Assembly (NCBI GenBank): GCA_903813345.2
Contig: CAIIXF020000002.1
Location: 18,362,813-18,426,812, forward strand
DNA: 64,000 nucleotides
From: Owenia fusiformis
Lineage: Eukaryota > Annelida > Polychaeta > Sabellida > Oweniidae
Direction: 5' to 3'
In this document: piece after piece, positions 1 through 64,000 of the stretch
How the letters are laid out: each line of letters starts with the position of its first letter
Position numbering within the stretch: position 1 is the first letter of the stretch
Translations under genes and position numbers: made by a program
The notes under the pieces: generated by a model
Told to the model about the DNA's origin: nothing
What the model saw: only the letters and a program-made list of their open reading frames with translations
Databases searched by the model: none

Positions 1-1
1 G

Positions 2-1600
2 GGTGGTACAAGTAGACTACAGGGTGATCCTAACTCTAGTATACATGGTAACACAAATGAACAGATATCTGACAATAATTCTCACCACTCAAAACCAGAA
101 AATAACAATTCTAACAATGATGTTGGTTCAAACAAGTCATTGAGCCACTCAACAAAAGCGCCACCTTTAGTTGTGTTCATACATGGCGGCGGTTGGAGAA
201 GAGGGCATCACGCGTCATGGAAATATTTCATATCAAGATATGACACTAACATTTTCATGGCTCTTGTACATCAGTTAATCTTCAGATTTTACGCTAATTT
301 CGGAAAAACACTTGCGGAAAATGGTATCCCATGTGCAGTTATTTCTTATCCAATTAGCCGATTGCAATTTCCCTGGACCATAGCTGAGCTAGTCACGTCA
401 TTTTTGACAAATTACCTAATGTTTGGTGCTGTATTTATATTAGGATTAATATTGATGGCTATCTCGGGATGTCCAACAGTGGTTGATTTACAAGACTACC
501 TCTTAGAGACTACATGGACCGATTTGAATCCACTGCTCACAATACTCTGTATGCACGGAGCCATCACGCAACTCCTTATATGGATAGTAATCATGTTCAA
601 TTCTCAGAATTACAACTTGACAAAACAAGCTGCAATTTTTCTCCCGGTGTGTCTTGCATTCATTAGTTACATGATATCACAATTCATCATGACATCACAG
701 CAACAGATAATGATATTCAGCATCATACTCATTATGACATCACAATTGAGTTTGCTATATCTTCAAACTCAGGTGCCCATAGTGCAGCACCCGCAGCCCG
801 TAAAATCTGTGGCCCGTTGTATATCCTGGCTTCACAAATCTAGAAAGTGGCAGGGACTATATGACCCAGAATCCATAGTCCTCCTAGGACACTCAGCAGG
901 GGGACACTTAGCAACTTTGCTTGCTCTTGACAACACATATCTCACGAATGCTGGATGTCACCCAAGTGTTATTAAGGTACAATTGCAACAAAACAATTTA
1001 AATGAAACCATCATTAAGCAATCAAACAAGATAATGGATTTCTTTAGAACTTCATGATAATATTTGAATGTATTCTATAATCATGTGAAGCATTTTGTAG
1101 AATTCATTCTAACTGAAAACGCACCATATAGCTATTTCTTAACTGATGCATATCTTTCATATTCCATATGTCATGTGTTATTCACCCTAAAATTGTATAT
1201 ATTCCAGGGAATCATATCGATGTCTGGGGTATACTCCGTACCAAGAATTGCAACATCGTGGATGGCAAAACACTTCATTATCATCCCAGCATTTGGAACT
1301 GACCAATCAGAATGGGAGATATCTTCACCTCTCACCCATGTGAAAAATCGAGCCATGAATGGCATCGGCATTCCTAAATTTCTCTTATTCTGTGCTGAAA
1401 GTGAATTTCCATTTCTACAAAAAGATGCAAGTGATTTGAGCGATAAGTTCAACGAATTTGATGTTTCGCATGAATATTTTATCATCAAAGGGACCAATCA
1501 TTTTACTATCGCATCAAACTTCGGTAGATATTCAGAGCATTATAATGAACATGTTACAAAACGCTGCATTGACTTTATACTAGGGACAGGATCAATGTGA
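2..1600 (+). CDS. Alpha/beta-hydrolase (carboxylesterase-like) with internal membrane insertion; 5' end outside window
   Basis: Two exons are visible: 2-976, open to the window edge, and 1208-1600, ending in a stop. The intron 977-1207 is GT..AG (AAG|GTAC and ATTCCAG|GGA) and phase 0. At least 455 residues are encoded. Numbered from the window edge, residues 1-50 are Asn/Ser-rich. HGGGW (61-65) is the oxyanion motif, GHSAGG places the nucleophile Ser at 298, and GTNHF gives the catalytic His at 423. A Glu in the AESEF stretch probably takes the acid position. The family includes isoprenylcysteine methylesterase-like, arylacetamide-deacetylase-like and kynurenine-formamidase-like esterases; substrate unknown. 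Between ISYP (115-118) and the nucleophile lie about 150 extra residues with roughly four hydrophobic segments (132-156, 177-199, 211-226, 236-253), so it is probably membrane-bound. No internal ATG is needed because the frame continues upstream. Confidence 0.85.
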
Positions 1601-1662
1601 AGAATTGTTATACACTGTACACTTAAATTGTAAAAAGTCATGAAATGTATTATAATTTAAAA

Positions 1663-1668
1663 AATAAA
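1663..1668 (+). promoter_or_regulatory. Polyadenylation signal of the hydrolase gene
   Basis: A canonical AATAAA lies 62 bases after the stop codon at 1598-1600, the expected place for a short 3' UTR. No other candidate is closer. Confidence 0.6.
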
Positions 1669-1699
1669 GTCAATTGAATATCATTCCATAAAAAAATAC

Positions 1700-2040
1700 T
1701 GTATTGGTCTCTAAAATTGTTTACTGATCACCCATTTTTAAAATCAGTGTTGCCTTTCTCAAACCAACCATAATAGATCACTGAAACCTTCCTAAAATCA
1801 CCCATTGCTTTCTGAGACCACCATACTTTTTTGAACCAACAATACCTTTCAAATACCATCCAAGGAGGGAAGCTGTTATTCAAACTGGATACTCCGTTGC
1901 CAAGAGTAGAACCTTGAAGAAATAATTTTACTAAATTGTTCAACTGCAGGCAACGGAGAATCAAGTTTGAATAATGGCTGCTAATCCTCCCTGAATATCA
2001 TCCATACCTTTCTCAAACCACCCCTATTTTTCTAAGACCA
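1700..2040. repeat. Degenerate lead-in repeats before the minisatellite
   Basis: The stretch contains loosely repeated pieces of the form accacc-ata-cctttctcaaacc about every 35-40 bases. It grades into the regular array that follows. No coding signal is visible. Confidence 0.4.
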
Positions 2041-4375
2041 CCGATACATTTCATCAAACACAATCCTATTGTGATATATGCCCTTCTCCATCAAACACAA
2101 ACAAAGCCCTTCTCTACCAAACACAACCATATTGAAATACAAGCCCTTCTCTTCCAAACACAACCATATTGGAATACAAGCCCTTTTCTACCAAACACAA
2201 CCATACACCCCCAAAATGCAATCTGATTTTCGACGCCGTTTCAGTGCCAAATTTCGGTGTCGTTTCGGCACCAAATGGACTGACTTGTCCGGTAGCAAAT
2301 GTTGGTGTCGAAAGGTTTCGGTGCCGTAACGGTGCCAAATTTTTTCGATGCCGAAACGGCGTCGAATTATATTGGCTATGTATTGTAATACAAGCCCTTT
2401 TCTACCAAACACAACCATATTGGAATAAAGCCCTTTTCTACCAAACACAACCATATTAGAACACAAGCCCTTCTCAACCAAGCATAAACATATTGGGAAA
2501 AGAGCACTTCTTTAACAAATACAACCATATTGGAATGCAAGCCATTTTCTACCAAACACAACCATATTGGAATACAAGCCCTTTTCTACCAAACACAATA
2601 TTGGAATACAAGCCCTTTTCTACCAAACACAATATTGGAATACAAGCCCCTTTCTACCAAACACAATATTGGAATACAAGCCCCTTTCTACCAAACACAA
2701 TATAAGAATACAAGCCCCTTTCTACCAAACACAACCATATTGGAATGCAAGTCATTTTCTACCAAACACAACCATATTGGAATACAAGCCCTTTTCTACC
2801 AAACACAATATTGGAATACAAGCCCTTTTCTACCAAACACAATATTGGAATACAAGCCCCTTTCTACCAAACACAATATTGGAATACAAGCCCCTTTCTA
2901 CCAAACACAATATTGGAATACAAGCCCCTTTCTACCAAACACAACCATATTGGAATACAAGCCCCTTTCTACCAAACACAATATAAGAATACAAGCCCCT
3001 TTCTACCAAACACAATATTGGAATACAAGCCCCTTTCTACCAAACACAACCATATTGGAAAACAAGCCCTTTTCTACCAAACACAATATTGGAATACAAG
3101 CCCCTTTCTACCAAACACAACCATATTGGAATACAAGCCCTTTTCTACCAAACACAACCATATTGGAATACAAGCCCTTTTCTACCAAACACAACCATAT
3201 TGGAATACAAGCCCTTTTCTACCAAACACAACCATATTGGAATACAAGCCCTTTTCTACCAAGCAGAACCATATTGGGATAAGAGCACTTCTTTACCAAA
3301 TACAACCATATTGTAATACAAGCCCTTTTCTACCAAACACAACCATATCGGAATACAAGCCCTTCTTTACCACACACAACCATATTGGAATACAAGCCCT
3401 TCTCTTTCAAACACAAGCATAATTGAATACAAGCCTTTTCTAACAAACACAACCATATTGGAATACAAGCCCTTTTCTACCAAACACAACCATATTGTAA
3501 TACAAGCCTTTTTCTACCACACACAACCATATTGGAATACAAGCCCTTCTCTACCAAACACAAGCATAATGGAATACAAACCCTTCTCTACCAAACACAA
3601 CCATATTGGAATACAAGCCTGTCTCTACCAAACACAACCATATTGGAATAGAAGCCCTTCTCAACCAAACACAACCATATTGGAATACAAGCCCTTCTCT
3701 TCCAAACAAATCCATATTGGAATACAAGCCCTTCTCTACCACACACAACCATATTGGAATACAAGGCCTTCTCTTCCAAACACAACCATATTGGAATACA
3801 AGCCCTTTTCTACCAAACACAATCATATTGGAATACAAGCCCTTCTTTACCACACACAACCATATTGGAATACAAGCCTGTCTCTTTCAAACACAAGCAT
3901 AATTGAATACAAGCCCTTTTCTACCAAACACAATCATATTGGAATACAAGCCCTTCTTTACCACACACAACCATATTGGAATACAAGCCTGTCTCTTTCA
4001 AACACAAGCATAATTGAATACAAGCCCTTTTTTACCAAACACAACCATATTGGAATACAAACCCTTCTCTACCAAACACAAGCATAATGGAATACAAGCC
4101 CTCCTCTACCAAACACAATATTGGAATACAAGCCCTTCTCTACCAAACACAATAATGTAATACAAGCCCTTCTCTACCAAACACAATATTGGAATACAAG
4201 CCCTTCTCTACCAAACACAATATTGGAATACAAGCCATTCTCTACCAAACACGTCAATATTGAAATACAAGCCCTTCTCTACCAAACACAATATTGGAAT
4301 ACAAGCCCTTTCCTACCAAACACAACCATATTAGAATACAAGCCCTTTTCTACCAAACACAACCATAGTGGGGCA
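2041..4375. repeat. Minisatellite, 37-bp and 34-bp units
   Basis: About 60 head-to-tail units are built on cattattggaatacaagccc followed by cttttctaccaaacacaac. Two unit lengths alternate: 37 bp with 'aaccatattgg' and 34 bp with 'aatattgg'. The short form is concentrated at about 2590-3110 and 4110-4310. A unit variant with 'aagcataattgaatac' recurs at 3415, 3893 and 4004. A non-repeat segment of about 170 bp (2212-2385) rich in ttcggtgcc-type words interrupts the array. Open reading frames exist in all three forward frames because neither unit contains a forward stop in any frame. This is a by-product of the repeat and not evidence for a protein. Confidence 0.95.
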
Positions 4376-5905
4376 CAAATCATATATAATATCAGAGATT
4401 CGATACAAGAATTGAGTGCATGTATAACATTTCTGTTTAATAAGATTTATATATAGAACTTTCAACCTGTATAGTTCCAACAAAAGAGAATTGATCTGTT
4501 ACACAAATACAAGGCAATATCAGTGTATATGTTAGCATTGCATGTTAACCTAAAATACTCTGTCTATGTATTATATGGTAGATTGTTTAATACTGCACAA
4601 TTACCCGTACAAATGTATGGGGTAGCAGTGGCACTTTAAACTTATTTTCCAATGAACATGTTGTGTTTTAGTCATTAAATGATCCGTAATCATATTGGAT
4701 AGTCAGATATGGGCGTGTGGCCACAGCTTATCTACTGAACGAAATGCGACTACCCAAGTGAATTTACAGGGTATTGAATTTTCCCTTGCATAATTTAAAT
4801 TGATTCATTAATTTATTGAGAAATGTGAACTAAGGATCAATGCAAATTATAACGTTGCAGACAAGTTGAAAAATGTTGTCGAGAAAATGCATATTTTCAA
4901 ATGGAACCCCTCTACTCCACTCGATTGTGACGCTTCCCCACTCATTTCTCACACAGAAGAGGTGAGTAGTGGGGGAAGTACAAAGGCTTGTCGTTAGATT
5001 CAAATAAATCTAAACAACTTAAAACCATACAGGCATCAAAGCAACCTACCCTAGAACTTCTTGATTTGCTTCTTGACCTCCTAGTAGACATAATGGTTCT
5101 GTTTTCTGCATAGATGTCTCTACCTTTCCACAGAATTGTTAACACCTGGTAAAAAGTTTAGTCCTACACTGTCATACATATAGCCTGAATTTACTGTTTC
5201 TTGACTCAATGAGGGTAAAGCCTTCACTTTTTCTCCCTTAGCCAAATAATGCCTACGAACTGTTGCTTATTGGCTAAATAAAGCTTAAAAGTGCTCCTTG
5301 TCCAAAATAAAGTCCAAAATAAAGCCAAAAATTGCTCCTCGGCCTAATGAAGCCTGATATATAACTTATTCTTCTGAGTGCAAAATAGCCAAGTGCGGGG
5401 CTTTAAACTGGGCCTGTTCTGCTAAATTAACTCCACCATCTCATTCAAAATAACTTGGAAAATTTTTACTATACTTTACGCTAACTGCTCCTAGCGTATT
5501 TAAATTCTAACGTACATTTTATTCATATCTGTTTATACAGTTAAAGGTCACAATAGCATATTGTCAATCTGCATAAGCCTATTTGAAGAACAGAAAAGCA
5601 ATCTTTAGATTTAAATCGATAATCTATAAGCTTTGACTAGTGGCTTACCTGGATCTATATACCTGCTGATTAATTCAAACTGTGCTGTCAATTATGCTGT
5701 TAAAAATACTCTGCATTGTTAACACTGAATAACAGGTGTAGTAGAATATCGTTGATGGATCGAATATCACAGTTAGAAAAAGGTCACTAGAAATGTAGCG
5801 TTCTTAACAACATCAAGTCTATTTGATTAATAGTGCTCATTTAAAGGGGGTTTCAATTTGAATAAGGTCTGTTTGGTTAATAGGAGACCGTTAACAGCTT
5901 GAATA
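4376..5905. other. Intergenic AT-rich stretch, no supported gene
   Basis: There is no long open frame and no recognisable repeat apart from a weak inverted pair around 4930-4980. On the minus strand, 5105-5050 could be a 56-nt exon (acceptor ..TATGCAG, donor G|GTAGGT) encoding an Arg/Ser-rich piece (STRRSRSKSRSSR). If real it might belong to CEP135 downstream of exon 4, but this is speculative. Confidence 0.35.
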
Positions 5906-5907
5906 TA

Positions 5908-6118
5908 CACTCCTCAGCATAAGTTTGGCAACTGGAAGTCCCATTTTTGATCACTAATTAAAGCTTTTGTTTGGTATTTTAAAAAATCAACAAATTTGAC
6001 TTCAATTTCTGAACAGTTATAATTAAGAAACAAAATTAAGAATACACGTTAACAGGCTTCGGCTTTGATATGCTATCAAATGCAAACTTCCAGTTTCCAA
6101 ACTTATTGGAGGGGAGTG
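5908..6118. mobile_element. MITE with about 44-bp terminal inverted repeats, TA target
   Basis: The ends begin CACTCC and share ATAAGTTTGG-AACTGGAAGT in inverted orientation, flanked by TA on both sides (5906-5907 and 6119-6120). The length is 211 bp with no coding capacity. The form fits a Tc1/mariner-type non-autonomous element. A separate end of the same family lies at 20222-20247. Confidence 0.75.
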
Positions 6119-6632
6119 TACATGTAAGAGTTGAAGTGTTAAAGTTAACAACTATTATATCAGACATAATAAGTTTATCTACTGGGAACACAATAATGCA
6201 GTTAATCGATTGCATATTAAATCTATAAATAATTAATAATTAATGAAATGTGATAAACTCACAAGTTTGTATTTATTAAGTGTGAATATTTTTGAACTGC
6301 AATTATAATTGTGGATACTTGTAATGATGTGATTTTTTATAAAGAAAAAATTAAGGTCAACTACTAGAATCATTATATAAACTCCATTATTATATATAAC
6401 AATAGTCATGCTTCAACCCTGTGTGACCCTCATCATCCCTGAGACGTGATGAAAGACTAAAATGACTATATCTGATTATTGTAAAAATATTTTGGAAAAA
6501 ATAAATGTATGTCTAAATTGCTTATGGAGTTTATGCAATATTTTTTGAGTTCTATTACTGTTCTTTGTGACTAAATTAATAATATTTTGCTGAACTTAAA
6601 TGACTAATAATTTCTTATTGAACAGAATAATG

Positions 6633-6826
6633 CTGTGATCTCCCCAGGTTTTTTTCTAAGGTGGGTGCAAAATTCTCAATTTCACAATTCAGACCAAAAT
6701 TGGTCAATTTTCATGATTTTTCTCATTTTCAAGTGGGTGCAAATGGATTTCAGGTGGGTGCAAGCCTATTTTCAAAATCTCAGATGGGTGCTGCACCCAC
6801 TTGCTTTAATGCTGGGGAGATCACTG
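6633..6826. mobile_element. Small MITE, ends CAGTGATCTCCCCAG
   Basis: Inverted termini (left CTGTGATCTCCCCAG, right complement CAGTGATCTCCCCAG) enclose 194 bp that contain three copies of a 'gtgggtgcaa' motif. The flanking octamers gaataatg and gaattgtt match at 5 of 8 positions, so an 8-bp hAT-type duplication is possible but eroded. Another terminus of this family occurs at 12175-12191. Confidence 0.6.
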
Positions 6827-7343
6827 GAATTGTTACAGATGATCTGTGTATGTGGAATAGTTCTAACAACTATAAAATATTTCAATAATTCATACTGTTT
6901 TTCTCGATGTGAAAATGAAACATGGCTAAATAGGTGACACATTTGCTAGGGTTTTGGGAGGGGTACATAATATTGGAAAAAATTGGAGAAATTACTCACT
7001 TTCTTGATTTATCGAATATTTACAAATGGATTAATGCAAATCATAAAACCAGATGATACTGGTGATCTGTGAATTGCAATTTTACTTTAAACTTGTGATT
7101 TTGAAAAAATTGAAATTTTAAAGATTTTTTAACATTGTGTCAATGAAGATTTAGCCTGATCCTTTTCAGAAAAGTTAAAAATCTTTGTATCAAAAGGTTT
7201 TGGATATTTCCAATAAAATTCATCTTGGGAGAATTTTGGAGCAATTTTTCAAGTTAAAGTATACCCATTGAATTTTTCGCCATCTATTGACAATCATGAA
7301 GGCCATTGTGGTTTATATTTTCCAAGCTTTAATTGAAATCAAA
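6827..7343. other. AT-rich stretch without recognised features
   Basis: No open frame, repeat or RNA signal was seen here. Confidence 0.5.
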
Positions 7344-7730
7344 GGACCATTCTCGGTTTGGAGAACGAAGTTCATCAATCTAAATGAGCATTATCCATGC
7401 TTCGGACAAATTTGATTTTTTTACATAATATAGATTTGAATGTCTTCTTTTGAATAGTCATAATTTAATTTGGGTAATATTTCTAGATTTTTCACAAAAA
7501 AATATTAGCGCAGTACACTGATGAACTTCTTGCCCCAAATCAAGACTTGTATTTTATTGAATCGGTCAAATTGAGCGTTATCCCTGCTTCAGACCAATTT
7601 GTTATTTTTACATCTTGTAGATTTAAATGTCCTCTTTTGAACATTCATAGTTTAATTTGGGTAATATTTCTATATTTTTCATGAACAAATTATTAGCCCA
7701 GGAGACTGTTCTCCAAACCGAGAATCGTCC
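7344..7730. mobile_element. 387-bp element with 23-bp inverted ends and internal direct duplication
   Basis: GGACCATTCTCGGTTTGG at 7344 and its near-exact complement ending at 7730 (22 of 23 bases) bound the element. Inside, about 130 bp (7375-7505) is repeated directly at 7560-7695 with roughly 80 percent identity. A second inverted pair (gaagttcatca and tgatgaacttc) is nested inside. No coding capacity. Confidence 0.65.
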
Positions 7731-9576
7731 TTTCTAAAATATGAATTTTCAACCATTCCAAAGATCATTCAACTTTTGAAGTGGATTTAACCACCTGTAT
7801 GTCCCTGCTGTTTCCACAATTCACCCATTTTGTGTATATTTTCACAGTAAATTGTAGGCTTTTTCAACTTTTGTATGTTATTTTTACTATATATTGTAAA
7901 AGGGCGGCTATGTGCGAAAAATACCTGGTTCTAATACATAGATTTTGAAGAACTCTAAAACTCCATCTTAGTTAGGGGTAATTCCTTTGATTGAGTCTTG
8001 ACCAAAATGGGAATTCTGAGAATACATGTGAGTCAATAAAAAAACAGCTACCCAATCAAAACTGTATTTATTTCAATTTACTTACATGAGTCTCTGGCAA
8101 GCCGATTGATTTAAAGATAACATTTCCAATTTACTCGAAATAAAATTTGAAATCAAAATGAGATCTTAGCCTGGTCTAAACATTGATGGCGCAAATATTT
8201 CGATGTAATAATTTTAAGTAGACACAAGCCATTTGGCTTTAAAATTGAAACATTAGCTGCTGAAGGTATACATGCAGTAGCATAAAATATATTTTAGCAA
8301 ATAAAATCTACACAAAACCACTTTAAAGTGCCTCGCTAAAATTGGCAACACAAAAAAAGTTATTTTGCACACTGATGCTAAAACTAATGTCTATAGTAAA
8401 CACTACTAAAAGCATATACATTTTCAATTCATTGGCTGCAATCACAAATGTCTAACCATTTGTTTCAGATGTGAGCATCAAATACTGAAAGTGAATTTCA
8501 AGAAAAAACTATGGTTATAACGTAGCGACGATAAAGTCCCATGAAACGAGGACCAAGTGATTGAAGAGTTGAAGCGATGGTTATGTCTGCCATTTGTGAC
8601 AATGGTATCTGACTTTACCATTGTCAGGCTATTCTGGTGTGAACTTATACAGTCAATAATAACACTGTGACATATGTAAAGTTTTTCAAGTGAAACTCAA
8701 CTCTATTTCAAGACATTTGTCTGTTGGACAGATACCATAAAAGTTCATATTTATTGAACGTTTCGTTTCAATCATCTTTCTTGAAAGTTAAGTGATATGA
8801 TCCAAAAATGAACTGGATTTTCTCCTTCATTTAGACGCATGCACTAACTTTATTGAATAAATTGATACAATTAAAACATGATTCACAGTTGTCCTCAATA
8901 TGCACGGTGTCAAATAAATCCTATCCCCCTGCCACAGCTAAACCCTTAATAGATAGCATACTTAATGTGATATACCATTGGAAAGATCATCCAAAGTTAC
9001 ATTAACTCACCATCAACTCTCAAGTATAACGATGTCCTTAAAAGTTAGTGTGCCCTCCTCCGGCAGCTTTTATTGCATCAAAATAAATATAGAAACTGCT
9101 TGAAAATATACATTTTGCCTCTGAATCATCAACATATTTGAAAACAAAATATCACTAAGGTAAATAAGGTGTTTGTATCAAATGCTGGTGGAGCCTGATC
9201 AACTCTGCTCGGGATAACTCCTCATCATATCTGCTTCAGTTTAATCCCCGAAAGCAGGAGGAGTGAGACTGCTGATGAAGCAACTCTTTCCCGACGTAAA
9301 TATAAGAGGAAAATGTTGGCCTGGTAACTGAATTGTCGAAATTTAGTGTAAAAATACTGAATAGAACTAGAAATATTGTCATTTCATTGATGTAAATAAA
9401 TAAAAATAATGGTGCCAAGAGGAGCCCATCATCCTGAAAGGTATTATATAATAGGGCTCCATATGGAGCCTATTGTCGTGAAAGGGTTAAACAACTGTAT
9501 GCATATCTGATTCCTGATTCCTTCATATGTCACCATTTCTTAGTCAGGTGACATAAAATGATAAATACAAACTAAC
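7731..9576. other. Presumed CEP135 intron or downstream region, few features
   Basis: An 11-bp perfect stem with an 8-base loop lies at 8597-8626 (TGACAATGGTA and TACCATTGTCA). A near-perfect 25-bp palindrome around GGCTCCATATGGAGCC lies near 9455. No further CEP135 exon could be recognised here on the minus strand. Confidence 0.45.
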
Positions 9577-11655
9577 CTGTTTCCTGAACATTGACACTTT
9601 TTTCTCAATTGCTGTTTTCTCATCAACAATTCTGGTCACCTGACTCTCAAGCTCAGCTATCCTGTTGTCAGCCACCTAAAACATAAATATCACAGATAGA
9701 GGAATGTAGAGTCAGATTTTGTAGATATTCAACTAAAAGTAGGGGTCAAGAATAAAGTTGAAAACATGCCTAGATTCACATTATTGGCATTCGATTCTCA
9801 ATTTATTGCCCAAAAGGCAACTATTTTTTCAAGTTCATTCAGAGTGAAAAGTGATTGCAATTGGCAGTCAGGCAGTTGTTTGAAACCCTGATTTAAGTGA
9901 GTCCAAAAAAGTCCAATTTTGATAAAATTACTTAATATACTAAACATACTATTACAGACCATATTCCACATTTATACAAATAAGGCCTGTGAAGAAAATG
10001 TCCCTTGTAATTGTATGATTTGCACTTGTATGAACTAATTGCAATACAATCTGTTGATGAAAAAATAGAAATGTAACTTTCTTGAAATGAATAATAAGGC
10101 ACAAACATGCAGAATGTCACCACCTGCCATTTGCTACAGATACTGAATGCTAAACACCAACTCCGAACATCCACAAAAAAGTTGGAGACTACAAGAATTG
10201 TGGTGGTGACATTAAATGTATCAAAGTAGGACTCATAACTTACCTGAAGTAGATCAGCGACGTATGGGTCATCGGCCTGAGGTAGGGGTGGGGATGGGGT
10301 TGTGGAGGGGGGCAATAGGCAATCAGTCTCCATGCGTTGGCGTCTGAATGGAATTGATTTCTTCCTACCACCTGCAAATATTCAGTTTACATTTTTTTAT
10401 TTCAAAAGAGAACCATGGCTGAAAGCCCATGACAAAACAAATAGTTTAAAGTAATTAATGCATTGAAAAGAGTGACATCTATCTAACTTTTAAAAGTGTG
10501 GTATGAGTTTTTGATTTAAGCAGAAGATGCCTTGTTGTGTTAAGGTAAGGGTAAATCCAAATTATTAAAATTTTATGTAATTTTTCTAGAGAATAGTAGC
10601 TTACAATTAATTTTCTTTATGTTATTGATTTATTTCTAATATAAAGAATCAAAATATTTTGATTTAAGCGACATTGTGTGACTGCTTTAATATATTTACA
10701 TACCTGGTGTCTGCACAACAGCCTGGAAGTTTTTTTCTTGGAGTTGCAAGATCTTTTCTGTCTTTGCCTTAGATTCTTGTTCTATAGCACGTATCTTGTG
10801 AACATATTGGTTATTGAGGAATCTCAGATCTGCACTGTCATGTTCTAGCTTTCTCAAACTTTCTTTCAGATCTGTAATCATTTAAAATGCAAATTATGAG
10901 AATGATTTTTAAGATGGATCATGAAAATACATTGTAACATACATGAAGTTTATATTCATACATAAAGACTATAACAAGAATTCCATATCTATACTTTCTA
11001 AATTTGTCATCGTTTTGGTAGTGAAATAAAAATAAATCATTTTACATGTACTTTTAAATTGTGTGGTGTGGCTAATCTAAATTGCACACATTACCATTGA
11101 CTAGGGGTTTCACGTGAATTTCTCACAACAGGCTAAATAAATGAAAAACAGGCAAACTTAATGAAAATCAAAAACTTTATGTTGAAAAGTTCCTCAAAAC
11201 AACAGGCGATTTTATGGTAAAAAAATCACTTGTTGCCTCCTGCTTATGAAACCCCTGTTGACCAAAGGCCAAAACTCATCTCTAGTACCAGTCTATCCAT
11301 CAGACATTTTACATTCTTAATTATCCACTGATGCATGTTTCTTACCTCTTATTGTAGCATCAGACTCCTCAGTTTTCTTGATCAGCTGAACATGGAGTTG
11401 ATTATTTTCTTTGACTAGTTTAGCATTGTCACTTTTATATGGGTCTACTGCTGCACTGAAATCCTTTGTTTCCTTAGGACGTACTGTTTCTAGCTTTGCA
11501 CGTTTGAGGCTCTCTGTTGTGTGTATTAGATCAGCAAATAGTCTCTCCACGAGAGGGAGGGATTCAATCCCAAGAGGCTGCCTATAACCTAACTGGTCGA
11601 GTCTTTTGCGCAATGCAACAAATTTTTCCTGTGCCATCGACATTCTGCTTTAGCT
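9577..11655 (-). CDS. CEP135: Centrosomal protein CEP135, exons for the N-terminal ~229 residues
   Basis: Four exons on the minus strand: 11655-11346 (5' UTR to 11644, ATG 11643-11641), 10871-10704, 10371-10244 and 9675-9577. All have GT..AG borders and consistent phases. The first coding exon has KRLDQLGYRQ, ESLPLVERLF and DLIHTTESL; later exons give LRFLNNQY, LQEKN, AVVQTPGG, FRRQRM and DDPYVADLLQVADNRI. All match the conserved N-terminus of CEP135, a coiled-coil centriole and cartwheel-associated protein of about 1100 residues needed for centriole assembly. A pyrimidine-rich 3' splice site (CTTTTCAG) just before 11655 implies an upstream non-coding exon. The rest of the protein after residue 229 was not found in the window. 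Start choice: the first ATG, with a second ATG two codons later. Confidence 0.93.
10115..10211. mobile_element. MITE in CEP135 intron 3, ends TGTCACCACC
   Basis: AATGTCACCACC at the left is mirrored by GGTGGTGACATT at the right; length is about 97 bp. A copy with the same ends and a similar 'gccatttg' subterminal word lies at 57231-57364. Confidence 0.6.
11102..11257. mobile_element. MITE in CEP135 intron 1, ends AGGGGTTTCA
   Basis: AGGGGTTTCA and TGAAACCCCT bound about 156 bp. The pentamer TTGAC lies directly outside both ends (11097-11101 and 11258-11262), consistent with a target duplication. Several 'acaggc' words occur inside. No coding capacity. Confidence 0.6.
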
Positions 11656-13439
11656 CTGAAAAGGAAAACTGGTGCAATGCATTGTAAACTTATACACTGG
11701 TATGATGCTTCAGTGGCAATCATACAGTCAATGTATGGCACACATAATTTTAAACTGTTGTGAATTTACTTAAAGATGTCATTGTAGATTCATATTTTCA
11801 ATTTCAATCAATGATCATTCTGAAAGTACTACAATATATCGAATTCACCCCTCCATGAGATATACTACTACTACTCATTATCACACAAATATTCATTATG
11901 TCCATTGCTACCAAATGTTAAAAAAAGATATCCCAATTGCTGTGAAGATCCCTGTCATGCTTTATATTCACTGAACCCACTTCCCAACCAAGGTACACAG
12001 AAAGTGGAGGGGTTGATCTTCTTTCATGGACTTGGTGTTATACAACCTCTATACATAATTCAAACATGACCATGCTTAATCAGAATATCTTATCCAATCA
12101 GAATGCAGTATAGCTGTTCTGTATTTCTAGATAGATGAATGACCATCAATCTGCATTTGGGAACCGATGTCAGTGATCTCCCCAGGATTTTTTATAGTCA
12201 ATTTTGCTAGAGCTTAAAGGAATTCTAAGTGGCGGAAAAGACAAAATATTGCTTCTGAGACGAGATCAGACGACTTTGACATATTCTTTACCCAATCTAT
12301 TTTGTAATTTAACAATCAACACAAATATACATACACTGTACCATATTTAAGCAGATATTGGACAAATACATAAAATAAATATTTTTGATTGATAAAATCA
12401 CTGATTATTAACAGGAAGTGTCTTCTCTGGGGTCCGCGAAGAAGACGAAGATGAAAACATAAGATTACAGTTATTTCAATTTTTGCCGTGGATTTAAATG
12501 CTTCTAAATGATCTTTGAATTCTTATTATGACTTCTATTCTACTGTACTGTTTTGACTTCCCCACTGTAAAGAACATTATCACTTTTTACTTGACTCATA
12601 AATATACTTCCGATGTTCAGAGAAAAATAAAGGTTCTTTTCAATCTTCAATCTAAATTTGACTTTTGAAAGGTTCAAACATTGACTTTGATTGAACCTTC
12701 ATGCATCTTCGAAAATAAGTTCAAAGAAGGAGTTAGACCAGGCAATCAAATCTATATCCAGAAAACAAGTCATTTTTATAATTAACCATTTTATCCTCTT
12801 TAAGTCGCATTTATCAATGTTAAAATTGTTCTATAATTTATAATAGTTTACAATTTTTCTTTAAAATTGGAGATATGGGAGCCTTTAAATTTTCCGGTGA
12901 AGATTTTGATGTAAAGAATAGGTCACTGGGAGAATTTTAGGTGTGGGGGTCACATTTATTGATGAATTGGAGGCTAGCCTAAAAAACATTGATACAAATG
13001 AAGGACTTTTGAGGGGGAAGTTTTTGCAAAAAATTATGAAAAATATATTGTCATGTGAAAAATCATATAATATCAGCATTGGAATCTAATAGGCTAATAG
13101 ATTTGGAAGTGCATTCACTGATGTCCCTGGCTGATGTCCTAGGCTGATATCCCTGCATTCCCGATAAACTGATAAATTTTCCATGATTGATGTTAAGTTT
13201 TAGCAACTATGTAGTAATGTACATATGTAATATTTTTAAGTGGCATTCTGTGTCGAAAAACTTTAGGGACTGTTATTTTATTGTGTAGAATTACGTAAAC
13301 ATCAATGAAAAACAATTTCAACACGGATTATAAACACCAAGGCTCTCTAGCCAAAATACCATGTTCACAGCTAAATAGCCTTAAATTTAAAGGCTCTTTA
13401 TCATTTTGGCTAAAGAGTTTTAAAATTTAAGATTCAGCT
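11656..13439. other. Upstream of CEP135 exon 1: no gene recognised
   Basis: A MITE terminus (CAGTGATCTCCCCAGG) lies at 12175 without a clear partner. An inverted-repeat patch occurs at 13338-13430 (ctctagccaaaat and attttggctaaag around agccttaaatttaaaggct). The promoter and first exon of CEP135 should lie here or further right but could not be fixed. Confidence 0.4.
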
Positions 13440-13653
13440 GGAAAATTTTGGTAAAAAATTGCTGTACCTGCTATGTCATTTTTTGGTACAAAATTAAGTA
13501 TGAAGGCATGTGTATATTTCCTTGCTTTTTTCAGGAAAGTATCATTACATTGTCTACTTTAAGTAAACCGGCCTTGAAACAGGTCAATGGTAGCTCCTGT
13601 GTTGTCTGGAAACTTTGAAAGAAAATTTGGAAAAATAGAAAGTGTGAAATATC

Positions 13654-14129
13654 GGCTTTGTATAAAAAACCTCCTACCATGATACAGTCTTTGAAGTGTT
13701 CAATTTTTAAGATCTTAGTTTATTAAATCTTAGTTAAAAGATTATGATGAACTATACGCATTTGTAACGACCCTTGATAGCAAGTTGCTACTACATCCCA
13801 GCTGGGTTCGATTCCCACTTGGAGCATAGAATTTAGCACACTTTCTTTCAATTTCTTTATCTGGCTTGTTGGACCTATGCTCACGGTCATTACTTATTTA
13901 CTCCCCTGGAGCGCTCTCGGGTCATAAAACATTAAAATGCATCCATATGCCTTTATTTATGGATCTGTCATCTGTCTAGTCATAAAATAAAGCCTGAATT
14001 GTAGAAATGTTAATAAGTTGAGCTATTTTGAGATTCAATAATCTTTAAAATTGAACCCTTCAATGACTGTAACATGTTCCAGGTAGGTGGGTAGGTGGGT
14101 ATGAGGTAGTAGGTTTTTTATACAAAGCC
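13654..14129. mobile_element. Mutator-like non-autonomous element E1
   Basis: The ends are GGCTTTGTATAAAAAACC and its complement. The flanks tgaaatatc (13645-13653) and tgagatatc (14130-14138) are a 9-bp duplication with one mismatch. Inverted arms extend about 100 bp and resemble those of the larger element at 17047. A 9-bp duplication with long inverted arms is the signature of Mutator-like elements. Confidence 0.75.
13765..13830 (+). other. tRNA-like T-arm / RNA polymerase III B-box inside E1
   Basis: GGGTTCGATTCCC at 13804-13816 matches the B-box / T-loop consensus exactly. A convincing A-box or full cloverleaf is not seen, so this is probably a SINE or tRNA relic carried by the element and not a tRNA gene. 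Confidence 0.4.
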
Positions 14130-14334
14130 TGAGATATCAGAGTTTCCCTGGAGTTCCCATTGACCTCTTACCAGATATACTAAAATAAGACAATGTAATG
14201 ATACTTTCCTGAAAAAAGCAAGGAAATTAACACATGCCTTTATACTCTATTATAGTGTACCAGAAAATAACATGTGCATGTACAGCATTTTTTTTACCAA
14301 AATGGTATTTTTCATCTGTACCTTACTCCAGCCA

Positions 14335-15375
14335 CTTCGCAGGGGGGGGGGAAGATTTCCCAAAGATGACCTTTCATATTGGAACGTTCGAAAACAAATT
14401 TTATAAACAGGCCCACAGTGAGCACTATCAATCCTCAGATATCTAGACTGAAAGTGCTGTTACACTTCGACTTCCCGTTTGGTCTACCGTTTTTGTTTGG
14501 TCATAATCACTAATTGGTGTATATTTTACCTTATTTTTTAACTTCAGTTGAGTCTCAATACTCTGAGCATTATTTTGATACTTAAAACATGGTCAGAATC
14601 GCTTGCAAATCGCAGATATTGAGCTTGAAGCACAAATTTCTTACTTTTTTGGGCCAAAACTCTGCTCATGGACATGACCTCATATCTATTTATTGATAGT
14701 CAAGAAATCGTTAAAAAAAATTTCTGACAAGTTTCAAAAATATGAAAGTTGAATAAACATATAATATCACTGAGCAAAGCCCCTGGCATGAGAACCTGAA
14801 GTAGGTCATGACACATGCGCAGTAGAAATTGTCAATTTACTGAGCGGACCTTTCAATGGCCTGGAGAAATTTTACTCACAAGAATTGACATATAGGCATA
14901 AGAGGTGAGCGACCCAGTTATTTTTGCGTATAAATGTTTCAAGAATAGCATGATATCAAATAATCTGTACATTATGCTACAATTCATTCAAAAATTGAAT
15001 CTAGAGGACAGGTGACCATATTTTTTCATATTTTTTTAATTTTTAGTCGCATAATCTGGTGTATATACCTCCTAGATGGAGGACTTCCCACTATCTGTGC
15101 TCATTTGCCATTGAACTGAATCTCCCAATGTTGTTTTATGAGTATTCTCTACAAGTTTGGATCGAGCAACTTCAATAGTATTACCGTAGGTTTTAAATGA
15201 TGATATTGAACTGATGTTAACGCCATTTCCACGATTTCAAATTTTACTATGAGCATGAGAGAGAGAGCACATGTTCATGATTGTTCACGTGATCGAATCC
15301 TGTAATTTGATTGGAGATGATGCGGAAGATGACGTAATGGGGAACCCCCGAATACGATAGAATATGAAAGAATTC
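14335..15375. repeat. Dispersed repeat, copy 1 (partner at 54370-54760)
   Basis: A G-run followed by ggaacgttcgaaaac, ataaacaggcc, then tattctctacaagttt, gaactgatgtta, and acgattgttcacgtgatc recur in the same order at 54370-54760, where the middle is deleted. The family is unidentified and no coding frame was seen. Confidence 0.55.
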
Positions 15376-15599
15376 TGGGAGCTACAGTGGGGGACAAAAA
15401 TAAAACTCAACGTTCACAAGTTGTCACAATGAGCTAATTTCCAAGTTTCGTGTCTCAAACTCTCCCAAGCGGTAGAAAAATAATTCCCGTTCACTAAAGT
15501 AGCACAATAAATGAATCCAAAGCTTCATACCTGCAAATAATGGATAAATCCCTACCAAATCGAATGAATGTTTTCATGAATCGCCATGTTTGTTATCCA

Positions 15600-15725
15600 A
15601 GGACGGTTGACTCCCAGAATGCAACATCCGTTACCGTATTTACTCATGACAGGTTTCAAAATGGCGGAACAGCATTTTGAAAGCTGGCACCTGTCATGTT
15701 GCATTATGGGAGCCAATCCTCCGTT
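15600..15725. repeat. Palindromic element with inward ATGGCGGA
   Basis: Inverted arms share ACTCCCAGAATGCAACAT / ATGTTGCATTATGGGAG and ATGACAGG-TTTCAAAATG. The short open frames crossing it on both strands are products of the palindrome. Confidence 0.55.
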
Positions 15726-16294
15726 CCGGCGCAATCGGGCGACAAAATCACCTCAACATTTGAAGAGTCGGCATAACATGTGAATATCCACTTCAACTTT
15801 CGAAGTTCTTATTTGTCATTAGGGACACAAATTCACTATATTTGGACTTACTCAGACGGAGAAAATAGAGCACTGAATACACTGAGGTAAGAATTTATTA
15901 CATGTGCGACAGCATGTAATTTTCATAGCTTCTGCAATTCTTTATGATCCCCACTGTACTCACTTCTTCTAGCCTTTCCCAATGGCCATGATGATATCAT
16001 GGCTAGTAGGACTAGGGACATCTTGAAGTCTAACTTCTTCTGGACACTTCGTAAATTTTTTTCTGTAGCTTCAAGAATTTGTACTAATATCAAATCATTA
16101 TGTGAGAATTTGCTACTAATATATGTCCATATAGAAAGGTGAAATACTTACCTTCTCGGTCGAAACATTAAATTAATATAATGTTACAATTTATTTGAGA
16201 AATCAACAAAAATAAACCAATTTCCGAAAAAGTATGTGTCCGCCATTTCTTAAATTTTATTTCCTCCATTATAGAGAGTACACTGAACGAAAAA
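15726..16294. other. Stretch without recognised features
   Basis: AT-rich, with no open frame of note and no clear repeat. A CEP135 promoter could lie in or near this region but nothing decisive is visible. Confidence 0.35.
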
Positions 16295-16324
16295 AGTGGA
16301 TCAACCGAACCCAGGTGACAGACT

Positions 16325-16690
16325 GCAGTACTGTCAACCCCTAAAGATTTTCTCGCGGGACAGATTTTTTAGACCCAGTGCCCAAAATTCGCGGGATTTT
16401 GCGGGACATCTACTAAATTCGCGGGATTTTGCGGGACATTTAAGGGATTTGCGTGATTGCGCTAATAGGAGATTTTTTTTTATCAAATTCGCGGGGATTT
16501 CGCGGGACCATTCGAGGGACAAACACCCTAATTGCGGGACAGTTAACAGGTGTACCACCAAAAACTTCATAGAGGGACAGATTTTTTAGACAAAGTGCCC
16601 TAAATTTGCGGGATTTCGCGGGACATCCACCTAAATTTGCAGGATGTCCCGGGACATTCAAGGGATTTGCGTGATTGGGACTAATGTAAA
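16325..16690. repeat. GCGGGAC-rich repeat, two direct copies
   Basis: A unit of about 220 bp beginning with cagattttttagac and running through gcgggatttcgcgggacat and aagggatttgcgtgatt occurs twice (about 16365-16470 and 16570-16685). A related copy lies at 27165-27295. It looks like a terminal region of a DNA transposon family (start CTGCAG-x-CTGTCAA) and has no coding value. Confidence 0.6.
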
Positions 16691-16987
16691 AGCGTGTAGA
16701 AGTACTTAAATCAAACTTTCAGATACTGATTAATCAAATACAATGCACCGTTCCATTGTCACTTAAATAAACGTCAACACAATTTCACAAAATACGCATA
16801 GGAATATTATTAAACTTTATTGTAATTTATCAAAAACAAAAACCATGCTTCAGGTGTGATTACCGTAATCTAACACGAAATTCAAAAATTCGGAACAATA
16901 CTTTGCACTTCTGGCGTCGTGACCAACTATGAAACGCTTACCCCCATAATGTTATATATTAAAATGTACCTATTCATATACTGTAGG

Positions 16988-17015
16988 CATGGGCTTTCAA
17001 TATTGAAAGCCCATG
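16988..17015. repeat. Perfect 28-bp palindrome
   Basis: CATGGGCTTTCAAT is followed directly by its exact complement, with no spacer. It ends 22 bases before the target duplication of the element starting at 17047. Confidence 0.85.
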
Positions 17016-17852
17016 ATATAGGGGTTCGATTAATCTACATCAAATTGGCTTTGTATAAAAAACCTCCTACCCACGTACCCTCGTACCCACGTACGTGGGT
17101 CCTGACCCAGTCTTTAAAGAGTTAAATCTTTAACATTTTTTAAACATTATTCTATCTCAATGTATGCTTAATTATGGATGAATTTATGTACCCATATGCC
17201 TTTATTTGTAGATCGGACATCTGTCTCGTCATAAAATAAAGCCGGCATTGCATAATGTTCATTTGAGCTATTTGAGTGTTGTTTTTGATATATCGAAGCG
17301 ATTTTTTGTTGATCGGGCAGTCTTACAGTGTACAACCAATCTATTGCTTGGCGCAAATTGGCCACATGGGGCATGTGTTGTAAAGTGCTGTAGTTTTTGA
17401 CTCCATGAGCAGAATATGGTCAAACTTTTACAACAAAATTCACATTGAATGACCTGAATGATTCTGGATTGACGAAGTTATTCAACTTTTCATCGGTCCT
17501 GTTTTTTAACACCCTGTAGTTTCGATTTTTATCACATATACTTTTTATTCTTTCAAACGATATTACAAGTATTCATTGTTTGCACGACAGATTTGAACTA
17601 TACGTGTAATTTGTCTTTTGTCTTTTATTTAATTTAACATCAGAATTGGAGATACAAAGTGATAGAGTGATCAATTCACACGATCTCAAGGAATAATAAA
17701 GGCTGCATTTCTGTTTAACCGTGGCGCAATTGAATAACGAAATATTTGAAAAGTAGAAGGATTCGCTATATTCGTTTTTAATCGCTTTTTGGCACAATTT
17801 AAGGATAATTATGCGCACTAGTTCAGTGAATCATTTAGCACACCCCATTCTC

Positions 17853-18077
17853 TTAAACGTCGTAACACCGGAAGTTTACGGCGACATACAAGCATTTCAG
17901 GCGGGAGATATGTAAGTACTCATTTATTTCGACGTTTTGACAGAATATGGTCATTTCCCTTTCGTAGAGACATTGCCCATACCATGCAGATATACCTCTA
18001 GTATCACTACGTCTCGACATCTTGCCTGAACACAGTCTAGAACTTTTCAAACCTTCTAGAAAGCACGACATTTTCAA
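17853..18077 (-). other. Open frame in the left inner arm of E2 (mirrored at 19965-20183)
   Basis: A 74-residue frame (SAWYGQCLYEREMTIFCQNV) is matched by a 72-residue frame on the plus strand at 19965-20183 with mostly conservative differences. Because the arms are inverted copies, the shared frame is expected, but it is intact in both. Function unknown; it may be a first exon of a lost element gene or chance. Confidence 0.3.
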
Positions 18078-18793
18078 GAAAAAAATGATAATTTTTCACG
18101 AAAATCGTCATAGTTTCTTCAATTCTAGCCCTATCATCTTGAAATATTGATAAGATTAACAAAACAATTTTTATATATCATCCAGATACTTCAGTTTCCA
18201 ATATTATTGAAAGAATTCCGAGAAATTAATTTTTCTTTGGAATCATACGAAGTCAAGGAGGTTTACGGCGTTTAGGGAATTTGATATCTACAATGAAATA
18301 TATGTTTTTGGCTACATATTTTAATGTATGACTGATTTACACGAAAACAAATTTACACGAAATAAAATGAACAAGATTGAGACTTGATTTTCCCAAGGCA
18401 TAATTCAATATCTTTTGTTTTTAGTCGTAAACATCATAAAACATACACTACAGCTAGCCTGCACACATATCTTGTTGAGTGAAGTATGTCTATCTTTAGC
18501 CTCATTGTGTGCATGAAATATACATTAATTTTTCTTTTGCAAAATTTTTTAGCCAGTTGATTGGTTTTGGTGAGGTCCTGTAATCATAAAGTTAAGCATA
18601 CCCACTCAGTCACATAAGCAATGCAAGATACGTTTCATGATACACAACTGTCGTTCAAACTAACTATACTTCTGATGCATGAAATGTCCTAAATTAAAGA
18701 GACGTTTTTTCAAAAGCCATGCTATATGGTTGGTGTGATAATTTGCATTTCCTTTCTTGAATTAAAATTAAATGTGTTAAACCATTGTTTCAG

Positions 18794-19012
18794 GTCGTGG
18801 TTCATAAGGAGAAAACATGCACCTTCTGTGGCACAGGGTATACCAGTCAAGTAAATTTGTCTAGCCACATGAGGTCAGTCCATGGCGCAAAATTGCGCGA
18901 ATGTCCACAGTGTGAAGTGGAGGGTTTTATAACAAGGGATGCTCTAAAGGGACATCTTGTATTTTCAACCAAAAAAGCTGACAAATGTAGTTGGATACAC
19001 ATCATTTTTTAA
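18794..19012 (+). CDS. C2H2 zinc-finger exon inside E2
   Basis: After a good 3' splice site (ATTGTTTCAG at 18784-18793) the frame encodes VVVHKEKTC and then one classical finger: C-x2-C-x12-H-x4-H in CTFCGTGYTSQVNLSSHMR..H. A second half-finger follows (CPQC..GHL). It ends at a stop at 19010-19012. It could be the last exon of the element's own gene or a captured piece of a host zinc-finger gene. No flanking coding exon was recognised. About 72 residues. Confidence 0.5.
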   Translation, partial: VVVHKEKTCTFCGTGYTSQVNLSSHMRSVHGAKLRECPQCEVEGFITRDALKGHLVFSTKKADKCSWIHIIF

Positions 19013-21011
19013 ATTTCAAATTTCAACAATTGTCACTTTCCGAAACAAAACATACAATACACGATCATGAACACTATATAAGATTCAGAGGGAGAATGTA
19101 AACAGTTGTCACAATCATATGTGGATTGAAATTGAGATGTTTTTTTTTATGATAAAATGTCTGAAAATAAAGACAAAAGCCTCATACCCAATGGTACCTC
19201 ATGATCTTTTGCAATGTGTGAAATAATCTTTGCCTTTCAATCAAAACACTTTTTGATATATTCTCAGTTATTAGTTTCTCATATACTTTGCATTATGGTG
19301 CGCATTTGATGGAAACAAACCATTCTTAGGTAATACATCTCAAATGATGCATTGAATTCCTGGCTAAAATCCTGATATACTAGTAACCTGTAAGTCCAGT
19401 TTAATTAAACAGCTGTCTTTTAAAAGACTTTGGAAGTGGGGTTTTCAAGTCAAGAGACTTATTAGGTGCATATGGCGAATACTTTCTTTTTCCGAAGTGG
19501 TAAGGCTTTTGGGGTGGGTAACCCGATTGTCTTTGGGGAGAAGTAAAGCCTCTCAAATTTATTCTTTTTTCTTCTTTTTGCTCCCTCCGAGGGACAATTT
19601 TAGTCTCCAGGGCTGGAAACCCTCATACTGACCCGACTTAAAGAAAATACATTTATATTACCATAAACTCATCAATACGCGTACGTACGTTTAATGCAAT
19701 CAACTTTAATAAGTGTTCAGCGAGGAAAGAACAAGGCAATATAAAGAAACAATGTCATGGTGTACGTCGTAAACCTCCTTGACGTCGTATGATTCCAAAG
19801 AAAAATTAATTTCTCGGAATTCTTTCATTGATATTGGAAACTGAAGTGTCTGGATGATATATAAAAAATTGTTTTGTAATCTTATCAATATTTCAAGATG
19901 ATAGGGCTAGAATTGAAGAAACTATGACGATTTTCGTGAAAGATTATCGTTTTTTTCTTGAAAAATGTCGTGCTTTCTAGAAGGTTTGGGAAGTTTTAGA
20001 CCGTGTTCAAACAAGATGTCGAGACGTACTGATACTAGAGGTATGTCTGCATGGTATGGACAATGTCTTTACGAAAGGGAAATGACCATATTCTGTCAAA
20101 ACGTCGAAATAAATGAGAACTTACATATCTCCCGCCTGACATGCTTGTATGTCGCCGTAAACTTCCGTTGTTACGACGTATAAGAGAATGGGGTGTGTTT
20201 AGATGGAATTAAAAGTTAGAGTTGCCAAACTTATGCAGGGGAGTGTAAGTTTGGTTTTGTAAACTTCGACATTATTCATGGCCGTTTGATCCATAATTAG
20301 GTAATATGAAGAGTAGAGTTTTATTTTGACAATGATTTGATGTAAAACTGGTTTGAATGATAAAAGTTCAGCTTTGTAGTTTCTAGCTTTTTGCGCATAA
20401 AACGTGAATACAATGGACAACAACGACACCAAATCTTTGACTAACATACGTTAATAACGTATAATATTCGTAAGAATGAATTCTAATAACATTTGAAATA
20501 AACATCTAATAAAATGTGGTGAATTTAATTGGTTGGAAACTCTAAGAAATATATTTTTAAAAAGATGTCAACTTTTGGACAAGGGTAAACTTCCCGGGAC
20601 ATTTACAATCTGCATGAGGTAACAGGAGGCACGGATTGCACTGAACGAAGGCTAGGAGATTGCTAATCAGCACTGATGTGTTATACAGGTAAGACTGCCC
20701 GATCAACAAAAAACATTTCGACATATCAAAAACATAAATCAAATAGCTCAAAAATAATGAACATTTATGCAATTCCGGCTTTATTTTATTTTACTAGAGA
20801 GATGTCAGACCTATAAATAAAGGCATATGGATGCATAAATTCATCTATAATTCAGGATAAACTGAGATTGAATAATGTTTTAAACATTTAAAAATTTAAC
20901 TCTTTAAAGACTGGGTCAGGACCCACGTACGTGGGTACGAGGGTACGTGGGTAGGAGGTTTTTTATACAAAGCCCATCAAATTATAGGGAATGAGGTTAA
21001 TTTTCTAGATA

Positions 21012-21881
21012 GGGTTTGTATAAAAAACCGGGTACCGGGTAGTAAATCCTCCATGCTGGGTTCAAACTTGGTACCCGGTCGAAAAAAACCAAAAAACGAA
21101 ATATACGAATACACAACATAATTAGATCATTAGAAAACGTGTAAGATTTGTTTTGAATTTACAAAAATGTATGTAACTTCCTTCAAAATTGAGCTAGAAG
21201 CTTCAAATAAAAAGCATTTTAAGGCTCTTTTCTTCCTCTATCATCTTGGTCATATTTCCATTGGTAATGAAGGGGGGGGGGGTGCGATCGCACCCCCTCC
21301 TGGCTACGCCAATGACATTGTAAGACGATTTGAAAAACAAGACAAATCAATCTTACTCTATTTTCAATAGTTCGTATGTTGGTACGTGAATTGTTTTGAT
21401 TATGATTTAAATCTGTAAATAGCTATCGTTGCTTTAGCAGAGAGGTGACGTGTGTTAATTTACATGATGCAACGTGTAAGATTTTGATTATTAATCATAA
21501 TTTAAGTTATCCCAATTTATGACAAAATGTCCACTGAATTGTAAATTGTTATGTCTTACAATGTCATAGGCGTAGCCAGGAGAGGGTGCGATGGTGCACC
21601 CCCCCCCCCCATAACCAATGAAAATATGGCCATAACGATAGAGGAAGAAAAGTGCCTTAAAATATGCTTTTTATTTGAAGCTTCTAGCTCAATTTTGAAT
21701 CATGTTACATACATTTTTGCAAATTCAAAACAAATCTAACACGTTTTCTCATCTAATTATGTTATATATTCGTATTTTTCGTTTTTTGGGTACCCGTTTT
21801 TTTTTGACCGGGTACAGGGTACCAAGTTTGAACCCAGCCTGGAGGATATACTACCCGGTACCCGGTTTTTTATACAAACCC
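21012..21881. mobile_element. Mutator-like element E3, 870 bp, perfect 10-bp duplication
   Basis: The ends GGGTTTGTATAAAAAACCGG and its complement are flanked by a perfect TTTCTAGATA duplication (21002-21011 and 21882-21891). The inverted arms are about 315 and 330 bp, with a unique spacer 21328-21552. Subterminal ccgggtaccgggtag and a ctggctacgcc word with G/C runs occur in both arms. Non-autonomous. It begins 37 bases after E2 ends. Confidence 0.85.
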
Positions 21882-23496
21882 TTTCTAGATATCAGCGTCC
21901 ATTTATTGTAACTCGCGTTTGCTAACATTTGCTCAGTTCTGAGATGAAGGCCACACGGGTAGTAAAAAGGCCAACGTTGGAACTATTTGTGACCTACATC
22001 CCTATTTTCGTAATTAAAATGAAAGTTGAACCCTTTCCCTTTATTTTGATACCAAACAATGTACTTAAAATTAGGTAAACTTTACTCCTCAAAAGTGATA
22101 TAAGATAAGATAATCAAAATATAGGGGATTGCAAAGAGCGAGGGAAAGTATCGCAACAGATTTTTGACAGTAAATAATTTTTTTCTAGTAGTTTCTGGCT
22201 GTACAAAAATGAATGCGTATGAAAGGCCAATATATAATCTTTAAGAAAAATTCAAAGAATGGTTTCAAGATCAATTGGATTATCTCATAATCCATGTTTA
22301 ATCCACCCATCAACAAGCTTTTTTTCAAAATACAATCGTCATTTTCACCATCGTCCCTCATTTTTTTTTACAATTTTCATGCAAAGTTACATTGTACTTG
22401 AACACATGTTTCATCACTTAAAATATATAAGGAACTCCTCGTGGATTAGGATTATGATAATCCAATATAAGGGGATCCAATGGGGCTATGCTTTTCGTAC
22501 AGCACACTCATATAAGATGTCATTAGTGTGCCATAAAGTTAGTTCAAAATGTTTTCATAAATGAATGGTTGGACTTGTTTGATCCCCTGCTGTTTGATCT
22601 CCTGTTTAATCAATGGAGCATAACCGCAGCATTTCCCAAAAAAATCTGAATACCTGTCAAGTTGACTGTTTAATGTTTGAGTGCAGTTAAACCTGTGTGT
22701 GTGTGTAAGTTGCTAAGAGATTCTAAATACCTCTCTTTATGATAATTTCTATGATGCCTTATTATAGCATTTACTTTGAACAGGTTTTCTGTATCTTGTT
22801 TATCAGTAATGATTCACGAGGTACAGTGCTATTAAAATCATAAATACAGTACAAGAATTTAGTACATCATACCTTTGCCAATAATTTTAGTAAGACAAAT
22901 ATTTTGATCCAGCTTCTGAAAAAACATTGAACATGTTTCTATATGATGATGTGTTATAACACACTTCCTTATTTGAGTTTATCTCCAGATTGATTATTCA
23001 AATAATGAAATGAAGGATGATATGCTAAGAATAATTTTTGCATATTCATCAATTCAAGAAATGTTATCCTAAGAAAATGTTATGAGTAACATACACTCTT
23101 ACATTAATGTTAACATTAGGGAGATTAAGCTTGCATATAAAATCGAAACGCCAACCTATGACCAATCGCCCATACAAATGCATCGCTAAATATTTTCCAT
23201 TCACATTTAGGTTGTGAAAAACATTGCGAGCTTAAAGTCCCTATTGAGAGTCTCTGAAAACCACAATCAATACCATTGAGTGTGTGGTGTATACTACCTT
23301 TATCATTATTTCTAAGATTTACAATACCATCTTTTTAGCAAAATGTCCGATTTTCTTCCATATTAATGTGAACAAATATAAACAAACATAGAATGATTCT
23401 ATTGGTTGACTCAACAATTTCAGTTATTAGGGAGGTTAAGATCGCACTATTTTGATGAACGTACACATGGAATGTGTAAACTTATGGTCCCCTATT

Positions 23497-24280
23497 CACG
23501 GTGTTATAGCATGACGGTTACGTCAAGGCGATTTGCAAAATTTTGCGGTAACGATAACAAAAAATGGCGGATGGGAAAGGCAGCATGTCCTCTTTCTCGC
23601 CTGTAGGCAATATTCACAGATAAGATTTCCTTTTAAACTAGTTCCATTCGGTGACGTATATATGGATGGTTATAAAGACTGGGTCAAATCTGCCAGGTGG
23701 TCTACAAGAAACAGAATATAATCTGTAAACCTACCGACTGAGATATCAAAGTTTATAAGTTTTGATCCATTCTCGTGTTGTCTCAGTACATGAGCCACTC
23801 AAAATATTAACTGTAAGTATAAGTAAACTGTGTATAACTACTGCAAATTCAAAATACATTATTATGGCTTGAGTAGAACATATTAGGTGGTTTCCAATGC
23901 TCAATTGGCTTTGTATGATCGTATGTAGGTTACATCTATATACCACAAGGTTTTTAGGCAATGTAGACCATGCCCTAACAACAAAAACAAAAATAAACAA
24001 ATTACTAAATTTTTGTGTCGTTTTGAATTTCAAACTCGACAGTTTTTCTCATCTTTCATCAATTTGCAAAGGCTACGTTCAAAATATACATTACTGAAAG
24101 TATCACAGAATGCGATTCTTACATAAATCGTTCATCCTTTCATTGATACACAGAAGTAGAAAATAATGCGCCAACCTTAGTTTTCTCTTCCATCGCGGCC
24201 ATTTTATTGGATAAATCAGTGAACGTAGCTGTCCAACCTCGTTTTCAGAGGTGGCGTAACCGTCATGCTATAACACTGTG
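23497..24280. mobile_element. Transib-like non-autonomous element, CACRGTG ends, 5-bp duplication
   Basis: The left end CACGGTGTTATAGCATGACG and the right complement CACAGTGTTATAGCATGACG share 26 bp with one difference. A perfect 5-bp duplication CTATT flanks it (23492-23496 and 24281-24285). CAC-initial ends with 5-bp duplications are typical of Transib/RAG-like elements. ATGGCGGATGG (23574) and, on the minus strand, ATGGCCGCGATGG (24202) point inward, 78-79 nt from each end. No transposase frame remains. Confidence 0.7.
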
Positions 24281-24959
24281 CTATTGACTATTTTCACATC
24301 ACTGGCCTCTTTTTGCCTGATTGATATAATGCCAATTGATGTAATGGTCCCCAGTTAAACCAGTTGAGAGATGGACAACATTACTGGGGGTCATAACAGT
24401 ACTCGTTCATGTTCAAGTTCTCACACAAGTGTTTTACACAGTCTGTAGCCAGCTTTTACCAAGGGCAAAGCTTTTGCCTAGGGATGAACCTTTTGACAGT
24501 TTTGGCTAAAAATTCATGCGAAGTGCTCAGATTGGTGAGAAACTGCATCATTTTGAAAGAATCTCTTGGGGGAGCAGCAGCTCCCTTTATCTCTCCCCCT
24601 CTACCTGCCTACGAGCCTGTGTACTTAACCTCTCTAATGTTCATGATGAATACTAAATGTAAAATTTTCACATTTTTCATATTTCTACTATTCATATTGA
24701 CCAATCCCCATTCATGTCATTTTAACAGGTCCTTAATCCCTTGTTTTCTAGTCGTATGTGCTTTTATTATTCAGTTTCACAATCTATTGTTTTGCCATGC
24801 CAGTTTTACATGTTTGCATGCTGAGTTTGTTTTATGTAATGTTTTTTGTTCCTTATATGGTTTACACATTCACTCAGTTGAGTTGGGGTGTTGCCCCATT
24901 ACTAGTTAATGTTGCCTAGAGTTTGTGACTGTACATACACAAAGTATTTCAAATATATA

Positions 24960-26023
24960 CCAGGTCGTTCAATAAGTTCACGGAAAAACGCTCTCATTTC
25001 AACGATTTTCAATATTTTCTCATGAAATTTTCACACAATGTATAGAAAATACTTTCTGATTGATCCTTAAAATATCAGCATCTCTTATTTGATTGGTCAA
25101 AAATAAGGGTTATTATGGTAACTTGACTTTTGGGTAGGTGGGGCACTTTTTACGTCACATTATTCATTAGAAAAACTACAGAAAAATAGGCAATTTATGA
25201 GTATATCACATCTCCGCCTTCTACTTGTACATGATATAACTTAATGTAATTGTTACAACTATTGTCCCCTAAGGTTTCAGAAGTATTCTCCCTCATGTTT
25301 GATGCACAGTCGCTTGCATTCAACCCATTGATGATACGGTGCTCTGAAGCCATTTGGAAAACTTGTTTGAATGGCAATCTTGACTGCAGTCGAAAGTAGT
25401 TTCATTGTTCCATGAAGTGCAACTAAACTCCTAGCTGATCCTTCATCCTGGTGAAAAAGCAAAATCAAGGATTGTCTCATCTGGAGAGTATGTAACTTGG
25501 GGCAGCTTTGCCATCTATTTTGCCAGTCATTTGTGATGGTTTCCTGCACAATATTAGCAGTGTGATCGGCTGCATTATCCTGATGGAAAAAAGTTTGGCT
25601 GAATGGTTAAGTTTTAATCAACTTACCATAGCATTACTCTTTGTTGATTTTCTGGTCCACTGGTACAGCATGCATTGACTAGCACGATTTCAGAAATTTT
25701 CGTGATAACAATGGACATCAATTTTCCCTCAGAACATTTGTAATTTAAAAAAGAAAAAAAGAACAAATAAAAATAGGGATCCTTCATTTGCACATATTGA
25801 TCGCTTTCTGTAATGGTAAATTGTGTGACGTAAAAAGTGCCCCGGCTACCCAAAAGTCAAGTTACCATAGTTACCCACATTTTTGACCAATCAAATAAGA
25901 GATGCTGATATTTGAAGAATCAATCCTAAAGTATCTTAAGCACAATGCGTGAAAATTTTATGGGAAAATATCAAGAATCTTTGAAATGAGAGCATTTTTC
26001 CGTGAACTTATTGAACGACCTGG
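24960..26023. mobile_element. Decayed mariner element with very long inverted repeats
   Basis: The ends CCAGGTCGTTCAATAAGTTC are flanked by TA on both sides. Inverted similarity continues for more than 200 bp inward to gggcactttttacgtcac at both ends. Length 1064 bp. A broken transposase C-terminus lies on the minus strand inside. Confidence 0.85.
25277..25560 (-). pseudogene. Mariner transposase C-terminal fragment
   Basis: The frame ends in FRAPYHQWVECKRLCIKHEG then EYF and a stop. This matches the mariner C-terminal pattern of a helix followed by W..C....G.Y. The upstream catalytic DDD region is deleted or scrambled, so it cannot be active. Confidence 0.65.
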
Positions 26024-27164
26024 TATTTTAGAAAACATTTTATATTTGATTCCCACCCAAGGGTCTTCCACTCACCCATTAACATAAACAAAACATGAAC
26101 TCTAATAAAAATGCCAACAAGACTGCAAGGGAAACTTAATCTATGAATTGGACTTTGCCATATCACATGTATTAGTCCCGTGACCAGGGAGGGGGAGGAG
26201 GGGGGTTGAGAGACGACCCTCTCCCCTAGGCACATTTACTGTCAACATCCTGCAATTTTTCACCACTTTAGTACTTTTCAAGTGATATTCGGATGATGCT
26301 TTCATTTAATTGCTTGCACTGATCACTCTACTATACCTTGCATTTGGTGTTCATGAGCAACTCATTTGGCTTATTAGTAATGATTATGTATTTGTTTTTA
26401 TTTGTCTGTTCCTTATGAATGGTTTATCGGTTGAAAATTAGATGCTAGTAAGGCACTTTCAAAAATATATTAAACAATTCAATTAGACAAACAAAGTATC
26501 TTATGCATTTCTAGGTGTTAGATATAGTAGTGTGTGATGGTTTCTCTTGAAAATTCATGCACATAAGGTGATCTAGTATTTCAACACAGGACCCTGAAAG
26601 CGCTATTTGAGCTTGAAGTAGAAGTATTCATAGTATTACTGTTTGTATCATTAATCTCTATGATTTTTCAATAGGCTAACTCAGTCAGTGAATGCAGGAT
26701 TAAAACACAACACACATGAGTAATTCACCCACCTATGCATGTTATTATTGAAAAACATTGCCATCTTTTACATCACTCCTAAATTATTTTTGTAAACATG
26801 CATTTTAAGAGGTTCATTTTTTCAAAAAAAACTCAAAAACAAACTTCATGGAGTTCCTTACATATTTTACTTGATGAAACATGTGTTCAAGTACAATGTA
26901 ACTTTGCATGAAAAATTGTAAAAAAAATGAGGGACGATGGTGAAAATGACGAATGTATTTTGAAAAAGCTTGTTGATGGGTGGATTAAACATGGATTATA
27001 AGACAATCCAATTGATCTGGAAACTATTCTTTGAACTTTTCTTGAAGATTATAGATTCACCTTTCCCAAGCATTTACTTTTTACAGCCAGAAACTACTCA
27101 CAAAAAAATTATCAACTGTCAAAATTATCAAAAGTCTGTTGCGATACTTTCCCTGCTCCTTTCG

Positions 27165-27295
27165 GAAATTCGCGGAGGTCCAAGCCACATTTTGCGGGAC
27201 TTCGCGGGACAATGCGGGACACGCGAATTAGCCTAATTTTGATCAAATTGGCGGGATAATCCCGCCATTCGCGGGACACTTGACAGCTCTGCAGA
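27165..27295 (-). repeat. GCGGGAC-family repeat, third copy
   Basis: Read on the minus strand it starts CTGCAGAGCTGTCAAGTGTC and continues through gcgggacttcgcgggac words like those at 16325-16690. Confidence 0.55.
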
Positions 27296-27463
27296 CTGGA
27301 TAAACATTCAATGCTTGATGTCAACCAAAATCCAGCGATTGCTTGTTTGAAAGAAATGCATGCATTCACTTCAAGAGACAAAGTGGGCGAGTTAATTATT
27401 TTGCAGGGGTGGTATGATACACACATATCAATTGTGTATAGTGAATTCCCAGTCAGTGATTGA

Positions 27464-28080
27464 TTTCAGTACAGTAAAACCGTCATAATGAACACCTCTT
27501 TAGTGAAGATCTGTGCCCAGTGAACACATGACTCTACTCTATTGAACATCTGTGTATAGTGAACACCGATTCTCAGCCAGCGATTTCAGTACAGTAAAAT
27601 ATCCTAAGGAACACCTCTTTAGCCGTGAAGATCTGAGGGAATTGTACCTACAGTAAAACCTGTCTAATGCGGGGGACCAGCTAAGAGCGTTCGCATTAGG
27701 AGTGTTCACATTTTGAGGTTTTGCATTTGCAATATTTGGGATTTTGAAGAAATAGGAAGTTCTCAAATATTTCTAAATCAGTAGTTGTCTTGACTACCTA
27801 GCTTTATGGCATAACAGTGACATGAAAATCCGATTCAAATGAATTTAGTCATCCTAGAAAGCCCCCCCCCATGAGTGAGATAATTGAAGTTATTTTCAAA
27901 TATTTGATCAATTTTGTATGGAACATGTGATACTTTATGAAAAGTGTTCAGATAAGTTAATTTTTCAAACATGACTGTCCACTGTTCAAATTGGGAGGTG
28001 TTCACATTTCCAGTCATTCCAGATAGTAATGCCCCAATCAGTTTTCGGAAAATGACAAAAATAAAGTTTCTCCGTTTCAC
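27464..28080. mobile_element. Pogo/Tigger-like terminal fragments
   Basis: TACAGTAAAACC-type ends occur at 27470, 27590 and 27650. The first two are followed by the same aacacctctttag..gaagatctg segment, a direct duplication. The block at 27980-28050 (aaattgggaggtgttcac .. gatagtaatgccccaatca) recurs inverted at 42990-43065. No transposase frame was seen. Confidence 0.5.
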
Positions 28081-29287
28081 TTCATACCTTGTTATTTTTT
28101 GAGGGTATATGTCTACAGCATAATACTAAAAAATTGGCTTTTAGACTCTCTTGGTTTCGTAGTAATTTTGATTTGAAATATGTGGTACACATCTTAAGTT
28201 TTTGTGCCATTTTAAATTACGTTATAGGTACCATCTTAATTGATTTGAATACTTGTTTTTCTACCTTAAAGTACAGACATTAGGGTACTGATACTTATCA
28301 GGAGGATTAATAATAGTTGGCTTTTGAACTTTTTTTGCTCAATTACAAATATTTTATATTTTTGTCCTTAAAATTGTAATTTCCATAATGTTTGTCAATC
28401 ATTTAATCATTAAGTGTGAATCTTTTGTGACCATTGCCTCAATTTAATACTTTTTAGCAGAGCAAATGAGTATATCTCTGAATTGTTAAACACTAATATT
28501 GGATACTCCCATGGTTATCTATTTGTAAAAAAAAACTCAAGCATTGAACATGCCTATATTGTAACGTAGATTAATTGATCGAAGCTAACATTTTCAATTC
28601 AATCAGTTGCACAATATTGTAGTTTCCGAAGAATTAAAGTGGTCCGTTTAATATACGTTTTACATAAGAGAAACTCATTTTATGAAAACACGTTATGTTC
28701 ATGTAAAATATAGCATTTGCGTACTATATTCAAACGAACGGTAACGTAGATTAACATCTTAGAGCATCAGTTTCATGTGTCATTAAATCTGATCAAGAAT
28801 ACATTACAATGAAAAACACAAATCATTACATATTGTGAATAATAATGGTGCTAAATGTACTTGGTATAAACCCCTTATCCTAGCACTGAATGAGCAAATT
28901 TTGGTAACGCTTGTTAAGAAACTGTAAAGTCGACGACATTAGATAACGAGAGCAAATATTGTTCAAAGTCTATGTAAAACTTAAACTTCTTAACTTTATC
29001 ACTTAATTCAACATCTCTAGAGACGTCGCTAAAACAACTGTCAACGTGAACTAGTAAATGTTTACAGTAAAACGTATTTTCAAATCATTATTATCTGTCC
29101 AAAACCACATATCAGACGTCATTGTCTCTTGATTCAATTTTTGAGGCAAATAGCTCATCATCAGTTCAGGTAATCTTGAACATTCTTGCATTCCCCCACT
29201 TGGGAATCAAATCCACTATTTGGCAAAGAACGTTTGCATGTTCTACCCAGAGTACATGTTCTGGCTACCCACTGAAAATACCCCCGT
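28081..29287. other. Stretch without a supported gene
   Basis: AT-rich. The word GTAACGTAGATTAA occurs at 28561 and 28741 and related words recur up to 31.8 kb. No coding or RNA signal was seen. Confidence 0.35.
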
Positions 29288-29554
29288 CTGTTAATCATAA
29301 ATGATGTTTCGTAGCACGCCATCCACATTAACTACTTTTCCAATGTACCAAGCACCATCATAGACTGCAGTAGTATAATTGTCGATTATGCACATAACAG
29401 CTGCTCTATTATCATAGGGTTCGTCTGCGTCAGTGCTCTTACTCTGGGGTTCATTTTTTGCACTCCGCGAGGCAAAGCAAGAAACAAACGTTTGAAAGGG
29501 GAGCTCTACCATAGGTGCGTGGTACCGCTTAAGGTAATGGTGTAACGAAAACAT
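29288..29554 (-). pseudogene. Possible exon or relic with a YDGAWYIGKVV motif
   Basis: A minus-strand frame of about 88 codons ends in TTAVYDGAWYIGKVVNVDG. This resembles the small beta-rich 'Y-D-x-x-W-Y-x-G-x-V' segment seen in uncharacterised, often multi-copy invertebrate proteins. The frame stops at 29294-29292 soon after the motif and the sequence further along is shifted in frame, so it is probably broken or spliced. CCAAT-like and TGACGTCA words occur upstream at 29925-30060. Confidence 0.3.
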
Positions 29555-29924
29555 TTTTGAAAAAATTGATACACCTGCACATGTTATTTTCTGTTGAAAT
29601 TAAAGATTCTCGCAATCTTTATCCAATCAGCGTTTGCGATGTGTACCGGCTCACGTATAAAAGGCGAATCCAACTCAAATCCATGCAGGGGTGTATGAGA
29701 TACTCGAATAGGAAAGAGCTCTTGAAATCTGAATTTATATGCACATGGTCAATGTTTACACATGTTTGGAGTTATTGAAGAAAATGTGATATGGGTGTGG
29801 TTCCGAATTTGAAGTTATTGCTGGAAAATATGTACCCTTTGCATTCGTTCGACTTCACTTCTTAAAAAGAGAGCTCCGTCTTTCAAACTAAAATAAACCT
29901 GTGAACTCACCGCGCCAATCAGTG

Positions 29925-30065
29925 CTCGTCGGCCAAATTTGACCGACGTTCTATATATGGTCATTCCTTCTGACGTCATCGTTAAGCCCGGAATTGATCA
30001 ATGACAATTTAGAATTTATTTTGGCTTGCTGATTGGTGGAAGAAAGGTCAGCGCGTAGGTCAGAA
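29925..30065. repeat. Inverted-repeat patch with CCAAT and CRE-like words
   Basis: cgcgccaatcag and ctgattggtgg..gcgcg are inverted. Between them lie gtcggccaaatttgaccgac (near-palindrome), a TATATA word and tgacgtca. It could be a promoter or a small foldback element; the sequence does not decide. Confidence 0.35.
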
Positions 30066-30689
30066 GTGATTTATTACCCGAACTGTCACCGGCACCCGTC
30101 GTGGGGGCGGGGCTACTAAACTGTAATATGGTTTCTACTAGGCAGAGTGTAGTTTAACTAGACTCTGCACGCAGGGTAGAAAATATGATTTTAATATGTG
30201 ACATTATATCTATAAATACAGCACTAAAAATAACAGTTCACATGAAGTACATGTATGATTGTGTCCAGATATGTTTGAAACCCTTACGGAAAATTTTGTC
30301 TGCATTTTGGCACAATTGCTCTTTCTTCCCGCATTCTAGTGCTTTTTGAATGAATATATTAATTAATGTATTTCTAACTAAAACATATCACATTTTTTTA
30401 TAAACCACAAGCATTTAGATCATAAAAAAGTATTCAATACTTGAGTAAGCACGATATGCAAGGGTTACTAAGTTGACACAGTAAATGACCACTGACATTG
30501 TATTAGTCCATGCACACAGCGTATTCTGCTAATACACATTTCGCCTTGAACACCCCTAACTTTCATAGTGAAGTGATCGTCTGACTAATTGGTTTATGTT
30601 TACGTTTTAATGTGTTTTGTGTTCCTTGTTACAGCAAGGGGGGCCAGTAAAGTAGACTAACATGTTTGCATGGCAAATTTTGATCGAAT

Positions 30690-30985
30690 ATGTGAGACAC
30701 TTTAAAGTATGATGGCATGTGTGCTTTTCCCTTGGTAAAAGGTCCGTGGTAACTCAAGTGTCGTACAGAAACTTTGAGAAAACATTGAAAAATTGAAAAG
30801 ACGACCATTTTGAATGTTTTTCATGAAATTACAGCATTTCCTGGAGTTAAATTGATCTCTTACCAGACTCAATAAAAGAAGACACTGTGACGATACTTTC
30901 CTGAAATTTCTACATGCCTTCATTTTTTATATTGTCAAAGAAAATATAATGAGCAGGTATTGCAATTTTTTCAAAAATGTTCTGT
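30690..30985. mobile_element. Foldback family A, copy 2
   Basis: It shares atggcatgtgt, gaaactttgagaaaac, ctcttaccaga, gatactttcctgaaa and catgccttcat with the arms at 13440-14305, in matching order. There is no Mutator-like insertion in this copy, so it shows the uninterrupted form. Confidence 0.65.
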
Positions 30986-32684
30986 CTGTTCCACCATTTC
31001 CTTAACACGTGCCCTTTCTTTCTATACTTTTCCCCATCTTTTCCATTTCTCTTTTCAATTCAATATAGGCTTTTTGAATCACTGCTCTTGATTTACCCAT
31101 TTTCGGAAAGATGTCCCCCTATTTGAAACTCCAAATCAAGTCAGAAAAGGATTAACGATCGATTTAAATTACGTTACCGAACATAACGCAATTTATCCAA
31201 CATTTAATATCGAATTTCACCAAATATATTTCAAATTGAAAGTTTTGTTCTTGCACCACAAATAACATGTTTCTAATGAATGATGTGCTTCGAATTTAGT
31301 ATCCAAAATTCCTTAAATGTTTTTTACTGAGATTGTGAATGGAGTTAGGTATTTACTTACATATTTTCAATTATTTTGATGGATTGTAGTCGATTGTCAG
31401 AGATAATACACAGCTTTGAGTCAACATGGCGCCATGGCGCACCAAAACTAACCATATGGCCCATTGTCATTCTGATTTATCAGAGTCCCTCTTTATCTAA
31501 CGTTTTTGAGAGAACTATTCCAAAAGGATAGTAAAGGCTGTGGATCCCACAATGGCCCATTGTCATTAAGATTGTAGTTATAAAACAAGTCAAATAGGAT
31601 TGTTTCGTAAAAAAGTCTCACGTAGTTTAAGGTAACGTTATTTAATATTTGTGACATTTTAATGCAAATAAATTATTATAATTCAGTACTAAACGACAGA
31701 GTAGGGTCTCATATTAAGTCATCCAAGGCTGTCGTACAATATATGTGGGAAACAGTGCCTTCGTTCTTTTATTTTGCTGGATATTTGGTAACGTAGTTTA
31801 AAGTCCTTATCCATCGTCATACGTTTCAAAAAATATTTTTTGACAAGTCACAAATGATATATCTTGGTAAATACATTGACATTCTATATATTTCATGAAT
31901 GTTTTATATGTAAACTAGTATTTGATGTTGGTTTAAAGGTAAACGTCACATCGGTACAATGTATAAGCTCCATATCACACTGGCATGTAGCGATTATAGC
32001 GGTCCTGTCTTGGCTTATTGAATTGTTACGAAGTTACGTATGCGGTGCGGAAGTTAGAGAGCAAATGACCATCATTTCAATGTAATAGTTTATGCAGGAA
32101 AATTGAGATTAGGCCATTGGAGTATTTGTTTCATGCATTTGTAAAACGTTACCCACTCATAGGTCATACTTATCGTTAAACCAATAACTCAAATATATGC
32201 CCTTGTACACCGATCACCTGTTGAAATTAATACAGGCCGATTTCAACAAGTGTAAACGGCGATATATTTAAAATCGTATTCAAGCATGACCACGTCCCAA
32301 CTTCTTTTGTTTTCTTTACAACTAAGCTATGACTGCAGTCTATTCAGTGTTGCGTATCGAACCTTGTTTATTATAAAAATAGTGCAACAACAAGCAGAAT
32401 TCACACATTTACCTTATACTTATTCTCAACTGAAGACATTGAATTTATCTCTTAGGTTTTACATTATAAATATCTTAACATGCAGAATACGAAAATAGAG
32501 GCTTAGGCCCAACTTTGTATGAATTTTATGAGAATAATCTGATTTTAGAGAAATGAAAAGAAAAATGTCCACACACTACACAAAATATTTATGGTTCCCC
32601 GGGAATACGTATGTGCTGCTTGTATATTAGAATCGTATTCCAGTTACAGAAAGAAGTACATATCATGCTAAACTATATACAACA
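30986..32684. other. Stretch without a supported gene
   Basis: AT-rich. It contains further GGTAACGTAGTTTAA-type words (31632, 31789 and, inverted, 31164) and an ATGGCGCCATGGCGC palindrome near 31427. No open frame is convincing. Confidence 0.35.
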
Positions 32685-32818
32685 GTTATGCACTTGGAGG
32701 TTTTGGATACAGGGAATATCCCGAGGGATACATAATATGTCTTCCCTTGGTCCCTCGGGAAGATATATTGTATATCCCTCGGGATATTCCCTGTATCCAA
32801 AACCTCCAATTGCATAAC
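32685..32818. repeat. Hairpin family P, copy 1
   Basis: Arms of about 62 bases (ttatgcacttggaggttttg.. gggaatatcccgaggga) are mirrored almost perfectly around a short spacer near 32750. Copies lie at 33237-33378 and 40395-40533. Confidence 0.85.
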
Positions 32819-33156
32819 CCCTATATATTGGCCAAGGGATAATCCCAATATCCTGACTATAGGATAATATGTTTATCCCATACCAATCTTGGTCATCTGG
32901 TTCACATTGTTAAATCGTGGAAATATTTTAGAATATTCATGTCCAGTTTTGTTTTCTTGGCTGTGGGCGGATTTTCATGTTCTCTCAAATAATCCCATAT
33001 TTATTTTCTCGAATTTTTTATTGATAAAGTGGATGCTCTTTCCCTTTTTTAACTATCAAACAGACCCTGATTGTCTGTGTTTTCTCCATTGCCGTTTACA
33101 GTCATTCCGCGAACGTTACAAATTATGAACAAATATGCAAGCGGCGATTATGACGT

Positions 33157-33185
33157 AGCGGGCAGATATACTACATCTGCCCGCT
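33157..33185. repeat. 11-bp stem palindrome AGCGGGCAGAT
   Basis: AGCGGGCAGAT and its exact complement are separated by 7 bases, just upstream of hairpin copy 2. GAGCGGGAC words recur at 33188, 33726 and 33763. Confidence 0.7.
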
Positions 33186-33236
33186 TGGAGCGGGACGTAA
33201 AGCTTTATCCCATGGTTGCAAGGAGGATATATAGGG

Positions 33237-33378
33237 GTTATGCACTGGGAGGTTTTGGATACAGGGAATATCCCGAAGGATATACAATATATCTTCCCGA
33301 GGGACCGAAGGGACCAAGGGAAGATATATTGTATATCCCAAGGGATATTTCCTGTATCCAAACCGACCGTGCATAACT
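33237..33378. repeat. Hairpin family P, copy 2
   Basis: The arms and central 'gagggaccgaagggacc' resemble copy 1. It is followed by an inverted pair attccatacctgatgaggttt (33384-33404) and its complement (33828-33848) that encloses a T-rich tract. Confidence 0.85.
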
Positions 33379-33439
33379 GTTGTATTCCATACCTGATGAG
33401 GTTTGAAATAATAAGATTGTATCCCGTATGCTCTGGTGC

Positions 33440-33730
33440 TTACTTGCAAAATATGTTATCATTTTCAAAAAAAATCAAATTTTTTTCCAATTTTATTTTC
33501 AATTTTTTCAAAAATGAAAAAAAAATTCCCAAACTTTTTTTCACATTTTTTCCAAAATTTTTTTTTTCAACTTTTTTTGATAATTTTTTTTTCAGATTTT
33601 TTTTTCAAAATTTCGACATATTTTCAACATTTTTTTACATAATTTTTTTCCACAATTTTTTCAAATTTTATTTTCAATTTTTTTTCCCGAATTTATTTTA
33701 AAATTTTTTTTTACAAATTTTTTTTGAGCG
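33440..33730. repeat. T-rich low-complexity tract
   Basis: Runs of 5-10 T separated by caaaat or aaattt. The open frames across it (Phe-rich) are artefacts of composition. Confidence 0.8.
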
Positions 33731-33849
33731 GGACATACGATTTATATGTCCTGGAGCTCCGTTGGAGCGGGACATACGAAAAATATTTGCCCGGATATGG
33801 AATATATTCCCGGTTGATATGTCCCTGAAACCTCATCAGGTATGGAATA

Positions 33850-34500
33850 CAGATCGAATATCACATGATGATATATTTGATATGTGGATCAAGATATCAT
33901 ATTTTAGCAAACAATTTACAAACCATCAAATATCACTTTTAAACTATCGAATATCACATCTTAAATAGAGGATATCCTATGATTTATGAGTGATATGATT
34001 TTTATCTACGAATGGATATGATATCTGCACGAGTGAGCGTAGCGAGAGATTAAAATCATATCACGAGTAAATCATAGGATGTTCTTTATATTCCATAGTT
34101 AAAGTCATCATCAGAATCTTCGGGAATTAAGTGATCTAAAACGAATTTTCCAAACGATACGGCGATATTGACACTTAGCCTCGTTTTGAGTCTGAAGTAG
34201 CAAAAATCCATAAACCATGGCATACGGCGCCGCATGTCATGGCTAAAACACCGTATGCTATGGTTAAGTGAAAATTTGCCAAAAATATCATATTTTACCA
34301 CTGATTTCAAAAATACCGTTTTTATTTTGACATGTTATCCTATGGATATCATGCTAACTATGGAATAATATAGGAATATCCTATGGCTCTGAAAAAATAT
34401 CACTTATATCCATGAGTGGATATTGATATCTTCGCGAGTGAGCGCAGCGAATGAGTGAAGATACTGATATCCATGAGTGGATATAAGTGATATTTTTGAA
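33850..34500. repeat. Foldback repeats with GAGTGAGCGNAGCGA loops
   Basis: Two large hairpins (33968-34083 and 34398-34496) have 35-45 bp arms closing on gcgagtgagcg-agcga loops. A related piece lies at 45178-45300. The 33850-33960 segment (cgaatatcac words) is matched inverted at 40255-40365, so inverted copies bracket the LINE stack. Confidence 0.65.
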
Positions 34501-34941
34501 AAACTATAAGGATTGTCCGTTTATCCCATTGGGAATTATTATCCAGCGAACATTGAATAGTCAGATAAATTGCAATGGAAATTCCATTTCGTCTGACATT
34601 TTGATTGCGATAATTCAACGAACGTCATATACGTGACGTAACAGAGTGGTTTGTATTTAATGCGAACGCCGTAAAAACAGGATCCCAAAAAATAAAAATA
34701 TATAATAAATATATAATTCAATTCAATTCAATAGACACCCTAGTGGGTATATGTTGCGGTCTAACAGAAATCATTAAAATGACATCTAGACTACATATAA
34801 AAGAAAACACTTATATTATGTTACATGTAGGTATATAAAAATGGTATTAACAATTAATCTAAGGATGTACAATGTAAAAATGTTACAAAAATCAGGTATC
34901 AGTATAAAATCAACAGTATAGTATGATATTGGTATTATACA

Positions 34942-35071
34942 TTATCGATAGATGAGTAGTTTTTTATATGAAGATTTGAAAATATTTAGAGTGGAGCATT
35001 TTTTAATATCATGTGGTAGAGCATTCCAAAGATTAGGACCTAGATAGCGAAGGGAAAGTTTAGAGCATTTA
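34942..35071 (-). pseudogene. LINE ORF2 C-terminal end, separated from its body
   Basis: LSLRYLGPNLWNALPHDIKK is the usual end of CR1/L2-type ORF2 proteins. It stands alone here, 3.65 kb from the rest. Removing the intervening element and one TAAAT copy puts it back in frame with 38716-39036. Confidence 0.85.
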
Positions 35072-35158
35072 CACGGTGAGCAACCATACCGCACCGGGGA
35101 TCGACCCCGGTGTGTTACACTTTTCCCCGGAGCGTTGGTAACGCACCGTCCTTTTAAA

Positions 35159-35847
35159 ATGGCCGACGGAAATGTGTTTCCTCCGGAGGAAACAAATAAT
35201 AGTGGGAACCAGAGGTGAGTGAATATCTTTTTACACATTCCATTCTAAACACGATATATCAGGGTACCTTATTAAAATTCCACAAAGCTGTAACATATCG
35301 GTATTATGTGAACGAAATGTAAATGCACTTTGAAAAATTCGAAGGAAAGTTAAAGGCTCGTCTAAAATGTTGTATTTCTTGTCAAAGAAATGATTGGAAC
35401 AACCACAGATTTTTTTACTCAATATAGATATAGTTATAAACATACTATTCTTCAATATCTTACAATTCGAACATTGTATAAGCGTCATTTATTTATATGA
35501 AATGTACCTTCCAAAATTGATGGGGTAACGCACCGACACAAATCTACGACAATTTAGAAACGCACCGGTTTTATTTTTACAGGAAACGACGGAGAAGTTC
35601 TGGACTGCAAACTGGGCATTCAAGATACAAGAAACGCCTGAAAATTGCACCTACCGTCACTACAAGCGACGCTGGTTGTACAAAAGCCACAACTAACGAT
35701 AAATCACTTAAGACACCAATCAATGCTAATGCAAAGGCTATCAGAAGTGCTAGGAAAATGCACCAAAGAAAAGAAAAAAGCCAAAAATTAGAAAAACATT
35801 GTTTGAACAATCACACATACACGTCGCACGAAACAGGGGACAATTAG
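35159..35847 (+). CDS. Left inward gene of the Transib-like element (basic N-terminal protein)
   Basis: Exon 1 is 35159-35214 (MADGNVFPPEETNNSGNQ) with donor AG|GTGAGT. Exon 2 is 35583-35847 after acceptor TTTTTACAG and ends at TAG. Together they give 106 residues. The second exon begins KRRRSSGLQTGHSRYKKRLK, a basic stretch of the kind found at the start of transposon proteins, then becomes Lys/Thr-rich. The ATG is 88 nt inside the left terminus. Either a short accessory protein or the surviving beginning of a longer gene continued by the exon near 36712. Function unknown. Confidence 0.5.
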
Positions 35848-36711
35848 AGTAACATTATGGCGTCAAAATAAAAAAACAATACAATGGGCAGCATAGGGCG
35901 CAATCAGCATTATAACGTCAGAAACGACAAGCGTTACATTTTGTCAAGTTTAGTCAACCTAAAAATAAGATGCTTTATTCTTATCCAATCCTGGTGAAAT
36001 TCACAGAGCAAGAAGATCTCGAGGACAATATTTCTAAAATGTTTTTGATTTTTGAAAAACGGTCAGGAAATCCACTCGGGGCGTTAGTAAAAATTGATAT
36101 GTATGGGATTTGTGGTAAAAAATCGATGTGTTACATTTTCAAGTCTCTAAAAGCAACTCTTATTCTCTTATTATTTGAAAAATAAAGAAATCGGTTATTG
36201 TTTTGTAAATTTCGCCATGACAATATTGTGCAGTTAAATTTTTTTTGAAATCAGACCTAAATTAGAAGGTTAAATAAAGGTAAACTTATTGCTTGTCTCC
36301 TTCGCCTTCAAAACCTTACACAATTTTGAAAATCTTAAAAGCGTTCATATAAGACGATTTGAACTGTAGCCGCTAGGCAATTGTGACGTCATAAAAGCAC
36401 ATGTTTCAATGAATAAAATGTGAAATTTTAGTGAAATTCTGATCAGTATTTCAAAAGTTATTCCGATTTCAACGAACCGTGTAAGCGTGAAATGTTACGC
36501 CTTACAGCGTATCTAACGATGTCGGAATACATTTAACTTAAAAAATATGGTAGATCCCATCATACTTTTCAAGGAAAAATAGTTTCAGTGAAATGCGAAT
36601 AAAAAATACTTCAAAATCATATATAATACACATAGTTAGCTTTTTAAATAAGGCAGATATTAACGCTTAGAGCTGAGATTAGCCCGTATTTCCCGAATTG
36701 TCCCCAGGTCC

Positions 36712-36902
36712 GTGCACGTCATAACACTGATGCTACCAAATGTCATATTGTGTCTCAGAAGACACAGTTTTTGCACCGAATTCATTATGCTACTAAGACT
36801 CCTCGCGAAAGACAAATTCCCAATGAATAACATATCGTGGCTTCTTTTCCTGGAGGTTGTGAGGTGGTATTCCCTTAGTTCCACCTCAAACATGACGTAC
36901 AG
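36712..36902 (+). pseudogene. Exon fragment with conserved FPxxNI..LLFLEVVRW block
   Basis: The frame encodes LAKDKFPMNNISWLLFLEVV then RWYSLSSTSNMTY and reaches a donor (TACAG|GTATGG). From memory this block resembles one in uncharacterised multi-copy invertebrate proteins, some of which also have a YqaJ-type exonuclease domain; this is unverified. The expected next exon was not seen. It lies on the same strand as the left inward gene and could be its internal exon. Confidence 0.45.
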
Positions 36903-37472
36903 GTATGGTTGTTAGCTTTAGAAGCAAACCCTCACTCTGGAAGTACATTTCACATAACAAGGTATTTCATAATGACCGTCCCCTGTCAGTCACCAATCCT
37001 AGATGGCGCACCTCCATGTGTTATAATATCATAGGAAAGCTCAATCAATTCATGACTTATTAAAACAACTTTGATTAAGCTCTGCAGCTTTTACGCTCTT
37101 TTTTAAGCTCTTAATGATACGAATAATAATGTTATTATTTGTCCCTCTCTTTAAACCCAATGTACAAATAGAAGCCATAAATCCAGCAAATTAGGATGAT
37201 AGTGACGACAAAACATAAATCCACAAATTATGGTCCCAACGATCACTCGTTCCAATATTTAGCCCATAAGTGCATTATTAAAAAAGATGTATGATGATGT
37301 GTAGATTAAGAGAATCTAAAGGCCCATGTGATTTAGGATTGGTTTTGGATGGGAGAGGGTAATTATGAAACACCCTATACAATACACAAATGCATAAAAA
37401 ATCAGAGTACGAAATGTGATAGTTTGCAAAATACGGTAATACATACTACAGGCGATAAAGATATGACACTTT

Positions 37473-37997
37473 CACTGGTCAGAATCAAGATGCGGTAACG
37501 ATCGTTACCTTCTTATCTAAGATGGCGGACGAAAAATGTCGATTTCGATATTTTTTGTTTTCATCAAATTTAAACTACGTATAATTGACGCAATGCTTTG
37601 ATATTTGAACTTGATAAGCCTTATATATCATGAAAACTTTGGAGTATGACCATTTATTCTTAAATCATACACGGGCGCCATAATTCAATTATATGTTACA
37701 CCGCTTAAGGGAAGGTAACTGAGAGTTCGATTTTGCAAAATTCACTTCCATTTACCTTCCCTTAAGCGGTGTAACATACAGTTGAATTATGGCGTCCACG
37801 TATGATTTAAGAATAAATGGTCATACTCCTAAGTTTCCATGATATCTTAGATTTATCAAGTTCAAATATCAAAGCAATACGTCAACTATAAAGTAGTTTA
37901 ATTCGATGAAAACAAAATATATCGAAATCGACATTTACCATCCGCCATCTTAGATGAGAAGGTAACGGCCGTTACCGCATCTTGATACTGACCAGTG
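37473..37997. mobile_element. Palindromic Transib-like element nested in the previous one
   Basis: The ends CACTGGTCAG-ATCAAGATGC are inverted and the two arms (about 245 bp each) match along their length around a 33-base spacer at 37719-37751. A perfect 5-bp duplication ACTTT flanks it (37468-37472 and 37998-38002). ATGGCGGA points inward 50 nt from both ends, preceded by GGTAACG. It lies within the right inward gene. Confidence 0.8.
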
Positions 37998-38644
37998 ACT
38001 TTGATAACATTTCGTGTGTGTCCGTTCTTATACAGCCGGTACCCTCAACCGTGAATTTTACTGGGGTCATAGGTGTCATTATGCTCAATTGAGGCGGTGG
38101 TGGCGTCGTATTCGAAGTGTTTCCACCTACCAGTACATCATCCAGGGGGGGATCTAGAGGTACGATACCGAACATCTGGAAATATTATTGTTCTTATGTT
38201 ATCAGTATGACCGATAATATAGGGTAATATTAACAAATGAATAAAGCACCGGTGCGTTTCCAAATATTGGCCTAATATGACCGGTGCGTTACAACTAGAT
38301 TTAGTGATATCTCATAAAACTGACCACCATTTAACTCCTAAACTGACACAATTTTGCATGCAACCATAAGGATCATGTTGATAAGATATATTCTCGCACA
38401 ATCTAGGAATACTCTGTATATTTCATAAAAAGAATAAAAAACATCAAAATATTTTAATGTTGCTTGTGCTTTTACATCTTGTTTGCATTATATAGGCTAG
38501 TTATCACTGATCTAATCGATCTGGATCATTCCTTAATATATTGTACTTTGAATGGTACATAGGAGTTCTTCGTACCTAATCACGAAACATCGTAAATCAA
38601 AAATTTCTACTCACGTCCATTATGCATTTATCATTGTCCGCCAT
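37972..38644 (-). CDS. Right inward gene of the Transib-like element
   Basis: Exon 1 (38644-38615) encodes MADNDKCIMD and ends at donor GAC|GTGAGT. Exon 2 begins after TTTCCAG at 38175 and encodes MFGIVPLDPPLDDVLVGG, then a Thr/Pro-rich stretch. The frame runs into the palindromic insertion and stops at 37972, so the last residues come from the insertion. The ATG is 80 nt inside the right terminus. It converges on the left gene. No domain was recognised. Confidence 0.45.
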
Positions 38645-38728
38645 TTTTCTTCACTCCGGAGCGTTACAATTTAAGTGTAACGCACCGGGGTCGATCCCCG
38701 GTGCGGTATGGTTGCTCACCGTGATTTA

Positions 38729-40165
38729 GGGATATGAAAATAATGCAATTGTCTTGTGTAATGATGATGAATATTAAACAAGTCTTGAAATAGATTTTTT
38801 GGAAGACTGGGGTGCTTATTAAAGATTTTGTACATGAACTGACCAGTACAATATCTGTTGACATAAAAAATATTTAATATGTTAAGATCTTCAAATAAGG
38901 GAGCGGAGTGAGAAAGTCTATCCTTATTTAAAGCTAGCCTTAAGAATTGTTTCTGCAGTTTATGTAGACGATCATAAAATGATTTAAATGTGTTACCCCA
39001 GATTATGTTGCAATAATTTAATTGAGAGTGTATCAATTGTTTTGAAACTGTCTATTTGAAGTAGATGTTTAATGTGATAAAGAGAACCAATGACGCGAGA
39101 AATCTTTGTTTCAATAGATTTTATGTGCTCTTTAAATTTCAAGTTTTTATCAATAATAATTCCAAGAAAGTCAATTTTATCCCGGAAATTTATGTTCTCA
39201 TTGCGTATTTTGAGATTCAGATTTGTTTGATTTTTTTGGGGTCCAAATAGAATAGCATTGGTTTTGCCAATATTAAGTGAAAGTTTGTTTGCTTTTATCC
39301 AGTCATCTATTGAATTCAAGTTTGCATTAGTTCTAGTCATAAGTTCATTTAAATCATAATCACTATCAAGAAGATTGGTGTCATCAGCAAACATAATAGA
39401 TTTTAGATTAGGGTCAACAAAAGGCAGATCATTTATGTAAAGAATAAATAATAGTGGTCCAAGTACCGAGCCCTGCGGAACACCACAATTTAGAGATGAT
39501 TGTTTAGATTCATAATTGTTAATGGTGACATATTGTTTGCGGTCTTTTAAATAACTTTCAAACCAGGACTTAGCTATTCCTCTGATGCCATAATATTCAA
39601 GTTTTTGTATCAAAACGTCATGATTAATAGTGTCAAAGGCCTTGGAAAAATCTAATGTTATGCAAATGCTCGTTTTCCCCAAATCAGTTGATTTTCGAAT
39701 TTGTTCAATGAAATATAAAATGGCCATGTAGGTAGAGTTGAATTTCTGAAATCCAAATTGATAAGTAAAAATAATTTCAAAACGTTCTAAAAAACCAGTG
39801 AGTCTGGCGTGCATGAGCTTTTCTAACAATTTAGAAAATACCGATAAAACTGAAATTGGTCTATAGTTCGAAGGATTTATAGTGACTCCTTTTTTAAATA
39901 CAGGTGTTACTTTGGCCAATTTGAGGGCGTCTGGGAAAATACCAGATTTAAAAGATAAGTTAAATATATACAAGAGCGGATCAATTAAAAACTGTCTTAC
40001 AGACTTAATAAGTGATGGTAGAATCCCATCAGGTCCAGGCGAGGAAGATTTTAGAAGACATATTTCTAATTCAAGCTCAGTTTTTGAGGTCTTTTTGAGA
40101 TAAATAGATGATTGAACTTTTTGAGCTCTTGCTGGGTATTCATAAACAATCGTTTTGCTGAATTA
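38729..40165 (-). pseudogene. LINE reverse transcriptase, frameshifted
   Basis: The reverse-transcriptase motifs occur in order: SSSPGPDGI, AKVTPVFKKG, NYRPISVL, YQFGFQ, ITLDFSKAFDTINHDVL, CGVPQGSVLGPLLFILYIND and the catalytic FADDTNLL. Then come KANKLSLNIGKT and DFLGIIID. The long frame (39973-38993) ends near 39000 and a second frame (39036-38716) continues with HSQLNYCNIIWGN, so at least one frameshift exists. The C-terminal part, LRYLGPNLWNALP, is displaced to 35071-34942, ending at the stop there. It encodes the enzyme for target-primed reverse transcription but is inactive. Confidence 0.9.
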
Positions 40166-40199
40166 ATAAAAAAAATTGAAAAAATCAAAACCATCGAAT

Positions 40200-40394
40200 A
40201 TCACTTTTGAAACCATCGAATATCAATTTGAAACCATCGAATATCACCTTTCAAAAAGTGATATTCGATGGTTTCAAAAGTGATATTCGATGATTTGGGA
40301 ATTGTTTGCTAAAATATGATATCTTCATCCACGTATCAATTATATCTTCACGTGATATTCGATCTATATCCTTGTAACCATGGGATAAATAAGG
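40200..40394. repeat. CGAATATCAC repeats, inverted partner of 33850-33960
   Basis: Five copies of cgaatatcac or its complement, partly as a hairpin (40230-40290), are followed by aattgtttgctaaaatatgat and tcgatctatat. These match 33850-33960 on the opposite strand. Confidence 0.65.
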
Positions 40395-40533
40395 GTTATG
40401 TACTGGGAGGTTTTGGATACGGGGTTTTTCCAGAGGGAGATATGCATATCTACCTGAGGGACCGTAGGGACAGAAAGTAGATGTGCATATCTCACGAGGG
40501 ATGAACCCAATATCCAAACCTACCGTACATAAC
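40395..40533. repeat. Hairpin family P, copy 3
   Basis: It has the same frame as copies 1 and 2 (ttatgtactgggaggttttg .. tatccaaacctaccgtacataa) with a more diverged centre. Confidence 0.75.
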
Positions 40534-40899
40534 TGCTTTATCCTATACCAAGTAGAGTTTTCAGTAGTACAAGGTGTAAAAGATAAACAAATCATTCATA
40601 TGCAAAGTCATTTTATTGCATTTCCACTTTTTGGAAGCGGGAAGATACGCCCCGAAGCGGGAAGATATGCACCGAAGCGGGAGATATGACGGGAGATATG
40701 GAGGTTCTTGATATGGAAACCTCAAAATCAGGATACGGGATATATCTTACCAACTTATCTCCCTAAAACCCTACTAGGCATAGGATAAATCAAGATAATT
40801 TCTACTCGCATCTAGTCTATTCCACATGTTTGGGAAAAGTGTACAGGAAAATCTCCATGTTCAATTGATGTATGATCAACCCTCATAGGGGTCAATCCA

Positions 40900-42065
40900 G
40901 TTGTCCGAAACCCTGTTGTCCGAAACTCAATTCTCCGAAACCCAGTTGTCTGAAACCAAGTTCTCCGAAAATTAGGGGATCTTATCAAAAAATACAATTT
41001 CTTAAAACGAATCTTGTCGCAACCTCTGCGAATCACGACAGCATAACATTTGAATCACGTTGACATCATTGCAAAATTAGGCTAAATATGCTAAGTCAAG
41101 ACGTTAATTAGCCCACGAAAGTTCATGGGTAACTTGAGAACTACAAAATACAACCAAATACTTTTCGAACGTACAATAGCAATATTTCTCACCCAACGTC
41201 TTCATAGTTTTAGGAACGTATTTTAAACGCATGATAGCCAAATATATCAAGATACTATATCTGCCTAAATGAAGTTATCTAGTGTTGACAAAGTTTTGAA
41301 ATATATTTTATCCAGATCCATCAGAAATTAACTTATCCAATACATTTGTTCATAAGAATTCTTTAATTCTACCTCGTTCCCAATACGTCCTCAGACAGAC
41401 AAGAAATTGAAGTCACACCCGTTTGTTTGCGTGGCATATTTATACGTATCCGCACTTTCTCTGATTATTGTCAAACAAATACATTTCAGGAGAAGAACAT
41501 AAAAAAACAAATGCCTGAAACGAATGCCGAAACATAAATCCCAAGTGATTAAGTTTAGAATGTTTTATTCTTTTACGATTTGATAAGAGACTGAGACTAA
41601 GAAATTAAATGCGACGAAATATTTTGACAACGTAATTTGTATACTGTTTTATCTTAAAGTTCTATGCGATACCTTATTTTATCTGTTTCAAAATGTTTCA
41701 TTTTATTTTGCCTATATAAAAGAGATTGAAGAAGATAAGATAAACTGTTCCGTAATATATATTGTGTTTTAATAACCTTTTTTAGAATCACAATGTAAAA
41801 TAAATCTCCCGTTCCTGCCATTCTGGTAACGCCATGCAATGGATGCAATTCAAAGTGAGAGAGAGAGATCTATGAATATCAGAATGCGTCCATGCCATTA
41901 ATTTGGCCAAATACATGGCATGAAACTGACGTAAGCTTAAGTAAGCTACGCCCCCCCCCCCCTTTCTCTGGTAAATTATGACTTTATTTTTCGGAGTAAT
42001 GGGTTTCGGACAACTGGGTTTCGGGGAATTGGGTTTCGGACAACTGGGTTTCGGACAACTGGGGT
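40900..42065. mobile_element. Element ending in inverted arrays of AGTTGTCCGAAACCC
   Basis: Five 14-15 bp units of (c)agttgtccgaaacc stand at 40906-40972. Five complementary units (gggtttcggacaact) stand at 41990-42062. Between them are about 1.0 kb without a recognised gene. The shape is of a transposon with tandem-repeat termini; no target duplication was identified. Confidence 0.65.
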
Positions 42066-42960
42066 GTGAATATATACGAATCGAATGTATTCTCGTGTGC
42101 ATTACATTATCCCCATTGAAACATTTTTGGCCTGCAATGGACGTATAATGAATTAGAATATGAGGCCGTGTTATCAGTCTAATGTAAAGTCATGGTATTT
42201 ACTGTAATATTGGGTTGCAAGTTAATATCAGATTCAATGCAAATTAATCATCTAATATCAGATGCGCGATCAGTCCAATAATCTAATTTCAGGTCATCAG
42301 TTCGATATCTAGCACTTGTTCTAACGACACGGTATTACTAGACTATCATATTATAAATACACACACATATAAAACAATCAAACTGGTACACGATATAAGC
42401 ACGACTGCTCTTTCAATTGAGTATAAATGTTGATAAACTTACCCGGAAGCTAAGACATACACGTTTAGACGATGCTATTTTCAGTTCAGTGTAAGAGTAA
42501 ATGCCCGGATATCGAGGCTTTTTCGTGTAAAGTTTTAACCAAGCATCTAAAATCGGGTTATATTGCGTGTAGAATTTATCGATATCAGGGCCGCTACATG
42601 CCAGTGATATCAGGTATACATGCAACAGGCAGTAACTTTCAAGAATCTGGCGACATTATTATAACGTGAAAAATAAGAGGTTCTTGTTAGTATTTTGGTT
42701 TGAAACTTCGCATGAACATTTGTAACACATCATTGTTACCCATGGAAATATATAATACGGATTGTGATAAGTAAACTTAGTCTGTTTTCTTCCATATACC
42801 TAAAAATGCTTCTTGGCGACAATAACGTAATTTAAGAATTTCTGACTTTAACTGATTGTGACAACACTTATGTGGAAAATTGAGCCAAACTTATAGTGAC
42901 AATATTAGGCACTGAACCATCCTATACAACTATAATGATTAATACTACAGGCACCTGGTT
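42066..42960. other. Stretch without recognised features
   Basis: AT-rich with no convincing open frame or repeat. A pogo-related fragment (gattggggcattactatctg .. gggaggtgttcag, inverted relative to 27980-28050) follows at 42990-43070. Confidence 0.4.
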
Positions 42961-43094
42961 ATTTGAGAGAAAATACACGGCGACAGAAAAATTATGATTG
43001 GGGCATTACTATCTGAGTAAATGGGAGGAAAACGGGACCAAAAAATATTCAAATTGGGAGGTGTTCAGATCAAACATAATTTGTCAATGTTTTT

Positions 43095-43835
43095 TCAACA
43101 AAGGATTGGTATCGATATGGTGAATCGAATTCAACAATAGTTTTCTCTTAAACCAATTATTCAAAACATTCTGTATAAAAAGTTCTTTATGTAATGTTGA
43201 CTGATTGACAACAATTTAATGCGAAAATTATTTATATATATTTTATATAACTGTTTTGTTAACATTTTTATGTTTTTTAATGGAATTGTTTTTTGTTTCT
43301 TTCTACCAATTCTTGAGAAATAAATAAAATATCTTTCCGAACCTTGTTGGAACAAAATAGCACATACACCATTTTCTTAGACCTCTCAATATTATATAGT
43401 TATACAAAGGAAATTTTGGTTGATTTAACAAAAGGTATTCAAAAAATTAAAACAAAAAATAGATAGAAATTTAGAAAATTTAGATAAACCTTTTATTTCA
43501 ATAAACTTTTTTTAAATCAACCAAACTTTCCTTTGTACAATTACAATATTGAGAGACCTAAACACGTTGTGTTTATGTCATTTTGTTCCAATGAGGTTTC
43601 GATAGATGTTTCATTTCATTCCGAACATATGGTGCCAAGAACAAAAGAAGTGTCTGATGTCTTTTCTAAATCAATAAAGAGAAAGGTATATTTTTTCAAA
43701 TCATATTGTTACCATTTAAAAGATGACCATTGAATTGACGATGTGTAAAATTTTCAGAATTTTTTGATGACTGGTTTAAGAGAAACATGTGTTCAAAAAG
43801 TTCACTAAATCGATACAAATCCTTTGCAGAATAAT
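43095..43835. mobile_element. 740-bp foldback element
   Basis: Outer arms (aaggattggtatcgat .. ttctcttaaaccaattattc at 43100-43175 and the complement at 43755-43825) and inner arms (gacctctcaatatt .. caaaggaaattttggttga at 43380-43427 and the complement at 43515-43560) are nested around one centre. The open frames inside are unlike known proteins. Confidence 0.65.
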
Positions 43836-44035
43836 TCTTTTTTGTAGGTGGGTGAGATCACCCAACTGGCTTCACAAATGTTATGGGTTATTTTTACATA
43901 CATGTATAAAGCGAAACGAATAATGCTACACATTAGAAAAAATACTACTTTTCCCTAAAGAGCAAGAAACAAGAACATCTATTAAAACAGCCCAGTAATA
44001 CATTTAACAGGTCCCTCATTGGAAAATTCTGTGAT

Positions 44036-44208
44036 CCGGTGTAAAAGAAATGATGATCCCCAGGGATTATGGTCTCCTTTCTTAACGGCCCTTACTGGCC
44101 CTGATTGCGTATAAGATAATGAGGGAAAGAGTTGTATTGAGGTCACCATATAAATCAATGGAGAGTAGGCCGATAATTTGAGAGGACCTCCTATCCTTTT
44201 ACACCGGT
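44036..44208. mobile_element. Small element with CCGGTGTAAAAG ends (tentative)
   Basis: A 12-bp inverted repeat bounds about 173 bp. No duplication is evident, so this may be chance or a small MITE. Confidence 0.3.
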
Positions 44209-44404
44209 ATTTATGCATTATAATCTGTGGGGAGTAGGGTTGTAGACACAAGGAGTATAAAAGCAAAAAGAAATGCACGAAGTTTGACATTTTAAAATCA
44301 AAAGATATGTATGAAATGTTGTCATTTGAAGAAGATGATGATTGCTCAGAGAATCTCTTATAATAATGAACAAAAACATGAATGTGCTCATCAACAGTTA
44401 TGTA

Positions 44405-44810
44405 AAGTCCATGTGTTTACAAATGTTGCTCTTTGTGCTTCCTCACTGTGATGTGAAATAATAAATTCAGTATTTCACTGCCACAAACTGCATATGTGCA
44501 TATGATCTCAAGGAGGCAGATCAATATATAATTAATTGATATGCATTTTTGACTTGTTAATTACTTCATGTGTTTTTAAATGTTGCCCCTTGTTCTTTCT
44601 CATTGTGATGTAAATTAAAAAAAGTCTGAATGTTCTTTTCTGCCATAGTTTCGCAAACTTTTTTTTGTGGACAATTGTTCTAAATGAAGTATAAAGAAGA
44701 TCACTATTCAATATTTTGTTTGTATCTTTGACTTGTTATATTTTATATGTTTTCGAATGTTGCCCAATATGCTTTGTCACAATTATGTAAGGTAACAGCA
44801 ACAGGATCAA
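44405..44810. repeat. Three degenerate direct repeats, period about 160-175 bp
   Basis: The segment catgtgttt-aaatgttgc-ctttg.. tcactgtgatgt occurs at 44411, 44569 and 44744 with increasing divergence, each followed by an AT-rich tail. Confidence 0.6.
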
Positions 44811-46482
44811 TTAAAAAGTCTTAAATGACTGAAAATAATGATTACTTTGTTAATAAATAGAAACATTGACAATAATGATGTGAAAAAAGTGTTTTTTCCT
44901 TGAAAAGGTCATTTTATACAGGTTAATAGAATGACCTATATTTTGAAATATAAATGTAAGTATGACCTAATTTTTGGATCTGGTTATCAAACAAAGTCTC
45001 TTCTTTGATATCCTGTACAATTTTTTCTAAATATCTTGGGGGCTAATATAGGCTCCTAAAGCCACTCGTCCTTTAAAACTTCTATTCTTTCACATTTCAC
45101 AATTCGTGTGTTTTCTGTTATCCATATGATATCTGAGATAAACATCCGTGATAAACAACAGCTTAACCCATGTAATACTTATAGGATATCCTATGATTTT
45201 GAGGAATATCATTTTTATCTACGAGGTGATATTGATATCTGCACGAGAGAGTATCGTCACGATATCCTCCGCCCGGAGTATATCGTAACGATATCCTCCG
45301 GATATTCATTTTGCCAATAAATATCAAATTTATTTTTTAATGTTATTATACATTTAGTACACTAAGTGTAGGATAAAATTGTTTCTATTAGAATTGGACA
45401 ATGTCTGTTTATTACAGCTGGTTTTATTAATCATTCTTTGTTTTCCCTTTCAAAATATACATATACAAAAAGCGCAAGATTCGGTATGTTAAGTTGATAA
45501 TTTGATTATGCAAATAAAGAAACGGGTGCATTTTACATTTATTGCAAATGTTTCATCTGACATATCAATGAGTATGCTTTGAGCAAATTGGTGCATGGAA
45601 GAACAAACTGATGCAAATAACATACAGTATGGACATACAGTATGTCAGAGCAATATGATAACTAAGACTTTAATCCCTATTATTCAATTTATATAAAATG
45701 AGTTTCGTGAACACTGATAACTAATCCGTTTATTAGCAGAGTCCATGGATTAATTTCCTACAGTCAACGATTCCAAGTTCCACAAAAATAATTTGCAAAT
45801 TAAGTTTTTCATATTTATTTGATTGTATATTATCCCTCATGTTTATGATTAACATTGTGTTAAAATTTGGATTCAATCGATCAATTCATTGAAAAGTTAT
45901 TTTTTAATTCTTCATTAAAAGGTTTTCCTCACATTTTTACTCTATTGTTTTTCTGTCACATCAAGTTTCCAACAAACAGCATTTAAATCCCCCTCTTATA
46001 TCACACAGGCACAAACAACCACCTGTATTCACTTTGTCAACCACAAAACACAGTCTTGACACAGAACTGCTCAATATTTAGCTAAATTCATTCGACCCCT
46101 CCCCTTGGCCAACAATTCTTTCAATATCATGCCGTTTTTCACAATCTCGTACATGTATTGACATGCCAGAGCAATATAATTAAAACTTTAATCCCGAAGT
46201 ATTTAATTTCTATGACATACGTTTTGTTCACTGATAACTAATCAGTTTGTTATGAGTTAAAGGATTAATATCTACAGCCGATGGTTCTGATTTTTACAGA
46301 AACATGATTTGCAAATTAAGTTTTTCTTTTAATGTCATTGTGTTAAAATTTGGAATTAATCAATGAACTCATTGAAAAGTTATTTTTTTATCTTTAATTA
46401 ATAATGACTTTTCTTCACCTTTAATCCACAGTTATCACCCAAATGTTCTGTCAGGGGCACTTTTGAATTTAAAGGTGATCAA
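44811..46482. other. AT-rich stretch; foldback relic at 45178-45300
   Basis: The relic shares ggatatcctatgatttt, ttttatctacga and gatatctgcacgag with 33968-34083. The block at 45640-45900 is loosely repeated at 46170-46400 (gagcaatat, ctttaatccc, tttgcaaattaagtttttc, ttgaaaagttatttttt). No genes seen. Confidence 0.45.
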
Positions 46483-46650
46483 GGTGACCCGTTATCCATG
46501 TTTTCTCTGATGGTTGGTGGTAAGACAAAAAACAAACTTCAAAGTAATACGCGCTAATTTTAAAAAGGTGACCCGTTATCCATGTTTTCTCTGATGGTTG
46601 GTGGTAAGACAAAAAACAAACTTCAAAGTAATACGCGCTAATTCTACTCA
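46483..46650. repeat. Tandem duplication, 84-bp unit
   Basis: ggtgacccgttatccatg .. cttcaaagtaatacgcgcta is present at 46483 and again at 46567, essentially identical. A third partial copy lies at 50108. Confidence 0.85.
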
Positions 46651-47041
46651 AAACGGGAAATAAAGGATGTGCCGATTTAACGTTCATTTTTATGTGTCAC
46701 TGATTAAAATCATATACTTCAACATCATAAAATTTTCGAGATATAGCTTTCTAAAGTGAAATGTAAGGTTTTATTTGTTTACATTAGCGCTTAATTGAAA
46801 AATAATAGTTCCAAGCCAAAAAATACTTGTCAAAAATTGTTTGTTTTTGAAACAATCGATATGCGATGGATTTCATAAGTTGATCATACAATGTTATTTC
46901 AATTTCAGGACGTTTTCAGGACGATTTCATGTCTGTGTGCCGCTTTAAACATGTAATGGCTTTATTTGCTCGATCCCCAATCACTGGCGATAGCTAAATG
47001 TTGGGATCGTTCTTGACAAACGTTGCCACATTTCCAGAATT

Positions 47042-47247
47042 TCATGATTTTTGTTTTATAAATGTTAATTTCAAGTTTCCAGACATTACATAAAGACAAT
47101 TTAGTATAAGTTGCATTCCTTCTTTGCTACTAAGTACTTGAGTAGTATCAAATATAACTAAATCGTCTGCAAATAGCAAATTGCTAATCTTTTGAGTTTC
47201 AAGGGATGGATATTTCCCAATATTATCAAACATTTTTATTGATATAA
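47042..47247 (-). pseudogene. Non-LTR reverse transcriptase fragment A
   Basis: The frame has ISNLLFADDLVIFDTTQVLS, the catalytic F-A-D-D motif of a non-LTR retrotransposon reverse transcriptase, then a degraded tail. Only this short domain piece remains. Confidence 0.65.
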
Positions 47248-47249
47248 TA

Positions 47250-48240
47250 AACTGGCGCAATCCACAAAAAAAAGGATACCCAACTACAAAGCCAGGATAC
47301 CAGAATTCTGAGCAATTTTTAAAATTTAAATTTAAAGGCTACAGTATAAAGCCTAGTTTATGCACCGTCGAATGGTACCTAAATCATTATGTATCTGTCA
47401 TGTATGACTGAGCAATCAAGGCTTTTATGAAAGGTGGTAACATCAGCTCTGTGCCAAGTTAGCATTCAAGTAGGATTGACACGATGAATGTTTTTTTTGT
47501 GTTCAAAACATTATTAATGTTCAAATTCAAACTTGTCCCATGTTCTTCAATCTTTTTGCATAATTTTCCATAACTTTTTATTGCTACCTCCCTCTCGGGA
47601 ATTGGATAACACGAGCTTTTTGAACAGCAATGAAACTTCTACTTGCTTGATGATGATATGCAGCCTTGGAGTCAATAGTATCCCCCATTGAAGTCAATAC
47701 ACCCTTGCTGAAATCCTCATTTTCTCAGAAGAAGTCAAGATGATCGAGTCTCGACAAGTAGATTCATGTTGGACAGTATTGCTGGAATACATTTTCAATA
47801 GTAAAATTAGGGGTTCTTAAACAGTACACTGGACTTTCTTTTTGTTGGCTCTACTGCTCAGTTGTCAGTTAAACCAGGTTTGCAGGCCTATTTAGAGTAA
47901 GTAAGCTTTTTGCCAAATCTTTTTTTTAATAAGAGAGCTACTCATCCCAAAGTCCAGTTCATTATGAAAGTCCTGTCATCTTACATGTAACAGAAAAAGA
48001 ATACTAAGCCAATTACACATCGATTGCCACACAGGAAGATAACTTGGCACAGTGCTAATTTTACCACCTATCAGAATGGTCATGATTGCTCAGTCGTACA
48101 TGACAGTTACATTATGATCTAGGTACCATTTGATGGAGGACAAATAAGGCTTTTTGCGGTTACCTTTGGATTTCAAAAAGATTGCTCAGGATTCTAGTAA
48201 TTTGGTTTTGAAGTTGGGTATACTTTTTTGTGGACGCCTG
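47250..48240. mobile_element. 991-bp foldback element inserted at TA
   Basis: Inverted arms about 235 bp long (47256-47490 and 48005-48238) share tccacaaaaaa, gggtatac / gtataccc, attctgagcaat, atggtacct and tgactgagcaatca. TA flanks both ends. The matching site in the sister repeat at 53440-53455 (gatataaTAgagcaatt) is uninterrupted, confirming the ends. Confidence 0.8.
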
Positions 48241-48399
48241 TAGAGCAATTCGTGACCGGCATCAGATATATGCCAATCAACGTAACTTTGAACAATCTTC
48301 CAAATGATACGTGTATATCATACTTGGTATATATCCATATATCTCATTTTTGGCCGTAGAGGGGACTTATTTGACATTTAGATTACATTCAGACACAAT

Positions 48400-48864
48400 T
48401 AGGCAAAACTGCCCTTATTCACGTCACCACACTAGTCAATGGGCAAAAGGCCAAACGCCTGACTTTTTATCTCGAGTTATGGATTTATGTGACCTCACTG
48501 GCCTATCTGAGGTTCTAAAGCTATGTCTAAGCTACATTTTGACACTAAACTCAATAGGGGCCAAACATCTACTTTTTGAAATAATTGGTCAATTGTGACA
48601 CTACCCACTCTCTCTGCCGACAGAAATTGAAATTTACAAAAATCAAGGCAAAATTAATACGCCACTTGACAATTTTCGTTCAGATAACCCAAATAAACGA
48701 ATTTTCAGAAGAAATGACTTGTTGTCATTGCAAAATGATGAAAACTGTACCTACATACTAGCTTACTGACTCGCCATGATCACAATTGTGTTTGGACTAC
48801 ATTCATTTTTGAAAACTACTTTTTTCTATTCAGCGGAAGTGAGGTATTAGGGCAGTTTGGCCTA
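48400..48864. mobile_element. Element with TAGGC-AAACTGCCC ends
   Basis: Left TAGGCAAAACTGCCCTTATT and right complement TAGGCCAAACTGCCCTAATA bound 465 bp. A left-end copy of about 260 bp lies at 49731-49990 with more than 90 percent identity by eye. The sister repeat at 53575-53590 lacks it. Confidence 0.65.
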
Positions 48865-49730
48865 ATAGCCACATGGGTGGATGATTTCTGGCTTGAAATT
48901 GCGTTTTTCCAATTTACTAGAGTTGTTCGAGTAGTTTTGTGCAGTTTAAGAATATTCTGACAGCAGTTATGAAAAATATGGCTACCTGATTAACCCTGGG
49001 GTCATTTTCCCAAGAACCCAATGGTTTTCCTTTAAATTGACTAATTTTTTCATTTCCATCATGAAATCTACTGCCTGATGGTGACATTTTACAATATCGT
49101 GTCAAGAAATTGAGTATATATTTCATTGCATATTGCGATTTTTAGTCAAAATCACTGAACCGTGAAGCAAAAAATTTGGCAAATTTGTCCTACTTAGACA
49201 AAACTTTACTAAAATTATCATTTTTTGATATTTTATTCCATTCAACAACCTCCTGATTGGAAAAAATGATGACAAATTTGATCAGTTATGACTTTGGCCA
49301 AGATAATTGGGACTTTAGAGATAGTTTTAGCTCGAATCCAGTTATTCAGAGTGGACAAATACATCAAAAATTGACACTTAACTGACCAAACTCTGACTGT
49401 ACCCCTGATATGTACCTTCATTATTTACTGGAAACCATAAGATGGTAAATTCAATCTTTATTGAACAACAACTTATTGGCTTCCCCATTTACAACAACAT
49501 ATGACACCTACGTGTAGGGGTCATTAAGGACGAAATTGTAGCCAAATATCGTCAAAATCAGTGGTTTTGGGGGTAAAAAGCGAAATCTGCTGATTCAGCA
49601 AAACATTTAATTTGTTCATGAAAATTCCCTTTTTTGCCTCCGACCAGAATATGTTTCACACTAATAAACTTCAATTCTGGGCGATTCTGAGTGGTTTTAA
49701 AAAATTGTGGTCACTTTCACATGTGACTAA
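48865..49730. other. Stretch without recognised features
   Basis: AT-rich, with only short open frames. Nothing recognised. Confidence 0.4.
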
Positions 49731-49990
49731 TAGGCAAAACTGCCCTAATTCACGTCACCACACTAGTCAATGGGCAAAAGGGCAAACGTCTGACTTTTTA
49801 TCTCGAGTTATGGATTTATGTGGCCTCACTGGCCTATCTGTGGTTCTAAAACTATGTCTAAGCTACATTTTGACACTAAACTCAATAGGGGCCAAACATC
49901 TACTTTTTGAAATAATTGGTCAATTGCAACATTACCCCCTTCTTCTGCCGACAGAAATTGAAATTTACAAAAATCAAGGGAAAATTAATA
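49731..49990. mobile_element. Truncated copy of the TAGGCAAAACTGCCC element
   Basis: It aligns with 48400-48660 from tagg to caaaattaata. The right end is absent and the sequence switches directly to agctttctaaagtgaaatg of the older repeat. Confidence 0.65.
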
Positions 49991-50327
49991 ATAGCTTTCT
50001 AAAGTGAAATGTACATTAGCGCTTAACACCCAAATTGATGTCGCCGTATGATACTCTTTACTTCATTTTAATTTCAACTAGAGCTAAATTGTTGATGGTT
50101 GCATCTTGGAGACAAAAAACAAACTTCAAAGTAATACGCGCTAATTTTACTCAAAACGGGAAATAAAGGATGTACCGATTTAACGTTCATTTTTATATGT
50201 CTCTGATTAAAATCATAAACTTCAACATCATGAAATTTTCAATTAGATTTACAAGTAAGACATTAAGTTTGATAATAGCTTTCTAAAGTGAAATGTACTT
50301 GGTTTATTTGTTTACATTAGTGCTTAA

Positions 50328-52970
50328 CACCCAAATTCAAAAAAATGTCCCAATTGATGTTGCCGTATGTTATCTCGGAAAATATTAGTGGTGCATCTTT
50401 AATTTCTGCATATATTTCATCAATAACCTCAAGGCCATATGTGAACATTCATTTTTGAATGAGAATTTAATAAAATTAATGTATTTTTACCAGGGCTCTA
50501 AAGTGTCAAAATAAATCATTCGTTACTGTCGCCATTTTGAATTTTGATTTTCAAGTCATGTTTACAGGTATTTATTATCACATTTTATTCGATTTCCAAA
50601 CTACTTTACTTCGCAGTCGCATAATTCTAAGAGAAAGTGATAAACAAAGCCCATCTTGAACGACATATTATTTTGTACAGCCTGTCAAAGGGGTGTCGCC
50701 AGTTTCAGAAAATTCAGAAAAATCATCGTTACTTGGTTCATTCATTCCAATTACATGAGTCTGGAATTGAGATAATGAAAGAAAACGTAATTTTGAAAGA
50801 TTGTTTATGTTTTCAATAGAGGACATGCGTCAAGTCCGAGGTGTGTCTGCATTTTTTCACATTTGCTTGTAGAAACAAGCCAGTGACTTGAGTTCGTTTT
50901 AAGAAAATAATGTTCGTTACCATCAGAAAAACGTGTTAGACCACATGGCATAAGCTTTTACTCTTTCCATAAAATGATATCAAACAAACAATAGAAAAAA
51001 CTACTTGGGAGTTTGTGTAGCCCTCTTGCAATGAGCAAAAAGCCCAATTAACCACACGTTCGCAAATCATTGTTACTGTATTATTCGTTACCATGAATAC
51101 AAAGACTATAACTTTTTGCTAAAATGCGGCATTATTATTGGTTTTAGATTTATGACGTAAGTGTGTTAAGAGTCTGTCGTTGCTTAAAAATTGGATGTTG
51201 CACTTCTGTCGCATGTAAATTCACACAGATAAGAAAATATCCATCACAGACGAGATCTGAAGAAATTTACTTATTTTGCCGATCATACAGAATATCCATA
51301 CACAAAACTAGGTTCAACTTTTGATAAAATAGTTTAATACTGCATAAAGCTAGCTTGGTTGTATTTTCGATAGCTTGGGAATTCGATAACACTTGTTATA
51401 ATTGGTGAATTCATTGTTATGATGAATTCAACGATGAATTCAATTATCTGTGTTAGGATTATATGCATATATGGCATTGGTATTTTTGTTCACAATTGAT
51501 TTCCATCAAATCTAGAGGATCTGGTCGTCATTAGTTAACATTGAAAAAGGTCAAAATTCGCATATTTACGTTTAAATCGTATTAATTCATGACTAAAACA
51601 TCAAATTAGTTATGAAACGGATAATTATGATATACTAGGCACGGGGATATAAATAGTATGCTTTATTCATAGAATATTATAAATGTTAAACACATTTTTA
51701 TATAATGCCAAAGAAATGCTAAATCCAAATGTATAGGTTTTCAACCATACAAATCCTTTGAATAGTAAATTTTTGCAGATGAAAAAGACATGAGCAGAAG
51801 ACAAAATGTAAAGTAGCGTTTGAAAGCAAAAGTTAATGAAAAGCGGAGAGAGAGAACGAAAGGATTCGATCTAGACCTTATCGAATGAGTTCTCAATCTG
51901 ACAGACTGAAAAGAAATGCCATACAGCCCATGGACTCAATCTGACCATTGTTCAATGAAAGCTTTCAAATTAGCAGAGTAGCAGACCCATCAATGGCTGC
52001 ACTGCCCTACGTTGAGTCAAAACGCATGTTCCCCTAACAAATGTAAAATGGGGTAAAGTAGACAATAGCTAGGCAAGTGACTGACTGTTTTAGTGGTATT
52101 ATATATTTTATTATATAGATCATGTAGATATGATCAAGGCAATCTCAGTTGATGTTGAATAATTTTGTGTGGCACTTTAAACATCATTACATCATTGTAA
52201 CGAAACTTTCTTCCAAAGTGATTTTTTGTTCAGCGAATGTAAGTATTACTTTTTTGCTTGTATATGTTCAGGTGTTACTGAAACATATTTTTTATTATTG
52301 TGTAAACAACAACCACCAACTAAAACGTTCTAAAAAGTATGATCATTCTTATAAATATACACTATAATCCAAGTTTTACTAAATGTATACATGATTTCGG
52401 TTTTGTGACAAAAAGTATTTACTATATACTTTGATATTGTACATTTGTATTCCTCCTAAGGGGTAGCAATCGTGTAACAAACATGTTACGGATTCACCTA
52501 ATGTTTTTTTCATTGCAATGTGAATAATCACTGGAAATGACCACCCAAAGTTGATTAATACACTGCATTTGTTATCATTATTTTTCTAATTTAAACAAAA
52601 AATACATACAGAAATCCTCGTTACTTTATGATGCTTATGTTGAGATATAGTTTTTCAGAAATGTCTTCAGTAACTTTAGGAAAAACACAGCCCATCAGGT
52701 TTTCCTTTTATTTGATTGGATCTAAAGGTTACGCAATAAACTAAATATATGTGTGTAGTAACGGAGTTTTTTTATGCCTTATTCCAATAAATTTTGGTCG
52801 ACATATAATATGCCATATCTTGTAAACGAGGAGGAGATTGTTGAAAATATTTCACAGTATTATCTATCAATATATGTTCTTTTGTCTCAGCAAAAAATAA
52901 TCAGAGCTACTCTGACTTCAAAAATCAGATTTTTCAAACCCGAATTGGGACATTTTTTTGAATTTGGGTG
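50328..52970. mobile_element. 2.6-kb element with perfect 28-bp ends and TTAA duplication
   Basis: Both ends start CACCCAAATTCAAAAAAATG and are identical inverted copies for 28 bp. TTAA flanks both sides (50324-50327 and 52971-52974). Copy A of the host repeat at about 46790 reads agcgcTTAATTGAAAAATAA with no insertion, giving the empty site. TTAA targeting points to piggyBac-, Kolobok- or Sola3-type elements. No transposase frame was found, so it is non-autonomous. A short left-end piece also lies near 50024. Confidence 0.85.
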
Positions 52971-53166
52971 TTAATTGAAAAATAAAATAGGATTTATTCC
53001 AAGAATTGTTTCGTTTTTGGGACAATCGATACACCATAACACCATATTTCCGAAGCGTCTAAAGCGATGGATTTCATAAGTTGATCATACAATGTAATTT
53101 CAATTTCAGGACGATTTCATGTCTGTGTGCTCCTTTAAACATGCAATGGCATTATTTGCTCGATCC

Positions 53167-53435
53167 CTAATCACTGACGATTGCTAAATATGTATACTTT
53201 TGAACATATTGGGATTGTTCTTGACAAACGTTGCGACATTTCCAGAATCTCATGATTTTTGTTTCATAAATGTTAATTTCAAGTTTCCAGACATTACATA
53301 AAGACTCAAGAGTGTTTAGTATAAGTTGCATTCCTTCTTTGCTACTAAGTACTTGAGTAGTATCAAATATAACTAAATCGTCTAATAGCAAATTGCTAAC
53401 ATTTTGAGTTTCAATAATCAAACTTTTTTATTGAT
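53167..53435 (-). pseudogene. Non-LTR reverse transcriptase fragment B
   Basis: The frame has NVSNLLLDDLVIFDTTQVLS, then KLEINIYETKIMRFWKC and YTYLAIVSD, matching the end of the palm and thumb of a non-LTR reverse transcriptase. The A of the F-A-D-D motif region is deleted (LLLDDL), so it is inactive. It is the sister of the fragment at 47042. Confidence 0.65.
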
Positions 53436-53590
53436 ATAATAGAGCAATTCCTGACCGGCGTCAGATATATGCCGATCAACGTAACTTTGAACAATCTTCC
53501 CAATGATACGTGTATATCATACTTGGTACCATATATCTCATTTTTGGCTGTAGAGGGGACTTATTTGACATTTAGACACAATTAGATCTC

Positions 53591-54365
53591 TAATTTAAAC
53601 GTGGTCTCAATATGAGCGTCAGAGACCATTTACATTTAATTGTCATATCGGGTGTGATATAGACCTGATGACTTTTATGGGTTTAGCTGCTAATATGAAG
53701 TTCAGGTAATATATTCCTCGAGGATACGATTTTACGTTGACCGAAGACAATCTCCTCATACCGAAATGAAATTGGCATAGAAAAAGCACACAACGGTGGT
53801 AATAGTATAGTATCTATATAGGTGAATAAAGCTTAAATAATAGATGTCACCCACGTTTGTATTTAATTTGCTTGGGCAAAACTTCTATTGACTTTATTGC
53901 TAGAAACTTGAATGGTCACTTGATTTCATGATTTATCAAAACGCGTTGGTCGAATCTGTCTAAAACTCGAATGGCATACTATTGTTTGACTCCGTCAATG
54001 TAGATATTGTGATTAAGCATAAAAATTTTGGTAGTCATTCGAATAAACCATCAATGGAGATTTGTCCCCAAGTTTTTTTAAATGCCATAAAAAATGATTT
54101 AAAAGACACAACCGTGTAAATAAAAGCTATTCTTGGAGAAAACGTTCCACTGGCATCAAATATGCTATTAAAAAGAAAGAAAACTAAGTCATTAGAGGTA
54201 ATAAGTGCAAATCTCTTAAAATCTCACGAAAATCGAGAATTTGCGAGATTTCAAAGCTATTTAGAAATTCCTCTATTGGATGACGTGTAGGCAAATTCAC
54301 TAGAACCTAATGGAAGTCTGGTCGAAAATAAAAATTATTGGCGACATCTATTTATTCATATTCAT
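53591..54365. other. Stretch without recognised features
   Basis: AT-rich. No coding frame, repeat or RNA was recognised. Confidence 0.4.
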
Positions 54366-54369
54366 TCAT

Positions 54370-54760
54370 CTATATGGCCCCGGCGGAGGGGGGGGGGGCG
54401 AGATTTGTATTGGCACGTTCGATTACCAATTTTGTAAACAGGCCTCATTTGTCATTGAAATTTCTCTCCGAGTGTTTACTGTTGTTTTGTGAATATTCTC
54501 TGCAAGTTTGAATCGATTAACTTAAAATTCTTTTGAACTGATGTTAAACCGAAATAAACGTCAATTCCTTGATTTCAAATTATACTTTGCGTATGCACGG
54601 CCCTAAGAGAGATCGTGATCACGATTGTTCATGTGATCATAATTTGCACTTCGATTGGACATCATTATGCATTGCGATTTAAATTAAAGAAATTATTTCC
54701 ATAAATACGAAGGAATATATCAGGATTATGGGAAATACTCATTTCTCCAAAGGCTCCCTT
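54370..54760. repeat. Dispersed repeat, copy 2 (partner at 14335-15375)
   Basis: G-run, ggcacgttcgattacc, aaacaggcc, tattctctgcaagtttg, gaactgatgtta and cacgattgttcatgtgatc occur in the same order as in copy 1, but with about 650 bp less between the blocks. Confidence 0.55.
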
Positions 54761-54879
54761 ATTCGAAACTGAATATAGATCTCCTGAAGAAATATACTAA
54801 TTAGGATTCTCGCAGACATATATATTCAATAAGCTTGAAAGTTGATAACTGATCTCCTAGACACAAACAGGAATTATTG

Positions 54880-55065
54880 GAACTTGACAACTATGGATCT
54901 GAGGCATATTCAGTGGTAATTGGAAGAGGACAACTATGGACCTTGGGCATAGTCGGTGATACTTTGAAGAGGACAACTGGATATCAGGCATATTCAATTG
55001 TAATTTGAAATGGACAACTTTGAATCTCAAACATATTAAGTGGTCATTGGAAGCAGAAAACTATG
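54880..55065. repeat. Degenerate tandem repeat, period about 50-55 bp
   Basis: Four units of the form ggacaactatgga-ct-ggcatattca-tggtaattggaaga. A short open frame crosses the last one. Confidence 0.7.
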
Positions 55066-55104
55066 GTTCGCGTGGAAATGTAGATAGCGGTAAATCACAA
55101 TATA

Positions 55105-56084
55105 CAGTGCGTCTCAAAAAATGTTACACTCACAAAAAGTACAATATCTTTCATTATTTTGACTTTTCCCTAAAATATACTTTAGATTCCAAAAGACAAA
55201 TCTTTCTCGAATAATTTGACACCATCAAATTCAAAATCTGTCATTGATTGGCTCAACATGACAGCTTTTAGTGTCCCATTGTAAAATCGGACTTGCGCCA
55301 ACTTTTAAGTGATTGGATGGATCAAATGGCAAAAGAGGAACAGTTTCTTTTATTTTTAACTTTAATCTGAGTAGAAGCTTGACCTTAAACTGAGTCATTA
55401 TGTAGTTTTCGTATTTGTGTTACATATGATCATTTGGTCTATCCACATAAACATGTGGTTCCCTCAACACATTCTCCAAAGCAAATCTGAGGTACCCTTG
55501 CCCATGCGCACATGAATTGTAATATCACTCTGATTCTATCAATCATTTTTGCAGAAGTTCATTTAGGTCAGTGAGGGATGCTGTAAACCGCTTTCAGAGG
55601 CCCTTCGAAAACTCAAGGGTGTAAAGTGGGATGACCCTGGGGGCCAATCCAATGGGTAATTCAATGCTTTCTTCTGATTTCCAAAGAGTTCTACCAAACG
55701 ATCTGCCAAAGGCCTTTGCACCATCCTGTTGCCATCATACGTAACAAAATTGAACACTCTGACAATGAAATCTTGTATTTCTATCCAGGAAATAAACAAC
55801 TGGATCATTGATCATATCAAGATATCACTGTCCATAGCATTCACACCAAAAAAGAATTGATCACCACATGTCAAGCCACTGAGAAGTTGGCGCAAATCAG
55901 ATTTCACATGCGTCTATAAAATCTGTCCTGTGCAGCCAATCTTGGACGGATTTTGAATCTGATGGTGTGAATTTATTCGAGAAAGACTGGTCTTATGGTA
56001 TCTAAGTATATTTTAGGGGAAAAATCAAAATCATGAGAGATATTGAACTTTTTGTATGTGTAATATTTTTTTTGAGACACACTG
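55105..56084. mobile_element. Decayed Tc1/mariner-type element, ends CAGTGCGTCTCAAAAAA
   Basis: The ends CAGTGCGTCTCAAAAAA and complement CAGTGTGTCTCAAAAAAA are flanked by TA. Inverted similarity extends about 150 bp (ttactc/cttttt words, tcgaataatttgacaccatca / tgatggtgtgaatttattcga). Length 980 bp. Confidence 0.8.
55563..55808 (-). pseudogene. Transposase fragment of the Tc1/mariner-type element
   Basis: The frame contains LDWPPGSSHFTPLSF, matching the WPPxSPDLTPLDFFLWG block before the last catalytic residue of this transposase class, with substitutions. Flanking parts are unrecognisable. Confidence 0.55.
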
Positions 56085-56650
56085 TACATCAAAAACTTTA
56101 TTTAATCTTTAAAACATCACAATTTTAATGTGAAATCCCAAGCCCTTCTTGTTACATTCCATTAGACTTAACAAAAATAAAATTGGGAATTTTCGCTGAA
56201 TCAAGAAATAATAGGACTTTTGTCAGGTGTCAAAATTATAAAAATTCTAAAAAGTAACCAGACTACCAACTATTTATTTATCTAGACAGCAACTCCTCTA
56301 TTGAAAGTATTACTTAAACAGTTTTGAATAGATTAAAATCTCATACATCATCAAATCACTACCATAAATGTTACTTCTGTTCGAAATTGGGTTCAATTTC
56401 TGCACTATTTTCTCAAAAAACTGAGAAGTTTACAAGAAACCCATATTTTATGCCATCTTTTGAGAGATGAATGCTTTTGGAAAGTGGCTTTTGTCAGTCA
56501 TTTGATTATTTCATGAATTTGAATGAACTTACATTAAAGAATAATGACTAATTTTAACATTAGGGAATATGCATATAGCTTTTTTCATACAGTTCATAGG
56601 TTATTCTGGAACATACAGACATGTGTTCATTGTTTGAATTAACATTAAGA
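56085..56650. other. Stretch without recognised features
   Basis: AT-rich intergenic or intronic sequence with no coding or repeat signal that I can support. Confidence 0.4.
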
Positions 56651-57000
56651 CATTGAGAGGCAAGTGGTGCCACAGAGGATTATGATAATGATCCCTCCAA
56701 CGTAAGGATTGTACGTAATTTGTAATCACAGTTCTTCTAAGAGTCCATTGTCAGTCTAGGTAACAATCATGAGTGGTGTCACAAGAGAGCATGATAATGT
56801 TGTTCTCTCCGAGATCAAGATGCAGAATATATATTATCGCAGTCCATAACTAAGTTACACCATCATTGTTGTATATGTAACAGAGTCATTAATAGTGCCA
56901 AATACAGAAGACAACAATAATAATGTTCTTCTCTCCAAGGGTTTCAGACAATATGTTATTACAGTCCGTAACTATGTTACACAAAATTGTTGCAAACACC
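56651..57000. repeat. Three degenerate direct repeats, period about 125 bp
   Basis: Each unit runs agtggtg-cacaga / gataatg-t-ttctctcc / cagtcc-taacta-gttacac. They begin near 56655, 56772 and 56893. Confidence 0.55.
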
Positions 57001-57230
57001 TATCACTAGAACCAGTATCAACATGCTGTCGATCTTCTCTGTCACTTCATTTACAGGATAGGCATTGTTACAACCTGAAAGTACTTGAAAAAAAGAGGAA
57101 AAAGTCAGCAAGGAGGATTTGACTTTTTCCTTAAAAGGAATAGGTGAATATATCCATATCTCTGGAATTACCATTTTTAGATATGAGTATATTTATATAT
57201 TGCTTTTAAGACTATGCATTAACATGCAAA

Positions 57231-57364
57231 TGTCACCACCGGCCATTTGTTTAAGAAGCAATTTGTAACAGTAGCTTAACACTAATTGCTGACTGCCATC
57301 AATGAAGTAGTTTTGTCCACTAAATAGAGAATATCACACTATTTCACAACTCCTGGTGGTGACA
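57231..57364. mobile_element. MITE, ends TGTCACCACC (partner in CEP135 intron 3)
   Basis: TGTCACCACCGGCCATTTG at the left is mirrored by GGTGGTGACA at the right; 134 bp. Confidence 0.6.
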
Positions 57365-59465
57365 TAAAAAATCAAATCATTGCCGAGTAAGTACAGTTTA
57401 ATGAAAACTATGAATAAAAATCGTATGATTGCTGAATTAATTGGCAAATTAGTACTTCTATATCTAGCATTATGGTAATCAAACAAATGATCAAGACCAA
57501 ATTGATTGAATTTAAATTATTTTCCCTGTTTAGTTCCCAAAGTCTCAGAATGAAAAATTACCAAACACATGCAAACAGTGTTCCCTGTGTAGCAACCAAG
57601 GCCCGATTTGCTGAAAAAAAGAAAAAATATATGTAATGCATGTTAATCTTATTATTCCAATTCAAATAAATTGCCAAAAAAAGAATTTGGAGGGATGGAG
57701 TAAGGTAGCAATAGATTTTAACTAGTCAATACAATACTGCTTGCAGCACTGTAACCATTGTGTGGCTGCCACAAGTTCATTCTTCTGGCTAAATTGTGAT
57801 TTTGAGCAAGGAGAAAATTGATTTATTAGTGTCTTCTTTGCAACAGTAGTAGTTGTAGTCCAGAGCAGTAGTAGTCATTGTCCTTTTTCACCTTCTTCAA
57901 AACACCTACATTGAGAAAAATGGTTTTAATGACTACCCTAACTCCGAAGCATGCAAGGGATTATCATTTGACAAAATAACATTTAAACCTTAACAATCAG
58001 TGTCTAGGTCATAGATACCTAGACAGTTGATTGCTTTTTGGACCAAATAATGGTCGCATTTGCACTGACCTCAACACAAGAAAAAAAATAGTTGAAAACT
58101 AAAAATTGGCTACAAATAGGCTACAACACAGAGAATCATCTTCCAGCTCGCACCAAAAAAAATAATTGAAAATTGAAACCTAAAAACTGAGACTAACATA
58201 CTTAGTATGTTAACTCTCAGGTGAAAGTGAATGTAAAAAACAACAATATGAAGACAATATTTCCAAATATGGCGCACATCTCTTCCATTTTGAAATGAAC
58301 CATTGGTGGATTCCACTATTCTTTCATTTCAGAACATAGAACCTGTTACGAAGCTTTCAAGCCAACCACACCTTAACAAAAGATCAAACATTGGGTGACC
58401 GTCCCCTCGCTCATGCTGTATGCTGTCCAGAGAGATTAAGAAGAATAACAAGAATGCCATCCTTGGCCATGCTTCATTAGGATACATCACATTAAAAAGA
58501 TGAAATACAAGACCAGACCACTATCAATTCCCGATAGTATCTTTACTGTAACACTGATAAGCAATGTCTACCTACCTAAAGAGTACAAGGTAACATGTAT
58601 CAACTCCAATGCCGTTCCTGTACAGTAACCATGTGAATCCTTGCTGCGTCCTCACAAGATCTTAAGAATCACACTATATCCATCATAGCCAACTAATCGT
58701 CACTGATGCTTGAAAGCAAAAATGAGTGGACCATCACCAGAATTCACCGAGACCCCTCGGGAACTATCAAATGCACACCGGCACCACAGCAATACATTGA
58801 CCTGCATCCTGGTGGGTGCAGGTCGACCACGTTTACTGACGAGTAACTGTGGCTTTCATCAGCCATCAGAATATAGGCGAAACAAGAACCAAGTTCAACA
58901 ATAAGAATCCAACAAGGAAACTGTTGGGTTGGGACTTACAAGGAATTGATACCTGAAACCCATGCATCTAGAGATTGATAGACACTGATCATCAGAATCA
59001 CAGTGGAGATACCACAAGGAACATCAAATGGTATGATCAAGTAAGCCAGAGCTCTCAATGCAATGGATCAGAATGACCCATGCTCAACGATGCCATCCTT
59101 AGATGTTCCTCGAAATCAATCGGGACAACATAAAACATGAACAAAGGAAGGCCTCCCAACAATTGATCTCGTGTTAAGACATTTTCAGCCATCCAGCTTC
59201 ATAGCAGACTCCACGTTCCTCCACTCCAGAATAATGGGCTGGCCAACAAAATCCACCAGTTCATTCAAAATGGAAGGTGCCCCACTAAACGAGAAGAACC
59301 TGCCTCCCAACCCATAGATGGAAATTATTGTCTAGCTGGAGATGACCCTTTAAATGACTATCATAACATAAAAATGACTAACATAGAAAATCAAGAATAC
59401 TTAACTTAGGTGACAGGAACATTGCAACTCTATTACATCAAGGGTCGTGTTGAAGTAGCTTCCAG
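57365..59465. other. Stretch with no supported gene; GC rises after 58.3 kb
   Basis: A 9-bp perfect stem lies at 58001-58025 (TGTCTAGGT / ACCTAGACA). From 58326 onward the base composition is more balanced and words such as cagaatca, cagtgga and ctgcatcctgg give a transcript-like look. Stops occur in all frames, so a coding gene is not supported. It may be an old tandem repeat or a non-coding transcript. Confidence 0.35.
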
Positions 59466-59469
59466 TGTA

Positions 59470-60640
59470 TCCAGTGATCTTGGCTTGGCTTCCTTCCCAT
59501 GTGTGGGTCATCTTCACTTGGATTCCTATGGGTGGCTAGGTTTCCATTTGTGGCTCGATGCTTATCTTCCAGCAGTTGACTCATCTTCCAGAGGGCAGCC
59601 TGACTTCCTGTAGGATGACCATCTTGGCTTGACTTCCAATTGATGGCTAGGTTTCCATTTGTGGGTCATCTTCACTTGGATTCCTATGGTGGCTAGGTTT
59701 CCATTTGTGGCTAGGTTTCCATTTGTGGCTAGGTTTCCATTTGTGGCTAGATGCTTATCTTCCAGCAGTTGACTCATCTTCCAGAGGGCAGCCTGACTTT
59801 CTGTAGGATGACCATCTTGGCTTGACTTCAAATTGATGGCTAGGTTTCCATTTGTGGGTCATCTTCACTTGGATTCCTATGGTGGCTAGGTTTCCATTTG
59901 TGGCTAGATGCTTATCTTCCAGCAGTTGACTCATCTTCCAGAGGGCAGCCTGACTTCCTGTAGGATGACCATCTTGGCTTGACTTCCAATTGATGGCTAG
60001 GTTTCCATTTGTTGGTCATCTTCACTTGGATTCCTATGGTGGCTAGGTTTCCATTTGTGGCTAGATGCTTATCTTCCAGCAGTTGACTCATCTTCCAGAG
60101 GGCAGCCTGACTTCCTGTAGGATGACCATCTTGGCTTGACTTCCAATTGATGGCTAGGTTTCCATTTGTTGGTCATCTTCACTTGGATTCCTATGGTGGC
60201 TAGGTTTCCATTTGTGGCTAGATGCTTATCTTCCAGCAGTTGACTCATCTTCCAGAGGGCAGCCTGACTTCCTGTAGGATGACCATCTTGGTTTGACTTC
60301 CAATTGATGGATACGTTTCCATTTGTGGCTTGATGCTTATTTGTGGCTCATCTTCCAGCAGGTGGCTATCTTCCAGCAGGCAGCTATCTTCCAACAGGTG
60401 ACTCATCTTCCAACAGGTGACTCATCTTCCAGCAGGTGACTCATCTTCCAGCAGGTGACTCATCTTCCAGCAGGTGACTCATCTTCCAGAGGGCAGCTTG
60501 ACTTCCTGTAGCATGACCATTTTGGCTTGACTTCCAATTGATGACCTGGCTTCCATTTGTTGCTCATCTCCCAGCAGGTGCCTCGGTCTTCCAGAGGCCA
60601 GTTTGGATTCCTGTTTGTTGTTCAGATTCTAGTGGGCTTC
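59470..60640. repeat. Tandem array, 157-bp unit with 18-bp sub-repeats
   Basis: The marker ggatgaccatcttgg recurs at 59613, 59806, 59963, 60120 and 60277: spacings 193, 157, 157, 157. The 193-bp unit has two extra copies of an 18-bp word (ggctaggtttccatttgt). The right edge (60340-60490) is a run of another 18-bp word, catcttccagcaggtgac. Open frames through it are repeat by-products. Confidence 0.9.
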
Positions 60641-60752
60641 TAATCTCCAGGCTAAAGGTAAATCTGAAAGCAATACTATATATTAGGAAATGAAATATTG
60701 TACTTACTCGACTATGATCCTAGAGACCTCTCCTGTCTTGGACAATGCTATT

Positions 60753-60899
60753 TTAGGCGTATAAGACATCACCAATGGTAGTTATAACAGTATGATATGT
60801 GGGTACAAATGCTGTAGACGGATGGTGTAGACTTTGTATCCTCTCTGACACTTCTCGGACAACACAGAATTTTTCATGGCCAGGGTAAGAGGAGGGCAC
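60753..60899 (-). CDS. Probable last coding exon of an unrecognised gene
   Basis: After a strong 3' splice site (TATGTACTTCCAG) the frame encodes VPSSYPGHEKFCVVREVSER and ends TYHTVITTIGDVLYA and a stop: 48 residues, phase 0. The composition is protein-like and unlike its flanks. Earlier exons should lie at higher coordinates (minus strand) but none was recognised up to 64 kb. The 3' splice site neighbourhood (gctgactttttcct..gtacttccag) has a diverged duplicate on the minus strand at 57115-57077. Confidence 0.4.
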   Translation of the reverse strand: MPSSYPGHEKFCVVREVSERIQSLHHPSTAFVPTYHTVITTIGDVLYA

Positions 60900-61374
60900 C
60901 TGGAAGTACATACAAAATAGGAAAAAGTCAGCAATGAGATAATGACTTCTTTTAGGTTCAACCGATTGCTTGGAAGCAGTTAAACTCAAACCAAAGTTGA
61001 CTTGGGGTTGAGTTTGACTGAGTTGGAGTTGATTTTGGGTTGAGATGACCTGTCACCTGTATGTAAATATGACGTGCAAGAACCAGAGATGATTTCACAC
61101 TACCCTACCATGTGACCACGTTTAAAAGGGAAACAGGGTACAATTAAGTTGCAAATGAGGGACGTGGGTTTAATTCCATATTTCTGAACGTAAAATACAT
61201 TTTACATTCATTTATTGTGATAAACCTGCACATGGCTCCAAAACACAATATGTTGACATATATTGTTTTTACATTTTGAAGCTGTTATATAAAGTTTATG
61301 TAAATAAAAAAAATTTTTCTGCGTAATATCAAAGAACAATCATTAAGTTAAAAAATAAAAAAGTGATTGCAGGA

Positions 61375-61440
61375 CTCCTGCTTGCTGAGCGAGCATTGTA
61401 CCGCAAGGCTACCGATCGCGAGATATTATGATTGACGGGA
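61375..61440 (-). other. tRNA-like relic
   Basis: On the minus strand GGTAGCCTTGCGGTACAATG followed by CTCGCTCAGCAAGCAGGAG resembles the D-arm and anticodon arm of a tRNA with loop CTCAGCAA. The T-arm is poor (tcctgcaatca). A decayed tRNA or tRNA-derived SINE is likely. Confidence 0.35.
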
Positions 61441-61657
61441 GTAATTAAACGCTACTTAAGTTGAATGCTATAATTCGGAAGTGACGTCACGTTCTTAATT
61501 TAGAAACCTTCCCAAAATCATATTGTCGTCACCAATCAGAGCAATTCAATGAAAAATCTCTGAAATGACACATTTATCGTAAGTATTTATACACAAGATT
61601 TGCCCCATTTGTTCATCATTCTATAATCTTTATTAAGCTCAAAATGATAAAGTTCAC

Positions 61658-61687
61658 CCCCGAAACAACCCAAGATTACGTTTCGGG
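61658..61687. repeat. Short hairpin CCCCGAAAC / GTTTCGGGG
   Basis: A 9-bp perfect stem with a 12-base loop. No associated gene was identified. Confidence 0.5.
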
Positions 61688-61689
61688 GA

Positions 61690-63280
61690 AACAGCAGCTT
61701 TAAACTTCCATCTACCTTTATCAAGACTTTCAAAAAGTATAATAGTCAAATATTGTTTCAGTTATGAGCTTTTAAAGACGATAAATTATTCAAAATGTAA
61801 CGTGTCAACAGCGGATATTTGCCAGATTTTTGGAAAAATAACTGTTTTTAAAAAAGAATGCGCGAGAATTTTGAAAGGAGTGTAATTGCTTTGACAACTT
61901 CATTAAAGCAGCTTTAAAATGATATATAACTTAAATCAGAATATCTACCTATATTCCAAAGCATTAAAGTTACATCCATGCGATACCCTAAAAACACAAG
62001 TGCACCATCTTTTTGCGACGTGTCACAGCATTTGAAATATTCTAATGACGCCCCTTGTATGCATTCCTGCATCAATGAACTCCAATGAAACATATCATTC
62101 CTTCTATTATTCATTATATTCTGGCTTTGAATGTCAAATACAGCTCCATGTACCACTGGATTAGGATATCAAGCACATTAGAAATAATGATTGGCACATG
62201 TATGTCATTATTGTACTCGTCTGAATTAAGATTAATCAATTACATTGAGTTAGTTCAAAAATATACCATCACACTATTGTACAAAACATGAGTCTAGTAT
62301 ATTATTGACTATATCAGAATTTTTTGTGTAAAACCAGCGAATTGTGTCAGTATAATCATCTTACTCATCAACTTTTGCAACTGTGTACTATGACATATCA
62401 AATATTTTAAAATTTAAAACGATATTATTTACATTCTTTCTTCAACCATCATATAACTTGGAACATGGACTTCACTACTGCACCACTGAAGTTAAGCGAA
62501 TAGCAATATCGACCCATTCCGAGCACCAAACGTATTAACCTTTTGACTAAGCAGTTGATATACTCAAATGCGACCTGGTTGAAAGCAAAATATTTGCACA
62601 TGCACGATCAAGATATAGGGTAGTGTCGATTTTAAAAATACAGTTTAAGTTATTGGCACCTGTAAGGATTAATTCCCGCTCTATTCAAAAACTTGTCATG
62701 ACCTTTCAGTCGGTTTTACTGCTTCTAAACAATCAATTGAACCCCAAAAAAGAAATCTAAAGCTTATTGTGCAATAATATATGGAAACAAGAACACAAAC
62801 ACGTACAACATATCCCCAACAAGAAGATTTTAGGATGGAAAATCCAAAATGGCAACCTCAAAATTTACCCAGAATGCAAAAAACTTAACCTTGGTTCAAG
62901 ATTTTCATACTAAGATTGGTTTAAATTGATTGGATATTTAAATAAATGCACTGTTACTATAATAGGCAAACTTTCTGAAACATTCAGTGAATGCAAGGTC
63001 CATAATGTTAATTTCATCTTTTGTTTATTATTGTGTTAAGAAAGTTGACTAAATAGAACGTCATATTCACATGGGCGTGCAAATGTATAGCATCGTGAAA
63101 ATAGCGGCTACCAGCTAACGGATTGATTGCAATTTGATGGCAAAATCATTTAAATATGAATAGTACCTGCTGTGCGTCCCATTGGTAGCTGAGCTAAATA
63201 TCGTTTTAATCTGGTATTAAAGCAGAAACTAACACCGACTATCAAGGTTTTCGGAAATTGAAAATATAGGAAGTACACCT
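61690..63280. other. Stretch without a supported gene
   Basis: AT-rich. The minus-strand frame 62156-61914 and the plus-strand frame 62085-62291 overlap in opposite directions and neither looks like a known protein. Confidence 0.35.
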
Positions 63281-63290
63281 AGCGCATGCG

Positions 63291-63475
63291 CTTAGACACA
63301 ATACATATCATGTGTTTGATCGGGTTTAACCCCGAGTTCAAATAATTATAATGTAAACCTGTATTGAGATGACCCACGTCTCTGATTGGTCAAAATGAAC
63401 AAACAAAAATGGCGGATTTAAAATTTTCTAATAATGCTTTAAGTAATATTATGTTAATTTCTGGCGTGTAAACAA
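63291..63475 (+). promoter_or_regulatory. Promoter-like region with NRF1-type palindrome and ATGGCGG start
   Basis: AGCGCATGCGCT (63291-63302) is a 12-bp palindrome containing the NRF1 core GCGCATGCGC. A CCAAT-type word (attggt) lies at 63384. An ATG in strong context (aaaATGGCGG, 63409) opens a 20-codon frame, MADLKFSNNALSNIMLISGV. A GTAAT donor could end it after 11 codons. If real, the gene runs off the right edge. Its similarity to the inward ATGGCGGA starts of transposons in this window is a caution. Confidence 0.25.
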
Positions 63476-64000
63476 AATATCATAGCTTGTTATTTCACAT
63501 CAAGATAAAGAAAGATGTAAGGAATATGCTTAAATCGATTATAACATCACAAAGACGCCTTATATTCGAAAACTAACTGGCGAGAATTTGCGCAAACGAA
63601 GGAGGTACGCAAGAGACGTAATATGTCAGTCATCACTAAAGCTCTTGGGCTTTCCCTCATCTTATAACACATTTTAAGCTTGTTTGATCATGTGACAATG
63701 GAATAAAAAGTCATGTGATCACTGTAAGTCGACAAACGGGTTGTTCGATATTGCAACTTCAAACTGACTGATTAATTTATGCAAATCAATAGGTAAATCT
63801 GGTAGCTGGTAGTCGCTATTTGCAATCGCAAATATAAGCTTTAAGGATTGAATATTGATATTTGTGGGTATTTTATAGGGTGTATTTTTGAATTGCCCGC
63901 AGGCGAGTGCAGTGCATAATATTTAATAAGTAATCCACGAGCATTAATGGACTAAGTATTTGTCATCCTTTATGGATGAACATAAATGAACTAAGTATTT

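Follow-up and report, generated by a model that had tools for sequence, protein, structure and literature searches.

Putative non-autonomous copies of two-gene DNA transposons with YY1-type start-codon words at their ends in Owenia fusiformis

In this report, we describe two elements, E1 and E2, in a 64,000-nt stretch of the genome of the annelid Owenia fusiformis (GenBank assembly GCA_903813345.2, contig CAIIXF020000002.1, positions 18,362,813 to 18,426,812; hereafter “the window”). We consider it rather probable that both are non-autonomous and derive by internal deletion from related two-gene cut-and-paste transposons, the ends of which are cassettes that combine a YY1 site with a start codon. 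At the level of sequence, this reading is supported by the ends, the target-site duplications, the layout of exons, donors and acceptors, and a zinc-finger frame; from these we infer splicing, YY1 binding, promoter activity, a left gene encoding the transposase, and a common origin of E1 and E2. A third element, E3, nested in E2, probably belongs to a separate family, whose ends share CACNG at the outside and the YY1 word further in with those of E1 and E2.

Ends, duplications and copies

The coordinates of the three elements, their CAC ends and the perfect duplications CTATT, ATTTA and ACTTT, all reported in a first-pass annotation of the window, agree with the sequence as we re-read it (Table 1). 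Alignment of the six ends yields the invariant starting columns C1, A2, C3 and G5 and, deeper, the block AA.ATGGC.G. A shared design of the three elements had been proposed; what they share is confined to the CAC start, a G at position 5 and the word AARATGGC.

A 5-bp duplication flanks all six E1 copies in which both ends were recognised and 13 of 15 E2 copies (12 of 14 distinct sites, as L005 and L006 have common flanks); the remaining two E2 copies have none. When flanks were paired across copies as a control, matches numbered 0/30 for E1 and 0/208 for E2. The exact duplications of E1 and E2 measure 5 bp in all 19 cases and are AT-rich, with G or C at 12 of 90 bases (13%) over 18 distinct sites. 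Among E3 and its relatives (n = 17), an exact 6-bp duplication is found in six and an exact 5-bp duplication in four; the constant 5-bp length suggested as a test of the family thus stands for E1 and E2 and fails for E3.

The duplication at E2 is established by a related empty site (L080), in which the joined flanks align at 197 of 212 positions and ATTTA stands once. The three duplications cannot be counted as equal witnesses, E1 and E3 being carried by larger repeats (E3 by E2). The window's E1 flanks recur in all of the best 20 other E1 copies (left 40 bp, right 35-40 bp, 97-100% identity), and 17 of these 20 match its 5-bp duplication exactly. In them, therefore, E1 represents one insertion inside a larger repeat. 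The CACAGTG noted at the right end of E1 is present in the window copy but is a variant, for the 40 ends of the same 20 copies comprise 37 CACGGTG, one CACAGTG, one CACTGTG and one altered form. The left junction of E3 with E2 recurs in 10 of 10 copies (L004-L011, L013, L014) and the right junction in nine of the ten; neither was found when looked for in L001, L002, L012 and L015. Of 40 rows in the search for E2 copies, 37 match only the nested repeat at 35818-36724.

Table 1. Features of E1, E2 and E3 in the window (gene parts are predictions)
Feature	Position	Strand	Remarks
E1 left 5-bp duplication CTATT	23492..23496	.	
E1, non-autonomous; ends CACGGTG/CACAGTG	23497..24280	.	within larger high-copy repeat
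E1 29-bp inverted ends	23497-23525 / 24252-24280		
E1 left-gene exon 1 remnant (MADGKGSMSSFSP...)	23564..23619	+	56 nt in L082, L083, L096; here AT for donor GT
E1 right-gene exon 1 remnant MAAMEEKTK, 27 nt	24176..24202	-	donor word GTTGGC; GTAGGT in L082, L083, L096
E1 right 5-bp duplication CTATT	24281..24285	.	
E2 left 5-bp duplication ATTTA	35067..35071	.	one copy in L080 empty site
E2, non-autonomous	35072..38723	.	two nested repeats inside
E2 51-bp near-identical inverted ends	35072-35122 / 38673-38723		
E2 left-gene exon 1, MADGNVFPPEETNNSGNQ + AG, phase 2, donor GTGAGT	35159..35214	+	ATG within AAAATGGCCG word
E2 left-gene exon 2 (KRRRSSGLQTGHSRYKKRLKIAPTV...)	35583..35817	+	interrupted by nested repeat
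Nested repeat in E2, 907 bp, very high-copy	35818..36724	.	absent from other E2 copies, e.g. L004, L009
E3 left 5-bp duplication ACTTT	37468..37472	.	
E3, 525-bp near-palindromic; ends CACTGGT	37473..37997	.	nested in E2
YY1/TISU-like word AAGATGGCGGACGA, E3 left	37519..37532	+	ATG at 37522
YY1/TISU-like word AAGATGGCGGATGG, E3 right	37938..37951	-	ATG at 37948
E3 right 5-bp duplication ACTTT	37998..38002	.	
E2 right-gene exon 2 remnant (MFGIVPLDPPLDDVLVGG...), acceptor TTTCCAG	38032..38175	-	
E2 right-gene exon 1 MADNDKCIMD, 30 nt, phase 0, donor GTGAGT	38615..38644	-	ATG within AAAATGGCGGA word
E2 right 5-bp duplication ATTTA	38724..38728	.	

One AA[AG]ATGGC[CGT]G word points inward at each of the six ends, which hold six of its eight occurrences on both strands of the window; the other two, at 15658 and 63406, lie away from such ends. 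Outside the elements, the word stands 40-100 nt downstream of 102 of 118,028 window positions, a frequency tested after the word had been spotted and with the two ends of the near-palindromic E3 not independent. The family-majority form is AARATGGCGGA at five ends, with AAAATGGCCG at the right end of E1 and the left end of the window's E2, and the word looks like a YY1 motif and, over most of its length, like the TISU initiator. Its ATG lies 68 and 79 nt from the left and right termini in E1, 88 and 80 nt in E2, and 50 and 50 nt in E3; only the E1 left distance, earlier given as 78, required correction. As to the TAACG word noted between terminus and ATG, the terminal 120 + 120 nt contain one GTAACG/CGTTAC word in E1, three in E2 (nested parts removed) and four in E3, against shuffle means of 0.09-0.12; the single word in E1 is unremarkable. 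Across the genome, the pattern TCCGCCATYTT N46-76 BMMCNGTG gives 76 rows against one for the reversed control. Most of these rows come from a small number of families, and in many the CAC word hit is an inner or flanking one; among the 35 rows read as E2-type, 13 extend to the terminus.

Exons of two convergent genes

In E1 and E2, each of these ATGs opens a short candidate exon. That of the left gene is exactly 56 nt long, ends in phase 2 and is followed by a GT donor in 10 of 13 E2 and three of six E1 copies examined. That of the right gene ends in phase 0 after 30 nt in 10 of 13 E2 copies and after 27 nt in three of six E1 copies. The window's E1, L091 and L092 have kept neither donor. Other GT words are present (at 39 nt in E1 and 43 nt in the window's E2); those chosen combine the better donor with a matching acceptor. 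Acceptors in phase lead to RTRKRRS... (E1) and RKRRRSS... (E2) in the left gene, and to FQCDVCLKS... (E1) and MFGIVPLDPP... (E2) in the right gene.

From FQCDVCLKS..., the E1 right frame of L096 is open across five C2H2 fingers to a stop, with two zinc ligands changed. In L093, Pfam zf-C2H2 matches the frame in five stretches with all ligands kept (E 9e-20; stretch read without exon 1). The zinc-finger part of E2 is deleted in the window copy and kept in L001 and L002, which differ by four non-synonymous and no synonymous changes. For the E1 frame, dN/dS is 0.48 (L093-L094), 0.52 (L094-L096) and 1.38 (L093-L096), the first two being not clearly below the wrong frames (0.53-0.87). The fingers of E1 and E2 are 32% identical; in many rows, however, the E1 fingers are matched at 40-50% by C2H2 frames elsewhere in the genome, and the likeness is thus no proof of common origin.

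The exon 1 units and their donors, the phases, the acceptors and the zinc-finger right frame point, for E1 and E2, to a parent with two convergent genes that start beside the cleavage sites, as the first-pass annotation had supposed. E3 yielded no second exon. The only transposase recognised in the copies read is that of a nested mariner, and the identity of the left gene is therefore a guess.

Proposed mechanism and alternatives

We propose that each end would comprise, from the outside inward, the cleavage site and CAC inverted repeat, then a spacer in which GTAACG words occur (clearly so in E2), and AAAATGGCSG, a YY1-type word whose ATG would be the first codon. The left gene would join its 56-nt, phase-2 exon 1 to a basic protein; the copies read lack a further part of this protein, presumably the transposase. 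In the right gene, a 27-30-nt, phase-0 exon 1 would lead into a C2H2 zinc-finger protein. A transposase acting in trans would recognise the ends and make cuts staggered by 5 bp. YY1, a factor of the host, would bind at the ATGGC word and set off transcription of the two genes, each from its own end; by analogy with ProtoRAG, it might also aid the transposase in locating the ends. Given their YY1/TISU-like word, the ends may plausibly act as promoters; the full TISU consensus is SAASATGGCGGC. TISU is described as a promoter element in which AAS-AUGG overlaps a YY1 site (PMC2518114). Its AAG/AAA-ATGGCGG core, in which the YY1 site is also the start codon near the transcription start, resembles the word of E1-E3, which differs in that its last base is mostly A, not C, and in its location at transposon ends.

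Two families of unlike sequence are alike in the lengths of their exons and in donors, phases and acceptors, and in L096 the right exon leads in phase into the open five-finger frame. Both points argue against the word being a mere YY1 promoter site, gained independently by MITE-like families in which frames and GT words are due to chance. We judge this improbable, even though the word is known from promoters (PMC2518114) and also occurs outside the elements, E3 lacks a second exon, and dN/dS offers no proof of coding.

An equally doubtful candidate is a hAT origin. hAT5 and hAT6, which make duplications of 5 and 6 bp, are described as belonging to the same lineage as other hAT families of animals (PMC12730594). 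Both lengths are found in E3 and its relatives, and E1-E3 could be elements of this type with unusual CAC ends and, in E1 and E2, an extra zinc-finger gene; the exact duplications of E1 and E2, however, are only of 5 bp, and Pfam showed no hAT domain in the stretches submitted to it. Further, the hAT end signature is YARNG, which CACNG breaks with its C at base 3, and to our knowledge hAT elements do not usually carry a second, zinc-finger gene. Were the missing transposase an ordinary one (e.g. hAT), the finding would shrink to an unusual promoter/start-codon arrangement.

In RAG-like (RAGL) transposons, two convergent genes lie between CAC ends, and lancelet ProtoRAG has a YY1 motif within its ends that helps the transposase to find them and that its authors call lancelet-specific (PMC7481187, PMC8289069, PMC7204232). 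E1 and E2 resemble these elements in their CAC ends (single copies vary) with a CACRGTG-like heptamer, 5-bp duplications (not the rule in E3), genes apparently arranged tail to tail judging by exons and phases, and non-autonomous relatives. A YY1-type word stands at all six ends of E1-E3, and ProtoRAG has a YY1 motif in both of its ends. The right gene of E1 and E2, read in the elements' own frames, is C2H2 and not a RAG2-like kelch. Positions 8-10 are TTA in E1, AGC in E2 and CAG in E3, against the AAA of the protostome RAGL consensus CACTWMCAAACKTYKBB. The duplications of E1 and E2 are AT-rich, whereas ProtoRAG, Transib and RAG favour GC, and ProtoRAG TR5 has GCCATCTTG inward 27/31 nt past the heptamer (both PMC8289069), whereas here AARATGGC runs inward, deeper, inverted relative to GCCATCTTG and at another spacing, and would double as the start codon.

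The first-pass annotation had set a RAG1/Transib-type DDE core as a check. A genome search with the RAG1 model PF12940 gave three matches of 14.8-14.9 bits, none passing the cut-off of 25, in an assembly that may be incomplete. All three lie in copies of another transposon, the ends of which are not those of E1-E3. Transib, a one-gene element, is like E1 and E2 in its CAC start and 5-bp duplications and unlike them in its preference for GC; no Transib transposase was found, the search for it being that with PF12940, a model of RAG1. With no RAG1 match over the cut-off, ends that depart from the RAGL consensus and AT-rich duplications, the Transib/ProtoRAG-like assignment is not upheld, and we think it very unlikely that E1-E3 are a RAG-like or Transib lineage minus RAG1L, moved by a RAG1L or Transib protein.

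Within the two-gene reading that we prefer, a bolder version, to which we give little credence at present, places E1 and E2 in a lineage not yet described, whose end word would be YY1 dock, promoter and start codon in one, and whose transposase would have a C2H2 protein as partner in the manner of RAG2L in ProtoRAG. If true, and taken with ProtoRAG and with E3, which looks unrelated, this would mean that YY1-docked ends arose several times; YY1 would then assist DNA transposition in animals repeatedly, as a host cofactor not peculiar to lancelets. A RAG-like outward layout in a family with another partner gene, and in which RAG1 has so far not been seen, would show that this layout and YY1 dependence were reached repeatedly, and a family of the E1/E2 type would allow direct tests, beyond ProtoRAG, of what YY1 does at the ends of transposons.

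Terminal design and target-site duplications

The design common to the three elements termed E1, E2 and E3 is real and orderly. All three lie exactly where the first-pass annotation had placed them, each within a perfect 5-bp duplication (see table). The word AA[AG]ATGGC[CGT]G occurs eight times in the window, both strands counted, and six of these are the inward words at the six element ends. An alignment of these ends keeps columns C1, A2, C3 and G5 and the block AA.ATGGC.G, along with a few scattered columns. The ATG at the left end of E1, previously put at nt 78, belongs at nt 68. The RAG-like heptamer CACAGTG noted at the right end of E1 is present, but it is a variant: CACGGTG stands at 37 of the 40 ends of 20 other E1 copies.

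The duplication length proposed for all copies, 5 bp, holds for two of the elements (copies from elsewhere in the genome bear the labels L001 to L096). Among E1 copies with both ends recognised, it is exact in 6/6 (window, L082, L083, L091, L092 and L096). For E2 it is exact in 13/15 (window, L001, L002/3, L004-L011, L013 and L014, with L011 scored after its altered right end was shifted by 2 nt); the misses are L012 and L015, the latter ~75% identical. E3 and its relatives (n=17) do not conform: six duplications are exact at 6 bp and four at 5 bp, two are of 6 bp and four of 5 bp with one mismatch, and one copy has none. The duplication count leaves out L042, L045, L048, L055 and L066, as well as the shorter, later-refetched pieces L041, L044, L046 and L052. 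When flanks were paired across different copies as a control, 5-bp matches arose in 0/30 (E1), 0/208 (E2) and 1/272 (E3) pairings, and 6-bp matches in none. At 18 distinct E1 and E2 sites, 12 of 90 duplicated bases are G or C; 2-kb windows of this region have 30-42% GC.

Locations of the elements and of other features (window positions unless a copy is named)
Feature	Position	Remarks
E1	23497-24280	duplication CTATT; lies in a larger repeat
E2	35072-38723	duplication ATTTA
E3	37473-37997	duplication ACTTT; nested in E2
Reverse transcriptase ORF interrupted by E2	38719-40162 (minus strand) and 34942-35066	
RVT_1 match	38996-40162	Pfam, E 1.2e-33
907-bp repeat in E2	35818-36724	very high copy number; ends around CAGGGGACAATT / CTGGGGACAATT; ATGGCGTC ~40 nt inside one end
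Palindrome-like repeat	15600-15720	CTCCCAGAATGCAACAT / ATGTTGCATTATGGGAG; also has CGTTACC and AAAATGGCGGA
CCAAT-box-like ATTGG, then AAAATGGCGGA	63380-63420	resembles a promoter or the start of a gene
Tandem repeat	2488-4453	open frames of type EYKPFSTKHNHIGIQ in several frames
Open frames with VVFIHGGGW motif	2-1597	which we take to resemble an alpha/beta hydrolase gene
Mariner-like transposase frames	~1693-3655 of L001	nested in E2 copy; named by eye
PHD-finger frame	1577-3078 of L090	PF00628 E 2e-5; present as a tandem pair; apparently part of an element that has entered an E1-type copy

The ATGGC word

One report gives the YY1 target as 5'-CGCCATNTT-3' and describes GCCATCTTG in both ends of the RAG-like (RAGL) transposon ProtoRAG, where bound YY1 acts as a transcriptional repressor and enhances end recognition (PMC7481187). 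According to the text of another, GCCATCTTG lies 27 or 31 nt after the heptamer and reads inward (PMC8289069). The ends of E1-E3 differ in carrying the complementary strand of the YY1 word inward, and hence each has an inward ATG. A YY1 site that doubles as the start codon for short 5'UTRs, TISU, has been described in mammals (PMC2518114).

Across the genome (498 Mb, 525 contigs), the pattern TCCGCCATYTT N46-76 BMMCNGTG returned 76 rows, against one in a reversed control. Sorted by their letters, 35 are E2-type (nine ends listed twice), 15 E1-type and 9 E3-type; seven belong to one other repeat, three to another, and seven are single or chance. The terminus is reached in 13 of the 35 E2-type rows, and many rows hit an inner or flanking CAC word; the rows indicate which repeats carry the word and are no census of ends. 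The seven CACTGGTAGATACCG... rows were rejected as element ends because the two copies read (L080 and L081) share sequence outside the supposed end. This repeat holds a tandem pair of CCGGAAGT...AAGATGGCGG units, presumably ETS plus YY1-like. Two further rows were set aside, one inside a 426-aa open frame (L085) and one in an inverted repeat with a start other than CAC (L087).

Copies, carriers and two predicted convergent genes

E2 interrupts a reverse transcriptase, by our reading of the non-LTR type. An uninterrupted relative of the insertion site (L080) has a single ATTTA; thus the E2 duplication is real. Two inserts lie inside E2, namely E3 and the 907-bp repeat, which by itself is the matched part in 37 of the 40 E2 matches listed. 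Among the other E2 copies in which this region is retained, the left E3 junction is the same in 10/10 and the right in 9/10, so E3 entered an E2 progenitor once; L001, L002, L012 and L015 all lack the junction. The end parts of E2 are mostly 97-100% alike among copies (89-93% in one), a likeness that suggests recent movement. For E1, 40 of 828 first-look candidates were scored and the best 20 besides the window fetched. All 20 share the window's flanks, so what amplifies is a unit larger than E1, with the choice of the best 20 biased towards carried copies. Free-standing relatives are L082, L083, L091, L092 and L096.

E1 and E2 each have two predicted convergent genes, left and right. Among 13 E2 copies (omitting L006, a duplicate of L005, and the divergent L015), ten have a 56-nt exon from the left ATG ending GAG|GTGAGT, and ten a 30-nt exon from the right ATG ending GAC|GTGAGT. 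The corresponding E1 exons are of 56 nt (CAG|GTAAGC) and 27 nt (AAG|GTAGGT) in L082, L083 and L096, and these donors are absent from the window copy, L091 and L092. Alternative GT words also occur, at 39 nt in E1 and 43 nt in the window's E2. Intron phases agree between E1 and E2 (2 in the left gene, 0 in the right). Exon 2 of the left gene reads RTRKRRSCLSLYRAWKK... in E1 and RKRRRSSGLQTGHSRYKKRLK... in E2, and Pfam found no domain in either left gene.

The right gene of E1 continues in L096 as an open FQCDVCLKS... exon 2 with five C2H2 fingers and a stop, two zinc ligands being changed. These ligands are intact in L093, whose exon 1 falls outside the fetched piece, and the same 137-residue frame is kept in L094, which adjoins another C2H2 gene. 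In E2, the right gene carries an array of C2H2 fingers, as read in L001 and L002. For the zinc-finger frame, two distant pairs of copies give dN/dS values of 0.48 and 0.52 and a close pair 1.38, where wrong frames give 0.53-0.87; in the E2 frame there are 4 non-synonymous and 0 synonymous changes. These sequence comparisons do not prove selection on the frame. In L093-L096, a frame of 66 aa lies between the two genes; it was dropped as the left gene's last exon because a second frame is open there and L094 has a ~14-nt gap.

The autonomous parent and family membership

The genome was queried for a parent with E2 end parts, left-gene proteins, end patterns, the design pattern and the zinc-finger protein. 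Open frames were inspected by eye in L001, L002/3, the E2 majority sequence, L066-L074, L080-L087, L088-L092 and L093-L096, and part of these were searched with Pfam. A nested mariner excepted, no transposase was recognised in the copies so read, and none of them was recognised as the parent. That mariner lies inside the 5.8-kb copy L001; the 10.2-kb copy L002/3 holds a 7.7-kb stretch unmatched in the other E2 copies shown. The E1 left gene had at least 150 genome matches (150 of 775 candidates scored), and thus the E1 family is large. The zinc-finger query gave at least six matches of E1 type by their identity (77-100%) among the 150 of 2684 candidates that were scored. The source copy may be lost, unassembled or outside the scored candidates.

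The first-pass annotation had filed the elements with Transib and ProtoRAG. E1 and E2 do resemble RAGL transposons in their CAC ends, 5-bp duplications and predicted gene orientation, but the comparison with RAGL fails for the RAG1 core, the consensus of the ends, the GC bias of the duplications and the second gene. The evidence does not uphold that filing. The published duplications of hAT5 and hAT6 fit those of E3 (PMC12730594). Since the RAGL comparison fails on those four counts and the hAT5/hAT6 fit concerns the duplications of E3, we give no superfamily name. Whatever the family, these are probably cut-and-paste elements with promoter-bearing ends, and there is a modest chance that they form a new lineage. 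A literature search found no published description of this exact layout, which does not prove its absence.

Three weak matches to PF12940 (RAG1) led to a different transposon with other ends (L075-L079), which was rejected as the parent. This 5.4-kb element, distinct from E1-E3, occurs as L075, L076 and L077 with L078 and L079; two copies are nearly whole and L077 is cut. It has 25-bp ends (CATATCGAGATTTT...), no clear duplication and a chromodomain frame (PF00385, E 4e-6). The C-terminal part of its 726-aa ORF is RAG1-like (PF12940 E 0.0022, below the cut-off; E 0.0008 against the best solved RAG1 chain).
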